Source of the DNA: Ruminococcus sp.
GTDB lineage: Bacteria; Bacillota; Clostridia; Oscillospirales; Ruminococcaceae
Direction of reading: 5' to 3'
Assembly: GCA_017437285.1 (NCBI GenBank)
Contig: JAFSBM010000127.1
Span: forward strand, 1-46,483
Length of the DNA stretch: 46,483 bases
Below are positions 1-46,483 of the stretch, piece after piece. The stretch's first letter is position 1, and every line of letters starts with the position of its first letter. The notes under the pieces were generated by a model. That model saw only the letters and a list, made by a program, of their open reading frames with translations. It searched no databases and had not been told where the DNA came from. The translations under genes and the position numbers were made by a program.

Positions 1-168
1 AAGAAAAAAGAAGAAAGGAAGAAAAAGGAACAGGCTTCAAAGGAAGCTGAAAAATCCAAAAACACAACTACGACCAAAAAGTCAGACAGTAAGACAACGA
101 AAAAGTCAACAAAGACTGATTCGACTAAAACTACTGCCGTGACGAAAAAAACATCAGCCGAGGAATGA
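1..168 (+). CDS. C-terminal tail of an unidentified protein (5' truncated by window edge)
   Basis: An open frame enters from the left edge and ends at TGA 166-168. The 55 visible residues are almost only Lys, Thr, Ser and Glu, with no domain to name. The sortase that starts 9 bp downstream ends in a similar Lys/Thr/Glu-rich tail, so this could be a second, tandem sortase or another surface protein of the same operon. That is inference from tail composition only. Confidence 0.6.
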   Translation, partial: KKKEERKKKEQASKEAEKSKNTTTTKKSDSKTTKKSTKTDSTKTTAVTKKTSAEE

Positions 169-177
169 TAACAGCAA

Positions 178-1104
178 ATGAACAAGAACGGCAAATTTAT
201 TTCAACTATACTGGCACTTACCATTATAGCAAATGGTGCGGCAGTCGGATGTACCAAAAAAAGTGAGGAAAAACAGAGTTCTTCCTCAGAAGCAGTACAG
301 ACTACTGAACCGCCCACAGAACAGCCTACCACCGTGCCTGTCTATGACAGCTTTGTGCCTACGCCTGACGGTATGACTGAAAAAACTCAGTTGTGGCTCA
401 GGGATAATAAGGACTACATCGGTTGGATAAGGATAAAAAATACTTATGTTGACTATCCCATTCTGAAAGACCCCGGAGAGGTACAGGAGGGACAGCCTTA
501 CTATAAAAATGAACACCATGACCCCAATTCGTTTTATCTGTACAAGAATTTTGACAGAAATTATGAATTTGCAGGCTCGCTTTTTATGGATTACCGTAAT
601 AATTTCGGCGGCGATGAGAATGCTCAGTCAGAAAATATTATGATTTATGGTCATAATATGCTGAATCTTACAATGTTCGGTTCGCTCAGAAATTACTACA
701 ATGACCACTCTTTTTGGGAGAATGCCTCATTTATTGAGCTTAGTTCCCCCTATGAGGATTATGACTATGTTGTTTGCGGTAATGCTGTTACAAGCGGTTA
801 CAGAGAGGACGGATTTATATATTGGGATATGGAGGAGCTTGACACTAAAGAGGATTTCGACTACTATAAAAGTATGCTCCGTGAAAAACAGGTTTTCGAT
901 TCGGGCGTTGATTACGAGTACGGCGATAAGCTTTTGACTCTTTCAACTTGCTATGGTGCTTCTGAGAACAATATGCGATTCATATTGGTTGCAAGAAGAC
1001 TCCGTGACGGCGAGGTTGCGGGCGATTGGTCCACAATTCAGCGTACCGACGAATATATACAGAAACAAAAAGAAAAAGAAAAGACGACAAAGGAAAAAAG
1101 CTAA
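178..1104 (+). CDS. Class B sortase, lipoprotein-anchored
   Basis: Predicted cysteine transpeptidase of the sortase B family, acting at the outer membrane face to attach proteins to the wall or join pilin-like subunits. The 308 residues begin with a signal segment ending in a lipobox (AAVGC, Cys25), then a Ser/Thr/Pro/Glu linker to about residue 55, and the sortase core from about 60 to 280. The expected triad is visible: His159 in YGHNM, Cys258 in TLSTC and Arg267 in NMRF. A lipid anchor instead of the usual N-terminal transmembrane helix is slightly unusual. The C-terminal 20 residues are Lys/Glu/Thr-rich. The ATG lies about 12 nt after GAGGAA, and the upstream partial gene ends 9 bp before it, so the two are probably co-transcribed. 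No LPxTG-like or NPQTN-like substrate gene is evident in the window. Confidence 0.88.
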   Translation: MNKNGKFISTILALTIIANGAAVGCTKKSEEKQSSSSEAVQTTEPPTEQPTTVPVYDSFVPTPDGMTEKTQLWLRDNKDYIGWIRIKNTYVDYPILKDPGEVQEGQPYYKNEHHDPNSFYLYKNFDRNYEFAGSLFMDYRNNFGGDENAQSENIMIYGHNMLNLTMFGSLRNYYNDHSFWENASFIELSSPYEDYDYVVCGNAVTSGYREDGFIYWDMEELDTKEDFDYYKSMLREKQVFDSGVDYEYGDKLLTLSTCYGASENNMRFILVARRLRDGEVAGDWSTIQRTDEYIQKQKEKEKTTKEKS

Positions 1105-1146
1105 CATAAAGCACGTTTTTTATATCGTGCGTTTGAGGTGATTCCA

Positions 1147-2658
1147 ATGGATAATAAACGCTTGAGGAAGGCTTCTGCTGCGATTGCTGCTGTCCTTGCG
1201 GTTTGCGGTACTGCTATCGGTACTGCTTATGCTGCGGATACAACAACTACCGTAGGCAAAAGCACTTCTACTACAGCTGCTCAGTTATCCGAAGCCGAAA
1301 CCACATCCTCCTCGACGGAAGCGTCAACAGAGGCTGCGGCAGAGGAAAAAGGGGAAGAAGATTGGTTTAAGGCAGAGCTTGACAGTTACGATGACAGCCT
1401 CTCCCTTATCAGCTATGAGGCTTCACCTGAATCATCGGGAAAGAAGAAAAAAGGACCAACTCCTGTTGAACTTAATGTCACCGGCGGATATGTCGGAGAT
1501 ATTCCATGGTTCGAAAGCGAGCCTGTTATTGAGTCAACTCCGGGTAAGTTCGCAGTCGTAACATACGGCTGGGGACACGGCGTTGGAATGAGCCAGAACG
1601 GTGCGAATTTCTACGCTACTTACAGCGGCTGGACTTATCAGGATATCCTTTTCCACTATTATCCCGATACATACCTCATGGATACAGGGGAGGCATACGA
1701 TGAAGAAATCACCGTTGCGGGTGTTTCGGGCGATGTTCTTTCTATGGTTTCCCAGATAGTATTCAACGAGGTGGGCAGCACTATGAATTACGAGGCTATC
1801 AAGGCACAGGCTGTTGCGGTTTATACTTATTGTAAGTATAACGGCAATGACTCCAGCGACCTTAGATGTAAGCCTTGTCCGCCCCAGATAGTTGTTGACG
1901 CTGTTTCCGAGGTTCTCGGTCAGGCACTCTACTATGAGGGCGATTACGCATTGACAATGTTCTCCGCTTCAAGCGGCGGTATTACCGCAAATTGCCATGA
2001 AGTTTTCTGGAGAGATTTACCGTATCTGCGTTCTGTTCCAAGTGATTACGACGCAGCATACGATCCGCATTACGGAACAGTTACATATATCGACGATTAT
2101 CAGTTAAAGAACATGATTGAATCGGCATACGGAATTACTCTTTCGTCTGACCCTTTCAACTGGATTAAGCCTGAATATTCTGCCGAAACAGGATATGTAA
2201 CATACGTAAATATAGACGATCAGCTTACTGTCAAGGGCTACGACTTTAAGCTTGATATGGGACTTAAAGCTCCCAAATTCAACGTACATTACACACCAAG
2301 ACCGGAAGGTGAGGCAATTCCAAGCGGTTCATCTGATATTGTTGTAGTTGAACCCGAATATACTCAGACTCCAGGTGTTTGGTATCCAAATAACTATCCT
2401 ACAGATATAGGTGCAATTCCCGAAACAACAGAGCCGGAGGTTACAGAACCTACAACTGATTTGTATGAGGAGCCTACATGGACAGACACTACAACAGAGT
2501 GGACTGATACTTCAACAAGTTGGACTGACACTTCAACACAGTGGACAGATACAACTACAAGCTGGACGGATAGTACTACAAGCTGGACAGACAGCTCATA
2601 TGATTATAGCTACGATTACAATTATGATTACAGCTATGATTATAATTACGGTTATTAA
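1147..2658 (+). CDS. Secreted SpoIID/LytB-like protein with permuted motif order and Trp/Tyr repeat tail
   Basis: SpoIID/LytB proteins are peptidoglycan lytic or amidase-enhancer factors. This 503-residue protein has a signal peptide (cleavage near AYA, residue 29), an acidic Ser/Thr/Glu region to about 100, and then SpoIID motifs in an unusual order. GWGHGVGMSQ (141-150) and the ILxHYYPxT element (167-175), normally at the C-terminal end of the domain, come first. YEAIKAQAVAVYTY (215-228) and PYLRSV (292-297), normally earlier, follow. The tail (443-484) has about six copies of a WTDTTT/S unit, then a Tyr/Asp run to the end. A GTG at 1138 is also in frame, but GAGGTG at 1135-1140 is a good ribosome site for ATG 1147. 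The catalytic Glu of canonical SpoIID could not be assigned with certainty. A sporulation role is not shown; a vegetative wall role is equally possible. Confidence 0.8.
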   Translation: MDNKRLRKASAAIAAVLAVCGTAIGTAYAADTTTTVGKSTSTTAAQLSEAETTSSSTEASTEAAAEEKGEEDWFKAELDSYDDSLSLISYEASPESSGKKKKGPTPVELNVTGGYVGDIPWFESEPVIESTPGKFAVVTYGWGHGVGMSQNGANFYATYSGWTYQDILFHYYPDTYLMDTGEAYDEEITVAGVSGDVLSMVSQIVFNEVGSTMNYEAIKAQAVAVYTYCKYNGNDSSDLRCKPCPPQIVVDAVSEVLGQALYYEGDYALTMFSASSGGITANCHEVFWRDLPYLRSVPSDYDAAYDPHYGTVTYIDDYQLKNMIESAYGITLSSDPFNWIKPEYSAETGYVTYVNIDDQLTVKGYDFKLDMGLKAPKFNVHYTPRPEGEAIPSGSSDIVVVEPEYTQTPGVWYPNNYPTDIGAIPETTEPEVTEPTTDLYEEPTWTDTTTEWTDTSTSWTDTSTQWTDTTTSWTDSTTSWTDSSYDYSYDYNYDYSYDYNYGY

Positions 2659-2665
2659 ATAAAGT

Positions 2666-2723
2666 AACGCAGGTCTTTGAAGCTGACGCACAAGTCAGCT
2701 TCGGGGACTTGTTTGCGTTTTTT
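2666..2723 (+). terminator. Rho-independent terminator after the SpoIID-like gene
   Basis: A perfect 9-bp stem, GAAGCTGAC (2679-2687) with GTCAGCTTC (2694-2702), sits inside an outer AACGCA/TGCGTT pairing (2666-2671 and 2714-2719) and ends in a T run at 2718-2723. It separates the sortase/SpoIID operon from the division cluster. Confidence 0.8.
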
Positions 2724-2730
2724 GTAATAG

Positions 2731-2790
2731 TAGGTGAAAAATTCCTAAAATATCACCTTTTTTTGCCTTCTGGGTGAAAAGTGGTGAAAA
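2731..2790 (+). promoter_or_regulatory. Repeated GGTGAAAA motifs upstream of mraZ (possible MraZ operator)
   Basis: TAGGTGAAAA (2731-2740), TGGGTGAAAA (2771-2780) and GTGGTGAAAA (2781-2790) form direct repeats, the last two in register 10 bp apart. MraZ is known to bind short tandem G-rich repeats in its own promoter region. These lie about 95-150 bp upstream of the -35 box rather than over the promoter, so the assignment is tentative. The rest of 2724-2883 is AT-rich with nothing else recognised. Confidence 0.35.
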
Positions 2791-2883
2791 TTCAGTTATA
2801 AAATTTAATATTAAATAACAATATTCGGCGAAATCTCCAAAATATTCCTTGAATATTATCTTATGATTGTGCAAAATAATCCC

Positions 2884-2912
2884 TTGAAAAATCCTCTTAA
2901 ATAGGTTATAAT
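2884..2912 (+). promoter_or_regulatory. Sigma-A promoter for the mraZ cluster
   Basis: TTGAAA (2884-2889) and TATAAT (2907-2912) are separated by 17 bp. They lie about 100 bp before the mraZ ATG and after the upstream terminator. Confidence 0.75.
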
Positions 2913-3014
2913 AATTGTAGGGTAATTTTAGGTGATGAGTTGTAAAATTTTCCATTTTTTGGTAAAGTTTGGCAATGAGATGTGACACCAACAAGGAAAA
3001 AGGAGGCGAATATC

Positions 3015-3446
3015 ATGACCGAGCCGTTATGCGGTACTTATAATCCCAGTATCGACACTAAAGGCCGTATGAGCTTTCCAACTAAGCTTCGTGATATTCT
3101 TGGTGCCGAATTTTATCTTTGTGTGGGCCACGATAAGAATTATATCGCCGTTTACTCCGTGGATGAGTTCCATGAATACTGTAGAAAGCTTAACGAAATT
3201 CCCGGCGAAATCGGTTCGGAAATCAGACGTGAGCTTCTTGCAGGTGCCGATAAGCAGATACCCGATAAGCAGGGACGTATCTTTATTTCACAGACATTAA
3301 GGGAATTTGCAGGCATCACCGATGAAGTAACAGTTATAGGCAATATGAACAGGGCTGAAATCTGGAATCCCGCTTCATACGCCGAAACAAGAAAGAACAT
3401 TGACGTTGCTGCCAAAAAGGCTGCTCTGGCAAACCTTGTACTTTAA
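3015..3446 (+). CDS. mraZ: MraZ transcriptional regulator
   Basis: MraZ is a ring-forming DNA-binding protein that controls the division and cell wall cluster it heads. The 143-residue product has two SpoVT/AbrB-type half-domains, each marked by a DxxGR...R signature: DTKGRMSFPTKLR near residues 14-26 and DKQGRIFISQTLR near 84-96. The length is normal for the family. The start at ATG 3015 is supported by AGGAGG at 3001-3006; a longer in-frame reading from 2982 has no such site. It is the first gene after the TTGAAA/TATAAT promoter and lies 13 bp ahead of rsmH. Autoregulation is expected from family knowledge, and candidate GGTGAAAA repeats lie upstream. Confidence 0.96.
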   Translation: MTEPLCGTYNPSIDTKGRMSFPTKLRDILGAEFYLCVGHDKNYIAVYSVDEFHEYCRKLNEIPGEIGSEIRRELLAGADKQIPDKQGRIFISQTLREFAGITDEVTVIGNMNRAEIWNPASYAETRKNIDVAAKKAALANLVL

Positions 3447-3459
3447 TTAGGAGGCAGCA

Positions 3460-4401
3460 ATGGAGTTCGTACATATTCCTGTTCTTCTCGACCAATGTAT
3501 TGAAGGACTTAACATCAACCCCGACGGCATTTACATAGATTGTACTGCCGGAGGAGGAGGACATTCCTCTGCAATTGCTGCAAGGCTCAGCGAAAAGGGA
3601 CGCTTGTATTCCCTCGACCGTGACCCCGATGCAGTAAAAGCCGCTTCGGCAAGACTTGCGGAATTTCCAAATGCCCGTGTAATTCATCGCAATTATTCGG
3701 AGCTTGACGCTGTTCTTGCGGAACTTGAAATCGAGGCTGTTGACGGTATACTTATGGATTTGGGTGTATCTTCCTATCAGCTTGATGAAGAAAGCAGAGG
3801 CTTTTCCTATCATGCCGACGCTCCTCTCGATATGAGAATGAGTCAGACTGGTATGAGTGCTGCCGATATTGTGAATACGTTTTCGGAGCAAGAGCTTGCA
3901 AAGATTATTTTTGAGTATGGTGAGGAGAAATTCTCACGTAAAATTGCTGCAAATATAGTCAAGGCAAGAGAAATCGCTCCCATTGAAACTACACTTCAAT
4001 TGGCGGATTTAATAAGGGAAAGCGTTCCACAGAAAGCACGGAGAGAAAAAAATCCCTGTAAAAAGACGTTTCAGGCAATACGTATAGCTGTAAACGGTGA
4101 GTTCGACCACCTTTCGGAGGGACTTAACAAAGCATTTGCAGCATTAAAGCCTGGTGGCAGACTTGCCGTTATCACCTTCCATTCCTTAGAGGACAGAATC
4201 GTTAAACAGCGATTTGCAGGTTGGTGTAAGGGCTGCATATGTCCGCCCGATTTTCCCCAGTGTGTATGCGGACGCAAGCCGCAGGGAATTCTTGTGAACA
4301 GAAAGCCTTTAGAGGCTGACAGCAAAGAACTGGAAAACAACAACAGAAGCAGAAGCGCAAAGCTCAGGGTTATAGAAAGGAGTGCGTACTGCAATGGCTG
4401 A
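3460..4401 (+). CDS. rsmH: 16S rRNA (cytosine-1402-N4)-methyltransferase RsmH (MraW)
   Basis: RsmH uses SAM to methylate N4 of C1402 in the ribosomal P site. At 313 residues the length is standard. Visible family features are HIPVLLDQCIEGL at the N-terminus, the SAM-binding loop DCTAGGGGHSS near residues 27-37, MDLGVSSYQLD near 97-107, VNGEFDHL and the ITFHSLEDRIVKQRF block near 239-253. A cysteine-rich stretch (CKGCICPPDFPQCVCG) follows, as in other Firmicute RsmH. The start ATG has AGGAGG 6 nt upstream. Its TGA overlaps the ATG of ftsL (ATGGCTGA), which suggests translational coupling. Confidence 0.97.
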   Translation: MEFVHIPVLLDQCIEGLNINPDGIYIDCTAGGGGHSSAIAARLSEKGRLYSLDRDPDAVKAASARLAEFPNARVIHRNYSELDAVLAELEIEAVDGILMDLGVSSYQLDEESRGFSYHADAPLDMRMSQTGMSAADIVNTFSEQELAKIIFEYGEEKFSRKIAANIVKAREIAPIETTLQLADLIRESVPQKARREKNPCKKTFQAIRIAVNGEFDHLSEGLNKAFAALKPGGRLAVITFHSLEDRIVKQRFAGWCKGCICPPDFPQCVCGRKPQGILVNRKPLEADSKELENNNRSRSAKLRVIERSAYCNG

Positions 4402-4840
4402 ACAGAATTCTGCAGCAAAGCAGGACAATGAGAAAAATAGTCATTCGCAGGGAGAACCGCAGAAGAACGAAGCCGGAATAGGTTCAGTTCTTTCGATTAT
4501 ATTTGTTGCGGCTCTTGCAGCGGTACTTTTCGGAACTGTAATCTACAGTCTTGACAGGAGAAATACAGTGTACAGCAAGGTTTCATCGCTCACCAATGAG
4601 TTGACCTATGCCAAGGCGGAAAATGTCAGACTTCAAACGGAGCTTGAAAGTAAAATATCTGCAAAAAACGTCGAGGAATATGCAGAAAATGTACTGGGAA
4701 TGAAAAAAATAGATCCCTCACAGATTAAGTACATTGAAATTCAGACCGATGACGTAGTCAGTATTCCCGAACAGGACGAAGGATTTGTAGTAAAGATAAA
4801 GAAATTTTTCGATTACTGTGTGGAATATTTCAGAGGGTAG
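4394..4840 (+). CDS. ftsL: FtsL-like septum protein
   Basis: FtsL is a bitopic membrane protein that links FtsQ/DivIB and DivIC and helps activate FtsW with its PBP. The 148-residue product has a hydrophilic cytoplasmic N-terminus (1-28), a single transmembrane segment (about 30-52) and a predicted extracellular coiled coil (about 56-103, with a SxLTNELxxxKAENxRLQTELE pattern). The sequence is poorly conserved, so identification rests on topology and on its place between rsmH and the PBP gene. ATG 4394 overlaps the rsmH stop; an in-frame GTG at 4382 is a less likely start because AGGAG at about 4378-4382 fits the ATG. Confidence 0.85.
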   Translation: MAEQNSAAKQDNEKNSHSQGEPQKNEAGIGSVLSIIFVAALAAVLFGTVIYSLDRRNTVYSKVSSLTNELTYAKAENVRLQTELESKISAKNVEEYAENVLGMKKIDPSQIKYIEIQTDDVVSIPEQDEGFVVKIKKFFDYCVEYFRG

Positions 4841-4922
4841 CGTCAATATATATAATAAAGAAAAAAAGAAATTGCCTGCCCCATATACATCTGACGGCAC
4901 ATAAAAATATATCGCCGCAGAG

Positions 4923-5135
4923 ATACCATGAACTAAGGACTCACGGTATATAAAGTAGAACACGGAGACATAACGAGTGATCGGAATAAAGGATTGCTCT
5001 CCCCACATATAAATAAAACAGGGGAGAGCTTATCCTTCACTTGAGAGACAACAAGTGAAAACCTTTTACATCGTATGTCACAGAGCAAAGACATCACAAA
5101 GATGTTATAGGCAGGGTTGCTCGTTAACCCTGCCT
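4923..5135 (+). ncRNA. Chain of five stable hairpins between ftsL and the PBP gene (structured RNA or leader, unidentified)
   Basis: The 4841-5334 gap has no gene. Five consecutive hairpins can be drawn: 4923-4931 with 4941-4949; 4991-5004 with 5021-5035 (GCTCTCCCC/GGGGAGAGC core); 5036-5043 with 5052-5059 (TTCACTTG/CAAGTGAA), directly abutting the previous one; 5075-5079 with 5090-5094; and 5110-5118 with 5126-5134 (GGCAGGGTT/AACCCTGCC). The last is followed only by TTATTT, so it is a weak terminator at best. A TATAAT sits at about 4850-4855 without a clear -35 box. I do not recognise a known riboswitch class. It could be a leader of the PBP gene, a small RNA or an attenuator. Confidence 0.45.
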
Positions 5136-5141
5136 TATTTC

Positions 5142-5300
5142 ATTGATGTGCCGACTACTCCTGAATTTTTCTGCTCGCCTAAAAGCCAAAATTTGTCGTC
5201 AGAAAACCTCATAATACGGCGGTATTCTTTCGGTTTTCTTCCTAAACTTTTGACTTTTATTCTTCGCATAAAATATTCACGAGTTAGCTGTCCCATCAAT
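5142..5300. mobile_element. MITE-like element, 159 bp with imperfect terminal inverted repeats
   Basis: The ends ATTGATGTGCCGACTACTCC and GAGTTAGCTGTCCCATCAAT are imperfect inverted repeats. The interior holds a hairpin (GAAAACC ... AATAC-GGCG-GTATT ... GGTTTTC, about 5200-5243) that matches the hairpin inside the 158-bp element at 26337-26494, including compensatory changes. It encodes no transposase. The ends differ from those of the second element, so membership of one family is likely but not certain. Confidence 0.55.
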
Positions 5301-5334
5301 ATTGGCAAACTTGCACGAAGCAGAAAGGAATTTT

Positions 5335-7716
5335 ATGAGTAATAAGAATCTGCCTTCAAAATCAATGAAATTCAGAGCAAAGATTACCATGACAGGTGCT
5401 TTTCTTTTGCTCTTTACCGGAGTTGCAGCGAATTTTTTCAACATCTCCGTTATAAAAAATAAAGAATACCAGACTATGGCGAATGACCAGCATTTCGGCT
5501 CTATTCCCATATCTGCCCACCGTGGCTCAATTTACGATTCAAAGGGAACTGCCCTTGCGAAATCTGCTACGGTTTATAAAGTTTTCCTTGACCCAAAGCA
5601 GTACCGCCTTGATATGGAAAACCTACAGAAGCGTATCGACAAAAGACAGGAGGACATCAAAAACGGTACATATCAGCCAAAAGTGCAGACAACTACCGAT
5701 GCCGAGGGCAATGAGATTACACAGATAGATGAAGAACCTCTGCCGCAGTCTGTGGAGAATTTCCGCATTGAAGCAATAGCACTTCTTTCCGAAAAGCTTG
5801 GAATTACAAGCGAAAAAATCGAAAAAGCAATGGCAGCTAAAAATCAGTACAGCGTTTTGCAGGAACAGGTTGAAAAGCCTGTTGCAGACGAAGTTCTTGC
5901 ATTTTTCAATCAGTATAACCTTATCTGCCTCAATGTGGAGGAGGATACAAAGCGTTATTATCCCCAGAATGAACTGGCAGCGTCTGTTATTGGCTTTACT
6001 GCATCTGACGGATACGGACTTTATGGCGTAGAGTCGTATTATAACGATTATCTTGCAGGTACGGACGGAAGAACAATCTCCGCCAAGGATTCAAACGGAA
6101 ATGAGCTTCCATACCGCTATTCAAAGACATATCCCGCACAGAACGGCAATGACCTCTATCTCACTCTTGATATGGAAATCCAGTATATCCTTGAAAAGTA
6201 TCTGGAGGAAATGTCAACGGAATTTATGACAAAGAACAGAAGCTGTGCAATTCTTATGAATGCCAAAACAGGTGCGATTTACGGAATGGCACAGTATCCC
6301 AGCTATGACCTCAATAACCCTTATGATGTTGTGGATACAAAGGTTCTGGAGGAACTCAAAACCCTCAATGATGAGGATTACAGCCGCAGACAGGGTGAAT
6401 CCCGTGAGCAGCAATGGCGTAACAAGTGCATAACAGAGGTTTATGAGCCGGGTTCTGTTTTCAAGGTTATCACAAGTGCGGCGGCATTTGAAGAAAATCT
6501 TATTGATATAGTCAATGACCGTTTTTATTGTTCAGGCTCCATTCATCTTGACGGTATGGAGGAACCTGTAAAATGTCATGAGGTTGGCGGACATGGTTCA
6601 CAGAAATATCATGAAGCTCTTACAAAGTCTTGCAACCCTGCATTTATGGAAATCGGTGCAAGACTTGGTGACGAAAAATTCCTTTACTATTATGATGCAT
6701 TCGGACTCCGTGACCCTTTAGGCATTGACCTGCCTGCGGAATCGGGAGGAATTCAGAAGACATTAGGCAATCTTACAAACGTTGACCTTGCCCTTTCTTC
6801 AATCGGACAATGTGAAACAATCACTCCGCTTCAGATGATTACTGCATATTGTGCGGCTATCAACGGCGGCTATCTGCTCAAGCCTTATGTGGTTGAAAGG
6901 GTAGTTGACGAGGACGGAAACGTGGTTATGAAAAATGAGCGTACTGTTACCCGTCAGGTTATATCCGAGGAAACTTCTGCAATTATGCGTGACGCTCTCT
7001 ACAAGGTTACTACAGGGGCCGGCGGCGGAAACGTAACTATCAAGGGTTACGCAATCGGCGGAAAATCTGGTACATCGGAGCGACTTTCCAGAAAAGAAAA
7101 AAAGGAAGATGAAGAGTACGGTGCATCTTACTGCTGTTTTGCTCCTGCTGACGACCCCGAAGTTATTCTTCTCGTTCTTGCTGACCAGCCTGATAAGGAT
7201 AACAACGGAGGCCGCTACTACGGAAGTCAGGTTGCAGTTCCCACAGCGAGAAATATTCTCACAGAGGTACTGCCTTATCTTGGCATAAGTCCCGAATATA
7301 CCGATGAGGAGCTTGCAGAACTTGATATTAAAGTTCCACTTCTTGAAGGAAGCGTTACAGAGGCAAGAGCTACTCTTGAGGGACTTGGTGCCGAGGCTGT
7401 TGTTATCGGCGACGGTGCAACTGTAGTTGCACAATCTCCTGTAACAGGTTCATCAATCGCAAAGGGCGGTATGGTATATCTTTACACCGATCCAAGCCAT
7501 ACCATTGATTATACGGACGTACCCGACCTTATCGGACTTTCACCACAGGTTGCAAATGATTCCATTGTGTATAAGGATTTGAACTATGTGGCAACAGGTG
7601 CGTCAATTCACCGTGATGATGCATTTGTAACAGGACAGTCAATTCAACCTGGTGAAAAGGTTGCCAAGGGTACTACAATTATTCTTGAATTCGGCGTAGT
7701 CAGCGGAGGAGATTAA
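5335..7716 (+). CDS. Class B penicillin-binding protein with two PASTA domains (FtsI/SpoVD type)
   Basis: A septal or spore-cortex peptidoglycan D,D-transpeptidase that would work with FtsW. The 793 residues comprise a short cytoplasmic start, a transmembrane segment (about 18-38), a dimerisation domain opening with HRGSIYDSKG (about 62-71), the transpeptidase domain and two C-terminal PASTA domains (about 665-718 and 725-786). Active-site motifs are intact: SVFK (Ser374), SCN (432-434) and KSGT (577-580). PASTA domains favour SpoVD or pneumococcal PBP2x types; no second class B PBP is present in the window, so this one may serve vegetative division. ATG 5335 is chosen because AAAGGA precedes it by about 8 nt; a TTG at 5302 would put the start at the edge of the MITE-like element. 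murE follows 19 bp later. Confidence 0.95.
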   Translation: MSNKNLPSKSMKFRAKITMTGAFLLLFTGVAANFFNISVIKNKEYQTMANDQHFGSIPISAHRGSIYDSKGTALAKSATVYKVFLDPKQYRLDMENLQKRIDKRQEDIKNGTYQPKVQTTTDAEGNEITQIDEEPLPQSVENFRIEAIALLSEKLGITSEKIEKAMAAKNQYSVLQEQVEKPVADEVLAFFNQYNLICLNVEEDTKRYYPQNELAASVIGFTASDGYGLYGVESYYNDYLAGTDGRTISAKDSNGNELPYRYSKTYPAQNGNDLYLTLDMEIQYILEKYLEEMSTEFMTKNRSCAILMNAKTGAIYGMAQYPSYDLNNPYDVVDTKVLEELKTLNDEDYSRRQGESREQQWRNKCITEVYEPGSVFKVITSAAAFEENLIDIVNDRFYCSGSIHLDGMEEPVKCHEVGGHGSQKYHEALTKSCNPAFMEIGARLGDEKFLYYYDAFGLRDPLGIDLPAESGGIQKTLGNLTNVDLALSSIGQCETITPLQMITAYCAAINGGYLLKPYVVERVVDEDGNVVMKNERTVTRQVISEETSAIMRDALYKVTTGAGGGNVTIKGYAIGGKSGTSERLSRKEKKEDEEYGASYCCFAPADDPEVILLVLADQPDKDNNGGRYYGSQVAVPTARNILTEVLPYLGISPEYTDEELAELDIKVPLLEGSVTEARATLEGLGAEAVVIGDGATVVAQSPVTGSSIAKGGMVYLYTDPSHTIDYTDVPDLIGLSPQVANDSIVYKDLNYVATGASIHRDDAFVTGQSIQPGEKVAKGTTIILEFGVVSGGD

Positions 7717-7735
7717 TTCCGCTTTTGGAGGAAAT

Positions 7736-9169
7736 ATGAAACTATATGAACTTCTTGAAAATAATGCCGTAACCTCTATTGGAGATACGGAAATAACATC
7801 TATAACCGATGATACACGAAAAGTCACAGAGGGCAGCCTTTTTGTATGCGTAAAAGGCGGCAGCTTTGACGGTCACTCCGCTGCGGCTGAAATGCTTGAA
7901 AAGGGTGCGGCAGCTGTTGTATGCGAGCGTGACCTCGGACTGGGCGACAGGCAGATTATCACGAAAAACAGCCGTGAACTCTACGGCAAAATCTGTGCGG
8001 CATGGTTCGGTCATCCCGAAAGACGTATGACAATGATAGGCGTTACAGGTACAAACGGAAAGACGACTATCACAAATATTATCAAGCATATCCTTATGGC
8101 AAACGGCTTTAAAACGGGACTTATCGGCACTATCTGCAACGAGATAGGCGATGAGGTTCTCCACACGGAGAATACAACTCCCATGGCTTATGAGTTTATG
8201 GCACTTCTTGCGAAAATGGCAGATGCAGGCTGTAAATATGTGGTTATGGAAGTAAGCTCCTTTGCTCTTGTTCAGCATAGAATTGGCACATCACATTTCA
8301 AAACAGCGGTATTTACAAATCTTACACAGGACCACCTTGATTATCACAAGGATATGGAGGATTATTTTGCCGCTAAAAAAATGCTTTTCGATGTGTGCGA
8401 TACAGCATTGCTGAATATTGATGACGGCTACGGCAGACGGCTCTGCGATGAAGTCAACTGCAATAAGCTGACATTTTCCATTAATGAAAATGCTGATTTC
8501 TGCGGCAGGGATATATCCGTAAAATCCACAGGAAACACTTTCACTCTCAATTGCAACGGCGAGGAATATCACGTATCTTCGAGAATTCCCGGAATGTTCA
8601 ACGTGTCAAATCTCACAGCGGCAATTGCTGTGTGCCGACTTGAAAATATTCCAATGGAAAATATTTTAAAGGCAGTTGAGGAATACAACGGCGTAAAGGG
8701 CAGATGTGAAATAATCCCTACAAATCGTGATTTTTCCGTAATCTGCGACTATGCCCACACTCCCGACGCTGTGGAAAATATTCTCAGAAGTGTAAAGGAA
8801 TACACAGAGGGCAGGCTGATTTGCCTTTTCGGCTGCGGCGGAAACCGTGATGCAACAAAGCGTCCGAAAATGGCAGCAGCTGCGGCAAAATACGCTGACA
8901 GGCTTATTATTACTTCGGATAATCCACGAAATGAAAATCCCGAAGCTATTATTGAGGATATTCTCAAAGGCATTGAAAATTCAGAAATACCATATGATGT
9001 GGTGGCTGACCGCAGGGACGCTATATATTATGGCTTGAAAATTGCGGAAAAAGGTGATATAATAGTATTGGCAGGCAAAGGCCATGAGGATTATCAGGTG
9101 CTTGCGAATATGGAACGTATTCATTTTGATGAAAGGGAAGTTGTAGCCGACGGGTTGAAACTTCTCTAG
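7736..9169 (+). CDS. murE: UDP-MurNAc-tripeptide ligase MurE, meso-diaminopimelate type
   Basis: MurE adds the third stem-peptide residue to UDP-MurNAc-L-Ala-D-Glu using ATP in the cytoplasm. The 477 residues show the Mur ligase order: N-terminal substrate domain, central ATPase with GTNGKTT (105-111), and C-terminal domain. DNPRNENP at 395-402 contains the DNPR motif that marks meso-diaminopimelate rather than lysine as substrate, so the organism probably has DAP-type peptidoglycan. The start has GGAGGAA 5 nt upstream. The TAG stop (9167-9169) lies exactly at the left edge of a 165-bp inverted-repeat element, which may have supplied part of the stop codon. Confidence 0.97.
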   Translation: MKLYELLENNAVTSIGDTEITSITDDTRKVTEGSLFVCVKGGSFDGHSAAAEMLEKGAAAVVCERDLGLGDRQIITKNSRELYGKICAAWFGHPERRMTMIGVTGTNGKTTITNIIKHILMANGFKTGLIGTICNEIGDEVLHTENTTPMAYEFMALLAKMADAGCKYVVMEVSSFALVQHRIGTSHFKTAVFTNLTQDHLDYHKDMEDYFAAKKMLFDVCDTALLNIDDGYGRRLCDEVNCNKLTFSINENADFCGRDISVKSTGNTFTLNCNGEEYHVSSRIPGMFNVSNLTAAIAVCRLENIPMENILKAVEEYNGVKGRCEIIPTNRDFSVICDYAHTPDAVENILRSVKEYTEGRLICLFGCGGNRDATKRPKMAAAAAKYADRLIITSDNPRNENPEAIIEDILKGIENSEIPYDVVADRRDAIYYGLKIAEKGDIIVLAGKGHEDYQVLANMERIHFDEREVVADGLKLL

Positions 9170-9332
9170 GGCGTGCTGACACAAAGTTGCTGCACGGATT
9201 TTCGAGCATAATTTTGCTGAGAACAAGGCAAAAATATGCAGGTGTGCTGTCGCACAGCAAATATTTTTAACGCTGTTATCGGCGAAATTTGCCGATAACT
9301 ACGGGCGAGTGACTTTTGTGTCAACACGCCCT
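9168..9332. mobile_element. 165-bp MITE-like element between murE and mraY
   Basis: The left end AGGGCGTGCTGACACAAAGT (9168-9187) and the right end ACTTTTGTGTCAACACGCCC T (9312-9332) are near-perfect inverted repeats (one substitution and one extra base). The interior carries a perfect hairpin, GTTATCGGCGAA with TTTGCCGATAAC around 9275-9299, and no coding capacity. It has the form of a non-autonomous transposable element. A target duplication could not be assigned confidently. It sits inside an essential operon without breaking a gene. Confidence 0.75.
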
Positions 9333-9352
9333 GATTAAGGAGATGTATATAA

Positions 9353-10390
9353 ATGACATTATGGTTAATAATACTGCTGACTTCCTTAGCGTCTTTCGGA
9401 ATTTCAGCATTGTCGGGAAAGTGGCTTGTACCCTTTCTCCATAAACTGAAATTCGGTCAGCCTATCAAGGTCAAGGACGGCCCCGAGTGGCACGCAAAAA
9501 AGCAGGGAACTCCCACAATGGGCGGCTTTATGTTTATTCTGTCAACGGTGCTTGCTTCAATGGGCGGTTATATGGCATACCGCATTTGGGCAGGAATTGA
9601 CTCTCTGAATATAGCCGCAACAAATCGCTTTTATATGCTTCTCAGCGTTTTGATTTTCTCACTTTTATTCGGATTTATTGGCTTTATTGACGACTACACA
9701 AAGGTTGTCCGCAAGAATAATGACGGTCTTACGGCAATTCAGAAAATTATTCTGCAAACAATTTTTTCTGTGGGATTTCTCTTTGCCCTCCACGTATTCG
9801 GCGGCGGAAGAACTTCCATAAATCTTGGTTTCTGGGAAACTCCCGACCTTGGCATATTCTACTATATACTGATGTTTGCGGTGATTATTTACCTTACAAA
9901 TGCAGTTAATCTCACCGACGGAGTTGACGGACTCTGCGGTTCCGTTACATTTACGGCAATGCTGATTTACACAGTTTGCTGTTCAATTCTTATTGAAACA
10001 GAACTCAGCTGTTTTACAATGGCACTTGCAGGAGGCTGTCTTGGATTCCTCCTCTGGAATCTCAATCCTGCAAAATGCTTCATGGGCGACACAGGCTCAA
10101 TGTTCCTCGGTGCGGCAGTAACAGCCGTGGGACTTGTGCTTCACAATCACCTGCTTATGCTTCTTGTATCTCTTGTGTATATCATTGAGGCATTATCTGT
10201 TATGATTCAGGTGACATACTTCAAGATTACAAAGAAAAAATACGGTGAGGGCAGAAGAATTTTCAAGATGACTCCAATTCACCACCACTTTGAAATGAGC
10301 AAGTGGAGCGAATACAAAATTGTTATTTCATTCTCACTTACAGGTGCATTCTTCGGAATACTGGGAATTGTTCTTGTTCTTGCATTCTGA
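9353..10390 (+). CDS. mraY: Phospho-MurNAc-pentapeptide transferase MraY
   Basis: MraY transfers phospho-MurNAc-pentapeptide to undecaprenyl phosphate to make lipid I in the membrane. The 345-residue polytopic protein carries the family signatures DDYTKV, NAVNLTDGVDGL, MGDTGSMFLG and TPIHHHFE; the Asp-rich and His-rich motifs needed for Mg2+ and catalysis are intact. The start ATG follows AAGGAG (about 9338-9343) by roughly 10 nt, and both lie immediately downstream of the MITE-like element, so the element has not removed the ribosome site. murD, which often follows mraY in Firmicutes, is missing here; ftsW comes next. Confidence 0.97.
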   Translation: MTLWLIILLTSLASFGISALSGKWLVPFLHKLKFGQPIKVKDGPEWHAKKQGTPTMGGFMFILSTVLASMGGYMAYRIWAGIDSLNIAATNRFYMLLSVLIFSLLFGFIGFIDDYTKVVRKNNDGLTAIQKIILQTIFSVGFLFALHVFGGGRTSINLGFWETPDLGIFYYILMFAVIIYLTNAVNLTDGVDGLCGSVTFTAMLIYTVCCSILIETELSCFTMALAGGCLGFLLWNLNPAKCFMGDTGSMFLGAAVTAVGLVLHNHLLMLLVSLVYIIEALSVMIQVTYFKITKKKYGEGRRIFKMTPIHHHFEMSKWSEYKIVISFSLTGAFFGILGIVLVLAF

Positions 10391-10427
10391 TTATTCCACA
10401 TTAAAACCATAATTCGGGAGGGAGCAT

Positions 10428-11684
10428 ATGTCTGCTTCGGCAAAAACAGTCACTAAAAAACGCAGGAAAAGCAAAATAGCAGCAGTTATAAAAAATCTTT
10501 TCGGCGGCGGAAGAAACGGCGATATGAGCCTTTCATTCTTTTCATATGTTATGATACTCCTGATTGTGGGGCTTGTTATGATGTCCTCCGCAAGCTATGC
10601 GTGGGCATACAGCGAGTACGGCGACGGTCTTTACTATGCAAAAAATCAGGCTATGAATGCAGGTATCGGATTTATTGCAATGATTTTCTTTATGAGGTTC
10701 GACTATCATAACTTCAAGAAAATCCAGTTGCCACTTTTCAAGAAATTCAATATTGCAGGTATATTTTACGTAGCTGTGGCAGTTCTCCTTATTGCCGTTC
10801 TTGCTATCGGTAATACCGAGGGCGGTGAAATGGGTGCTAAGCGTTGGATTGATATTGGTCCGATTAACTTGCAGCCCTCAGAAATCGCAAAGCTGGCGAT
10901 TATCGTATTTTTCGCCTACAGTATGGAAAAAGACGGTGCAAAGATGAACACTTTCAAGACGGGTATTTTAAAATATGCCGCACTTCTTGGTGTTTATGTT
11001 CTTCTCATTGCCCTTGAAAAGCACATTTCGGGTATCATTCTCATTGGTACAATTGCCATTGCTATGATTCTCTGCGGCGGTGCTAACAGGCGGCAGTTTA
11101 TTGTGCTTGGTACAATTTCATTGGCGGCAGCGGCAGGCTTTATCTTCTGGCAGTACAACACTCCCGGCAGTTACGTTCAGGCACGTATCAATGCATGGCT
11201 TCACCCATTTGAGGATATTTTAGGCGATTCATGGCAGACTGCAAACTCCCTTATCGCTATCGGTTCAGGGGGACTTTTCGGACTTGGACTCGGCAACTCA
11301 CGTCAGAAATATCTCTACCTCCCCGAAACGAAAAACGACTTCGTTTTCCCCATTGTTTGCGAGGAAATCGGCTTTGTGGGAGCGTTGGCGATTATTATTG
11401 TTTTCTTCCTCCTTGTGGTGGAGGGATATTCAATTGCTGTTCGCTGCAAGGATAGATTTGGTATGCTCCTTGCAGTTGGTATAACAACACAAATCGGTAT
11501 TCAGACAGTTCTCAATCTTGCCGTTGTAAGCAACCTCATTCCAAATACGGGAATCAGCTTGCCGTTTTTCAGCTACGGCGGAACAGCGCTTATTATGCAG
11601 CTGGTGGAAATGGGAATTATGCTGAATATTTCACAGCACAGATATTATCCTGCCGAAAAATCGGCTGAAACAAATAAGGAGTAA
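10428..11684 (+). CDS. ftsW: FtsW septal peptidoglycan glycosyltransferase (SEDS)
   Basis: A SEDS-family lipid II polymerase that partners with a class B PBP at the septum. The 418 residues begin with a basic, Lys/Arg-rich cytoplasmic tail (1-35) and continue through about ten predicted membrane helices. Family motifs include GAKRWIDIGPINLQPSE, LPETKNDFVFPIVCEE followed by IGFVG, and the final FFSYGGTALIMQLVEMG. Neighbouring PASTA PBP, FtsL and FtsQ genes support FtsW rather than RodA or SpoVE, although these cannot be fully separated by sequence. The ATG has a GGGAGGGAG site 5 nt upstream, and murG starts 2 bp after the stop. Confidence 0.94.
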   Translation: MSASAKTVTKKRRKSKIAAVIKNLFGGGRNGDMSLSFFSYVMILLIVGLVMMSSASYAWAYSEYGDGLYYAKNQAMNAGIGFIAMIFFMRFDYHNFKKIQLPLFKKFNIAGIFYVAVAVLLIAVLAIGNTEGGEMGAKRWIDIGPINLQPSEIAKLAIIVFFAYSMEKDGAKMNTFKTGILKYAALLGVYVLLIALEKHISGIILIGTIAIAMILCGGANRRQFIVLGTISLAAAAGFIFWQYNTPGSYVQARINAWLHPFEDILGDSWQTANSLIAIGSGGLFGLGLGNSRQKYLYLPETKNDFVFPIVCEEIGFVGALAIIIVFFLLVVEGYSIAVRCKDRFGMLLAVGITTQIGIQTVLNLAVVSNLIPNTGISLPFFSYGGTALIMQLVEMGIMLNISQHRYYPAEKSAETNKE

Positions 11685-11686
11685 AT

Positions 11687-12814
11687 ATGAAAGTATTGAT
11701 TTCCTGCGGCGGCACGGGTGGACACATTAACCCCGGTCTTGCCATTGCAGACATTATAAAAAAGGCTTATCCCGATGCGGAATTCCTCTTTGCAGGAACT
11801 CCCAACGGTATGGAATCAAAGCTTGTTCCACAGGCAGGCTATAAAATGGAGCATATCAAGGTTGCAGGCTTTCAGAGAAGTCTTTCCCTTGAAAATATCG
11901 GCAGAAATGCCAAGGCTGCAGCGTATCTCATAACATCGGGCAAACGTGCAAAGGAGATAGTCAAGGGCTTCAACCCCGATATTGCTATCGGTACAGGCGG
12001 TTATGCCGCAGGCCCTGTTATCCGCAAGGCGGCAAAAATGGGAATTCCCACCGCTATTCATGAGCAGAACGCATACCCCGGAGTTACAAATCGACTTCTT
12101 TCAAAAGATGTTGATTATGTAATGCTTACCGTTGAAGAAGCTCTTGAATATATGGATAAGAGCAAATTCCGCTACAGCGTTACGGGACTTCCTGTCCGCA
12201 GCAATATCAGCAACAGGCTGACAAAGGCTGAGGCTCGCAAAAAGCTTGGATTTAACGACGATTTCACCATTCTTTCCTTTGGCGGAAGTCTTGGTGCAGG
12301 CTGCATAAACGAAACTATGGCTGAGGCTATAAAATGGCATCAGAGCAAAGGATTGGCAATCAATCACATACACGGCTACGGCGGTATGGGAAAGGATACA
12401 TTTCCCCAGGCTATGAAAGCCGCAGGAATTCCGCTGAAAAGCAATCGTCTGAGAATTACGGAGTACATCACGGATATGGACGTTTGCCTTGCGGCGGCTG
12501 ACCTTGTTGTATGCCGTTCAGGTGCGTCTACTCTTGCGGAACTTGAAGCCGCAGGAAAGGCGTCTATACTTATTCCCTCCCCGATAGTTGCGGGAAATCA
12601 TCAGTATCACAACGCAATGGTACTGGGAAAAGCAGGTGCTGCTGAGGTTATTGAGCAGAAAGATGCTTCACCTGAGAGAATTATTTCCGAAATTGAAAAG
12701 CTTTACAATGACAGGGATAAGGTTGAGGTTATGTCTGCAAGTGCAAAGGGACTTCACCTTGAAGATACCAACCAGAGAATACTTGCTGTTATAAAGGAAC
12801 TTTGTAAAAAGTAA
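11687..12814 (+). CDS. murG: MurG N-acetylglucosaminyltransferase
   Basis: MurG adds GlcNAc from UDP-GlcNAc to lipid I, giving lipid II, at the inner membrane face. The 375-residue GT28 protein has the N-terminal GGTGGHINPGLAIA loop (8-21), the second glycine-rich loop FGGSLGAGCINE, and the UDP-GlcNAc binding block with CRSGASTLAELEAAGKASILIPSP. The length is normal. AAGGAG lies 7 nt before the ATG and overlaps the end of ftsW, so the pair is coupled. Confidence 0.97.
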   Translation: MKVLISCGGTGGHINPGLAIADIIKKAYPDAEFLFAGTPNGMESKLVPQAGYKMEHIKVAGFQRSLSLENIGRNAKAAAYLITSGKRAKEIVKGFNPDIAIGTGGYAAGPVIRKAAKMGIPTAIHEQNAYPGVTNRLLSKDVDYVMLTVEEALEYMDKSKFRYSVTGLPVRSNISNRLTKAEARKKLGFNDDFTILSFGGSLGAGCINETMAEAIKWHQSKGLAINHIHGYGGMGKDTFPQAMKAAGIPLKSNRLRITEYITDMDVCLAAADLVVCRSGASTLAELEAAGKASILIPSPIVAGNHQYHNAMVLGKAGAAEVIEQKDASPERIISEIEKLYNDRDKVEVMSASAKGLHLEDTNQRILAVIKELCKK

Positions 12815-12859
12815 CACTAAAAAAGCCATCGGCATACTATGAGTATGTGAGGTGGTGGT

Positions 12860-14119
12860 ATGCAGAAGTTTGTTATTACGGGAGGAAAGCGGCTTAACGG
12901 CGAAATTGAGCTGCAAGGCTGTAAAAACAGCGCACTTCCCATTATGGCGGCGGCTGTTCTTGTAAATGGAAAATGTATTCTTGAAAGCTGTCCTAATCTG
13001 ACAGATGTCTATTCGGCTTCAAGAATTCTGAACAGTATCGGCTGTAAATGCTCCATAGCAGGAAATACAGCCGAAATTGACTCTGTAAGCGTAAGCGGAA
13101 ATGCTATTTCCGAAAAGCTTATGGGAGAAATGCGTTCCTCAATAATGTTTGTGGGAGCAATTCTCGGCAGAGTCGGGCAATGTACATTCAGTATCCCAGG
13201 GGGCTGTGAACTTGGACCCCGTCCCATTGATATGCACCTTGCGGCATTTGCAAAGCTTGGTGCGGAAATCAGCGAAAACGGCGGCGAAATAACCTGCCGT
13301 ATGCCTAAGGAAAAACGGCACGGCGGAAAAATTTCCCTGCCCTTTCCCTCGGTGGGAGCAACTGAAAATATTATTCTCTGCTCAGTTCTTGCAGAGGGTG
13401 AAACAGTTGTGAATAATGCCGCACGTGAGCCTGAAATCTGCGATATGTGCCGATTTCTCCGTTCCTGTGGGGCGAAAATAAAAGGCGACGGTGAAAGCCG
13501 AATTGTAATTGAAGGTGTGGAACGGCTTCACGGCTGTGAATACCGAATTATGCCCGACAGAATTGCAGGAGCTACATATCTTGCAATGACTGCGGCGGCA
13601 GGTGGTGCAATGATACTTAAAAATGCCTGTATCTGCGAAATGGAGCCGTTTTTGTCGGTTTTAGAGCAGTCTGGCTGCTATATTTGTACCGCCGACAACA
13701 GAATTTACCTACGCAGAGGCGGCAGGCTTCGGGCAGTCCGTGACAGAATAAGGACAATGCCTCATCCTGGATTTCCCACAGATGCACAGGCTGTACTTAT
13801 GGCGGCTCTTGCGGCGGCTGACGGAACAAGCGTTTTCGAGGAAAATATTTTCGATTGCCGATACAGACATACTGACGCTCTTATTAAAATGGGGGCGGAT
13901 ATTCAGGTAATGGGCAAGGCGGCAGTTGTGCGTGGAGTGAAAAAGCTTCACGGTGCAGATGTTGAGGCTACCGATTTGCGTGGCGGTGCGGCTATGGCGG
14001 TGGCGGCTCTCGGTGCTGAGGGCAGAACCACAATCGGCTGTATTTCCCACATCGGCAGAGGTTATGAAAAATTTGAGGAGAATATAACATCGCTGGGAGG
14101 CAGGATAAGCAGGGAGTAA
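12860..14119 (+). CDS. murA: UDP-GlcNAc 1-carboxyvinyltransferase MurA
   Basis: MurA transfers enolpyruvate from PEP to UDP-GlcNAc, the first committed step of peptidoglycan synthesis. The 419 residues show the substrate Lys22-Asn23 (GCKNSALP) and the PGGCELGPRPIDMHL loop with the reactive Cys116 that binds PEP and fosfomycin. The conserved region TDAQAVLMAALAAADGTS follows near the C-terminal half. The start ATG has GAGGTGG 7-10 nt upstream. Placement between murG and ftsQ is found in several Firmicutes. Whether this is the only MurA copy cannot be told from the window. Confidence 0.96.
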   Translation: MQKFVITGGKRLNGEIELQGCKNSALPIMAAAVLVNGKCILESCPNLTDVYSASRILNSIGCKCSIAGNTAEIDSVSVSGNAISEKLMGEMRSSIMFVGAILGRVGQCTFSIPGGCELGPRPIDMHLAAFAKLGAEISENGGEITCRMPKEKRHGGKISLPFPSVGATENIILCSVLAEGETVVNNAAREPEICDMCRFLRSCGAKIKGDGESRIVIEGVERLHGCEYRIMPDRIAGATYLAMTAAAGGAMILKNACICEMEPFLSVLEQSGCYICTADNRIYLRRGGRLRAVRDRIRTMPHPGFPTDAQAVLMAALAAADGTSVFEENIFDCRYRHTDALIKMGADIQVMGKAAVVRGVKKLHGADVEATDLRGGAAMAVAALGAEGRTTIGCISHIGRGYEKFEENITSLGGRISRE

Positions 14120-14125
14120 CCTGCC

Positions 14126-14141
14126 CTCCTCCGCAGAGGAG
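14126..14141 (+). promoter_or_regulatory. Hairpin that hides the ftsQ ribosome binding site
   Basis: CTCCTC (14126-14131) is a perfect complement of the Shine-Dalgarno GAGGAG (14136-14141), with a CGCA tetraloop. ATG 14149 is 7 nt further on. The murA stop (14117-14119) is 6 nt before the stem, so a ribosome ending murA would cover or melt it. This suggests that ftsQ translation is coupled to murA. Confidence 0.6.
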
Positions 14142-14148
14142 AAAAGAT

Positions 14149-15039
14149 ATGAATGATGTAGAAAAAACTCTAATTGAAAGGCAGAACAGCGGTAAGCGTA
14201 TACGGCGGCGAAAACGTATGATGAATGTTTACGCCTTCACGGTCATCATTATTGTCTTGACTATAGGCGTTACAATGTGTTTTACGTTCCTGTTCAATAT
14301 TGATAAAATAATTGTTTCGGGTGAGTCCGAGGATTATACAAGCTTGCAGATTGTCGAGGCTTCGGAAATAAACGCAGGTGACAATATGCTTCGTCTTGAT
14401 GCAAGAAAAGCGGAACAGAATATTCTTGATAAGCTTACCTACGTCGAAACAGCCGAGGTTGGCAGAGATTTCCCCTCAACGCTGAAAATCACGGTAACTC
14501 GCTGTATTCCGGGATTTAATATCCGCTATGATGGGGGAGTTCTCCTTGTGAGCCGCAAGGGAAAAATTCTCTCGGACGGTGAGGTTTACACGGATATTGA
14601 AAATATTCCCATAATCAGCGGATATATGCCCTCGGAAAAAAGCGTGGGAAAAATGACAAAGTCGGAAAGTTCTGACAAAGATGCCGCTTTTGCACAGATT
14701 TTGAAACGCTTTGAAAATGGTGACGGAAAAAACATTTCTTCCGTGGATATTACCAACGAATACGACATTGTGGTGACTTACCGCAACGGTATGATTTTCA
14801 GAATGGGCAACTGGAGCAATATGAGCTATAAGCTTGATTTGGCGGAATCCGTTATGAACGACGAGTCAATCAAGGGTAAAAAAGGCTATATTACGATGAT
14901 TGGCAAAAATCAATGCAGTTTCCGTGGAAGCGGCGAGCAGGAAATTGTGACGGAAGCTGCTACTACGGCAGCTACCGATGAAACAGGTCAGGTTGTTACT
15001 GAAACAACTGCAACTACTGCGGCTCTTTACGGTTTCTAA
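14149..15039 (+). CDS. ftsQ: FtsQ/DivIB division protein with POTRA domain
   Basis: A bitopic membrane protein of the FtsQ-FtsL-DivIC complex that helps control septal synthesis. The 296 residues comprise a basic cytoplasmic tail (1-25), a transmembrane helix (about 26-50), a POTRA-type domain (about 51-120, starting FNIDKIIVSGE) and the beta domain to about 260. A Thr/Ala/Glu-rich tail of about 30 residues ends the protein. The length and topology fit DivIB/FtsQ. The start codon follows a Shine-Dalgarno that is embedded in a hairpin. The next gene is ftsZ, but with its own promoter; ftsA is not present. Confidence 0.92.
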   Translation: MNDVEKTLIERQNSGKRIRRRKRMMNVYAFTVIIIVLTIGVTMCFTFLFNIDKIIVSGESEDYTSLQIVEASEINAGDNMLRLDARKAEQNILDKLTYVETAEVGRDFPSTLKITVTRCIPGFNIRYDGGVLLVSRKGKILSDGEVYTDIENIPIISGYMPSEKSVGKMTKSESSDKDAAFAQILKRFENGDGKNISSVDITNEYDIVVTYRNGMIFRMGNWSNMSYKLDLAESVMNDESIKGKKGYITMIGKNQCSFRGSGEQEIVTEAATTAATDETGQVVTETTATTAALYGF

Positions 15040-15124
15040 GTTGTTGTTGAATTGTATATTTTTCATATCAATTGTTGATAAATAATGTGCAAAGTGTAGA
15101 AATTTAAAAAAATAGCGTTATGAC

Positions 15125-15153
15125 TTGCAATAATGAGCAAAATATGATAAAAT
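15125..15153 (+). promoter_or_regulatory. Probable ftsZ promoter
   Basis: TTGCAA (15125-15130) and TAAAAT (15148-15153) are 17 bp apart, about 58 bp upstream of the ftsZ ATG. The rest of the 15040-15211 gap is AT-rich with no other feature seen. Confidence 0.55.
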
Positions 15154-15211
15154 GATAAGTGTATTTATAGCTTTTTTTGAGTTATAGAAAAAATTAAGGA
15201 GGAGTTTCAAA

Positions 15212-16333
15212 ATGTCAGATTTTAATTACGAGGAAGCAATGGAACCCGATGTTAATATAAAAGTTATAGGTGTCGGCGGCGGCGGCGGAAATGCCGTAAA
15301 CTGTATGGTTGAATCAGGTGTGAGCAATATCGAGTATATCGCTGTAAACACCGATGCTAAGGCTCTCAATAAGTCCAAGGCTACTACAAGAATTCCAATC
15401 GGCGCTAAGCTTACAAAGGGCAGAGGTGCAGGCAATAAGCCTGAAATCGGTCAGAGAAGTGCTGAGGAAAACAGAGATGAAATCGAAGCACATCTCAAAG
15501 GTGCTGATATGATTTTTATTACAGCAGGTATGGGCGGCGGAACAGGTACAGGTGCTGCTCCTGTTGTTGCTAAAATTGCTAAGGAAATGGATATTCTCAC
15601 TGTTGCTGTTGTTACTAAGCCTTTCCTCTTTGAGAGAGAGCAGAAAATGGCACAGGCTGAGAGAGGTATCACAGAGCTGAGAAAGTATGTTGATTCTCTT
15701 ATCGTTATCCCTAACGAGAAGCTTCTTGAGGGTAAGCAGCAGCTTACTATGAAGCAGTCATTCTCACTTTCCGATGATATTCTCAAAACAGGTGTAAAGA
15801 GTATTTCTGACCTCATCGTTGAGGAAGGTTACATAAACCTTGACTTTGCCGATGTTTCCACAATTATGAGAGGTGCAGGCTACGCTCATATGGCTATCGG
15901 TCACGGTTCAGGCAAGGATAAGGCTAAGGAAGCTGCAAACGCAGTTATCACAAGCCCACTTCTCGAAACTTCAATTTCAGGTGCAAAGCGACTCCTTATC
16001 AATATCGCTATGTCAGAAGATATTCTTTCTTCCGATGTTGATGCTGCTACAAAGATGATTACAGATACAGCTTCCGAAGATGTAGAGTTTATCTTTGGTA
16101 CTGCATTCAAGGAGGATATGCAGGATGAGATGACAATTACTGTTATCGCAGCAGGATTTGATGATCCTGAGTGCAATTCTGCTCCACGTGCAGCTGTTGA
16201 AGCTGAGGAAGAAGAAGTTATCAAGATTGATAATCCTCTTATTGATGGACTTGGAATTAATGAAAGCCCCTCAAAGCCACAGTCTGCAAATGACTATGAC
16301 CTTGATGATATTCTTAAAATCCTTGGTTCATAA
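15212..16333 (+). CDS. ftsZ: Cell division GTPase FtsZ
   Basis: FtsZ polymerises with GTP into the Z ring that recruits the divisome. The 373 residues contain the tubulin signature GGGTGTG (108-114), the N-terminal VGGGGGNAVN loop (21-30), and the T7 loop NLDFADVSTIM, so both GTP binding and hydrolysis are expected. The variable linker is short (about 320-355), and the C-terminal peptide reads YDLDDILKILGS instead of the more usual DIPxFLR form. AGGAGG lies about 9 nt before the ATG. A strong terminator follows, so ftsZ is the last gene of the cluster. Confidence 0.98.
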   Translation: MSDFNYEEAMEPDVNIKVIGVGGGGGNAVNCMVESGVSNIEYIAVNTDAKALNKSKATTRIPIGAKLTKGRGAGNKPEIGQRSAEENRDEIEAHLKGADMIFITAGMGGGTGTGAAPVVAKIAKEMDILTVAVVTKPFLFEREQKMAQAERGITELRKYVDSLIVIPNEKLLEGKQQLTMKQSFSLSDDILKTGVKSISDLIVEEGYINLDFADVSTIMRGAGYAHMAIGHGSGKDKAKEAANAVITSPLLETSISGAKRLLINIAMSEDILSSDVDAATKMITDTASEDVEFIFGTAFKEDMQDEMTITVIAAGFDDPECNSAPRAAVEAEEEEVIKIDNPLIDGLGINESPSKPQSANDYDLDDILKILGS

Positions 16334-16358
16334 GCGATAATAATTCACGTTTTTAATA

Positions 16359-16395
16359 GGGTATCGGGTTTATGCCTGATACCCTTGTATTTTTC
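16359..16395 (+). terminator. Terminator after ftsZ
   Basis: GGGTATCGGG (16359-16368) pairs with CCTGATACCC (16375-16384), one G-U pair, followed by TTGTATTTTTC. Confidence 0.85.
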
Positions 16396-16444
16396 TTGTG
16401 CAATATTACTAATAGTTAAGTACTAAATTTAGTATTTTCAACAA

Positions 16445-16473
16445 TTGAAACCAAAGTCAAAATGTGATATAAT
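16445..16473 (+). promoter_or_regulatory. Sigma-A promoter for the coiled-coil gene
   Basis: TTGAAA (16445-16450) and TATAAT (16468-16473) with 17-bp spacing, 60 bp before the ATG at 16534. Confidence 0.75.
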
Positions 16474-16533
16474 TGAAATAAGGCATATTGTCGATTAATT
16501 TTATCCGCTTTTGCGGGGAATGGAGCATAAACT

Positions 16534-18045
16534 ATGGATCAGCCAAATGTTTTAAGAGAAACCAAAATGGGTCAAAAGGGCTTCGTCAAAGAAGACGTTT
16601 TAATGTATATTGACGAACTCAATTCCCAGAACGAAGAATTAAAGAAAGAACTTGAAAAATCAAGCGGTAGTGCAGCCGATCCTCAGGAAATTATAAAGTA
16701 TAGAAATCAGATTGATAATTTACAGGAAAAGCTTAATGCTTCCAACAATGCCCTCAGACAGGCAAAGAAGGAAAATGAGGATCTTCAGCAGCAGATTTCT
16801 AAGCTGAAAGCAGGCGGTGCTGCTCCGGCAGCTGGCGGTGCTAACATTGATGCACAGACAAAGGCTGCTCTTGAAGCAGCAAGAAAAGAAATTGATTCTC
16901 TCAGAGCTCAGCTTAAAGCTGCAAATGAGAAAACAGCTGCTGCACCTGCACAGGCTGGCAATAATGCTGCACTTGATGCTGCTAAGAAAGAAATTGATAC
17001 CCTTAAAGCTCAGCTTAAAGCTGCTGCTGAAAAGGCAGAAAAGCCCGCTGCTGTTGATAATAAGTCAGCAGAGGAGCTTGCAAAGGCTAATGAGCAGATT
17101 ACTAAGATTACTGCTGAACTCAAATCCAAGACAGATGAGCTTGACAGCGTAAAGAGAACTGTTTCTGAAAAGGATAGCAAGATTGATGAGCTTACAAAGG
17201 CTAAGGATGAAGCTGTTAAGAAGGGCGAAGAAGCTGCTAAGAAGGACGAGGAAATTGCTAAGCTTAACGCTGAAATCGCTGACCTTAAGGCAAATTCAAA
17301 CGATCCTGCTGCTATCATGGGTTCACTCTTTGCAGAGGCTCAGAGAACTGTTTCTCAGCTTAAATTACAGGCTGAGCAGGAAGCTAACAGGACTACTAAG
17401 GATGCAGACGATAAGGCTGCTGCTGTAGTTCGTGAGGCTAATATGACTGCTGAAAAGACAATCAGAGAGGCTAACATGGCTGCTGAAAAGGCAATCGCAG
17501 AGGCTAATATGAAGGCTAAGATGACTGTTGAGGACGCTAACTCCAAGGCAGGAAAAATCAATGAGATGTCCTCAACTGTTCGCTCAATGCTCCTTAACGA
17601 GATCGAGAGCGTAAACAGCAAGTTCAACGACATTACAACTTCACTTATGAAGCTTACAGGTCAGGCTACTGACAGAATGGGCGACGCTAAGATGATTATC
17701 GAGGAAGCTAAGAAGGCAGTTGCTCCTTCTGATGAAAACAGCGTGAAGCTTGCAGAAGCTCCTAAGGCGACTTTCTCAGCTGCAAAAGCACCTACAGCTG
17801 AAATGAATAAGGATGACAGCAAGCCTGCTGATAACAGCGATCCTTTTTCAAGAGTAGCAGGCGGTTCATATAACAGCAGAAATTCTTCAAATAACTACAA
17901 TAACAACAATAATTTTAATAATAACAAGCCTTCTGCTCCTGATGCACAGAAGCAGGCTCCTAAGAAGCCCGTAAGCAACTTCAATTTCGATATGTCAGAC
18001 CTTCTCAAGGCTGCTGAGGAAGAAGCTGCTAAGGAAGAAGTTTGA
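16534..18045 (+). CDS. Long coiled-coil protein, possibly DivIVA-like
   Basis: The 503-residue product starts with a short segment (GFVKEDVLMYIDELNSQNEELKKEL, about residues 10-34 when read through) that recalls the lipid-binding start of DivIVA-type proteins. A very long Ala/Lys/Glu-rich coiled coil follows (about 25-380), including EANM-type repeats near 300-350. An Asn-rich disordered stretch lies near 445-470. The end, FNFDMSDLLKAAEEEAAKEEV (last 21 residues), has a D-x-x-D-hydrophobic-L-K pattern also seen at the tip of FtsZ. Its position after ftsZ, with its own promoter, suggests a septum or pole function, but no catalytic domain is present and DivIVA assignment is inference. Low-complexity composition would make database hits misleading. 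Confidence 0.7.
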   Translation: MDQPNVLRETKMGQKGFVKEDVLMYIDELNSQNEELKKELEKSSGSAADPQEIIKYRNQIDNLQEKLNASNNALRQAKKENEDLQQQISKLKAGGAAPAAGGANIDAQTKAALEAARKEIDSLRAQLKAANEKTAAAPAQAGNNAALDAAKKEIDTLKAQLKAAAEKAEKPAAVDNKSAEELAKANEQITKITAELKSKTDELDSVKRTVSEKDSKIDELTKAKDEAVKKGEEAAKKDEEIAKLNAEIADLKANSNDPAAIMGSLFAEAQRTVSQLKLQAEQEANRTTKDADDKAAAVVREANMTAEKTIREANMAAEKAIAEANMKAKMTVEDANSKAGKINEMSSTVRSMLLNEIESVNSKFNDITTSLMKLTGQATDRMGDAKMIIEEAKKAVAPSDENSVKLAEAPKATFSAAKAPTAEMNKDDSKPADNSDPFSRVAGGSYNSRNSSNNYNNNNNFNNNKPSAPDAQKQAPKKPVSNFNFDMSDLLKAAEEEAAKEEV

Positions 18046-18049
18046 TTAT

Positions 18050-18134
18050 AGTGCCTCGCACATCCGCAAACTAAAGTTTGCTCCGTGCGGATCGGCAAAT
18101 AGCAAACGCCAAAAGATTTTGTCGTTTGCTATAA
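18050..18134. repeat. 85-bp repeat, copy 1 (perfect reverse complement of 46346-46430)
   Basis: This stretch, starting 4 bp after a stop codon, is identical in reverse complement to 46346-46430. It folds into two hairpins: GCAAACTAAAGTTTGC (18066-18081) and ATAGCAAACG...CGTTTGCTAT (18099-18132). It may be a mobile intergenic repeat that doubles as a bidirectional transcription terminator. No coding potential. Confidence 0.9.
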
Positions 18135-18174
18135 GTGTTGCACGAAATTAGTGCGGCTGAACTTTAAATATTAT

Positions 18175-18201
18175 CCGACAGCTCTTTCACAGGGCTGTCG
18201 G
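18175..18201 (+). terminator. Hairpin, probable terminator or attenuator before the sigma gene
   Basis: CCGACAGC (18175-18182) pairs perfectly with GCTGTCGG (18194-18201). Only a short AT-rich stretch follows, without a proper T run, so termination is uncertain. Confidence 0.5.
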
Positions 18202-18232
18202 AATTAATAAAACCGAATACAGCGATTGTTGG

Positions 18233-18829
18233 GTGAATACTTTGCATAATATGAATTTGATTCTTAATGAATTTTGCGGAAAAACTGATGATGAGCTTGC
18301 TATGCTTGCTAAAAGCAGCAGAATGGCTGTTGAGGCTCTTGTCCTGCGTTTTTCAAGACTTATTCTTATAAAGGCAGAACTTTTTTCATCTAATAATTCC
18401 GACTGTGATGATTTTCGTCAGGAGGGTTTAATGGGACTGCTTAATGCAGTTTATTCCTTTAATCCCAAAAAATCAGTTAAATTTTCCACGTATGCCGAGG
18501 TTTGTATTGTAAATCGAATGAGGACATATGCGGTAAAACTCAACCGCAAGACCTGTGATGTTATCAGTATTGATGACATTCCCGATAATGTGGTATATAC
18601 TGAGGAAAATCCTGAGAAAATCTATATCAATAAAGAGTTTTTTTCTGAGCTGTGGAATATTGTGGATAGTCAGCTTTCAAGTCTTGAACGACAGGTTTTT
18701 GAACAGGTAATTCAAGGAAATACTTATGAGGAAATTGCTGAAAATCTCGATATATCGCCTAAATCTGTCGCTAATGCAGTACATAGGGCAAGGGGAAAAA
18801 TACGCTGCGGTTTAAATAAAAATATATGA
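18233..18829 (+). CDS. RNA polymerase sigma factor, SigH-like
   Basis: The 198-residue protein has sigma-70 region 2 (about 20-100), with the core-binding DFRQEGLMGLLNAVYSF and the FSTYAEVCIVNRM element like that of the SigH (Spo0H) group, and region 4 (about 140-190) with a helix-turn-helix YEEIAENLDISPKSVANAVHRARGK. Regions 1 and 3 are short or missing, as in SigH and other small sigma factors. In Bacillus SigH opens sporulation and competence; here that role is inferred from family likeness only. GTG 18233 lacks a good ribosome site, and ATG 18251 is an alternative start, so the N-terminus is uncertain. No anti-sigma gene is adjacent. Confidence 0.8.
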   Translation: MNTLHNMNLILNEFCGKTDDELAMLAKSSRMAVEALVLRFSRLILIKAELFSSNNSDCDDFRQEGLMGLLNAVYSFNPKKSVKFSTYAEVCIVNRMRTYAVKLNRKTCDVISIDDIPDNVVYTEENPEKIYINKEFFSELWNIVDSQLSSLERQVFEQVIQGNTYEEIAENLDISPKSVANAVHRARGKIRCGLNKNI

Positions 18830-18929
18830 CCGTGTAGCTTAAATAAGAGCGTTGTTTATCATAAAAGATATATCAAAGGTGTCGGTGTAAGTCCGACCGG
18901 GGTACAAAAATTAAGCGAGGTATATTAAA

Positions 18930-19205
18930 ATGTACGAAGACAAGACATTAGTCTGCAAGGATTGCGGCAACGAGTTCGTTTTCTCGGCAGGCGAGCAGGA
19001 GTTCTATGCTGAAAAGGGACTTACAAACGAGCCTAAGAGATGCAAGAGCTGCCGTGATGCACTGAAGAATTCTGCAAGAGGCGAGAGAACATTCTTTACA
19101 GGTGTTTGTGCTACTTGCGGCGGTGAGGCTAAGGTGCCTTTTGAGCCTAAGGATGGCAGACCTGTTTATTGCAGCGACTGCTTTGCAAAGCTCAATCAGG
19201 ACTAA
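18930..19205 (+). CDS. Small protein with two zinc-ribbon motifs
   Basis: The 91 residues hold two probable zinc-binding units: CKDCG (about 9-13) paired with CKSC (about 38-41), and CATCGG (about 60-65) paired with CSDC (about 81-84) through the VPFEPKDGRPVYC block. This layout is common in short Firmicute zinc-ribbon proteins of unknown function. GCGAGG lies about 10 nt before the ATG. The 100-nt gap upstream contains a small GTCGG/CCGAC hairpin (18881-18897) and no obvious promoter. A nucleic-acid or ribosome-associated role is plausible but not shown. Confidence 0.8.
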   Translation: MYEDKTLVCKDCGNEFVFSAGEQEFYAEKGLTNEPKRCKSCRDALKNSARGERTFFTGVCATCGGEAKVPFEPKDGRPVYCSDCFAKLNQD

Positions 19206-19241
19206 TTTGTTGACTTAGTTTACAAATTAAGGGTGGTTTAT

Positions 19242-19308
19242 ATGGCTTTCCTCGGTTACGGGGAAAGCTGCCATTTCTTGTAATATGGCGAAAAACGGGG
19301 AATAGCCG
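19242..19308 (+). promoter_or_regulatory. Leader with mutually exclusive hairpins upstream of the DUF1858 gene
   Basis: GCCAT (19270-19274) can pair either with ATGGC at 19242-19246, closing the GGCTTTCC/GGGGAAAGC hairpin, or with ATGGC at 19285-19289. A third hairpin uses ACGG and CCGT around 19295-19308. Alternative pairing of this kind is a hallmark of regulatory leaders, but the pattern matches no riboswitch class I know. Confidence 0.35.
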
Positions 19309-19340
19309 TGATTCGCACCAATTTTGAAAGGATGTAAATT

Positions 19341-19544
19341 ATGGAAATTACAAAAAATACTATCATCGGCGATATTCTTGACGCTGATTTTGAGGTTGCT
19401 CCCTATTTCCTTGAAATGGGTATGCATTGTCTTGGCTGCCCTGCTTCAAGAGGCGAAACAATTGAGGAGGCTTGTGCTGTTCACGGTACAGATGCCGATG
19501 AATTAGTTGCAAAGCTCAACGAGCATTTTGCTAAAAAGGCTTGA
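19341..19544 (+). CDS. DUF1858 redox-disulfide protein
   Basis: The 67-residue product matches the DUF1858 family (hybrid-cluster-protein-associated redox disulfide domain). It begins with the TKNTIIGDIL pattern, has a CLGCPAS motif (about 31-37, two Cys three apart), then GETIEEACAVHG and a C-terminal ADELVAKLN helix. The paired cysteines are expected to be redox active; the partner is unknown and no hybrid cluster protein is in the window. GAAAGGATG lies about 9 nt before the ATG. A terminator follows, so it is likely monocistronic under the structured leader. Confidence 0.88.
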   Translation: MEITKNTIIGDILDADFEVAPYFLEMGMHCLGCPASRGETIEEACAVHGTDADELVAKLNEHFAKKA

Positions 19545-19553
19545 GAAATTGCG

Positions 19554-19585
19554 GCGTGCTGATTTTTCGGCACGCTTTATTTTTT
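19554..19585 (+). terminator. Terminator after the DUF1858 gene
   Basis: GCGTGCTG (19554-19561) pairs with CGGCACGC (19568-19575; one G-U), followed by TTTATTTTTT. Confidence 0.85.
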
Positions 19586-19601
19586 GATTGGAGATAGGAA
19601 A

Positions 19602-21038
19602 ATGTTGGATAATAGACTAAAAATGTGTGCTGATATGATAAGCGGCAAGGGTATAGTATGCGACGTTGGAACTGACCATGCACTTCTTGCAGCGTATCTG
19701 ATAACAAACGGCAAATGCGAGAAAGTAATTGCCTCTGATATAAATGAAGGTCCTCTTGAATCGGCTGGGAAAACCGTTGAAAAGTACGGTATATCAGGAA
19801 AAGTTGACCTTGTGCTGTCTGATGGACTGAAAAATATCAATGGCGAGGGTGTTTCTGATATTGTCATTGCAGGTATGGGCGGTGAAACCATTGTAAAAAT
19901 TCTTAGCGAACGTCAGTTCGATCTTAATGGAATTCGTCTGATTTTACAGCCTATGACTAAGGCTGAGATTCTCAGAAAATGGCTTGCAGACTATGGATAT
20001 AAAATTGTGTCAGAAAACGGTGTTTCTGAGGGTGAAAAGCTGTATACTGTTATAACTGCTTCTGCAATGCCGGGCTGCGAATCTTTGACTGAATTTGAAG
20101 CACTTCGTGGATTTTACAGTGACGATGACGAAGTCGGCAAGATAATTCGTCAGAAAGAAGCTGAAAGATTGTTGAAAGTCAGCAAATCCTTGAAAAAAGC
20201 AGGTAAAATAAATGATGCTGTTCACTATGCGGCTATGGCAAGCCGCATGGTTAACGGAAGTAAAGATGTTCGTATAAGCGACATATATTCGTTTCTTGAC
20301 GAGAAATATCCCCTTTCATTGCAGGAAAGCTGGGATAATTCGGGTTATATAGTTGAATCTGATAGCGAAAAATGCTCAAAGATTTTACTTACATTGGATA
20401 TTACAAATGATTCTGTTGATGAAGCAATTTACAAAAAGGCTGACCTTGCTATTTCTCACCACCCTGTGATTTTCAATCCGCTGAAAAAAATACAGGTGGA
20501 TACCCCTGTTTATAAGCTTGTCAGAAGTGGAATTGGTGCAATTTGTATGCATACAAATCTTGATATAACTGAGGGCGGTACAAATACTGTCATTGTTGGG
20601 AAAATCGCTGAAAAGCTCGGTATATCGGCAAATATTGAGCCTTTGGAGGACTGTGGATTAGGCTGTATTATTGAACTTGAAAAAGTTGTTGATTGTGATG
20701 AGTTGGCTGAAATTCTCAAAGATATATTTAATATTGAGCGTGTAAAAATGAGTATGTATGGCGAATATATCTTATCAAAAATTGCGATTTGTTCAGGTTC
20801 AGGCGGCTCATTATGGAAACTTGCGAAAGCCAAAGGTTGCGATGCGTTGATAACAGGGGATGTGAAGCACGATGTGTGGATTGACGCAAATAACAGCAAA
20901 TTCACTGTTATTGACTGTGGACACTTCCACACGGAAAATCTCGTATTATGGGAACTTCGTCGTGTTCTTGAAGAAAAATTCCCAATGGTTGATGTGGAAA
21001 TTTCTGAATTGTCCGTTGACCCTTGTGAATACTATTGA
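19602..21038 (+). CDS. Fusion of tRNA m1A22 methyltransferase TrmK and Nif3-like (DUF34) protein
   Basis: Residues 1-218 match TrmK, which methylates N1 of A22 in tRNA with SAM: CDVGTDHALLAAYL (20-33), SDINEGPL (45-52), and AGMGGETI (90-97). Residues 223-478 match Nif3/YqfO, a dinuclear metal protein of poorly known function: SLQESWDNSG (239-248), SHHPVIF (285-291), MHTNLD (316-321), SGSGG and GHFHTEN near the end. The Nif3 half is the short form without the PII-like insert. In many Firmicutes trmK and nif3 are adjacent separate genes; here there is one uninterrupted frame with no stop or new start between them. ATG 19602 follows GGAGATAGG; a TTG at 19584 is less likely. The next gene starts 5 bp downstream. 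Confidence 0.92.
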   Translation: MLDNRLKMCADMISGKGIVCDVGTDHALLAAYLITNGKCEKVIASDINEGPLESAGKTVEKYGISGKVDLVLSDGLKNINGEGVSDIVIAGMGGETIVKILSERQFDLNGIRLILQPMTKAEILRKWLADYGYKIVSENGVSEGEKLYTVITASAMPGCESLTEFEALRGFYSDDDEVGKIIRQKEAERLLKVSKSLKKAGKINDAVHYAAMASRMVNGSKDVRISDIYSFLDEKYPLSLQESWDNSGYIVESDSEKCSKILLTLDITNDSVDEAIYKKADLAISHHPVIFNPLKKIQVDTPVYKLVRSGIGAICMHTNLDITEGGTNTVIVGKIAEKLGISANIEPLEDCGLGCIIELEKVVDCDELAEILKDIFNIERVKMSMYGEYILSKIAICSGSGGSLWKLAKAKGCDALITGDVKHDVWIDANNSKFTVIDCGHFHTENLVLWELRRVLEEKFPMVDVEISELSVDPCEYY

Positions 21039-21043
21039 GGTGA

Positions 21044-21874
21044 ATGATGAGTATTTTTATTTGCCCTGCATGCGGCGAAAAACTTGATATATCGGGAAAA
21101 TCCTATATATGTCCAAATCGTCATACATTTGATATGGCGAAAAGCGGCTATGTAAACCTGCTTCCTACGAATAACAGCGGAAGCGTTCACGGCGACAATA
21201 AGCTGATGCTGAGAGCAAGGCGAGAATTCCTTGAAAAAGGCTATTATAAGCCACTTTGTGATGCTGTTTGCAAAGTGGTTAGCAAATATTGCGGTGAAAA
21301 ATCTGTAATTCTCGACGCAGGGTGTGGCGAAGGCTATTATACAACTGCTGTAAAAGCAAATTTTGATAAATCAAATATTGCGGTTGAAATGTACGGAATT
21401 GACATATCAAAAGATGCGGTTGATATGGCTGCTAAGAGAAAATCGGGTGTAATTTTTGCTGCTGCAAGTGTGTTTCATATACCTGTAATGACCAATTCTT
21501 GCGATTTGCTTTTGACTATGTTTGCACCTTATTGTGGTGAGGAATATGGCAGGGTTTTGAAAAATGACGGAATTATGGTTATGGCAATTCCGTCAGAAAA
21601 TCACCTTTGGGAGTTGAAAAGTAAAATATACGACACTCCCTACAAGAATGAAGTTAAGGATTATCAGCTTGACGGATTTGAATTTGTTGGTGCTGAAAAA
21701 ATCAGGTATACTATGAATATTCCCGAAAATTCGGACATTTTAAGCCTTTTCTCAATGACTCCTTACTACTACAAAACAGGAAAAATTGAAAAGGAACGGT
21801 TAAATCAGCTGGAAAACCTCGAAACACAGGCAGATTTTGAACTTTTGATTTACAAAAAAATAGCAAAGGATTGA
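21044..21874 (+). CDS. 23S rRNA guanine-N1 methyltransferase, RlmA-like
   Basis: The 276-residue protein has the N-terminal zinc-binding module of RlmA (CPACGEKL ... YICPNRHTFD, four ligands Cys, Cys, Cys and His) followed by a SAM-dependent methyltransferase domain with DAGCGEGYYT near residue 90. RlmA proteins methylate G745 or G748 in 23S rRNA helix 35, the latter linked to macrolide response; which site is used cannot be told. The conserved KSGYVNLLP and SVHGDNKLMLRARREFL stretches are present. Two start codons are possible (ATG 21044 and ATG 21047); GAGGTG at 21037-21042, which overlaps the preceding stop, fits 21047 slightly better. Confidence 0.88.
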   Translation: MMSIFICPACGEKLDISGKSYICPNRHTFDMAKSGYVNLLPTNNSGSVHGDNKLMLRARREFLEKGYYKPLCDAVCKVVSKYCGEKSVILDAGCGEGYYTTAVKANFDKSNIAVEMYGIDISKDAVDMAAKRKSGVIFAAASVFHIPVMTNSCDLLLTMFAPYCGEEYGRVLKNDGIMVMAIPSENHLWELKSKIYDTPYKNEVKDYQLDGFEFVGAEKIRYTMNIPENSDILSLFSMTPYYYKTGKIEKERLNQLENLETQADFELLIYKKIAKD

Positions 21875-21878
21875 TATT

Positions 21879-23630
21879 ATGGCTCTGGACGGAGCGTTTC
21901 TCTATACGGTAAAAAATGAACTTATGCAACTCATTGGTGGACGTGTTGAAAAAGTATTTCAGCCCTCCCGTGAGGAAATTGTAATATTCATTCGTACAAG
22001 GCAAGGCAGCAAAAAGCTCTATATTTCGTCAAATGCGGGTAGTGCGAGAATTCATATAACTGAAAAACAGCCCGACAATCCGCAGACTCCCCCTATGTTT
22101 TGTATGCTGATGCGTAAGAAATTGGGCAGCGGAAAATTGGTTGGAATTCGTCAGGACGGACTTGAACGAATTCTTTTTCTCGATTTTGAATGTGTCAACG
22201 AAATTGGCGATATGGTGACGATTACTCTTGCTTGTGAGATTATGGGACGCTGTTCGAACCTCGTTATCATAGGGGAAAACGGCACGATAATCGACAGTAT
22301 TAAGCGAGTTGACGAGGAAATGTCCCGTGAAAGACTTATTCTTCCGGGAATGAAGTATACGCTTCCGCCACGTGATGACAGAATGAATTTCCTTGAAGCT
22401 GAGCCAGATGAGATAGTTGAGAGGCTAAAAACTGCAAATCCTGCCGAACTTTCGAAAGTTTTAATACGCATATTTGAAGGAATATCGCCAATTCTTGCCC
22501 GTGAGTGGACTTATTTTGCAGGCAGAGGTGAGTATCTGCAAAACGATACTATAGAGGGCGATTTCCTCGACAGATTGCTTTATATCGTCAAAAAGACGAA
22601 ACAACAGCTGATTAGTGGTGAATGTTGTTTCTCTGTGGCAAGCACAAAAGATGGTATGTTGAAAGATTTTTCTTTTATCAGACTTAGTCAATTCGGCAAT
22701 CTTATGCTTACAAAAGAATTATCTTCGGCATCTGAATTACTTGACTATTTCTATTTTGAAAGGGACAGAGCAGTTCGTACCAAACAGCGTGCAAATGACC
22801 TTTTCAGGCTTCTTGTAAATCTCACGGAGCGTACTTCAAGGCGAATTACCGCACAACGTGAGGAATTGGCTGCCTGTGCGGAAAAGGAACATTTTAAGCT
22901 TTGCGGTGATATTATATCCGCCAATATGTATGCAATCAAAAAAGGTGATACATCTCTGATTGCTGATAATTTCTATGAAGAAGGCTGCCCAAAAATTGCG
23001 ATTGACCTTGATGAACGTAAATCACCATCGCAAAATGCTCAGCATTACTACAACGAGTATAAGAAATGCGTTACTGCTGAGGGAATTCTCACCGTTCAGA
23101 TTGAAAAAGGTGAGGAAGAATTGCAGTATTTAGAAAGTGTTTTTGATGCTCTTACACGTGCAGATTCCGAAAATGATATTATTCAGCTTCGTCTTGAATT
23201 GCGTGAACAGGGCTATATAAAATCCCTTGGAAACAAGGCTAAACCGCCTAAGGCATTGCCGCCGCTGGAGTATAAATCATCGGACGGATATACAATTTTA
23301 GTTGGCAGAAATAATCATCAGAATGACCAGCTGACTATGAAATTTGCCGAAAAATCGGATATATGGCTGCATACCCAGAAGATAACAGGTTCTCACGTTA
23401 TCATCGTAACCGACGGTGAAACTCCCCCTGACAAGACCATTGAGGAGGCGGCAATTATAGCGGCTTACAACAGCAAGGGCAGGGGTTCAAATCTTGTGCC
23501 TGTTGACTATTGCCTTGCGAAATTTGTGAAAAAACCGTCGGGAGCAAAGCCCGGAAAGGTGATTTTTACCAACTATAAAACCGCCTTTGTAAATCCCGAT
23601 GAAGAAATAGTAAATAAACTGAAAGTATAA
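21879..23630 (+). CDS. rqcH: RqcH (Rqc2/NFACT) ribosome-associated quality control protein
   Basis: RqcH binds stalled 50S subunits and recruits tRNA-Ala to add alanine tails for degradation. The 583 residues have NFACT-N from the start (MALDGAFLYTVKNEL, GGRVEKVFQPSREEIV), the middle coiled-coil M domains (about 260-430) and the C-terminal NFACT-R domain with DIWLHTQKITGSHV near residues 494-507. The length and order are typical; older annotations call it fibronectin-binding protein FbpA. It starts 4 bp after the rlmA-like gene, and the glycosylase gene starts 4 bp after its stop. Confidence 0.95.
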   Translation: MALDGAFLYTVKNELMQLIGGRVEKVFQPSREEIVIFIRTRQGSKKLYISSNAGSARIHITEKQPDNPQTPPMFCMLMRKKLGSGKLVGIRQDGLERILFLDFECVNEIGDMVTITLACEIMGRCSNLVIIGENGTIIDSIKRVDEEMSRERLILPGMKYTLPPRDDRMNFLEAEPDEIVERLKTANPAELSKVLIRIFEGISPILAREWTYFAGRGEYLQNDTIEGDFLDRLLYIVKKTKQQLISGECCFSVASTKDGMLKDFSFIRLSQFGNLMLTKELSSASELLDYFYFERDRAVRTKQRANDLFRLLVNLTERTSRRITAQREELAACAEKEHFKLCGDIISANMYAIKKGDTSLIADNFYEEGCPKIAIDLDERKSPSQNAQHYYNEYKKCVTAEGILTVQIEKGEEELQYLESVFDALTRADSENDIIQLRLELREQGYIKSLGNKAKPPKALPPLEYKSSDGYTILVGRNNHQNDQLTMKFAEKSDIWLHTQKITGSHVIIVTDGETPPDKTIEEAAIIAAYNSKGRGSNLVPVDYCLAKFVKKPSGAKPGKVIFTNYKTAFVNPDEEIVNKLKV

Positions 23631-23634
23631 TTGT

Positions 23635-24147
23635 ATGAAACTTAATGAAGAATTTTTTAATCGTGATGCCCTTGAAGTTGCACCAAATCTGATAGGTAAA
23701 ATTATTGCACGAAAGCTTGATGACGGCACGATTTTACGTGAAAGAATTGCCGAAACTGAGGTATATCGGGGAGAAGAAGACTTGGGCTGCCACGCCTCGA
23801 AGGGGCGGACGAAAAGAACTGAGCTGCTCTACGGCGAAAGCGGCATAATTTACGTTTATCTCTGCTATGGTATGCATTGGCTGATGAATGTCATAACAGG
23901 GGAGCGTGAGCAGCCTCAGGGCGTACTTTTCCGCTGTGGTACGGTGAAAAACGGCCCTGCTAAGCTGACGAAATATTTGCAGATTGACGGCAGTTTCAAC
24001 GGCGAAAAAATCTGCGGAAATGACCGTGTGTGGATTGAAGATGACGGTTTTCGTCCGAAAATTACAACTGCACCTCGTGTTGGAATTGACTATGCAGGGG
24101 AGTATTGGAAGAATGTAAAATGGCGGTATATTGCGGAAAAGGAGTGA
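23635..24147 (+). CDS. 3-methyladenine DNA glycosylase (Mpg/AAG family)
   Basis: An alkyladenine glycosylase that removes damaged purines. The 170-residue product matches the AAG fold: NLIGKIIARKL at the start, the ETEVYRG motif (catalytic Glu near 42), the GRTKRTELLYG stretch, IIYVYLCYGMHWLMNV with the intercalating Tyr region, and PQGVLFRCG. It is about 25-35 residues shorter than usual, mainly in the RA-EP loop region and the C-terminus, but the core looks intact. It has no obvious Shine-Dalgarno and starts 4 bp after rqcH, so coupled translation is likely. Confidence 0.9.
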   Translation: MKLNEEFFNRDALEVAPNLIGKIIARKLDDGTILRERIAETEVYRGEEDLGCHASKGRTKRTELLYGESGIIYVYLCYGMHWLMNVITGEREQPQGVLFRCGTVKNGPAKLTKYLQIDGSFNGEKICGNDRVWIEDDGFRPKITTAPRVGIDYAGEYWKNVKWRYIAEKE

Positions 24148-24151
24148 TTTT

Positions 24152-24919
24152 GTGAATATCCGTTCTGTTGGCTGGAATTGCGTTTATGACGGGGATTACA
24201 GCTTTTTTCAGAAAGCCGAAAAGGGCATTTTTCTGCTGCTTCTCGCCCGTTCCGAGGTGAAAATCGGCGAAAATCTTCTCCCTGCCGATGTTATGGTAAT
24301 TTTTGACGGAACGCAGGATATTTCCTACTCGGCGGCGGATAATCCTCTTATGTGCCATTGGATTTGTTTCGAGTGCGAAAGCGAATCTGAAATGGCGGAT
24401 TTTGCCGATATACCGTACAATCTGCCTTTGCTTTACAGAGATGTTGATTTCATAAGTGAGCTTATGGGGAATATTACTACGGAATTTTATTCAACTCATA
24501 GCCGTAGAATGAAAATAATTGACATTATGATGAAAACGCTGCTTTTCAAATCCGCTGAACGCAGTCTGAATTCGGAAATTATGGAATCGGCGGTTGACCC
24601 TCACTATAATTCCCTTGTGGAACTTCGTGAAAAGATTTACCGAAATCCGCAGATGAAGTGGAATGTGGACTCTATGGCGGCGGTTGTGAATATGTCACGC
24701 TCCTATTTTCAGCACATTTATCGGGAAATTTTCGGGGTATCCTGTATGACTGACGTGATAAACGGCAAAATCGAAAAGGCAAAGGAAATTCTCAGCGAAA
24801 CGGGCTGTACTGTGTCGCAGGTGGCGGCGATGTGCGGCTATGAAAATGACGAACATTTTATGCGGCAATTCAAAAAAATTGTCGGAGTAACTCCTACAGT
24901 ATACAGAAAAAACAAGTGA
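24152..24919 (+). CDS. AraC-family transcriptional regulator
   Basis: A 255-residue regulator with an N-terminal sensing region (about 1-140, cupin-like with the DVMVIFDGTQDISY strand pattern) and a C-terminal double helix-turn-helix (about 155-255). The C-terminal signature VSQVAAMCGYENDEHFMRQFKKIVGVTPTVYR is classic AraC/XylS, read in two parts. The start is taken as GTG 24152, with AAGGAG 8 nt upstream overlapping the end of the glycosylase gene. The ligand is unknown. The next gene, a GNAT acetyltransferase, begins 8 bp after the stop, so the two may be functionally linked. Confidence 0.93.
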   Translation: MNIRSVGWNCVYDGDYSFFQKAEKGIFLLLLARSEVKIGENLLPADVMVIFDGTQDISYSAADNPLMCHWICFECESESEMADFADIPYNLPLLYRDVDFISELMGNITTEFYSTHSRRMKIIDIMMKTLLFKSAERSLNSEIMESAVDPHYNSLVELREKIYRNPQMKWNVDSMAAVVNMSRSYFQHIYREIFGVSCMTDVINGKIEKAKEILSETGCTVSQVAAMCGYENDEHFMRQFKKIVGVTPTVYRKNK

Positions 24920-24927
24920 GGTGCGAT

Positions 24928-25419
24928 ATGATTAGAAATTTTACAAAAGAAGACGCACAGGAAGTTTCAGACCTTGTTGCGTTGACTCTCAGAACTACAA
25001 ATATAAAGGACTATTCTGCGGAACGTATTGAAGCCGATATTCTCATATTCAATGCACAGTATCTCGTCAATCGTATGAGCTGGACAAATGGCTATGTTTA
25101 CTGCGACGGTGAGAAAATCGTAGGCTGCGGTTTTATCGGGAATTTCTGGGATAAAAAGGACGAAGCCTGCCTGTTTACGTTCTTTGTTCACCCTGATTAT
25201 CAGGGAAAAGGCATCGGCAGACAGCTTATAAATGCGGTGGAAAATGACGAGTATTTCCTCAATTCTAAGCGAATTGAAATCCCTGCTTCAATTACTGCTG
25301 TTGAGTTTTACCGCAAATTCGGCTATGACTACAAAAACGGCATAACTGAGCCTGATAATGAACAGCTGGTACGGCTGGAGAAGTTCAGAAATGAAAGCAT
25401 TATCTATGGAGTAAAATAA
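24928..25419 (+). CDS. GNAT-family N-acetyltransferase
   Basis: A 163-residue acetyl-CoA-dependent acetyltransferase. Motif A is clear: FFVHPDYQGKGIGRQLI (near residues 86-102), followed by the C-terminal strand AVEFYRKFGYDYKNG. The substrate is unknown. ATG 24928 has GAGGTG 4 nt upstream. A 57-bp piece of its 3' end (25333-25389) recurs at 29747-29803, where the reading frame ends right after the shared part. The last nine residues of this copy (NESIIYGVK) are therefore not in the second copy and may be newly acquired. Confidence 0.92.
   Translation: MIRNFTKEDAQEVSDLVALTLRTTNIKDYSAERIEADILIFNAQYLVNRMSWTNGYVYCDGEKIVGCGFIGNFWDKKDEACLFTFFVHPDYQGKGIGRQLINAVENDEYFLNSKRIEIPASITAVEFYRKFGYDYKNGITEPDNEQLVRLEKFRNESIIYGVK
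25333..25389 (+). repeat. 57-bp direct repeat, left copy (3' part of the GNAT gene)
   Basis: Matches 29747-29803 with two substitutions (T/C at 25347, G/A at 25379). It bounds a block of about 4.36 kb of small accessory genes, remnants and a purine permease. Confidence 0.9.
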
Positions 25420-25420
25420 T

Positions 25421-25660
25421 ATGGCTAGAATGACTTGTTCATGTGGAGAGTTGCTCTCAAATTCGACTGTTCCTAATGATGTTGAACTTTTTGTTTACAC
25501 AGGTGAAGAATGGGACGAAATTTTAAAATATGATACTATTGAAACATGGAAAATTCCTGCTCCTAAATATGAAGTGTGGAAATGTCCAAAATGCGAAAAA
25601 ATTTACGTCTTTAAAGATGGCGATAATGAAGCTATAAAGGTATATGTTCCGGAAAAATAA
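25421..25660 (+). CDS. Small Cys-pair protein, function unknown
   Basis: The 79-residue product has a CSCG element near residues 6-9 and a CPKCEKIY element near 55-62, which together could bind one zinc ion. Between them is an acidic stretch with VYTGEEWDEIL. It starts directly after the GNAT stop with GGAGTAAAATAAT upstream, so it is probably read from the same transcript. I do not recognise a named family. Its place at the edge of a block with toxin remnants makes an immunity-type role possible, but nothing in the sequence shows this. Confidence 0.75.
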   Translation: MARMTCSCGELLSNSTVPNDVELFVYTGEEWDEILKYDTIETWKIPAPKYEVWKCPKCEKIYVFKDGDNEAIKVYVPEK

Positions 25661-25664
25661 ACAC

Positions 25665-25693
25665 TTGCAATTAAAAATGCAATATGTTATAAT
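25665..25693 (+). promoter_or_regulatory. Promoter-like site ahead of the first HINT remnant
   Basis: TTGCAA (25665-25670) and TATAAT (25688-25693) with 17-bp spacing. The -10 area (TATGTTATAATATTTATAAAG) resembles the one at 28675-28695, as if one promoter segment had been copied. It would read into the remnant and the 118-residue gene. Confidence 0.55.
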
Positions 25694-25701
25694 ATTTATA
25701 A

Positions 25702-25811
25702 AGTCAGACGGCGGAATCAGCCTGTCACGAACTTTTTGAATCACCAATCAAGGTTTATAACTTTGAGATAGAGGATTTCCATACTTATTTTGTCGGCGAC
25801 ATGATGGTAGA
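25702..25811 (+). pseudogene. Remnant of a HINT (pretoxin/intein-type) domain, copy 1
   Basis: With no start codon, the frame after the stop at 25699-25701 reads SPIKVYNFEIEDFHTYFVGD (25741-25800). This matches the C-terminal HINT-domain signature KVYNFxVEDFHTYFVG found before the cleavage site in Rhs/WapA-type polymorphic toxins. The usual VLVHN end is replaced by MMVECV. No upstream toxin body is present, so this is a fragment left by deletion or by an immunity-cassette insertion. Confidence 0.8.
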
Positions 25812-25870
25812 GTGTGTCATCTTGATCAGAGTGGTAATTTATAAGCAAAATATAAAAGGATGTGTTTTTA

Positions 25871-26227
25871 ATGGAAAAAAACAGAATTGTAATTTTTAAG
25901 GAATTTTTAAATGAATTAAGAGAAATTTATTTAAAAAATGGCGAAGACGGTTTGATGAAGGATTATGACTGGGCTGTATATTTTTCAGATGATATGATTG
26001 AAAGTGAATCATCTTGCTGCGTTGCTGATGATGTTACAGTTGATGATGATGACGAAGAAATTTATCCTGAATTTGCCATAAATAATGATATGGAATATGT
26101 TGTTTATGGTGAGATAATCTGTGATGTACTTGCAAATTGTTTTATGCAGAATTCAAATTGTGAAGTTTCAGAAATGGTCGAAGCAATTAATTATTATTTG
26201 GAATATGATAATTACATGGACTTATAA
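25871..26227 (+). CDS. Acidic orphan protein, possible immunity protein
   Basis: The 118-residue product is acidic, with a run VDDDDEEIYPEF near the middle and no signal peptide or transmembrane segment. I do not recognise the family. ATG 25871 follows AAAGGA by about 10 nt. It sits immediately downstream of a HINT-domain fragment, the position normally taken by the immunity gene of a polymorphic toxin; small acidic proteins are common in that role. The function is inferred from context only. Confidence 0.65.
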   Translation: MEKNRIVIFKEFLNELREIYLKNGEDGLMKDYDWAVYFSDDMIESESSCCVADDVTVDDDDEEIYPEFAINNDMEYVVYGEIICDVLANCFMQNSNCEVSEMVEAINYYLEYDNYMDL

Positions 26228-26288
26228 AAAAGGGAAACTCTTGAAATCTCGTCTATAGTATGGACTGCATTTCTGCCATTTGGAAGTT

Positions 26289-26520
26289 GCGGAATCAATC
26301 AGGTACGAATTTCTTAATTGCCAATCAAGGTATATATTGCTCCACCAACTAAACCTTGCCGTCAAATACTCGGCATAAAGAAAATTTCTCTGCGTCAGAA
26401 AAACTTGAAATGCGGTAGCATTCCTGCATTTTTCTTCCTTGATAAATTTCCTTTCTGCCTTCGTCTTTTTGGCAAGGTATAATTGGTGGAGCAATAACTT
26501 TGAGGCAGAGTATTGTAGTG
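26289..26520 (+). pseudogene. HINT-domain remnant, copy 2, split by a MITE
   Basis: GCGGAATCA ... CCAATCAAGGTATATA (26289-26336) and TAACTTTGAGGCAGAG (26495-26510) align with copy 1 (25711-25772) once the inserted element is removed. The joined frame reads IKVYNFEAEY, close to IKVYNFEIED in copy 1. Homology fades after about 26512, just before the ribosome site of the next gene. Confidence 0.78.
26337..26494. mobile_element. 158-bp MITE with 24-bp terminal inverted repeats and TA target duplication
   Basis: The ends TTGCTCCACCAACTAAACC.. and ..GGTATAATTGGTGGAGCAA are 24-bp inverted repeats with two mismatches. The element is flanked by TA (26335-26336 and 26495-26496). Removing it with one TA restores CAAGGTATATAACTTTGAG, the same length as CAAGGTTTATAACTTTGAG in the intact remnant, so the insertion event is directly visible. 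TA duplication suggests mobilisation by an IS630/Tc1-mariner type transposase. No transposase is encoded. Confidence 0.92.
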
Positions 26521-26529
26521 GAGGAAATT

Positions 26530-26970
26530 ATGGATAGAACATTAGATGAAGTGTTATCGGTTGCTAAAGAAATGAGTTTAACGGTGTCGGTTTTATCTTC
26601 TGCTGAGGTTGAGAAGAAAATTGAAATAATCTATGAAAAATATATTGTTAAAAATCTCAAGACCACATTTCTATGGGAAGATTTGGCAGATGCAGAGCTT
26701 ATTAATGATAGTGACGGTTGGAGTTATATTGATAGTTTTGTTGGTGAAAATCATTGTTTATTGATGTTTAAGGAATTTGATAAATGGTTTGTTGTAGAAG
26801 TGAATTCAGGAAAAGATTTGAAAATATTACTTGAGGAAACATCTTCCTTTGAATTCTATGTCTTTGATGAAATTTTATCATATATTTTATGTTTTAGTCA
26901 TCACGATCAGCTTATAGGATGCGGAAAAGCTAAAACGTGGATAAAAACATTAAAGGGCATCTCTAAATAA
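26530..26970 (+). CDS. Orphan protein, possible immunity protein
   Basis: A 146-residue soluble acidic protein. The C-terminal half has an alternating pattern of hydrophobic strands (CLLMFKEFDKWFVVEV, FEFYVFDEIL) and ends HHDQLIGCGKAKTWI, which resembles small conserved proteins found beside polymorphic toxins (perhaps the DUF6756 group; from memory and unverified). ATG 26530 has GGAGGA 4 nt upstream. It lies just downstream of the second HINT remnant, so it occupies an immunity-gene position. Function is inferred from context. Confidence 0.65.
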   Translation: MDRTLDEVLSVAKEMSLTVSVLSSAEVEKKIEIIYEKYIVKNLKTTFLWEDLADAELINDSDGWSYIDSFVGENHCLLMFKEFDKWFVVEVNSGKDLKILLEETSSFEFYVFDEILSYILCFSHHDQLIGCGKAKTWIKTLKGISK

Positions 26971-26979
26971 TACGCCCTT
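26953..26979 (+). terminator. Weak hairpin overlapping the end of the orphan gene
   Basis: AAGGGC (26953-26958) pairs with GCCCTT (26974-26979), with the stop codon in the loop, then AAAAATT. The left arm is part of a 16-bp sequence (AAAGGGCATCTCTAAA, 26952-26967) repeated at 28691-28706. Confidence 0.4.
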
Positions 26980-27068
26980 AAAAATTCCCTAACAGGTTGA
27001 TATTGCACAATTGCAGGCAGGTGAATTTGGCTATTTATCCAAATCCCTTTATATTGCATTATATTTCC

Positions 27069-27097
27069 TTGATAAATTTCCCATTTTATGATATAAT
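27069..27097 (+). promoter_or_regulatory. Promoter of the purine permease gene
   Basis: TTGATA (27069-27074) and TATAAT (27092-27097) with 17-bp spacing, about 90 bp before the ATG. The 5' leader shows no purine riboswitch consensus. Confidence 0.7.
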
Positions 27098-27185
27098 TTT
27101 TGTGTCGCTTTTTTAAAGATGTATTGTTCGGGAAAAGGTTTGCACCGAGTTCTCGGCAAATATGGGAAACAAGGAGGAGTGAACA

Positions 27186-28550
27186 ATGCTTAATCGTTTG
27201 TTCAAACTAAAAGAAAACAACACCAATGTGAAAACCGAAGTAACCGCAGGTATCACGACCTTTATGACTATGGCGTATATTCTGGCGGTAAACCCCAGTA
27301 TTCTGGGCGATGCAGGTATGAATCCAACTGCTGTACTGCTGGCAACCTGTCTTGCGTCCTTTATCGGAACAGCCTGCATGGCATTTATGGCAAATATGCC
27401 CTTTGCCCTTTCAGCAGGTATGGGACTTAATGCTTTTCTCGCATATACCGTTGTAATCGGATTTGGATATTCGTGGCAGACAGCTTTGTTTGCGGTATTT
27501 ATCGAGGGTATAATATTCATTGTCCTTTCACTTACCAATGTAAGAGAGGCAATTTTCAACGCTATTCCCTTATCCCTTAAACACGCTGTATCCGTGGGAA
27601 TAGGCTTATTTATCGCCTTTATCGGCTTGCAGAATGCCGGACTTGCTGTTGATAATTCATCGACGCTTGTTTCTATTGTAAGTTTCCGTGAAAACTTCAC
27701 AACCTCAGGTATTTGTGCATTACTGGCGGTTATCGGAACATTCCTAACGGCTATACTTTATATAAAGAATTTCAAGGGTTCAATTCTTATCGGAATCCTT
27801 GCAACGTGGATTCTCGGCATACTTTGTCAGCTTACAGGAATTTACACAGTAGATGCTGAAAACGGTTACTATTCACTTCTTCCCACTTTTGCAATAACTG
27901 ATTTTTCAAGTCTTGGTGACACTTTCGGTCAGTGCTTTAAAATAGATTTCGGCAGCGTGGGCATTTTTAACTTCATTGTTATTATTTTCTCATTCCTTTT
28001 TGTTGACTTGTTTGATACACTTGGTACTCTTATTGGAGTTGCAACAAAGGCTGATATGCTTGATAAAGAGGGCAGACTGCCGAAAATCCGTCCTGCACTT
28101 CTTGCAGATGCAATTGCAACATCATCGGGAGCTGTTCTCGGAACTTCCACTACAACTACATTTGTTGAGTCCTCAGCAGGTGTTGCAGCAGGAGGAAAAA
28201 CAGGTCTGACAGCACTTACAACAGCTATTTTATTCTTGCTGTCAATGTTTTTTGCACCTATTTTCACAGCAATTCCGTCATTTGCAACTGCTCCTGCTCT
28301 GCTTGTTGTAGGATTTCTGATGTTCAGCAATATCGCAGAACTCAAACTTACAGAGGATAACTACACATCGGCAATTCCCGCATATCTTTGTATAATTGCA
28401 ATGCCTTTGTTTTACAGTATTTCCGAGGGTATTTCCATAGGCGTAATTTCCTATGTGCTTTTTAACCTTGTTTGCGGAAAGGCTAAAAAAGTAAATCCTG
28501 TAATGTATGTACTTGCGGTACTGTTCATTCTGAAATATATTTTCTTATAA
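27186..28550 (+). CDS. NCS2-type purine permease, AzgA (adenine/hypoxanthine/guanine) group
   Basis: A 454-residue inner-membrane transporter with about 12-14 helices. The N-terminus VKTEVTAGITTFMTMAYILA and the following NPSILGDAGM and MPFALSAGMGLNAFLAY blocks are typical of the AzgA/PbuG/PbuO branch, which imports hypoxanthine, guanine or adenine by proton symport. LFDTLGTLIGVATKADM and STTTTFVESSAGVAAGGKTG, near the C-terminal third, are further family motifs. GGAGGAG is 7 nt before the ATG. It has its own promoter and terminator. It is the only recognisable metabolic gene inside the block bounded by the GNAT duplication, so it may be a passenger or an older resident. Confidence 0.93.
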   Translation: MLNRLFKLKENNTNVKTEVTAGITTFMTMAYILAVNPSILGDAGMNPTAVLLATCLASFIGTACMAFMANMPFALSAGMGLNAFLAYTVVIGFGYSWQTALFAVFIEGIIFIVLSLTNVREAIFNAIPLSLKHAVSVGIGLFIAFIGLQNAGLAVDNSSTLVSIVSFRENFTTSGICALLAVIGTFLTAILYIKNFKGSILIGILATWILGILCQLTGIYTVDAENGYYSLLPTFAITDFSSLGDTFGQCFKIDFGSVGIFNFIVIIFSFLFVDLFDTLGTLIGVATKADMLDKEGRLPKIRPALLADAIATSSGAVLGTSTTTTFVESSAGVAAGGKTGLTALTTAILFLLSMFFAPIFTAIPSFATAPALLVVGFLMFSNIAELKLTEDNYTSAIPAYLCIIAMPLFYSISEGISIGVISYVLFNLVCGKAKKVNPVMYVLAVLFILKYIFL

Positions 28551-28554
28551 TTAT

Positions 28555-28592
28555 AAAACGGCAGGGTTTCAAAATGGAAATCCTGCCGTTTT
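28555..28592 (+). terminator. Terminator after the purine permease gene
   Basis: AAAACGGCAGGGTTTC (28555-28570) pairs with GAAATCCTGCCGTTTT (28577-28592), a 16-bp stem with one G-U pair. It is A/T symmetrical and could act in both directions. Confidence 0.88.
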
Positions 28593-28609
28593 GAATTGTG
28601 GCTCGCTTA

Positions 28610-28663
28610 GTTGATTTGCCATACTCTGTGTCGGCAGTTACAGCATTTAAAAGAATTGACATA
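28610..28663 (+). repeat. 54-bp direct repeat, left copy
   Basis: Identical to 29174-29227 except one T/C. It ends with the -35 box of the next promoter. The pair brackets the 129-residue orphan gene. Confidence 0.9.
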
Positions 28664-28684
28664 TGATGTGTATTATGTTATAAT
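28656..28684 (+). promoter_or_regulatory. Consensus promoter of the 129-residue orphan gene
   Basis: Perfect TTGACA (28656-28661) and TATAAT (28679-28684) with 17-bp spacing. The -35 box is the end of the 54-bp repeat. Confidence 0.8.
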
Positions 28685-28781
28685 GTTTATAAAGGGCATC
28701 TCTAAAGTCATTACAGTAATCGAGGAAATTTACTACGCAAAATAATGGAGTTTCAATATATGTAAGAAGGAGTTGGAAATT

Positions 28782-29171
28782 ATGGGAATAAGTGTTGTTT
28801 TACCTGAAATAGAAATACATACTACACCTTTAGAAGAATTATTTATTGATAGCAATTCAATAACTATATTTTTTGATGATATTAATGAAAATAGATATAA
28901 GATTATAGCGGAACCATATCAGGCTATAAATATTACGACAATTGATTGTGTTTCATGTAAAGAATATTATAATAGTTTTTGTTATCGTGATGGTATATTT
29001 CATAGGCATATTCTTCAAGTAGAGAATTCGGAACTTTTATGTTCCTTAATAAAAAAAACAAATGAGAAACGATTTTTAATGAATTCAAAGCATTATGTTT
29101 TACCATTACAAGATATAATAATCGAATTTTTGGCATATGATTTTAAAATTGAAAAAGCAGATAACATTTAA
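28782..29171 (+). CDS. Orphan protein between 54-bp direct repeats, possible immunity protein
   Basis: A 129-residue soluble protein, AT-rich in codon use, with no recognised motif. The ATG follows AAGGAG by about 9 nt, and a perfect consensus promoter lies about 100 bp upstream. The right copy of the 54-bp repeat begins 2 bp after the stop. Promoter plus gene plus repeat therefore form a unit of about 560 bp that could have been duplicated or inserted as a cassette. Neighbouring HINT remnants suggest an immunity origin, without direct evidence. Confidence 0.65.
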   Translation: MGISVVLPEIEIHTTPLEELFIDSNSITIFFDDINENRYKIIAEPYQAINITTIDCVSCKEYYNSFCYRDGIFHRHILQVENSELLCSLIKKTNEKRFLMNSKHYVLPLQDIIIEFLAYDFKIEKADNI

Positions 29172-29173
29172 TT

Positions 29174-29227
29174 GTTGATTTGCCATACTCTGCGTCGGCA
29201 GTTACAGCATTTAAAAGAATTGACATA
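29174..29227 (+). repeat. 54-bp direct repeat, right copy
   Basis: Matches 28610-28663 with one substitution. It carries TTGACA but no -10 box at the correct distance. The rest of 29228-29324 contains a TGAGGGA/TCCCTCA hairpin (about 29242-29263) and a T-rich stretch. Confidence 0.9.
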
Positions 29228-29324
29228 AATTCGGTTCACAATTGAGGGAAGTAAAACTCCCTCACAGCTTGATTGCCGATTGTGTTCTTTTTTGAGAATA
29301 TCTTATTTTGAAAGGTGATAAGAA

Positions 29325-29657
29325 ATGAATTTTTATATTGGAAATAGTATAGGTGAAATAAAATTTGACGATTATAATATCGAGTTTTCTGACGACCTCT
29401 TACAGTATATTTATAATCAACGCAAGCAGATATCAGTTGATTTAAGTGTATTATTTGAAATTGACCCATATTCAGATACTTTTTTAGAATATGAAAATGT
29501 TAAGGCATTAAGTGATATTTGTTCTTTAATTATTGAAGCTGATATTATTAAAGGTTATAATGATTACGATGAAGGCGTTGAAATGCTTGAGGATTTACTG
29601 CAAATAGCGGATTTAGCAGTATTAAATAAAAATGGTCTGGTTATTATAGGGGATTGA
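29325..29657 (+). CDS. Small acidic orphan protein, possible immunity protein
   Basis: A 110-residue, strongly acidic protein without signal peptide, membrane segment or recognised motif. GAAAGGTGATAAG lies just before the ATG. AT-rich codon use matches the other orphans of the block rather than the division genes. A terminator hairpin follows at 29691. An immunity-type function is suggested only by position. Confidence 0.62.
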   Translation: MNFYIGNSIGEIKFDDYNIEFSDDLLQYIYNQRKQISVDLSVLFEIDPYSDTFLEYENVKALSDICSLIIEADIIKGYNDYDEGVEMLEDLLQIADLAVLNKNGLVIIGD

Positions 29658-29690
29658 AAATCTTAATAATAATATATATCATTGAGTTTT

Positions 29691-29717
29691 GCAGTCAGTC
29701 CACCTGACCGCATTTTT
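29691..29717 (+). terminator. Terminator after the 110-residue orphan gene
   Basis: GCAGTCAG (29691-29698) pairs with CTGACCGC (29704-29711) with one mismatch, followed by ATTTTT. Confidence 0.65.
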
Positions 29718-29746
29718 CTTGCACATAATCCAAGTTCAATCACAGA

Positions 29747-29806
29747 AAAAACGGCATAACCGAGCCTGATAATGAACAGCTGGTACGGCTGAAGAAGTTC
29801 AGATAG
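29747..29806 (+). pseudogene. Duplicated 3' end of the GNAT gene (right copy of the 57-bp repeat)
   Basis: The frame reads NGITEPDNEQLVRLKKFR followed by TAG (29804-29806). It matches the C-terminal part of the acetyltransferase at 24928-25419 with one residue changed (E to K). No start or body of a gene precedes it. Confidence 0.88.
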
Positions 29807-29836
29807 TTTGTATGATTGATAAAAGAATTACAAAAA

Positions 29837-29865
29837 TTGACATTATACTGCATTTGTGGTATAAT
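29837..29865 (+). promoter_or_regulatory. Consensus promoter of the restriction-modification operon
   Basis: Perfect TTGACA (29837-29842) and TATAAT (29860-29865) with 17-bp spacing, 25 bp before the methyltransferase ATG. Confidence 0.82.
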
Positions 29866-29890
29866 GTAAGCAGAAAAAGGTGGTGAAAAT

Positions 29891-30727
29891 ATGAAAAAGA
29901 ATAAATTAGTTGCTCCTGTTTTAAAATGGGTTGGAGGCAAAAGACAGCTTTTAGATACGTTTGCTCCGTTGTTGCCTAAAAGAATTATATCCTATTGTGA
30001 GCCATTTATTGGCGGAGGAGCTATGCTTTTTCACCTTCAACCTAAAACTGCATATGTTAATGATATAAATAGTGATTTGATTCTTGTTTATAATGTAATA
30101 AAAAATGATGTTGAGAGTCTTATTAATACATTGTCCGAATTTAAAAACGAATCGGAATTTTTTTATTCTGTCAGAGATTGGGACAGAAGTAAGAAAAAAT
30201 ATGATTCTTTGACAGATGTTGAGCGTGCAGCAAGAATTGTATATCTTAACAAAACTTGTTTCAATGGTCTTTATCGTGTGAATAATGCTGGAGAGTTCAA
30301 TAGTCCTTTCGGAAGTTATAAAAATCCTAATATTGTTAATGCCCCTGTGCTTCGTGCTGTGAGTTCATATTTTAATACAGCCGACGTTCGATTGACCTCG
30401 ACTGATTATTATGAAATATTAAAAGATATTCCTAAAGGGACTTTTGTATATCTTGATCCTCCTTATGATCCGATTTCGGATACTTCAAATTTTACTGGTT
30501 ATTCTAAAGGCGGTTTTTCAAGAGAAGAACAAATCAGATTACGTGACTGCTGTGATGAACTCACAAAGCGTGGAATAAAGTTTATGCTTTCCAATTCCTC
30601 AACTGATTTTATACGTGATTTATATTCTGATTATAACATCCAGATTGTTCAGGCTAAACGTGCTATTAATTCTAATGCAAGTAAAAGAGGAAACGTTGAT
30701 GAAGTAGTGGTGAGAAATTATGAGTAA
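29891..30727 (+). CDS. DNA adenine-N6 methyltransferase of the D12 (Dam/DpnM) class
   Basis: A SAM-dependent enzyme that methylates adenine in DNA; the closest pattern is the GATC-specific Dam/DpnM group, though target specificity is not proven by sequence. The 278 residues show KWVGGKRQ (12-19), the SAM loop EPFIGGGAM (37-45), VNDIN (56-60) and the catalytic DPPY (189-192), followed by GGFSREEQIRL (207-217). The order is alpha class. GGTGG lies about 6 nt before the ATG. It overlaps the next gene by 8 nt, the normal layout for a protecting methylase made before its nuclease. Confidence 0.93.
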   Translation: MKKNKLVAPVLKWVGGKRQLLDTFAPLLPKRIISYCEPFIGGGAMLFHLQPKTAYVNDINSDLILVYNVIKNDVESLINTLSEFKNESEFFYSVRDWDRSKKKYDSLTDVERAARIVYLNKTCFNGLYRVNNAGEFNSPFGSYKNPNIVNAPVLRAVSSYFNTADVRLTSTDYYEILKDIPKGTFVYLDPPYDPISDTSNFTGYSKGGFSREEQIRLRDCCDELTKRGIKFMLSNSSTDFIRDLYSDYNIQIVQAKRAINSNASKRGNVDEVVVRNYE

Positions 30728-32003
30728 GTCAAAAGGATTGAATGATATAGCTTGGGAACAGCTTTTTGAAAAGTATGATATTCTCAATCGAATTGATATG
30801 AGTGGAAGTTTTCAAATATCTGCAACGCAAATCAAAGAATTCAGAGAACCCCGTCTTATGGCGAAATTTGATCATATTCTTAATCTTCCAATAATATTTT
30901 CTAAGAATAAATTATCAATCCTTCCTATAACAAGAGGGGATTATGTAATTTCTCATTTTGAAGCTTATCATAAATTTGAAGAAACTGACAATAACATTAT
31001 TAAGGTAGCATTTCCTTCTTATATTCAAAGCTTGGATTATAATAATATCACAAGCGAAACTGTTGCTTTGAATTGTGCAATAGCAACAGGCATTTTGGAG
31101 GATTTTACAGGTGATGAACAAATTGTTCCAACGGTTTCTGGAAGAATGGGTTCTGGAAATTTTGATTTCATGATAAAGAATATTCAGAATGGGGAATATT
31201 GCGATGTATCAGTAAATAATTCGCAGATTGAAATTGATGCTGCATATGAGGGATTAAGGTATCTGTCGTTATTTGAAGCGAAAAGAGATTTATCTGATGA
31301 TTTTTTGGTGCGACAGATTTACTATCCATACAGAACGTGGCAGGATCGAATAGAAAAAGAAGTTAAGCCAATATTTCTAATTTATTCAAATGGAATCTTT
31401 CAATTATTTCAATATAAGTTTGAGAATCCTTATGATTACGGTTCTTTAGTTCTTGTAAAACAGTGTAATTATTCAATTGAAGATACAACTATAACAGCAG
31501 AAGATATACAAAATATCATAGGGAACTCAATTATTATTTCTGAACCAAATATACCGTTTCCACAAGCTAACTCTTTTGAAAGAGTGATAAACTTATGTGA
31601 ATTATTAAGTCAACGTGGTATGACTAAGAATAATATAACTGAAAAATATGATTTTGATTCAAGACAATCTGACTACTATACAAATGCGGCTATGTACCTT
31701 GGATTAGTTAATAAAGATGATGAAGATAAAATATATACATTAACAAAATTAGGTGAGATAACTCTTAAAAAAAGCTATAAACAGCGACAGCTTGAATTTT
31801 GTAAGCTTATTTTAAAGCATAAGGTTTTTAATACTGTTTTAAAAAGATATTTTGAAACAGGAGTTATGCCGTCTAACTGTGATATATCAATTATAATGAA
31901 AAATTCCGAATTATATAAAATAGAAAAAGATTCCACATTTGATAGGCGTGCTTCTACAGTGAAAAAGTGGATTGAATGGATTGTTGGCTTGATAAATGAA
32001 TAA
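30720..32003 (+). CDS. Probable type II restriction endonuclease paired with the methylase
   Basis: A 427-residue protein with the likely PD-(D/E)xK core EIDAAYEGLRYLSLFEAK (Asp173, Glu186, Lys188), where FEAKRDLSDDFLVRQIYYP forms the conserved strand-helix. The C-terminal third (about 285-427) looks like a winged-helix region (YTLTKLGEITLKK) and ends in RRASTVKKWIEWI. It is larger than DpnII or MboI (about 280 residues) and does not resemble them; I recall similar proteins in the DUF6996/DUF6997 restriction group, unverified. Its ATG overlaps the methylase stop (ATGAGTAA). AT-rich codon use suggests transfer. The nuclease assignment rests on the motif and on the partner gene. Confidence 0.78.
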   Translation: MSKSKGLNDIAWEQLFEKYDILNRIDMSGSFQISATQIKEFREPRLMAKFDHILNLPIIFSKNKLSILPITRGDYVISHFEAYHKFEETDNNIIKVAFPSYIQSLDYNNITSETVALNCAIATGILEDFTGDEQIVPTVSGRMGSGNFDFMIKNIQNGEYCDVSVNNSQIEIDAAYEGLRYLSLFEAKRDLSDDFLVRQIYYPYRTWQDRIEKEVKPIFLIYSNGIFQLFQYKFENPYDYGSLVLVKQCNYSIEDTTITAEDIQNIIGNSIIISEPNIPFPQANSFERVINLCELLSQRGMTKNNITEKYDFDSRQSDYYTNAAMYLGLVNKDDEDKIYTLTKLGEITLKKSYKQRQLEFCKLILKHKVFNTVLKRYFETGVMPSNCDISIIMKNSELYKIEKDSTFDRRASTVKKWIEWIVGLINE

Positions 32004-32036
32004 AAGCGTAATTTTCAGAAATTTTTCCCTCCGCTA

Positions 32037-32065
32037 TTGACAAACCTCGACAAATATAGTATAAT
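32037..32065 (+). promoter_or_regulatory. Consensus promoter of the SAM riboswitch-metK unit
   Basis: Perfect TTGACA (32037-32042) and TATAAT (32060-32065) with 17-bp spacing, ending 9 bp before the aptamer. Confidence 0.88.
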
Positions 32066-32073
32066 AAATCAGT

Positions 32074-32174
32074 ACCTTATCAAGAGTGGCTGAGGAAACA
32101 GGTCCTGTGAAGCCCGGCAACCTGCCGTGTATCGGCAACGGTGCCAAATCCTGCGGTATATCCGGAAGATGAGG
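32074..32174 (+). promoter_or_regulatory. SAM-I (S-box) riboswitch aptamer
   Basis: The S-box consensus is clear: CTTATCAAGAGTGGCTGAGG, then GAAGCCCGGCAACC, GGTGCCAAATCC and GATGAGG. P1 pairs CCTTATC (32074-32080) with GATGAGG (32168-32174). SAM binding should favour the downstream terminator and switch metK off. Confidence 0.97.
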
Positions 32175-32195
32175 AGCTGTGAATAAGTTCAATTC

Positions 32196-32223
32196 AGAGC
32201 GTCCTTATAAGGACGCTCTTTTT
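32196..32223 (+). terminator. Expression-platform terminator of the SAM-I riboswitch
   Basis: AGAGCGTCC (32196-32204) pairs perfectly with GGACGCTCT (32211-32219), followed by a T run to 32223. Confidence 0.92.
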
Positions 32224-32258
32224 CATCTCGGAATTAGAAATTTATGGAGGTTAAATCA

Positions 32259-33446
32259 ATGAAAAAAGTATTTTTCACATCGGAATCAGTAACAGAGGGA
32301 CATCCTGACAAAATCTGCGACCAGATTTCTGACGCAGTTCTTGACGCAATGCTTGAACAGGACGAAAATTCCCGTGTAGCCTGCGAAACTGTTGTTACAA
32401 CAGGTATGATTATGTGTATGGGCGAAATCACAACAAAGGCAAAGGTTGATATTCCTAAGATTGCAAGACAGGTTGTAAAGGAAATCGGATATGACAGAGC
32501 AAAATACGGCTTTGACTGCCACACTTGCTCAGTTCTTACAACAATTGACGAGCAGTCCCCTGACATTGCTATGGGTGTAAATGAGGCTTATGAGTACCGT
32601 GAGGAAAACGGCGAAAATGACGGTCTTTCCAATGGTGCAGGAGATCAGGGAATTATGTTCGGCTATGCCTGCAATGAAACTCCCGAGCTTATGCCTCTGC
32701 CAATTTCTCTCGCTCATAAGCTTGCATTAAAGCTTACAGATGTTCGTAAGGACGGCACTCTCCGTTATCTCCGTCCCGACGGAAAGTCACAGGTAACAGT
32801 TGAGTATCACGATGACAAGGCTGTAAGAGTTGACGCTGTTGTTGTATCTTCACAGCATTCAGCTGATATTTCCCTTGACCAGCTCCGCCGTGATATTGAG
32901 GAATACGTTATCCGTGCAGTTATTCCTGCTGAACTTATGGATGAGAATACAAAGATTTTCATTAACCCCACAGGACGTTTCGTAGTTGGCGGTCCACAGG
33001 GCGACAGCGGACTTACAGGACGCAAGATTATTGTTGATACATATGGCGGTTATTCACGTCACGGCGGCGGTGCATTCAGCGGAAAGGACCCCTCAAAGGT
33101 TGACCGTTCAGCTGCTTATGCTGCACGTTATATCGCTAAAAACGTAGTTGCAGCAGGTCTTGCTGACAAGTGCGAGATTCAGCTTTCATACGCTATCGGT
33201 GTAGCAAAGCCTATCTCCATTCTTGTTGATACATTCGGCACAGGAAAGGCTGATGAAGCTGCAATTTCCGAGGCTGTTGCAAAGACATTTGACCTCAGAC
33301 CTTCTGCAATTGTAAATATGCTTGAACTCAAAAAGCCTCAGTATCGTCAGCTTGCAGCTTACGGACATATGGGACGTGAGGATTTAGGCGTTGCATGGGA
33401 GAGAACAGATAAGGCTGAAACTCTCAGAAAAATCGTTCTCGGCTGA
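32259..33446 (+). CDS. metK: S-adenosylmethionine synthetase MetK
   Basis: MetK makes SAM from methionine and ATP in the cytoplasm. The 395-residue length is standard. Signatures include [17 protein letters not shown], the ATP/Met loop [12 protein letters not shown] and the P-loop-like [22 protein letters not shown] 32259 is chosen since GGAGG (32246-32250) is 8 nt upstream; the in-frame ATG at 32244 would lie within that site. The SAM-I riboswitch just upstream gives feedback control by the product. Confidence 0.98.
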
Positions 33447-33470
33447 TAATGCTGTAAAATGGTGTAAGTT

Positions 33471-34358
33471 ATGAAGAAGTTTATCGGATTTGCTTGTATT
33501 TTAATATCAGCGGCTATGTTTTTCTCATGTAATGATACGGAGGAAAAAAAGCCTCAGAGTATAGAAACTTCTGCGGAATATGAGGAAAATGACTTTGAAG
33601 TTCCACAGGACGGTCTGGATATGGATAATTATTTAAACTTTAAAAATCCCGACGAGAAAACCACCGAGGCTGTAACAGAGAACGCAACGGAAGCAGTAAC
33701 CACAACTGCAATTGACTACGAAAATGCACCTGAACCCGATTACAAAAAGGCAACATATATTGATGTTCCATTTATGTCACAAGACGATTATCCTACAGGC
33801 TGTGAGCTTGTAAGCACCTCAATGGTATTGTCGTATTACGGCTATGACCTTGAACCGATTAAGATTATTGAGGACGGCTATCTGAAAACTGTTAATGTAG
33901 AATACAAGGACGGCAAGCCTTATGGAGGCAATCCCAATGAAGTTTTTATCGGTGACCCACGAAACAGCGGCGGATACGGCTGTTATTCCGGTGCAATTGT
34001 CAAGGCGTTGAAAAAATATTTTGAGAACAAATCTGCTGTTGCCTATACACTTGATGACAAGGATTTGTCTGAAATCTGTGAAAACTTCATAGCTAATGGT
34101 GAGCCTGTTATTATCTGGGCAAGCATTGATATGGAGCCGTTGGAAAAAAGTGAGGATTACAATTGGATTATTGAAAAGACAGGTAAGGAATTCACATGGC
34201 TTGCAAATGAGCATTGTATGGTGCTTGTAGGTTATGACGATTACTATTATTACATTCACGACCCTCAAAGGGGCGAATTTACACCATATAAACGCTGCGA
34301 TGTTGAAAAACGATACGATGAAATGGGCAGACAGGCAGTTGCTGTTACAGCGTGGTAA
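33471..34358 (+). CDS. Lipoprotein with C39-like cysteine peptidase domain
   Basis: The 295-residue product begins with a lipoprotein signal (lipobox FFSC, Cys20), a Thr/Glu-rich linker to about 90, and a C39_2-type domain (about 95-290). The likely catalytic residues are Cys111 (YPTGCELVS), His248 (NEHCMVLVGYDD) and Asp264 (IHDP). Domains of this type act as bacteriocin-leader or surface peptidases, often in Ruminococcus and Clostridium cell-surface proteins. The substrate is unknown. It starts 24 bp after metK, and may be read through from it, but no functional link is apparent. Confidence 0.85.
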   Translation: MKKFIGFACILISAAMFFSCNDTEEKKPQSIETSAEYEENDFEVPQDGLDMDNYLNFKNPDEKTTEAVTENATEAVTTTAIDYENAPEPDYKKATYIDVPFMSQDDYPTGCELVSTSMVLSYYGYDLEPIKIIEDGYLKTVNVEYKDGKPYGGNPNEVFIGDPRNSGGYGCYSGAIVKALKKYFENKSAVAYTLDDKDLSEICENFIANGEPVIIWASIDMEPLEKSEDYNWIIEKTGKEFTWLANEHCMVLVGYDDYYYYIHDPQRGEFTPYKRCDVEKRYDEMGRQAVAVTAW

Positions 34359-34549
34359 TATTGGTGAAATAATATTCAAATATATCATAAATGCCGCATT
34401 TCGATATTTGAAAATATCATATCCCCTTTTTGATGTTTAAAAATATTTCTTTTTCACAAATTGAAAATATATGAATAATTTGTTAAAGTTGCTTGAATTT
34501 TTTGTTTGTTTTTGGTTATGTTTAACTTAAATTATCAGTTTTAAAATTA

Positions 34550-34599
34550 ATATGCAGAATAATATCCTGTAAAAAAGGACTATTCTGCATATTTTTTTG
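34550..34599 (+). terminator. Terminator after the C39 peptidase gene
   Basis: ATATGCAGAATA (34550-34561) pairs with TATTCTGCATAT (34581-34592), followed by TTTTTTG. The rest of 34359-34660 is AT-rich and appears empty. Confidence 0.85.
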
Positions 34600-34660
34600 T
34601 GCAGTAAAAAAATGATGTAAAAAAATCATAAATATGATAGAAAAGTACATAATTATTTCA

Positions 34661-34689
34661 TTGACTTTGTGAAGATGATGTGATATAAT
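34661..34689 (+). promoter_or_regulatory. Promoter of the dockerin esterase gene
   Basis: TTGACT (34661-34666) and TATAAT (34684-34689) with 17-bp spacing, 110 bp before the ATG. Confidence 0.78.
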
Positions 34690-34716
34690 TAAATTAATGT
34701 AAGACATAGCGGATTT

Positions 34717-34753
34717 GCACAGAATTCGTCTATGTTAACACAATTCTCTGTGC
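34717..34753 (+). promoter_or_regulatory. 5' UTR hairpin of the dockerin esterase mRNA
   Basis: GCACAG (34717-34722) followed by AATT pairs with AATT and CTGTGC (34743-34753) with a small bulge. No T run follows, so it may stabilise the long leader rather than end transcription. Confidence 0.4.
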
Positions 34754-34799
34754 GGTATAACATATTTGGGATATCATTTATGAAAGGAATTGATTATTT

Positions 34800-37700
34800 A
34801 TGAAGATGAAAAAGCTTATCAGCGGACTCACCTCAGCTGCTCTTTCACTTTCAGCATTTGCAGGAATTAATATTTCCTCAGATGTTGCAAATGTTAAGGC
34901 AGCAGGAGGCAACTGGAAATTTGACCTGGGCGGCTCAGGTGCAGCAAGCGGATACACAGGTGTATCGGCAAAGGACGCATATAGTGCTTCAAAGGGCTAC
35001 GGTTTCACAAGCACAGGCGATGTTTCAAACGTCGCAGCTAAAGGATCAGGCGCTTATTCCGATGCAGTTCAGTTCAACAAAGCTTCTTCAAACAATGTAT
35101 TCAAGGTTGACTTGCCCAAGGGTACATATGAAGTAAAAGTTGTAACAGGAAATGTATCACGTACAACTATTAATATTGAGGGTATCCCTCAGATGATTAA
35201 CCTCACAGGCAACAACGCTGTTGAAACAATTAAGATTCCTGTTACTGACGGAAGCCTTGAAGTTCAGGCAGGTGCAGGAAAATCAGGTACAGCATTTTCA
35301 ATTTCCGCAATTGAAGTAACACAGATTAACACAACAGGCGATACTCCTCCTACAATCTGGATTTGCGGTGACTCAACTGTTGCAAGCTATTACAATGTAT
35401 CTGCTGCATCTCAGCACGGCTGGGGACAGTACCTCATTGACAATATCGATTCTGACTATTGGCATGTACGCAATCTTGCTGCATCAGGACAGTATGCAAA
35501 GGGATTTATTGATGCAGGACAGTTCAAGCCTGTTGAGAAATACGGTAAAAAAGGTGACGTTTACCTTATTGCTATCGGTATCAATGACTCAAAGTATTAT
35601 GACGGTGCTGAATATGCAACATATATTACCGATATGGTTAAAAAGGCAAAGGCAAAGGGCGTTGAAGTAATTCTTGTCAAGCAGCAGGGCCGCCGTGGTG
35701 ACCTTCAGAAGAATCCTCTCCTTAGCAGCCGTTGGTTCGCAGGCGAAATGGATCAGGTTGGTAAGGCTCAGGGCGTAGAGGTTATGAACCTGTTCAAGGC
35801 ATGGCAGGATTTCGGTGCAGGTATTGGCTATAACGGTATGGCTGAGTACTATGCTACAAAGAATGACGGTACAGCTGATGACCTCCACCAGAGCATGAAG
35901 GGTGCAAAGAAGCTTGCAGAACTTGTTGCAAAACTCCACGACTTCAAGGCAGCAGGCGGCACAACAACAACACCTCCTGCAACAAATCCTCCCACAACAA
36001 CTCCTCCTTCAAGCTCACTTACAGCTGAAGTTTTTGACGAAAGCGTTACATATTCTTTCAAGAATGTAAACAGCGGTCTTTATATGGAAGTTGCTGAGGC
36101 TAAGGCTGAAAGCGGTGCAAATGTTCAGCAGTGGGGCAAGAATGGAAATTCCGCACATAATGTATGGAAACTTGATTCCGCAGGTGACGGATATTACTAC
36201 ATCTATTCCGCACTTTCTGATACTCTCGCTCTCGATGTTGCAGGAAATAAGGCAACAAACGGTCAGAATGTTTCTATTTACAACTTCAACGGCAACTATA
36301 ACCAGCAGTTCAAATTCGCAAAGAACAGAGATGGTTCCTATAAAATCCTTACACGAATTTCCAATGACGCATCAGCAGTTGAAGTTGAAAGCGGTTCAGC
36401 TGACGCAGGTGCAAATGTTCAGCAGTGGGAAGTAAACGGTGCAAATTGTCAGGACTGGATTGTGGAAAAGGCATCTGTTAATGACGCTCCTGCAACAAAT
36501 CCCCCTGCAACTAATCCTCCTGCTACAAATCCCCCTGCAACACAGCCTCCCGTGCAGAATAACGTGATTTTAGGCGATGCAAACTGTGACGGTCTTGTTT
36601 CAATAGCCGATGCAGCTGCTATTTTCCAGTATCTCGGAAATCAGGATAAGTATAACCTTTCAGCAGAGGGCAAAATCAATGCTGATGTAACAGGCGACGG
36701 AATTACAGTTGATGATGCGTTATTCATTCAGAAATATGACGCAGGAATTGAAAAGCTTCCACAGTATAATCCGCCCACAACAACTACTACAGCAACAACA
36801 GCTCCTCCCGCTACAAATCCTCCTGCAACTACAACAGCAGCAGATTCACGTTTATTTGCAGTTGACCAGACATGGACAAACGGCGTAACAGAAACAGCAA
36901 ACGAGGGATACACAAAGGCAGAGGGCTACGTTAACCTCGACAATGAGCTTAACAGCGAAATCACATTTACAGCAAATGTTCCCGAAAAGGGCAATTACCA
37001 CGTTCATATCCGCTTTGCAAACGGTTCGGAAAATGACCGTAAGATGAAAGTTTATGTAAACGGCGATAAGAATAATTACTGGATGCAGTCATTCACAGGC
37101 ACAGGTGCTTGGACAGAGTGGACAGAATTCGGAATCGTTCTTCCTCTCAACGCAGGAAAGAACACAATCCAGTTTGTATCTGCAACAGCTGAGGGCGGTC
37201 CTAACCTTGACTATATCAAGCTTACACTTACAGATGAGCCATATGCAGAGATTTATGACCCCGCAGACGAGCAGAAGCCTGTTGTAAGCTCTAAGCCTAC
37301 AATCTTCATTGCAGGTGACTCCACAGTTCAGAGCTACAAAGCATCATACGCTCCACAGCAGGGTTGGGGATATTACCTCCAGAATTACTTCAACAATAAT
37401 GTAACAGTATCAAATCAGGCACTTGCAGGACGTTCCACAAAGAAGTTCTACGACGAGGGCAGATGGGATACAATCGTTAACAGCCTCAAAGAGGGCGACT
37501 ATGTAATGATTCAGTTCGCAATTAATGACGCAGGAAAGGCAAATGCCGATAGATATGCTCCTATCGGCGGAAATATCGACAATCCTTCAAAGGGAACTTA
37601 CGAATGGTATATGACAGAGTTCATCAAGACCGCAAAGGCAAAGGGTGCAACTCCTATACTTGTAACAACAGTTATCGGTATGAAGGCATATTCAGGCGGT

Positions 37701-37973
37701 AAATTCGTAAACAGTTATACAACATACTGTGACGCTTGCAAGAAGCTTTCAGCTAAGTATGACGTTCCTTGTATCGACCTTAACTCAATTATGGTTAAAC
37801 ATTACAATTCTGTAGGCTACGACACAGCAAAGAGTTATCACCTTATGGGTGCAGTATCAGGCTCAACTGACGGTACACATTTCTGCGAAAAAGGTGCAAA
37901 TATCGTGGCTGGACTTGTTGCTAAGGACGTAAAAGCACAGGGCTTGGCAGGACTTGCAGAGAACCTGAAATAA
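34800..37973 (+). CDS. Secreted cellulosome-type enzyme: two SGNH esterase domains, ricin-type CBM, central dockerin, CBM35-like domain
   Basis: A 1057-residue exported enzyme, probably deacetylating pectin or xylan and docking to a scaffoldin. Order: signal peptide (1-34); small beta domain (38-175); SGNH hydrolase 1 (185-382) with GDSTV (Ser192), GIND (Asn262) and DDLH (His363), like rhamnogalacturonan acetylesterases; Pro/Thr linker; ricin/CBM13-like module with two QQW repeats (412-558); linker; type I dockerin (589-656) with calcium loops at 593-604 and 629-640; linker; CBM35-like module (682-812); SGNH hydrolase 2 (833-1049) with GDSTV (Ser841), AIND (Asn909) and DGTH (His1027). Both active sites look complete. 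An internal dockerin is uncommon; most are C-terminal. Substrate assignment is by family only. Confidence 0.93.
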   Translation: MKMKKLISGLTSAALSLSAFAGINISSDVANVKAAGGNWKFDLGGSGAASGYTGVSAKDAYSASKGYGFTSTGDVSNVAAKGSGAYSDAVQFNKASSNNVFKVDLPKGTYEVKVVTGNVSRTTINIEGIPQMINLTGNNAVETIKIPVTDGSLEVQAGAGKSGTAFSISAIEVTQINTTGDTPPTIWICGDSTVASYYNVSAASQHGWGQYLIDNIDSDYWHVRNLAASGQYAKGFIDAGQFKPVEKYGKKGDVYLIAIGINDSKYYDGAEYATYITDMVKKAKAKGVEVILVKQQGRRGDLQKNPLLSSRWFAGEMDQVGKAQGVEVMNLFKAWQDFGAGIGYNGMAEYYATKNDGTADDLHQSMKGAKKLAELVAKLHDFKAAGGTTTTPPATNPPTTTPPSSSLTAEVFDESVTYSFKNVNSGLYMEVAEAKAESGANVQQWGKNGNSAHNVWKLDSAGDGYYYIYSALSDTLALDVAGNKATNGQNVSIYNFNGNYNQQFKFAKNRDGSYKILTRISNDASAVEVESGSADAGANVQQWEVNGANCQDWIVEKASVNDAPATNPPATNPPATNPPATQPPVQNNVILGDANCDGLVSIADAAAIFQYLGNQDKYNLSAEGKINADVTGDGITVDDALFIQKYDAGIEKLPQYNPPTTTTTATTAPPATNPPATTTAADSRLFAVDQTWTNGVTETANEGYTKAEGYVNLDNELNSEITFTANVPEKGNYHVHIRFANGSENDRKMKVYVNGDKNNYWMQSFTGTGAWTEWTEFGIVLPLNAGKNTIQFVSATAEGGPNLDYIKLTLTDEPYAEIYDPADEQKPVVSSKPTIFIAGDSTVQSYKASYAPQQGWGYYLQNYFNNNVTVSNQALAGRSTKKFYDEGRWDTIVNSLKEGDYVMIQFAINDAGKANADRYAPIGGNIDNPSKGTYEWYMTEFIKTAKAKGATPILVTTVIGMKAYSGGKFVNSYTTYCDACKKLSAKYDVPCIDLNSIMVKHYNSVGYDTAKSYHLMGAVSGSTDGTHFCEKGANIVAGLVAKDVKAQGLAGLAENLK

Positions 37974-38011
37974 ATTTCTAAAAAAAATTTGGATTTTTTT
38001 TGAAAAAAGGC

Positions 38012-38040
38012 TTGCATTTTCCAAAACAATGTGTTATAAT
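38012..38040 (+). promoter_or_regulatory. Promoter of rpmB
   Basis: TTGCAT (38012-38017) and TATAAT (38035-38040) with 17-bp spacing. The following leader (38050-38100) contains small AGCT-type hairpins (AGCTAAATTAGCT and AGCTTGTTAAGTAAGCT). Confidence 0.75.
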
Positions 38041-38113
38041 ATTAATGTTGCTATTTGAAAGCTAAATTAGCTTGTTAAGTAAGCTATGATTTAAGGTAAG
38101 GAGGTGCAGCCTG

Positions 38114-38299
38114 ATGGCAAAGTGCAGTATTTGCGGAAAGGGAGTTACATTTGGTATTAAGGTATCACACTCTCACAGACGTACAAACAGAACATGGAAG
38201 CCTAACGTAAAGCGTGTTAAGGCTATCGTCAAGGGTACTCCTTGTCATATCTACGCTTGCTCAAGATGCCTGCGTTCTGGTAAGGTTGAAAGAGCTTAA
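38114..38299 (+). CDS. rpmB: 50S ribosomal protein bL28
   Basis: A 61-residue ribosomal protein of the large subunit. The C+ (zinc) form is shown by CSICG at residues 4-8 and CSRC near 49-52. The body carries the family pattern SHSHRRTNRTWKPNVKRV. The length is normal. AAGGAGG lies 9 nt before the ATG, and the gene has its own promoter and terminator. Confidence 0.98.
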   Translation: MAKCSICGKGVTFGIKVSHSHRRTNRTWKPNVKRVKAIVKGTPCHIYACSRCLRSGKVERA

Positions 38300-38316
38300 T
38301 CGTATTAAGGAATTTA

Positions 38317-38340
38317 GGGCAGTCTTCGGACTGTCCTTTT
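38317..38340 (+). terminator. Terminator of rpmB
   Basis: GGGCAGTC (38317-38324) pairs with GACTGTCC (38329-38336) around a TTCG tetraloop, then TTTTCTTT. Confidence 0.9.
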
Positions 38341-38341
38341 C

Positions 38342-38426
38342 TTTAGAAATTAGATGTTAGAGGTAAGAGGTTAGAGATTTATGCAATTGAAATCTAACGT
38401 CTTACCTCTAATTTCTAACCTCTAAA
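38342..38426. repeat. Large imperfect palindrome built of TTAGAGGTTAGA-type units
   Basis: TTAGAGGTAAGAGGTTAGAGATTT on the left (about 38356-38380, given in parts) pairs with AAATCTAACGTCTTACCTCTAA on the right (38390-38411), and further TTAGA/TCTAA units extend both arms. It is an intergenic repeat between rpmB and the M50-like gene. Its origin is unknown. Confidence 0.75.
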
Positions 38427-38447
38427 TATGAAATTTTTGTGTAAGAC

Positions 38448-38476
38448 TTGAAATATTCCTTATTTTGTAGTATAAT
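38448..38476 (+). promoter_or_regulatory. Promoter of the M50-like/scpAB operon
   Basis: TTGAAA (38448-38453) and TATAAT (38471-38476) with 17-bp spacing, 42 bp before the ATG. Confidence 0.78.
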
Positions 38477-38517
38477 AGATGTAAGTATTATTTTGCGAGG
38501 AATAGTGAGGTATAGTT

Positions 38518-39192
38518 ATGAACACAGACGCACTTAGTTTAGTAATGAAATATTTGTCAAGAGCTTTAATGCTCTTGCTTCTTATGCCTGTTCTCAATTA
38601 TGTAAAGGGAACTGTGGCGAAAAAAATGGGCGATGATACGGCTGAAATGGCAGGACGTATTACTCTCAATCCGATGGCACATCTTGACTTGCTTGGCTCT
38701 CTTATGATTATGCTTGTAGGCTTCGGCTGGTCAAAACCTCTGCCCATTAATTACAACCGTATGAAAAATTCAAGGGTGGGTGCAGTTGTAATGGCGATTA
38801 CAGGCCCTCTCACTCTGTTTATAATGGCAATTTTGTGTAAGAATATTGCAGAGATTCTTTATTATCTTCTTACAGGTATGACAGGTGTTGCTGTGTATCT
38901 GATTTTCTCAATTCTCGGCTCACTTGCAACCTGTATCGGTGTAATTCACCTGCTTCCTCTGCCAGGAATGGACGGATTTACCCTTATTTATCATCTTGCA
39001 GGCAATAAATTTGTATCATGGTATCACAGAAATCAGCGTACAATTGATCAGGTTTCTTTCTATATTTTGTTATTCCTTTTCTTTGTAGGAGATCTTACAA
39101 GAGGTGCTTTTGATCCTTTAGGCTGGATAATTGCATTCTTTAACTTTATATTCAGTCTTACAACCCTCTGGGTGCCTTTTGTATTCGGTTGA
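38518..39192 (+). CDS. M50-like (site-2 protease) membrane protein lacking the HExxH motif
   Basis: A 224-residue polytopic protein of the SREBP-type M50 group commonly found next to scpA. The family body is clear: MGDDTAEMAGRITLNPMAHLDLLGSL (in parts), FGWSKPLPIN and the C-terminal LLPLPGMDGF. Where active relatives have PLHELAHAW, this protein has PVLNYVKGT (residues 24-32), so His, Glu and His of HExxH are Leu26, Asn27 and Lys30. The Asp of the DG motif (in GMDG) remains. It should be unable to bind the catalytic zinc and is probably a pseudoprotease. A role linked to chromosome segregation is possible because of its neighbours. Confidence 0.85.
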   Translation: MNTDALSLVMKYLSRALMLLLLMPVLNYVKGTVAKKMGDDTAEMAGRITLNPMAHLDLLGSLMIMLVGFGWSKPLPINYNRMKNSRVGAVVMAITGPLTLFIMAILCKNIAEILYYLLTGMTGVAVYLIFSILGSLATCIGVIHLLPLPGMDGFTLIYHLAGNKFVSWYHRNQRTIDQVSFYILLFLFFVGDLTRGAFDPLGWIIAFFNFIFSLTTLWVPFVFG

Positions 39193-39193
39193 T

Positions 39194-39952
39194 ATGGCAG
39201 TAATTACCTATAAACTGGAAAATTTTGAAGGCCCTCTTGACGTTCTTCTTGCCCTTATTTCAAAGCATAAGCTGAATATTTATGACATTGAAATTTCAAA
39301 GCTTTTAGAGCAGTATCTCCTGTTTATCGAGGAGGCACATATGCTGAATTTGGAGCTTGCAGGGGAATTTCTTGAAATGGCTGCAAGGCTGATTTACATT
39401 AAGACAGCGGCACTTCTCCCAAAACCCGAAGAAGCTGAACAGCTTAAAAAGGAGCTGGAGGGCGAACTTATTGAGCTTTCTTTGTGTAAGCTTGCGGCGG
39501 CAGCATTGGCACAGAAAAATATCAACGGTGATGTTTTTGTTCGTCAGCCTATGAAAATTGAAGCGGATATGACATATAATCTCGTTCACGATCCGCAGGT
39601 GCTGGCAGCTGCCTATAAGGGCATTTCCGTGAAGAAAATCAAGCCTGAAAATAAGCGGATAAACATTGAAAATAAAATCAATTCCGTGGTGAAACGCCGA
39701 ATTGTTCCCGTACTCACAAAGGTTGTCCATATTCTCCGTGAACTTTATGCAACAGGGGAATGTGCTATGGACAAGCTTTATGCGGGAGTTACCGACAGAT
39801 CGGAGCGAGTAGCCACATTCCTTGCGGTGCTGGAGCTTACACGTTTCGGCAGAATATCCATAAGCGAGGATAATACTATAATATTTTTCAAAGGCGATAA
39901 AAACAGAGAGGGGCGTAAGCGGTGGAAATCAAAGAGAAACTCGGAGCAATAG
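39194..39952 (+). CDS. scpA: Segregation and condensation protein ScpA (kleisin)
   Basis: ScpA is the kleisin that closes the SMC ring with ScpB for chromosome compaction. The 252-residue product has the N-terminal motif ENFEGPLDVLLALISKHKLNIYDI (about residues 9-32, read in parts), EFLEMAARLIYIKTAALLP, and a C-terminal winged-helix region with VATFLAVLELTRFGRI. The ATG lies 1 bp after the upstream stop, so it depends on coupled translation. The tail is basic (KNREGRKRWKSKRNSEQ) and overlaps the start of scpB by 31 nt. Confidence 0.97.
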   Translation: MAVITYKLENFEGPLDVLLALISKHKLNIYDIEISKLLEQYLLFIEEAHMLNLELAGEFLEMAARLIYIKTAALLPKPEEAEQLKKELEGELIELSLCKLAAAALAQKNINGDVFVRQPMKIEADMTYNLVHDPQVLAAAYKGISVKKIKPENKRINIENKINSVVKRRIVPVLTKVVHILRELYATGECAMDKLYAGVTDRSERVATFLAVLELTRFGRISISEDNTIIFFKGDKNREGRKRWKSKRNSEQ

Positions 39953-40470
39953 AAGCTGTGCTTTTTGCAAGCGGCGAGCCTGTGGAACTTTACCGTCTTG
40001 CGGAATCCGTATCTGTTGATGTGGGAACGCTTCCCTCACTTATACGGCTTCTCAACGAGCGATATGAGGACTACGGCAGCGGAATTACCATAAAAAAGCT
40101 TGAAAGCAGCTATCAGATGTGCAGCCGTGAGGAGTATGCACCGCAAATCCGACAGGTGCTTGAAACGAAAAGAAATGTACCTCTTTCCAATGCGGCAATG
40201 GAATCATTGACCATAATTGCCTATAATCAGCCTGTTACAAAGGGATTTGTGGAAAATGTAAGAGGTGTTGACAGTTCCTCTGTTGTTAATAATTTAGTTG
40301 AAAAGGGACTTATAGAGGAAGCAGGCAGACTTGATGTTCCGGGAAAGCCTGTGGTGTACCGAACAACTGCCGTTTTTCTCCGAAGTTTCGGACTTGCTTC
40401 ATTGGCGGATTTGCCGCCTTTGGCTGATTTCAGGGAAAAAGAACAGCTTGAATTTGACCTTGATACTTGA
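39922..40470 (+). CDS. scpB: Segregation and condensation protein ScpB
   Basis: ScpB is the kite subunit that dimerises on ScpA in the SMC complex. The 182 residues form two winged helices, with EAVLFASGEPVEL near the start and the conserved ALESLTIIAYNQPVTK-like block (here AMESLTIIAYNQPVTKGFVE), then GLIEEAGRLDVPGKPVVYRTT. The start is GTG 39922, with GAGGGG about 10 nt upstream inside scpA. Confidence 0.96.
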   Translation: MEIKEKLGAIEAVLFASGEPVELYRLAESVSVDVGTLPSLIRLLNERYEDYGSGITIKKLESSYQMCSREEYAPQIRQVLETKRNVPLSNAAMESLTIIAYNQPVTKGFVENVRGVDSSSVVNNLVEKGLIEEAGRLDVPGKPVVYRTTAVFLRSFGLASLADLPPLADFREKEQLEFDLDT

Positions 40471-40489
40471 TATGTAAAGGGGCGATGAA

Positions 40490-41341
40490 ATGATCATACT
40501 AAAAATTATATTATGGATAATTCTCGCCCTTTTGGGAATTGTCCTGCTTGTACTTATAATGCCTGCATCGGCAAGTGCAAGCTATATAGGCGGAAAAGTT
40601 GAATATAGCGTGAAATTTGCCTTTTTGCCCGTGTTTAATTCGAAGGGAAAGGGCATTGTGAATAAGCTTCTTGAACAGAAAAAGAAAAAGGCTGACTCAA
40701 AGGAAGATGACGAGTCTGAGGATAAACCGCCTTTGGAGGAAGATTTTGCTGAAACTGAGGAAACAGCTGTGGAAACGGTTGAAGAGGAAACTCCCGAAGC
40801 TGTTGAGGAAGAAACTGAAACAGCAGAAGAAACTGCCGAAGAAGCTGAGAAAACTCCCGAAACTGTCGAGGCAGAGGAAGCTGCGGCTGAACCCGAAAAA
40901 CCCTTGAAGCCTGAAAAAACAACCCCACTCGAAAAGCCGTCAAATGGGGGAAAACCCTCGAAAATTGACTTTATCATTGGTTTGTGGGAGGCGGCTGACC
41001 GCCCTATACTGAAAATATTCAAGGGCATAAAAATCAGCGAATTGTACATTGATTTTTTCATAGCCAACGAGGACGCATACAAATGCGCTCTCAACTATGG
41101 CAGAATAAGCGGTGCGATATACAATATACTGGCTTGGATGAGCGTTTTGTTCAATGTAAAGCTGAAAACAATTGACATAAATCCGCTGTTCGGGCAGAAA
41201 AAAAGCCAATGGGACGTATCGCTGAAAATCAGCCTGTGTCTTATGTCAATAGTAATTGCAGGACTTCAATTCCTGTTAATATATTTATTCAGAGTGTTAA
41301 TTCCAACGAAAATACAACTTAAAAGAAATGCGAGGAAATAG
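40490..41341 (+). CDS. DUF2953 membrane protein with long acidic insert
   Basis: The 283-residue product has an N-terminal membrane helix (about 2-25), a short beta segment (GGKVEYSVKFAFLPVF), a Glu/Thr/Ala-rich low-complexity insert (about 65-150), and the conserved DUF2953 core (about 160-245, with LYIDFFIANEDAY and YGRISGAIY), then a C-terminal membrane helix (about 248-272). DUF2953 genes usually sit beside gerW/ytfJ, as here, and are linked to sporulation by association. The acidic insert is much longer than in typical members. Its molecular role is unknown. Confidence 0.85.
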   Translation: MIILKIILWIILALLGIVLLVLIMPASASASYIGGKVEYSVKFAFLPVFNSKGKGIVNKLLEQKKKKADSKEDDESEDKPPLEEDFAETEETAVETVEEETPEAVEEETETAEETAEEAEKTPETVEAEEAAAEPEKPLKPEKTTPLEKPSNGGKPSKIDFIIGLWEAADRPILKIFKGIKISELYIDFFIANEDAYKCALNYGRISGAIYNILAWMSVLFNVKLKTIDINPLFGQKKSQWDVSLKISLCLMSIVIAGLQFLLIYLFRVLIPTKIQLKRNARK

Positions 41342-41343
41342 CT

Positions 41344-41769
41344 ATGGCAACAGAAAAAAAGACTATAAATGAGATTTTGGGCATCTCATTGGAGAAAATC
41401 AAGGAAATGGCTGATACAAGCGCAATTATCGGCGATCCTATTACAACTCCCGACGGAACAACAGTAATCCCCGTTTCAAAGGTATCCTACGGCTTTGCGT
41501 CAGGCGGCTCAGACCTGCCCTCAAAGTACGATAAGGAGCTGTTCGGCGGCGGTGCAGGTGCAGGTGTAAGCATTAAGCCTGAGGGATTTCTCGTTATCTC
41601 ACCCGACGGTTCAGTTAAATTTGTAGGTATGGATTCGGGCAGCGATCCTATCAGTTCCGCTGTAAATGCAGTTCCCGGAATTGTTGAGAAAATTCAGGGC
41701 ATTATTGCAAAGAAAAAGGGCGGAGCAGCAGAAGAAGCTCCTGCCGCAGATGTAACTATCAGCGATTGA
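41344..41769 (+). CDS. gerW: GerW-family sporulation protein (YtfJ)
   Basis: The 141-residue protein matches the GerW/YtfJ family, needed for proper spore germination in Bacillus. Seen in it: a start helix INEILGISLEKIKEMADTS, IIGDPITTPDGTTVIPVSKVS, the glycine-rich SYGFASGGSD and FGGGAGAGVSIKPEGFLVI. It starts 2 bp after the DUF2953 gene, the usual arrangement. Its presence supports a spore-forming ancestry. Confidence 0.93.
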   Translation: MATEKKTINEILGISLEKIKEMADTSAIIGDPITTPDGTTVIPVSKVSYGFASGGSDLPSKYDKELFGGGAGAGVSIKPEGFLVISPDGSVKFVGMDSGSDPISSAVNAVPGIVEKIQGIIAKKKGGAAEEAPAADVTISD

Positions 41770-41822
41770 TGATATAGCATAAATAGGAGCATTTCCGCAT
41801 ATTTTTTTGTGGAGGTGCTTTT

Positions 41823-42968
41823 ATGAAAAGATTTGTTGCTTTTGCTGCCGCAGTCTGCTGTGCATTTTGTGTGAATGTTGATGCGGCATATGCTGAAAAT
41901 ATCGAAATATCCGCAAAATCCGCCGTTGTAATATCTGCCGATACAGGGGAAATCATCTATTCCGAGAATAGCGGTGAAAAACTTCCTATGGCGAGTACAA
42001 CGAAGATTATGTCAGCTTTGCTGTGCCTTGAAAGCGGTGACTTATACGAGCCTTTTGTGGTGGATTCCGAAGCTATAAAGGTGGAGGGTTCGTCTATGGG
42101 CTTGCAGGAGGGTGATATTGTCACGAAATATGCCCTTGCCTGCGGAATGCTGCTGCCCTCTGGCAATGACGGAGCAAATGCCGCCGCTGTGAAAATAGCA
42201 GGCAGCATTGAGAATTTTGCGGAAATGATGAACGACAGAGCGAAAAAACTTGGCTTGAAAAAGACATATTTCGTCACTCCGTCGGGACTTGAAGGAGAGG
42301 GGCATGGCTCAACTGCGGAGGATATGGCAATTCTCACCGCCGAAGCACTGAAAAATGACCTGTTCAGAGAAATCTGCTCATCAGCTACAATGAAGCTTGA
42401 ATACGGCAATCCGCCCTATACACGTTGGCTTAAAAATACGAATAAGCTGCTGACGATGTATGACGGGGTATATGGCGTAAAAACGGGATTTACCGATGAA
42501 GCGGGACGATGTCTTGTTTCAGCCTGTGAGCGTGAGGGAAAACGGCTTATCTGCGTAACTCTCAATGCTCCCGATGACTGGAATGACCATATAAAGCTGT
42601 ATGAAAACTGCTTCAAAAAGGTGAAAACCGAAAAGCTTTGTATTCCCTGTGAGATGTATGTCAGGCTTGCAGGCTCATATAAAGACGTTCTCCCTGTGAC
42701 AGCAGGGGAAGATATTGCCGATTTTACGGTGTTTCAGCGTGATACTGCGGATTTCACATATACCGTGGCATCACCGCCCTTTGTCTATGCTCCTGTGAAA
42801 GCAGGGGATTTAGCGGCGGAACTGATTGTATCGGACAACGGCAGAGAACTTGAACGAATTCCGCTTTATGCGGCGGAGGACGGAGAATACAGATTACCCG
42901 AAAATGACGAAAAATCGGGAAATTTTATTACGAAAGCAAAGGATATATTTAGCAAATGGAAAAAATAA
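41823..42968 (+). CDS. D-alanyl-D-alanine carboxypeptidase (S11 family, DacF-like)
   Basis: A secreted D,D-carboxypeptidase that trims the last D-Ala from stem peptides. The 381-residue protein has a signal peptide (AYA at 23-25), then the S11 domain with STTK (in PMASTTKIMSALL, near residue 59), SGNDGANAAAV (SxN, near 117) and KTGFTDEAG (near 221). A C-terminal beta region follows (about 270-355), with a short amphipathic tail (KDIFSKWKK) for membrane association. Sporulation-linked DacF is the closest type by neighbourhood (gerW, DUF2953). GGAGG is 7 nt before the ATG. The next gene overlaps its end. Confidence 0.95.
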   Translation: MKRFVAFAAAVCCAFCVNVDAAYAENIEISAKSAVVISADTGEIIYSENSGEKLPMASTTKIMSALLCLESGDLYEPFVVDSEAIKVEGSSMGLQEGDIVTKYALACGMLLPSGNDGANAAAVKIAGSIENFAEMMNDRAKKLGLKKTYFVTPSGLEGEGHGSTAEDMAILTAEALKNDLFREICSSATMKLEYGNPPYTRWLKNTNKLLTMYDGVYGVKTGFTDEAGRCLVSACEREGKRLICVTLNAPDDWNDHIKLYENCFKKVKTEKLCIPCEMYVRLAGSYKDVLPVTAGEDIADFTVFQRDTADFTYTVASPPFVYAPVKAGDLAAELIVSDNGRELERIPLYAAEDGEYRLPENDEKSGNFITKAKDIFSKWKK

Positions 42969-43687
42969 GAATTCAGAAAATGATAGCCGACAGCGGCTAC
43001 TGCTCACGCCGTAAGGCAGAGGAGCTTATTTCAAAGGGCAGGGTTAAGCTAAACGGTCACCCTGTAAAGTTAGGCGATAAATGCGGATTTCACGACCTTA
43101 TCACCATTGACGGCGAGCGTATCTATATGCCACGAAAGAGAAATTTTGTCTATATTATGATGAATAAACCCCGTGGCTATGTTACAACGGTTTCAGACGA
43201 ACTTGACCGCCGCTGTGTAATGGATTTGCTGGAGGGCGTTGAGGAGAGAGTTTACCCAATCGGACGACTTGACAGAAATTCCGAGGGACTTCTTCTCTTT
43301 ACAAATGACGGTGAATTTGCCAACAGCATTATGCACCCAAGCCGCCATATTGCTAAGACATACCGTGTAACAGTTCGCCCCGATATAAGCGATGAACAGC
43401 TTGTTCAGCTTTCAAGCGGAGTTGAAATTGACGGAAGAAAGACACTTCCTGCAAATGTTGTGGTTAAGGAAAAACAGCAGGGCAGAGTGGTGCTTCTTAT
43501 AACTATCCGTGAGGGAAGAAATCGTCAGATTCGTAAAATGTGCGAGGCTGTGGGACTTGAAGTTGCAAGACTCCGCCGAATCAGCATCGGACCTTTAAAG
43601 CTTGGTATGCTTAAACCCGGTTCATGGCGAGAGCTTACAGCTGAGGAACTGAGAGCATTGAGAACAGCTATCGGCAAGGAGAAATAA
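42956..43687 (+). CDS. rluB: 23S rRNA pseudouridine synthase RluB-like
   Basis: A pseudouridine synthase of the RluB/RsuA family. The 243 residues have an S4 RNA-binding domain (about 1-60, with QKMIADSGYCSRRKAEELI) and the catalytic domain with PIGRLDRNSEGLLLFTNDG, the catalytic Asp in GRLDRN, followed by KTYRVTV and EGRNRQIRKM. In Firmicutes rluB next to dacF and scpAB is common. Its ATG is inside the previous gene (13-nt overlap). Confidence 0.95.
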   Translation: MEKIRIQKMIADSGYCSRRKAEELISKGRVKLNGHPVKLGDKCGFHDLITIDGERIYMPRKRNFVYIMMNKPRGYVTTVSDELDRRCVMDLLEGVEERVYPIGRLDRNSEGLLLFTNDGEFANSIMHPSRHIAKTYRVTVRPDISDEQLVQLSSGVEIDGRKTLPANVVVKEKQQGRVVLLITIREGRNRQIRKMCEAVGLEVARLRRISIGPLKLGMLKPGSWRELTAEELRALRTAIGKEK

Positions 43688-43690
43688 CCT

Positions 43691-44074
43691 ATGCTTGAGA
43701 TACTGGAGAGATTTGACAACGAGGGATATGAGCATATCACAGAGGCGGCAGGTGACAGTATTGCCCACATAACCGAGGCAATGGACGGCGGAAAGGCTAT
43801 CGGCTTTATTGCCTATTCCTACGAAGCCGACAGGACAATTGTCTATGATTATGACGACGGCGGCGACCTTATGCTTTGTGACGGGCTTGTTCGCTCTGTA
43901 ATGTTCAAAAGTGTGCTGAAAGCCATTGAGGTTATGGAATTCAGACTTTGCGAAAAGGAAAAATTCACAAATCTTGTAAGGCTGAAATTCCTTGCAGAGG
44001 GTGAAAATATATGCGAAAACCTCGACAGCTTTATGAACGGCTGTCAGAATTGCAAGAAAAATGAAGAAAAATAA
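43691..44074 (+). CDS. Conserved hypothetical protein
   Basis: A 127-residue soluble protein with an alternating strand pattern (IGFIAYSYEADRTIVYDYDDG, read in parts) and a C-terminal pair of cysteines (NGCQNCKKN). I do not recognise the family. It starts 3 bp after rluB with AAGGAG about 11 nt before the ATG, so it belongs to the same operon. The fold might be GNAT-like, but the acetyl-CoA binding motif is not visible. Confidence 0.75.
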   Translation: MLEILERFDNEGYEHITEAAGDSIAHITEAMDGGKAIGFIAYSYEADRTIVYDYDDGGDLMLCDGLVRSVMFKSVLKAIEVMEFRLCEKEKFTNLVRLKFLAEGENICENLDSFMNGCQNCKKNEEK

Positions 44075-44093
44075 TTGACAATGGAGGGATTAT

Positions 44094-45041
44094 ATGCCCA
44101 TAAGAATATCATCTGAACTTCCTGCATTTAAAACGCTGGGAGAAGAAAACATTTTTGTAATGTCTAAGGAAAGGGCGGAGCATCAGGACATTCGCCCGCT
44201 TAAAGTTATAATCCTTAACATTATGCCAAAGAAAATTGAAACTGAATGTCAGCTTATGCGGCTTCTCAGTAATACGCCGCTGCAGGTGGATATTGACCTG
44301 CTGCAAATGGCATCTCATACCTCGAAAAATACTTCAAGTCATCATCTTGAATCCTTTTACAAGACTTTTGAGGAAATCAAAAACCGCCGATATGACGGAA
44401 TGATTGTAACAGGAGCGCCTGTGGAACTTCTTGATTTTGAAAAGGTTGACTATTGGGAGGAAATAACGGAAATTTTTGAATGGTCGAAAACTCACGTATT
44501 TTCCACACTTCATATATGCTGGGCTGCACAGGCAGGCTTGTACTATCACTTCGGTGTGCCGAAATATGAGCTTCCGCAGAAGATGTTCGGCATATTCTCA
44601 CACAAGACAGAAGTGGAAAATAGTCAGCTGCTCAAAGGCTTTGACGATATTTTCTTTGTTCCCCACAGCCGAAATACAGAAGTTCGCCGTGAGGATATTG
44701 AAAAAATTCCCCAGCTTGAAATTCTCACAAGCTCCGAAATGGCAGGAGTTCACATCATTGCCAACAAAAACGGCAGACAGTATTTCATAACAGGCCATTC
44801 GGAATATGACCGTGAAACAATTGCGGCTGAGTATTTCCGTGACATTGACAAGGGAATTGACATACAGCTGCCATACAACTATTTCCCCGATGACAATCCC
44901 GAAAATACCCCTGTATTTTCGTGGAGATGTACAGCAAATCTTATGTTTTCAAACTGGCTGAATTACTGCGTATATCAGCGTACACCATACAATCTGGACG
45001 AGCTTGAAATAAGAAGCTGGACTTGGGCGACAGATTATTAA
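44094..45041 (+). CDS. metA: Homoserine O-acetyltransferase (MetA family, acetyl-CoA type)
   Basis: MetA activates homoserine for methionine synthesis. The 315-residue product has all active-site residues of the family: Cys142 (HICWAAQ), His235 and Glu237 (ITGHSEYDR). Position 111 is Glu ([10 protein letters not shown]); in characterised members Gly111 goes with succinyl-CoA and Glu111 with acetyl-CoA, so this enzyme is predicted to be an acetyltransferase in spite of the MetA fold. GGAGGG is 6 nt before the ATG. There is no S-box upstream; the gene seems to be read with the rluB operon. The substrate claim rests on this one residue and should be seen as strong inference. Confidence 0.92.
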
Positions 45042-45061
45042 TAAAGACAGGAAGAATAAAT

Positions 45062-45727
45062 ATGGAAGATTATAATAATAACGATTATAATTACAATTAT
45101 AATCAACAGGAAAATGAATCGTACAGCAATCCCTATAATCAGTTTTATGATATGAAAAAAGGGGATAAGCCTATCTGGGCGGCGGTTACAAGCTTTGTCC
45201 TCAGTATTATCAATGTTATTTCGTGCTGCTGCTGCGGATATGTTACTATAATTGCATCTCTTGTTTTCGGAATTGTTTCACTTGCAAACAAGTGGCGTGG
45301 AAAGGGCTTGGCAATTGCAGGCATAACGATTTCGTCTATATGCCTTGTTGTGACAATTGCTACACAGGTTTTCCTCGGCGGATTGAGTGCTTGTATTACT
45401 GAGGTTATATCTACTACTCCCGAATACTATGAGGAATACAAGGAAACAGGCGAAATTCCCGAAGAACTTGAAAAGTTCAACAATGATGAATATGATTGGT
45501 ACTGGAAAATGACAGGAAATGATGATTTTGCTGAGTTCTATGACCAATGGATGACTATGTATGGCACTATTGCGGAAAACTCACAGTATTCCGAGGGAAC
45601 TGAAAGCAGCAATGCTGTAATTGATGACGATGATTTTTTCAATAGTGACGATTTTTTCAATGATGACGATTTTTTCGGAGATGAATCCTCTGAACCTGAG
45701 TTCGGAGAAACTCCTGTGGATTTATAA
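45062..45727 (+). CDS. DUF4190-like two-helix membrane protein with acidic Phe/Asp tail
   Basis: The 221-residue product begins with an Asn/Tyr-rich soluble stretch (1-35), has two membrane helices separated by a short Lys-rich turn (about 40-105; CCCCGYVTIIASLVFGIVSL and GLAIAGITISSICLVV), and a long outer region. The tail carries three copies of a DDxFFN unit (in DDDDFFNSDDFFNDDDFFGDE, about 190-210). Such proteins are widespread with unknown role. The chosen ATG 45062 is 20 bp after the metA stop with a weak GGAAG site. Confidence 0.78.
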   Translation: MEDYNNNDYNYNYNQQENESYSNPYNQFYDMKKGDKPIWAAVTSFVLSIINVISCCCCGYVTIIASLVFGIVSLANKWRGKGLAIAGITISSICLVVTIATQVFLGGLSACITEVISTTPEYYEEYKETGEIPEELEKFNNDEYDWYWKMTGNDDFAEFYDQWMTMYGTIAENSQYSEGTESSNAVIDDDDFFNSDDFFNDDDFFGDESSEPEFGETPVDL

Positions 45728-45742
45728 CAATTGATTATTGCA

Positions 45743-45777
45743 AAGGTGCTTTTGAATTATGGTTCAGAAGCACTTTT
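45743..45777 (+). terminator. Terminator after the DUF4190-like gene
   Basis: AAGGTGCTTTTGAA (45743-45756) pairs with TTCAGAAGCACTTTT (45763-45777) with G-U pairs, ending in TTTTA. Confidence 0.7.
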
Positions 45778-45802
45778 ATATATGTATATGCGGAGGATAT
45801 TT

Positions 45803-46345
45803 ATGGGAAAGCAGATAAACTATTATATGGGATATACAGATTTTTTAAAGGTTGCACAGGCTGCCATTGATAGTGGTTGTGTTATTTACAGACATTGGAA
45901 AGAAAATGGAAAATGGCAATTATCCTGCGGAAATACGTTGGATATAATTAAAGAAAATTGCTGTGATTACTTCTTTCATTTGGAGGAGTTGGGTGATATT
46001 GAGATTAATGTAATAAATGGACATCAGTATATTTCATATGATTCGCTTATTAAAGTCATTGAAGCAGGATTTTCGATTATGCATAAGAGTTCTAAGTGCA
46101 TTTATCGAAATCGGCTTTATGTGCCTACGGGAACATATATTGACAGCAGTTGGGTTTCTCGTTCTGAAAGTATAACAAAGTTATACAGCAAACTTGTAAG
46201 AATTGTTAAGAAAATAGCACCATATACGGAAATTGAACATTTTGTAGTTAATTCGATGTATGCAGGGGAGAAATTCAAAACTAAGGAATATATTTCTTCT
46301 CAATATCTTGAATTAGTACAAAACGAGGACTACAAATTAGGTTAA
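45803..46345 (+). CDS. Orphan protein of unknown function
   Basis: A 180-residue soluble protein with a start MGKQINYYMGYTDFLKVAQAA followed by a mixed strand/helix region and CIYRNRLYVPTGTY in the middle. I recall similar short proteins near polymorphic toxins and in Clostridia as immunity candidates, but cannot name the family. CGGAGG lies 6 nt before ATG 45803; longer in-frame readings upstream lack such a site. The 85-bp repeat begins at the base after its stop codon. Confidence 0.72.
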   Translation: MGKQINYYMGYTDFLKVAQAAIDSGCVIYRHWKENGKWQLSCGNTLDIIKENCCDYFFHLEELGDIEINVINGHQYISYDSLIKVIEAGFSIMHKSSKCIYRNRLYVPTGTYIDSSWVSRSESITKLYSKLVRIVKKIAPYTEIEHFVVNSMYAGEKFKTKEYISSQYLELVQNEDYKLG

Positions 46346-46430
46346 TTATAGCAAACGACAAAATCTTTTGGCGTTTGCTATTTGCCGATCCGCACGGAGC
46401 AAACTTTAGTTTGCGGATGTGCGAGGCACT
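46346..46430. repeat. 85-bp repeat, copy 2 (perfect reverse complement of 18050-18134)
   Basis: Every base from 46346 to 46430 is the reverse complement of 18134 to 18050. As in copy 1 it follows directly on a stop codon, but in the opposite orientation. It forms the same two hairpins. Confidence 0.92.
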
Positions 46431-46440
46431 TTAAATCATT

Positions 46441-46483
46441 AATTATAGTGAATGTCAAATTATATTTGACGTTCACTATAATT
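46441..46483. repeat. Palindrome at the window end
   Basis: AATTATAGTGAATGTCAAA (46441-46459) pairs with TTTGACGTTCACTATAATT (46465-46483), one G-U pair, with a 5-nt loop. The window ends on the last base of the arm, so it may be part of a longer element. Confidence 0.75.

What the first reader, a model, noticed from the sequence alone, without database searches (positions are those of the whole stretch)
25333..29806. Accessory block bounded by a duplicated 3' end of the GNAT gene
A 57-bp sequence from the 3' end of the acetyltransferase gene recurs at 29747-29803 with two differences. In the right copy the frame stops right after the shared part; in the left copy the gene continues nine codons more. 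Between them lie four or five AT-rich orphan genes, two HINT remnants, a MITE, a 54-bp repeat and a purine permease. This is what an insertion into a gene 3' end that rebuilds the end, or repeated capture of cassettes by recombination in the tail, would leave. No integrase is present, so homologous or illegitimate exchange is more likely than phage-type integration.
Basis: partly seen in the sequence, partly recalled or inferred. Interest (0 to 1): 0.72.

Follow-up and report, generated by a model that had tools for sequence, protein, structure and literature searches.

The report
Immunity-gene island displacing a gene's end
In gut Ruminococcus bacteria of ruminants, a strip of probable antidote genes against rivals' toxins seems to have been pasted over the end of an ordinary enzyme gene, pushing the old gene end aside, and related bacteria carry an empty site or another version at the same spot.

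Summary
Two relatives have the empty site, GNAT followed directly by metK (L180; G112). Three others carry a shorter cargo there. The right copy is most likely the displaced original GNAT end: its last codons and native spacer seem to lie at 32004-32033, split off by an inserted restriction-modification operon.

The cargo looks like orphan immunity genes of RHS-HINT polymorphic toxins. Homologues of three of the five orphan genes lie directly behind HINT and toxin sequence elsewhere, and one DUF7716 protein is a tested immunity protein in print. The other two are unproven.

Likely mechanism: homologous exchange within GNAT on the left, a microhomology join on the right; no recombinase was seen between GNAT and metK. 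Cargo genes are far more alike between species (dS 0-0.23) than five genes upstream of GNAT (0.38-1.75). Order of events and protection are inferred. A new variant of a known kind.

The parts
24928..25419 (+). GNAT acetyltransferase gene; the codons after Asn155 (25393-25419) are an acquired tail
   Evidence: Pfam Acetyltransf_7 5.8e-16; empty-site relatives end KFRNI*/KFRNV*; of 11 readable simple genus orthologue ends other than G043, 7 end EKFR*, 3 EKFREV*, 1 EKNR*
25333..25389 (+). left copy of the 57-bp GNAT 3' end
25421..25660 (+). o79, small CxxC protein; first cargo gene, immunity role unproven
   Evidence: 96-97% identical in three syntenic relatives; seven other homologues have no toxin within 1.5 kb
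25665..25693 (+). promoter-like site with TG before the -10, at the head of the first HINT relic unit
   Evidence: 10 of 12 matches; aligned in three units of own contig C91 and one of G043
25694..25803 (+). first HINT relic (C-terminal end of a pretoxin HINT domain), toxin domain missing
   Evidence: PF07591 26.5 bits at 25732-25803, below cut-off 27.7; translation ESPIKVYNFEIEDFHTYFVGD
25871..26227 (+). DUF7716 immunity-type gene
   Evidence: PF24832 9.7e-18; 36% homologue behind a HINT tail and a WHH nuclease ORF in G089; tested Salmonella immunity protein of this family
26280..26529 (+). second HINT relic, interrupted by the MITE
   Evidence: 26292-26336 and 26494 onward align to one continuous stretch in G043, G113 and G122
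26335..26496 (.). MITE with 26-nt inverted arms and a TA target duplication; absent from the three relatives' alleles
26530..26970 (+). DUF6756-like immunity-type gene, 3' end altered at a GGGCATCTCTAAA repeat
   Evidence: 23% homologue (E 7.1e-8) behind RHS-HINT-Ntox47 in G116, 52% homologue among SUKH and ankyrin genes in G113:C110; PF20541 1.4e-4, below cut-off
26955..28706 (.). segment with the permease, bounded by two direct copies of GGGCATCTCTAAA (26955-26967, 28694-28706)
27186..28550 (+). purine-type permease with flank-like base composition (GC 40%)
   Evidence: Xan_ur_permease 9.2e-46; 94% orthologues on other contigs in G043 and G118
28610..28663 (+). 54-bp repeat copy 1; its end overlaps the -35 of the promoter-like site before o132 (28656-28684, 12 of 12 matches)
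28782..29171 (+). o132, immunity-type gene
   Evidence: 61% homologue starts directly behind the stop of a RHS-HINT gene in G096
29174..29227 (+). 54-bp repeat copy 2
29325..29657 (+). o110, orphan gene, immunity role unproven
   Evidence: homologues in G043:C5 and G002:C46, neither with a toxin within 1.5 kb
29682..29756 (+). terminator element; at its end AAAAACGGCA, the microhomology with GNAT
   Evidence: stem 29694-29708 plus T run; 82% and 84% identical to two elements in own contig C91
29747..29803 (+). right copy: displaced original GNAT 3' end, first half
29837..29865 (+). promoter-like site of the restriction-modification operon
   Evidence: 12 of 12 matches
29891..30727 (+). Dam-family adenine methyltransferase
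   Evidence: PF02086 4.6e-72; TIGR00571 2.3e-93
30720..32003 (+). Type II restriction enzyme
   Evidence: PADLOC REase_II 3.2e-124; DUF6996/6997/7226
32004..32033 (+). displaced original GNAT end, second half: last codon(s), stop and native spacer to metK
   Evidence: matches the GNAT stop and spacer of empty site G112, 0 of 2000 shuffles reach the score; not significant against L180, 174 of 2000
32074..33446 (+). metK with SAM riboswitch leader; right anchor
   Evidence: RF00162 86.7 bits at 32074-32175

Best explanation
This is an island of orphan immunity genes against RHS-HINT polymorphic toxins, sitting between a GNAT gene and metK. It was delivered by recombination that replaced the end of GNAT. 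Incoming DNA carrying 'GNAT end plus cargo' from another species recombined homologously within GNAT on the left. On the right it joined at a short microhomology (AAAAACRGCA) between the terminator behind the last cargo gene and the resident GNAT end. The resident's own GNAT end was thus pushed downstream, where it still leads into metK. A restriction-modification operon inserted into that end, before or after. Cargo units are remnants of toxin-immunity cassettes: promoter, HINT relic with the toxin domain gone, then the immunity gene. The cell would gain protection from rivals' toxins without making them. Shown: empty and variant sites, homology of three cargo genes to toxin-linked genes, low divergence of cargo between species. 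Well supported by one relative: the split native end. Inferred: order of events, DNA uptake route, protective function.
For: Empty sites L180 and G112; shorter cargo in G043, G113 and G122. Native end split by the restriction-modification operon: the 30 bases 32004-32033 match the G112 GNAT stop and spacer, 0 of 2000 single-base shuffles reach the score. Right junction: C91 terminators read ACAAAAACAGCA where GNAT reads ACAAAAACGGCA, 11 of 12; 6 in 200,000 random 12-mer pairs of the window do as well. dS of cargo between genomes is 0-0.09 (o79), 0.01-0.23 (DUF6756-like) and 0-0.17 (i129), against 0.38-1.75 for trmK, rlmA, NFACT, 3MG and AraC. Identity between several occupied genomes rises in the last part of GNAT but not against the empty sites. 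Toxin linkage of o132, the DUF6756-like gene and the DUF7716 gene. Own contig C91 holds the same kind of unit, two still with toxin domains.
Against: Not all GNAT pairs show the gradient: of six occupied pairs three have Fisher p below 0.05 (0.0002, 0.009, 0.014), G000-G122 0.064, G043-G122 0.19 and G000-G043 0.76; the cut point was chosen after seeing the windows and nothing was corrected for many tests. The window's own junction agrees with the C91 terminator and GNAT only over the last 10 bases, with one mismatch to C91, and the C91 elements are stand-ins for the unknown parent. The right copy is only 57 bp, too short to date; it is nearest to this genome's own left copy (2 differences). 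The spacer match to L180 is not significant (174 of 2000). The G116 homologue of the DUF6756-like protein is only 23% identical. o79 and o110 have no toxin within 1.5 kb in the homologues looked at. No GNAT-restriction operon-metK form was found. One genome per species is held, so no conspecific comparison was possible.
Confidence: 0.72

Rival explanations
1. An integrase-type genomic island inserted site-specifically into the GNAT 3' end, with the 57-bp repeat as attachment core and the integrase since lost.
For: Insertion at a gene 3' end, rebuilt on one side and displaced on the other, is the usual layout (general knowledge; repeat; empty sites).
Against: ORF lists between GNAT and metK of the four occupied genomes show no integrase (named by Pfam or by homology to the window). 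Right junctions differ: a terminator joined to the GNAT end here, a terminator joined straight to the metK spacer in the three relatives. Cargo differs gene by gene. The repeat's edge lies in a microhomology.
Confidence: 0.1
2. The right copy is a simple ectopic duplication of this genome's own GNAT end, unrelated to any insertion.
For: It differs from the left copy by 2 of 57 bases, fewer than from G122 (4), G113 (4) or G043 (7).
Against: What follows the restriction operon lines up with the native GNAT stop and spacer of G112 leading into metK, which an ectopic copy would not carry; against L180 that match is not significant.
Confidence: 0.12
3. The empty sites are secondary losses and the island is ancestral to the group.
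For: Flanking-gene divergence is mosaic, so no clean species tree polarises gain and loss.
Against: Genus orthologues end at or just after EKFR or EKNR, so the longer GNAT tail is derived; cargo divergence is far below that of the genes upstream of GNAT.
Confidence: 0.06

Closest known systems
Orphan immunity gene arrays of Vibrio cholerae T6SS clusters (PMC5361080; passages read)
   Same: Immunity genes kept while effectors are displaced; homology-facilitated illegitimate recombination proposed as a possible mechanism
   Different: Those arrays lie behind the secretion cluster itself; here the array sits at a housekeeping site, GNAT-metK, and the linked toxins are of RHS-HINT type
rAID systems of gut Bacteroidales (PMC12247911, a preprint; abstract and outline seen)
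   Same: Arrays of orphan immunity genes in gut bacteria
   Different: rAID is recombinase-associated and guards against T6SS effectors; here no recombinase was seen, and the host is Ruminococcus
T7SS immunity gene strings of firmicutes (esaG, tipC; PMC9484751; abstract and outline seen)
   Same: Homologous recombination shapes immunity gene clusters in Gram-positives
   Different: Those are tandem paralogues of one family; the cargo genes here match different families or none
Salmonella Tennessee RhsA-HNHc immunity protein, DUF7716 (PMC13224477; passages read)
   Same: Same Pfam family, PF24832; its partner has a WHH triad, and so does the toxin ORF beside the G089 homologue
   Different: There a working pair in a T6SS cluster; here the toxin part is gone
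Polymorphic toxin systems with HINT domains (PMC3482391; passages read)
   Same: RHS repeats, a HINT domain before the toxin, immunity gene behind; poly-immunity loci described
   Different: The word Ruminococcus does not occur in the held part of its text; a displaced gene end was not looked for there

Membership tests
Orphan immunity array of polymorphic toxins | Cargo genes are homologous to genes that sit behind toxins | tested here: met
   Three of five orphan genes: o132 in 1 of 2 other genomes; DUF6756-like in 1 of 5 other genomes, plus a second copy in G113 among SUKH and ankyrin genes; DUF7716 in 1 of 3. Not met for o79 and o110
Orphan immunity array of polymorphic toxins | Cognate toxin domain missing at the locus | tested here: met
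   No toxin family among Pfam matches of the five orphan ORFs; the HINT relic reads on into a short tail and a stop
Orphan immunity array of polymorphic toxins | Proteins protect against the toxin | not testable with these tools
   Published only for another DUF7716 protein
rAID system | Associated recombinase gene | tested here: not met
   None seen in ORF lists between GNAT and metK of the four occupied genomes
Integrase-type genomic island | Integrase gene at one end | tested here: not met
   As above
Integrase-type genomic island | Empty site, and a direct repeat at a gene 3' end | tested here: met
   the three other occupied genomes lack the right repeat copy
Type II restriction-modification system | Paired methyltransferase and restriction enzyme | tested here: met
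   recognition site and activity not tested
MITE with TA target duplication | Short inverted ends, many copies, TA duplicated, empty sites in relatives | tested here: met

The most novel reading that the evidence does not exclude
The GNAT-metK gap is a recombinase-free acquired-immunity locus of Gram-positive gut bacteria. Immunity cassettes travel between species on the conserved ends of the neighbouring housekeeping genes; the GNAT end serves as a portable homology arm that is rebuilt at each exchange, so the locus behaves like a mobile island without any enzyme of its own.
Probability: 0.35. Interest if true: 0.66.

Novelty: new variant of a known kind. Interest (0 to 1): 0.52.

Why it matters
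It gives one locus where the gain of orphan immunity genes can be read step by step: empty site, three-gene site, and a longer site that keeps the old gene end as a scar. It suggests how defence islands may spread between species by ordinary recombination. It links small little-known families (o132, DUF6756-like, DUF7716) to immunity against HINT toxins in Ruminococcus of ruminant guts. Rows listed by the paper searches named no work on this locus: 15 of 19, 15 of 15,128, 1 of 1, 12 of 12, 2 of 2.

Tried and rejected
Tried without result: the phage collection matched only in the permease and the plasmid collection only other GNAT genes. An exact GNAT-tail pattern in viral contigs gave 0. The closest restriction operon in 125 genus genomes, with at most 3 candidates scored per genome, is about 70% identical, so no donor was found. 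The Rfam mir-553 hit at 28545-28601 is below its gathering score (36.7 against 82 bits); I take it for the hairpin behind the permease. I first read a TTCAGAAAT match at 32014 as a target duplication around the restriction operon; alignment to G112 shows it fits native spacer better, so that idea was dropped. An origin of the extra GNAT codons from the gene upstream of o79 homologues in G088 and G091 was considered and not tested. Dropped rows: ScpA rows come from a query that I cut in the wrong frame. In one search, 13 of 29 GNAT loci were on the other strand and could not be read, and four more ran on into a protein of 314-319 residues. The toxin domain of the G096 protein got no Pfam or NCBIfam toxin name; I think it ParB-like from memory only.
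Full report
Observation. The 57-bp repeat is present at the stated coordinates with two differences, and a search with DNA holding the right copy finds the left one at E = 1.3e-19. The 54-bp repeat, the MITE, the permease and two HINT relics are present. The five orphan genes are AT-rich (GC 24-33%), the permease is not (40%); the flanks measured are 41-42%.

Where it lies. The genome is a 4.13-Mb assembly in 235 contigs. Its nearest relatives by GNAT in genome contigs are Ruminococcus MAGs from sheep rectum, water deer cecum, goat cecum and water buffalo colon. In 125 genomes of the genus 66 hold a GNAT at E of 1e-40 or better; six (G000, G113, G043, G122, G118, G112) are 86% identical or more, the next 66%. 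In all six GNAT follows the AraC gene and leads to metK (G118 read as L180). In 16 more distant GNAT loci, fetched with 7.8-20 kb each, no metK match was found.

Empty and variant sites. In L180 GNAT ends KFRNI* and the metK promoter region begins about 15 bases later. In G112 it ends KFRNV* with a similar short spacer. G043, G113 and G122 share one arrangement: GNAT with a longer tail, o79, a HINT relic, the DUF6756-like gene, i129, a terminator, metK. The window has the DUF7716 unit and a MITE added; in place of i129 it has the permease, o132, o110, the right GNAT copy and the restriction operon. In this genome i129 is found in contig C91 instead.

The right copy as the old gene end. Of 29 GNAT loci printed, 13 were on the other strand and unread and four ran on into a longer protein. 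Of the remaining 12 one is G043; of the other 11, seven end at EKFR, three at EKFREV and one at EKNR. So the left copy's extra codons are acquired. Directly behind the restriction enzyme's stop (32003) the window reads AAGCGTAATTTTCAGAAATTTTTCCC, which lines up with the GNAT stop and spacer of G112 (AATGTGTAATTTACGGAAATTTTTCTCC); 0 of 2000 single-base shuffles of the 30 bases reach its score, while against L180 174 of 2000 do. Joined across the operon, the two parts give a native-like GNAT end one base short. The operon therefore most likely sits inside the displaced GNAT end.

How it got there. On the right, the last cargo terminator is fused to GNAT in AAAAACGGCA; the like terminators in C91 read AAAAACAGCA and then go their own way. 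C91 and GNAT agree at 11 of 12 bases there; 6 in 200,000 random pairs of 12-mers do. The window's own junction agrees with both only over the last 10 bases, with one mismatch to C91. On the left, differences fall in the last 237 of 462 GNAT bases in three of six occupied pairs at p below 0.05 (G113-G122 0.0002, G043-G113 0.009, G000-G113 0.014; the others 0.064, 0.19 and 0.76). None of eight occupied-empty pairs and not the one empty-empty pair shows this (cut chosen, no correction). Synonymous divergence of cargo is 0-0.23, while trmK, rlmA, NFACT, 3MG and AraC show 0.38-1.75; GNAT among occupied genomes shows 0.15-0.63 and metK 0.27-0.57. Over 17 steps of 100 bases the islands of G043, G113 and G122 are 93-100% identical in most steps, with dips to 71-92% at the start and between o79 and the HINT relic. 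This is what transfer between species by exchange in the flanking genes would leave. Homology on one side and a non-homologous join on the other is homology-facilitated illegitimate recombination, proposed for immunity arrays in Vibrio cholerae (PMC5361080, passages).

What the cargo is. A 61% homologue of o132 starts directly behind the stop of a RHS-HINT gene in G096, whose last domain has no Pfam name. A 23% homologue of the DUF6756-like protein (E 7.1e-8) follows RHS-HINT-Ntox47 in G116; a 52% homologue lies among SUKH and ankyrin genes in G113. A 36% homologue of the DUF7716 protein follows a HINT tail and a WHH/colicin-DNase ORF in G089, the two in different frames. A DUF7716 protein of Salmonella Tennessee protects against a WHH-type RhsA nuclease (PMC13224477, passages). 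o110 (two other genomes) and o79 (ten other genomes, three of them syntenic) have no toxin within 1.5 kb in the homologues looked at. Four aligned units (one in the window, three in C91) and the G043 unit share a promoter-like stretch with TG before the -10 and the HINT end; such matches are not proof of function. C91 has two units with toxin domains (Tse2-like and NucA/NucB by Pfam) and a SUKH gene. C62 has a RHS gene and, beside it, a separate ORF with RHS-core end and HINT.

Judgement. The locus is a new variant of orphan immunity arrays. Shown are the empty and variant sites and the toxin linkage of homologues of three genes; the split native end rests on one of two empty sites. The order of events, the uptake route and protection are inferred.

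Noticed in passing
L063 (own contig C91) 8000-12912: A larger array of HINT-relic units in the same genome, two with toxin domains still in place (Tse2-like, NucA/NucB), a SUKH gene and several unknown orphan genes.
   Followed up: partly
L169 (own contig C62) 10962-16640: A RHS-repeat gene with a separate RHS-core-end and HINT ORF and small genes beside it, a possible expression locus of the same toxin class.
   Followed up: partly
L170 (own contig C85) 5927-8665, minus strand: A DNA methyltransferase-like ORF of 912 aa that appears by eye to carry an in-frame HINT/intein insertion; PT-HINT match over the cut-off within it.
   Followed up: no
window 27186-28550; G043:C7, G118:C12, G011:C111: The permease is 93-94% identical in protein, but G043, G118 and G011 share almost no DNA beyond the gene in 1.0-1.5 kb flanks; in the window it lies between two GGGCATCTCTAAA copies. 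A gene that moves about.
   Followed up: partly
window 19584-21874 against G043 and G113: Neighbouring housekeeping genes differ widely in synonymous divergence from one relative (trmK 0.38 and rlmA 1.43 against G043; rlmA 0.41 against G113), a sign of exchange between these species.
   Followed up: no
L175 (G089:C3) 6987-10939: Another mixed toxin and small-gene string with a WHH nuclease ORF and a DUF7716 gene.
   Followed up: no
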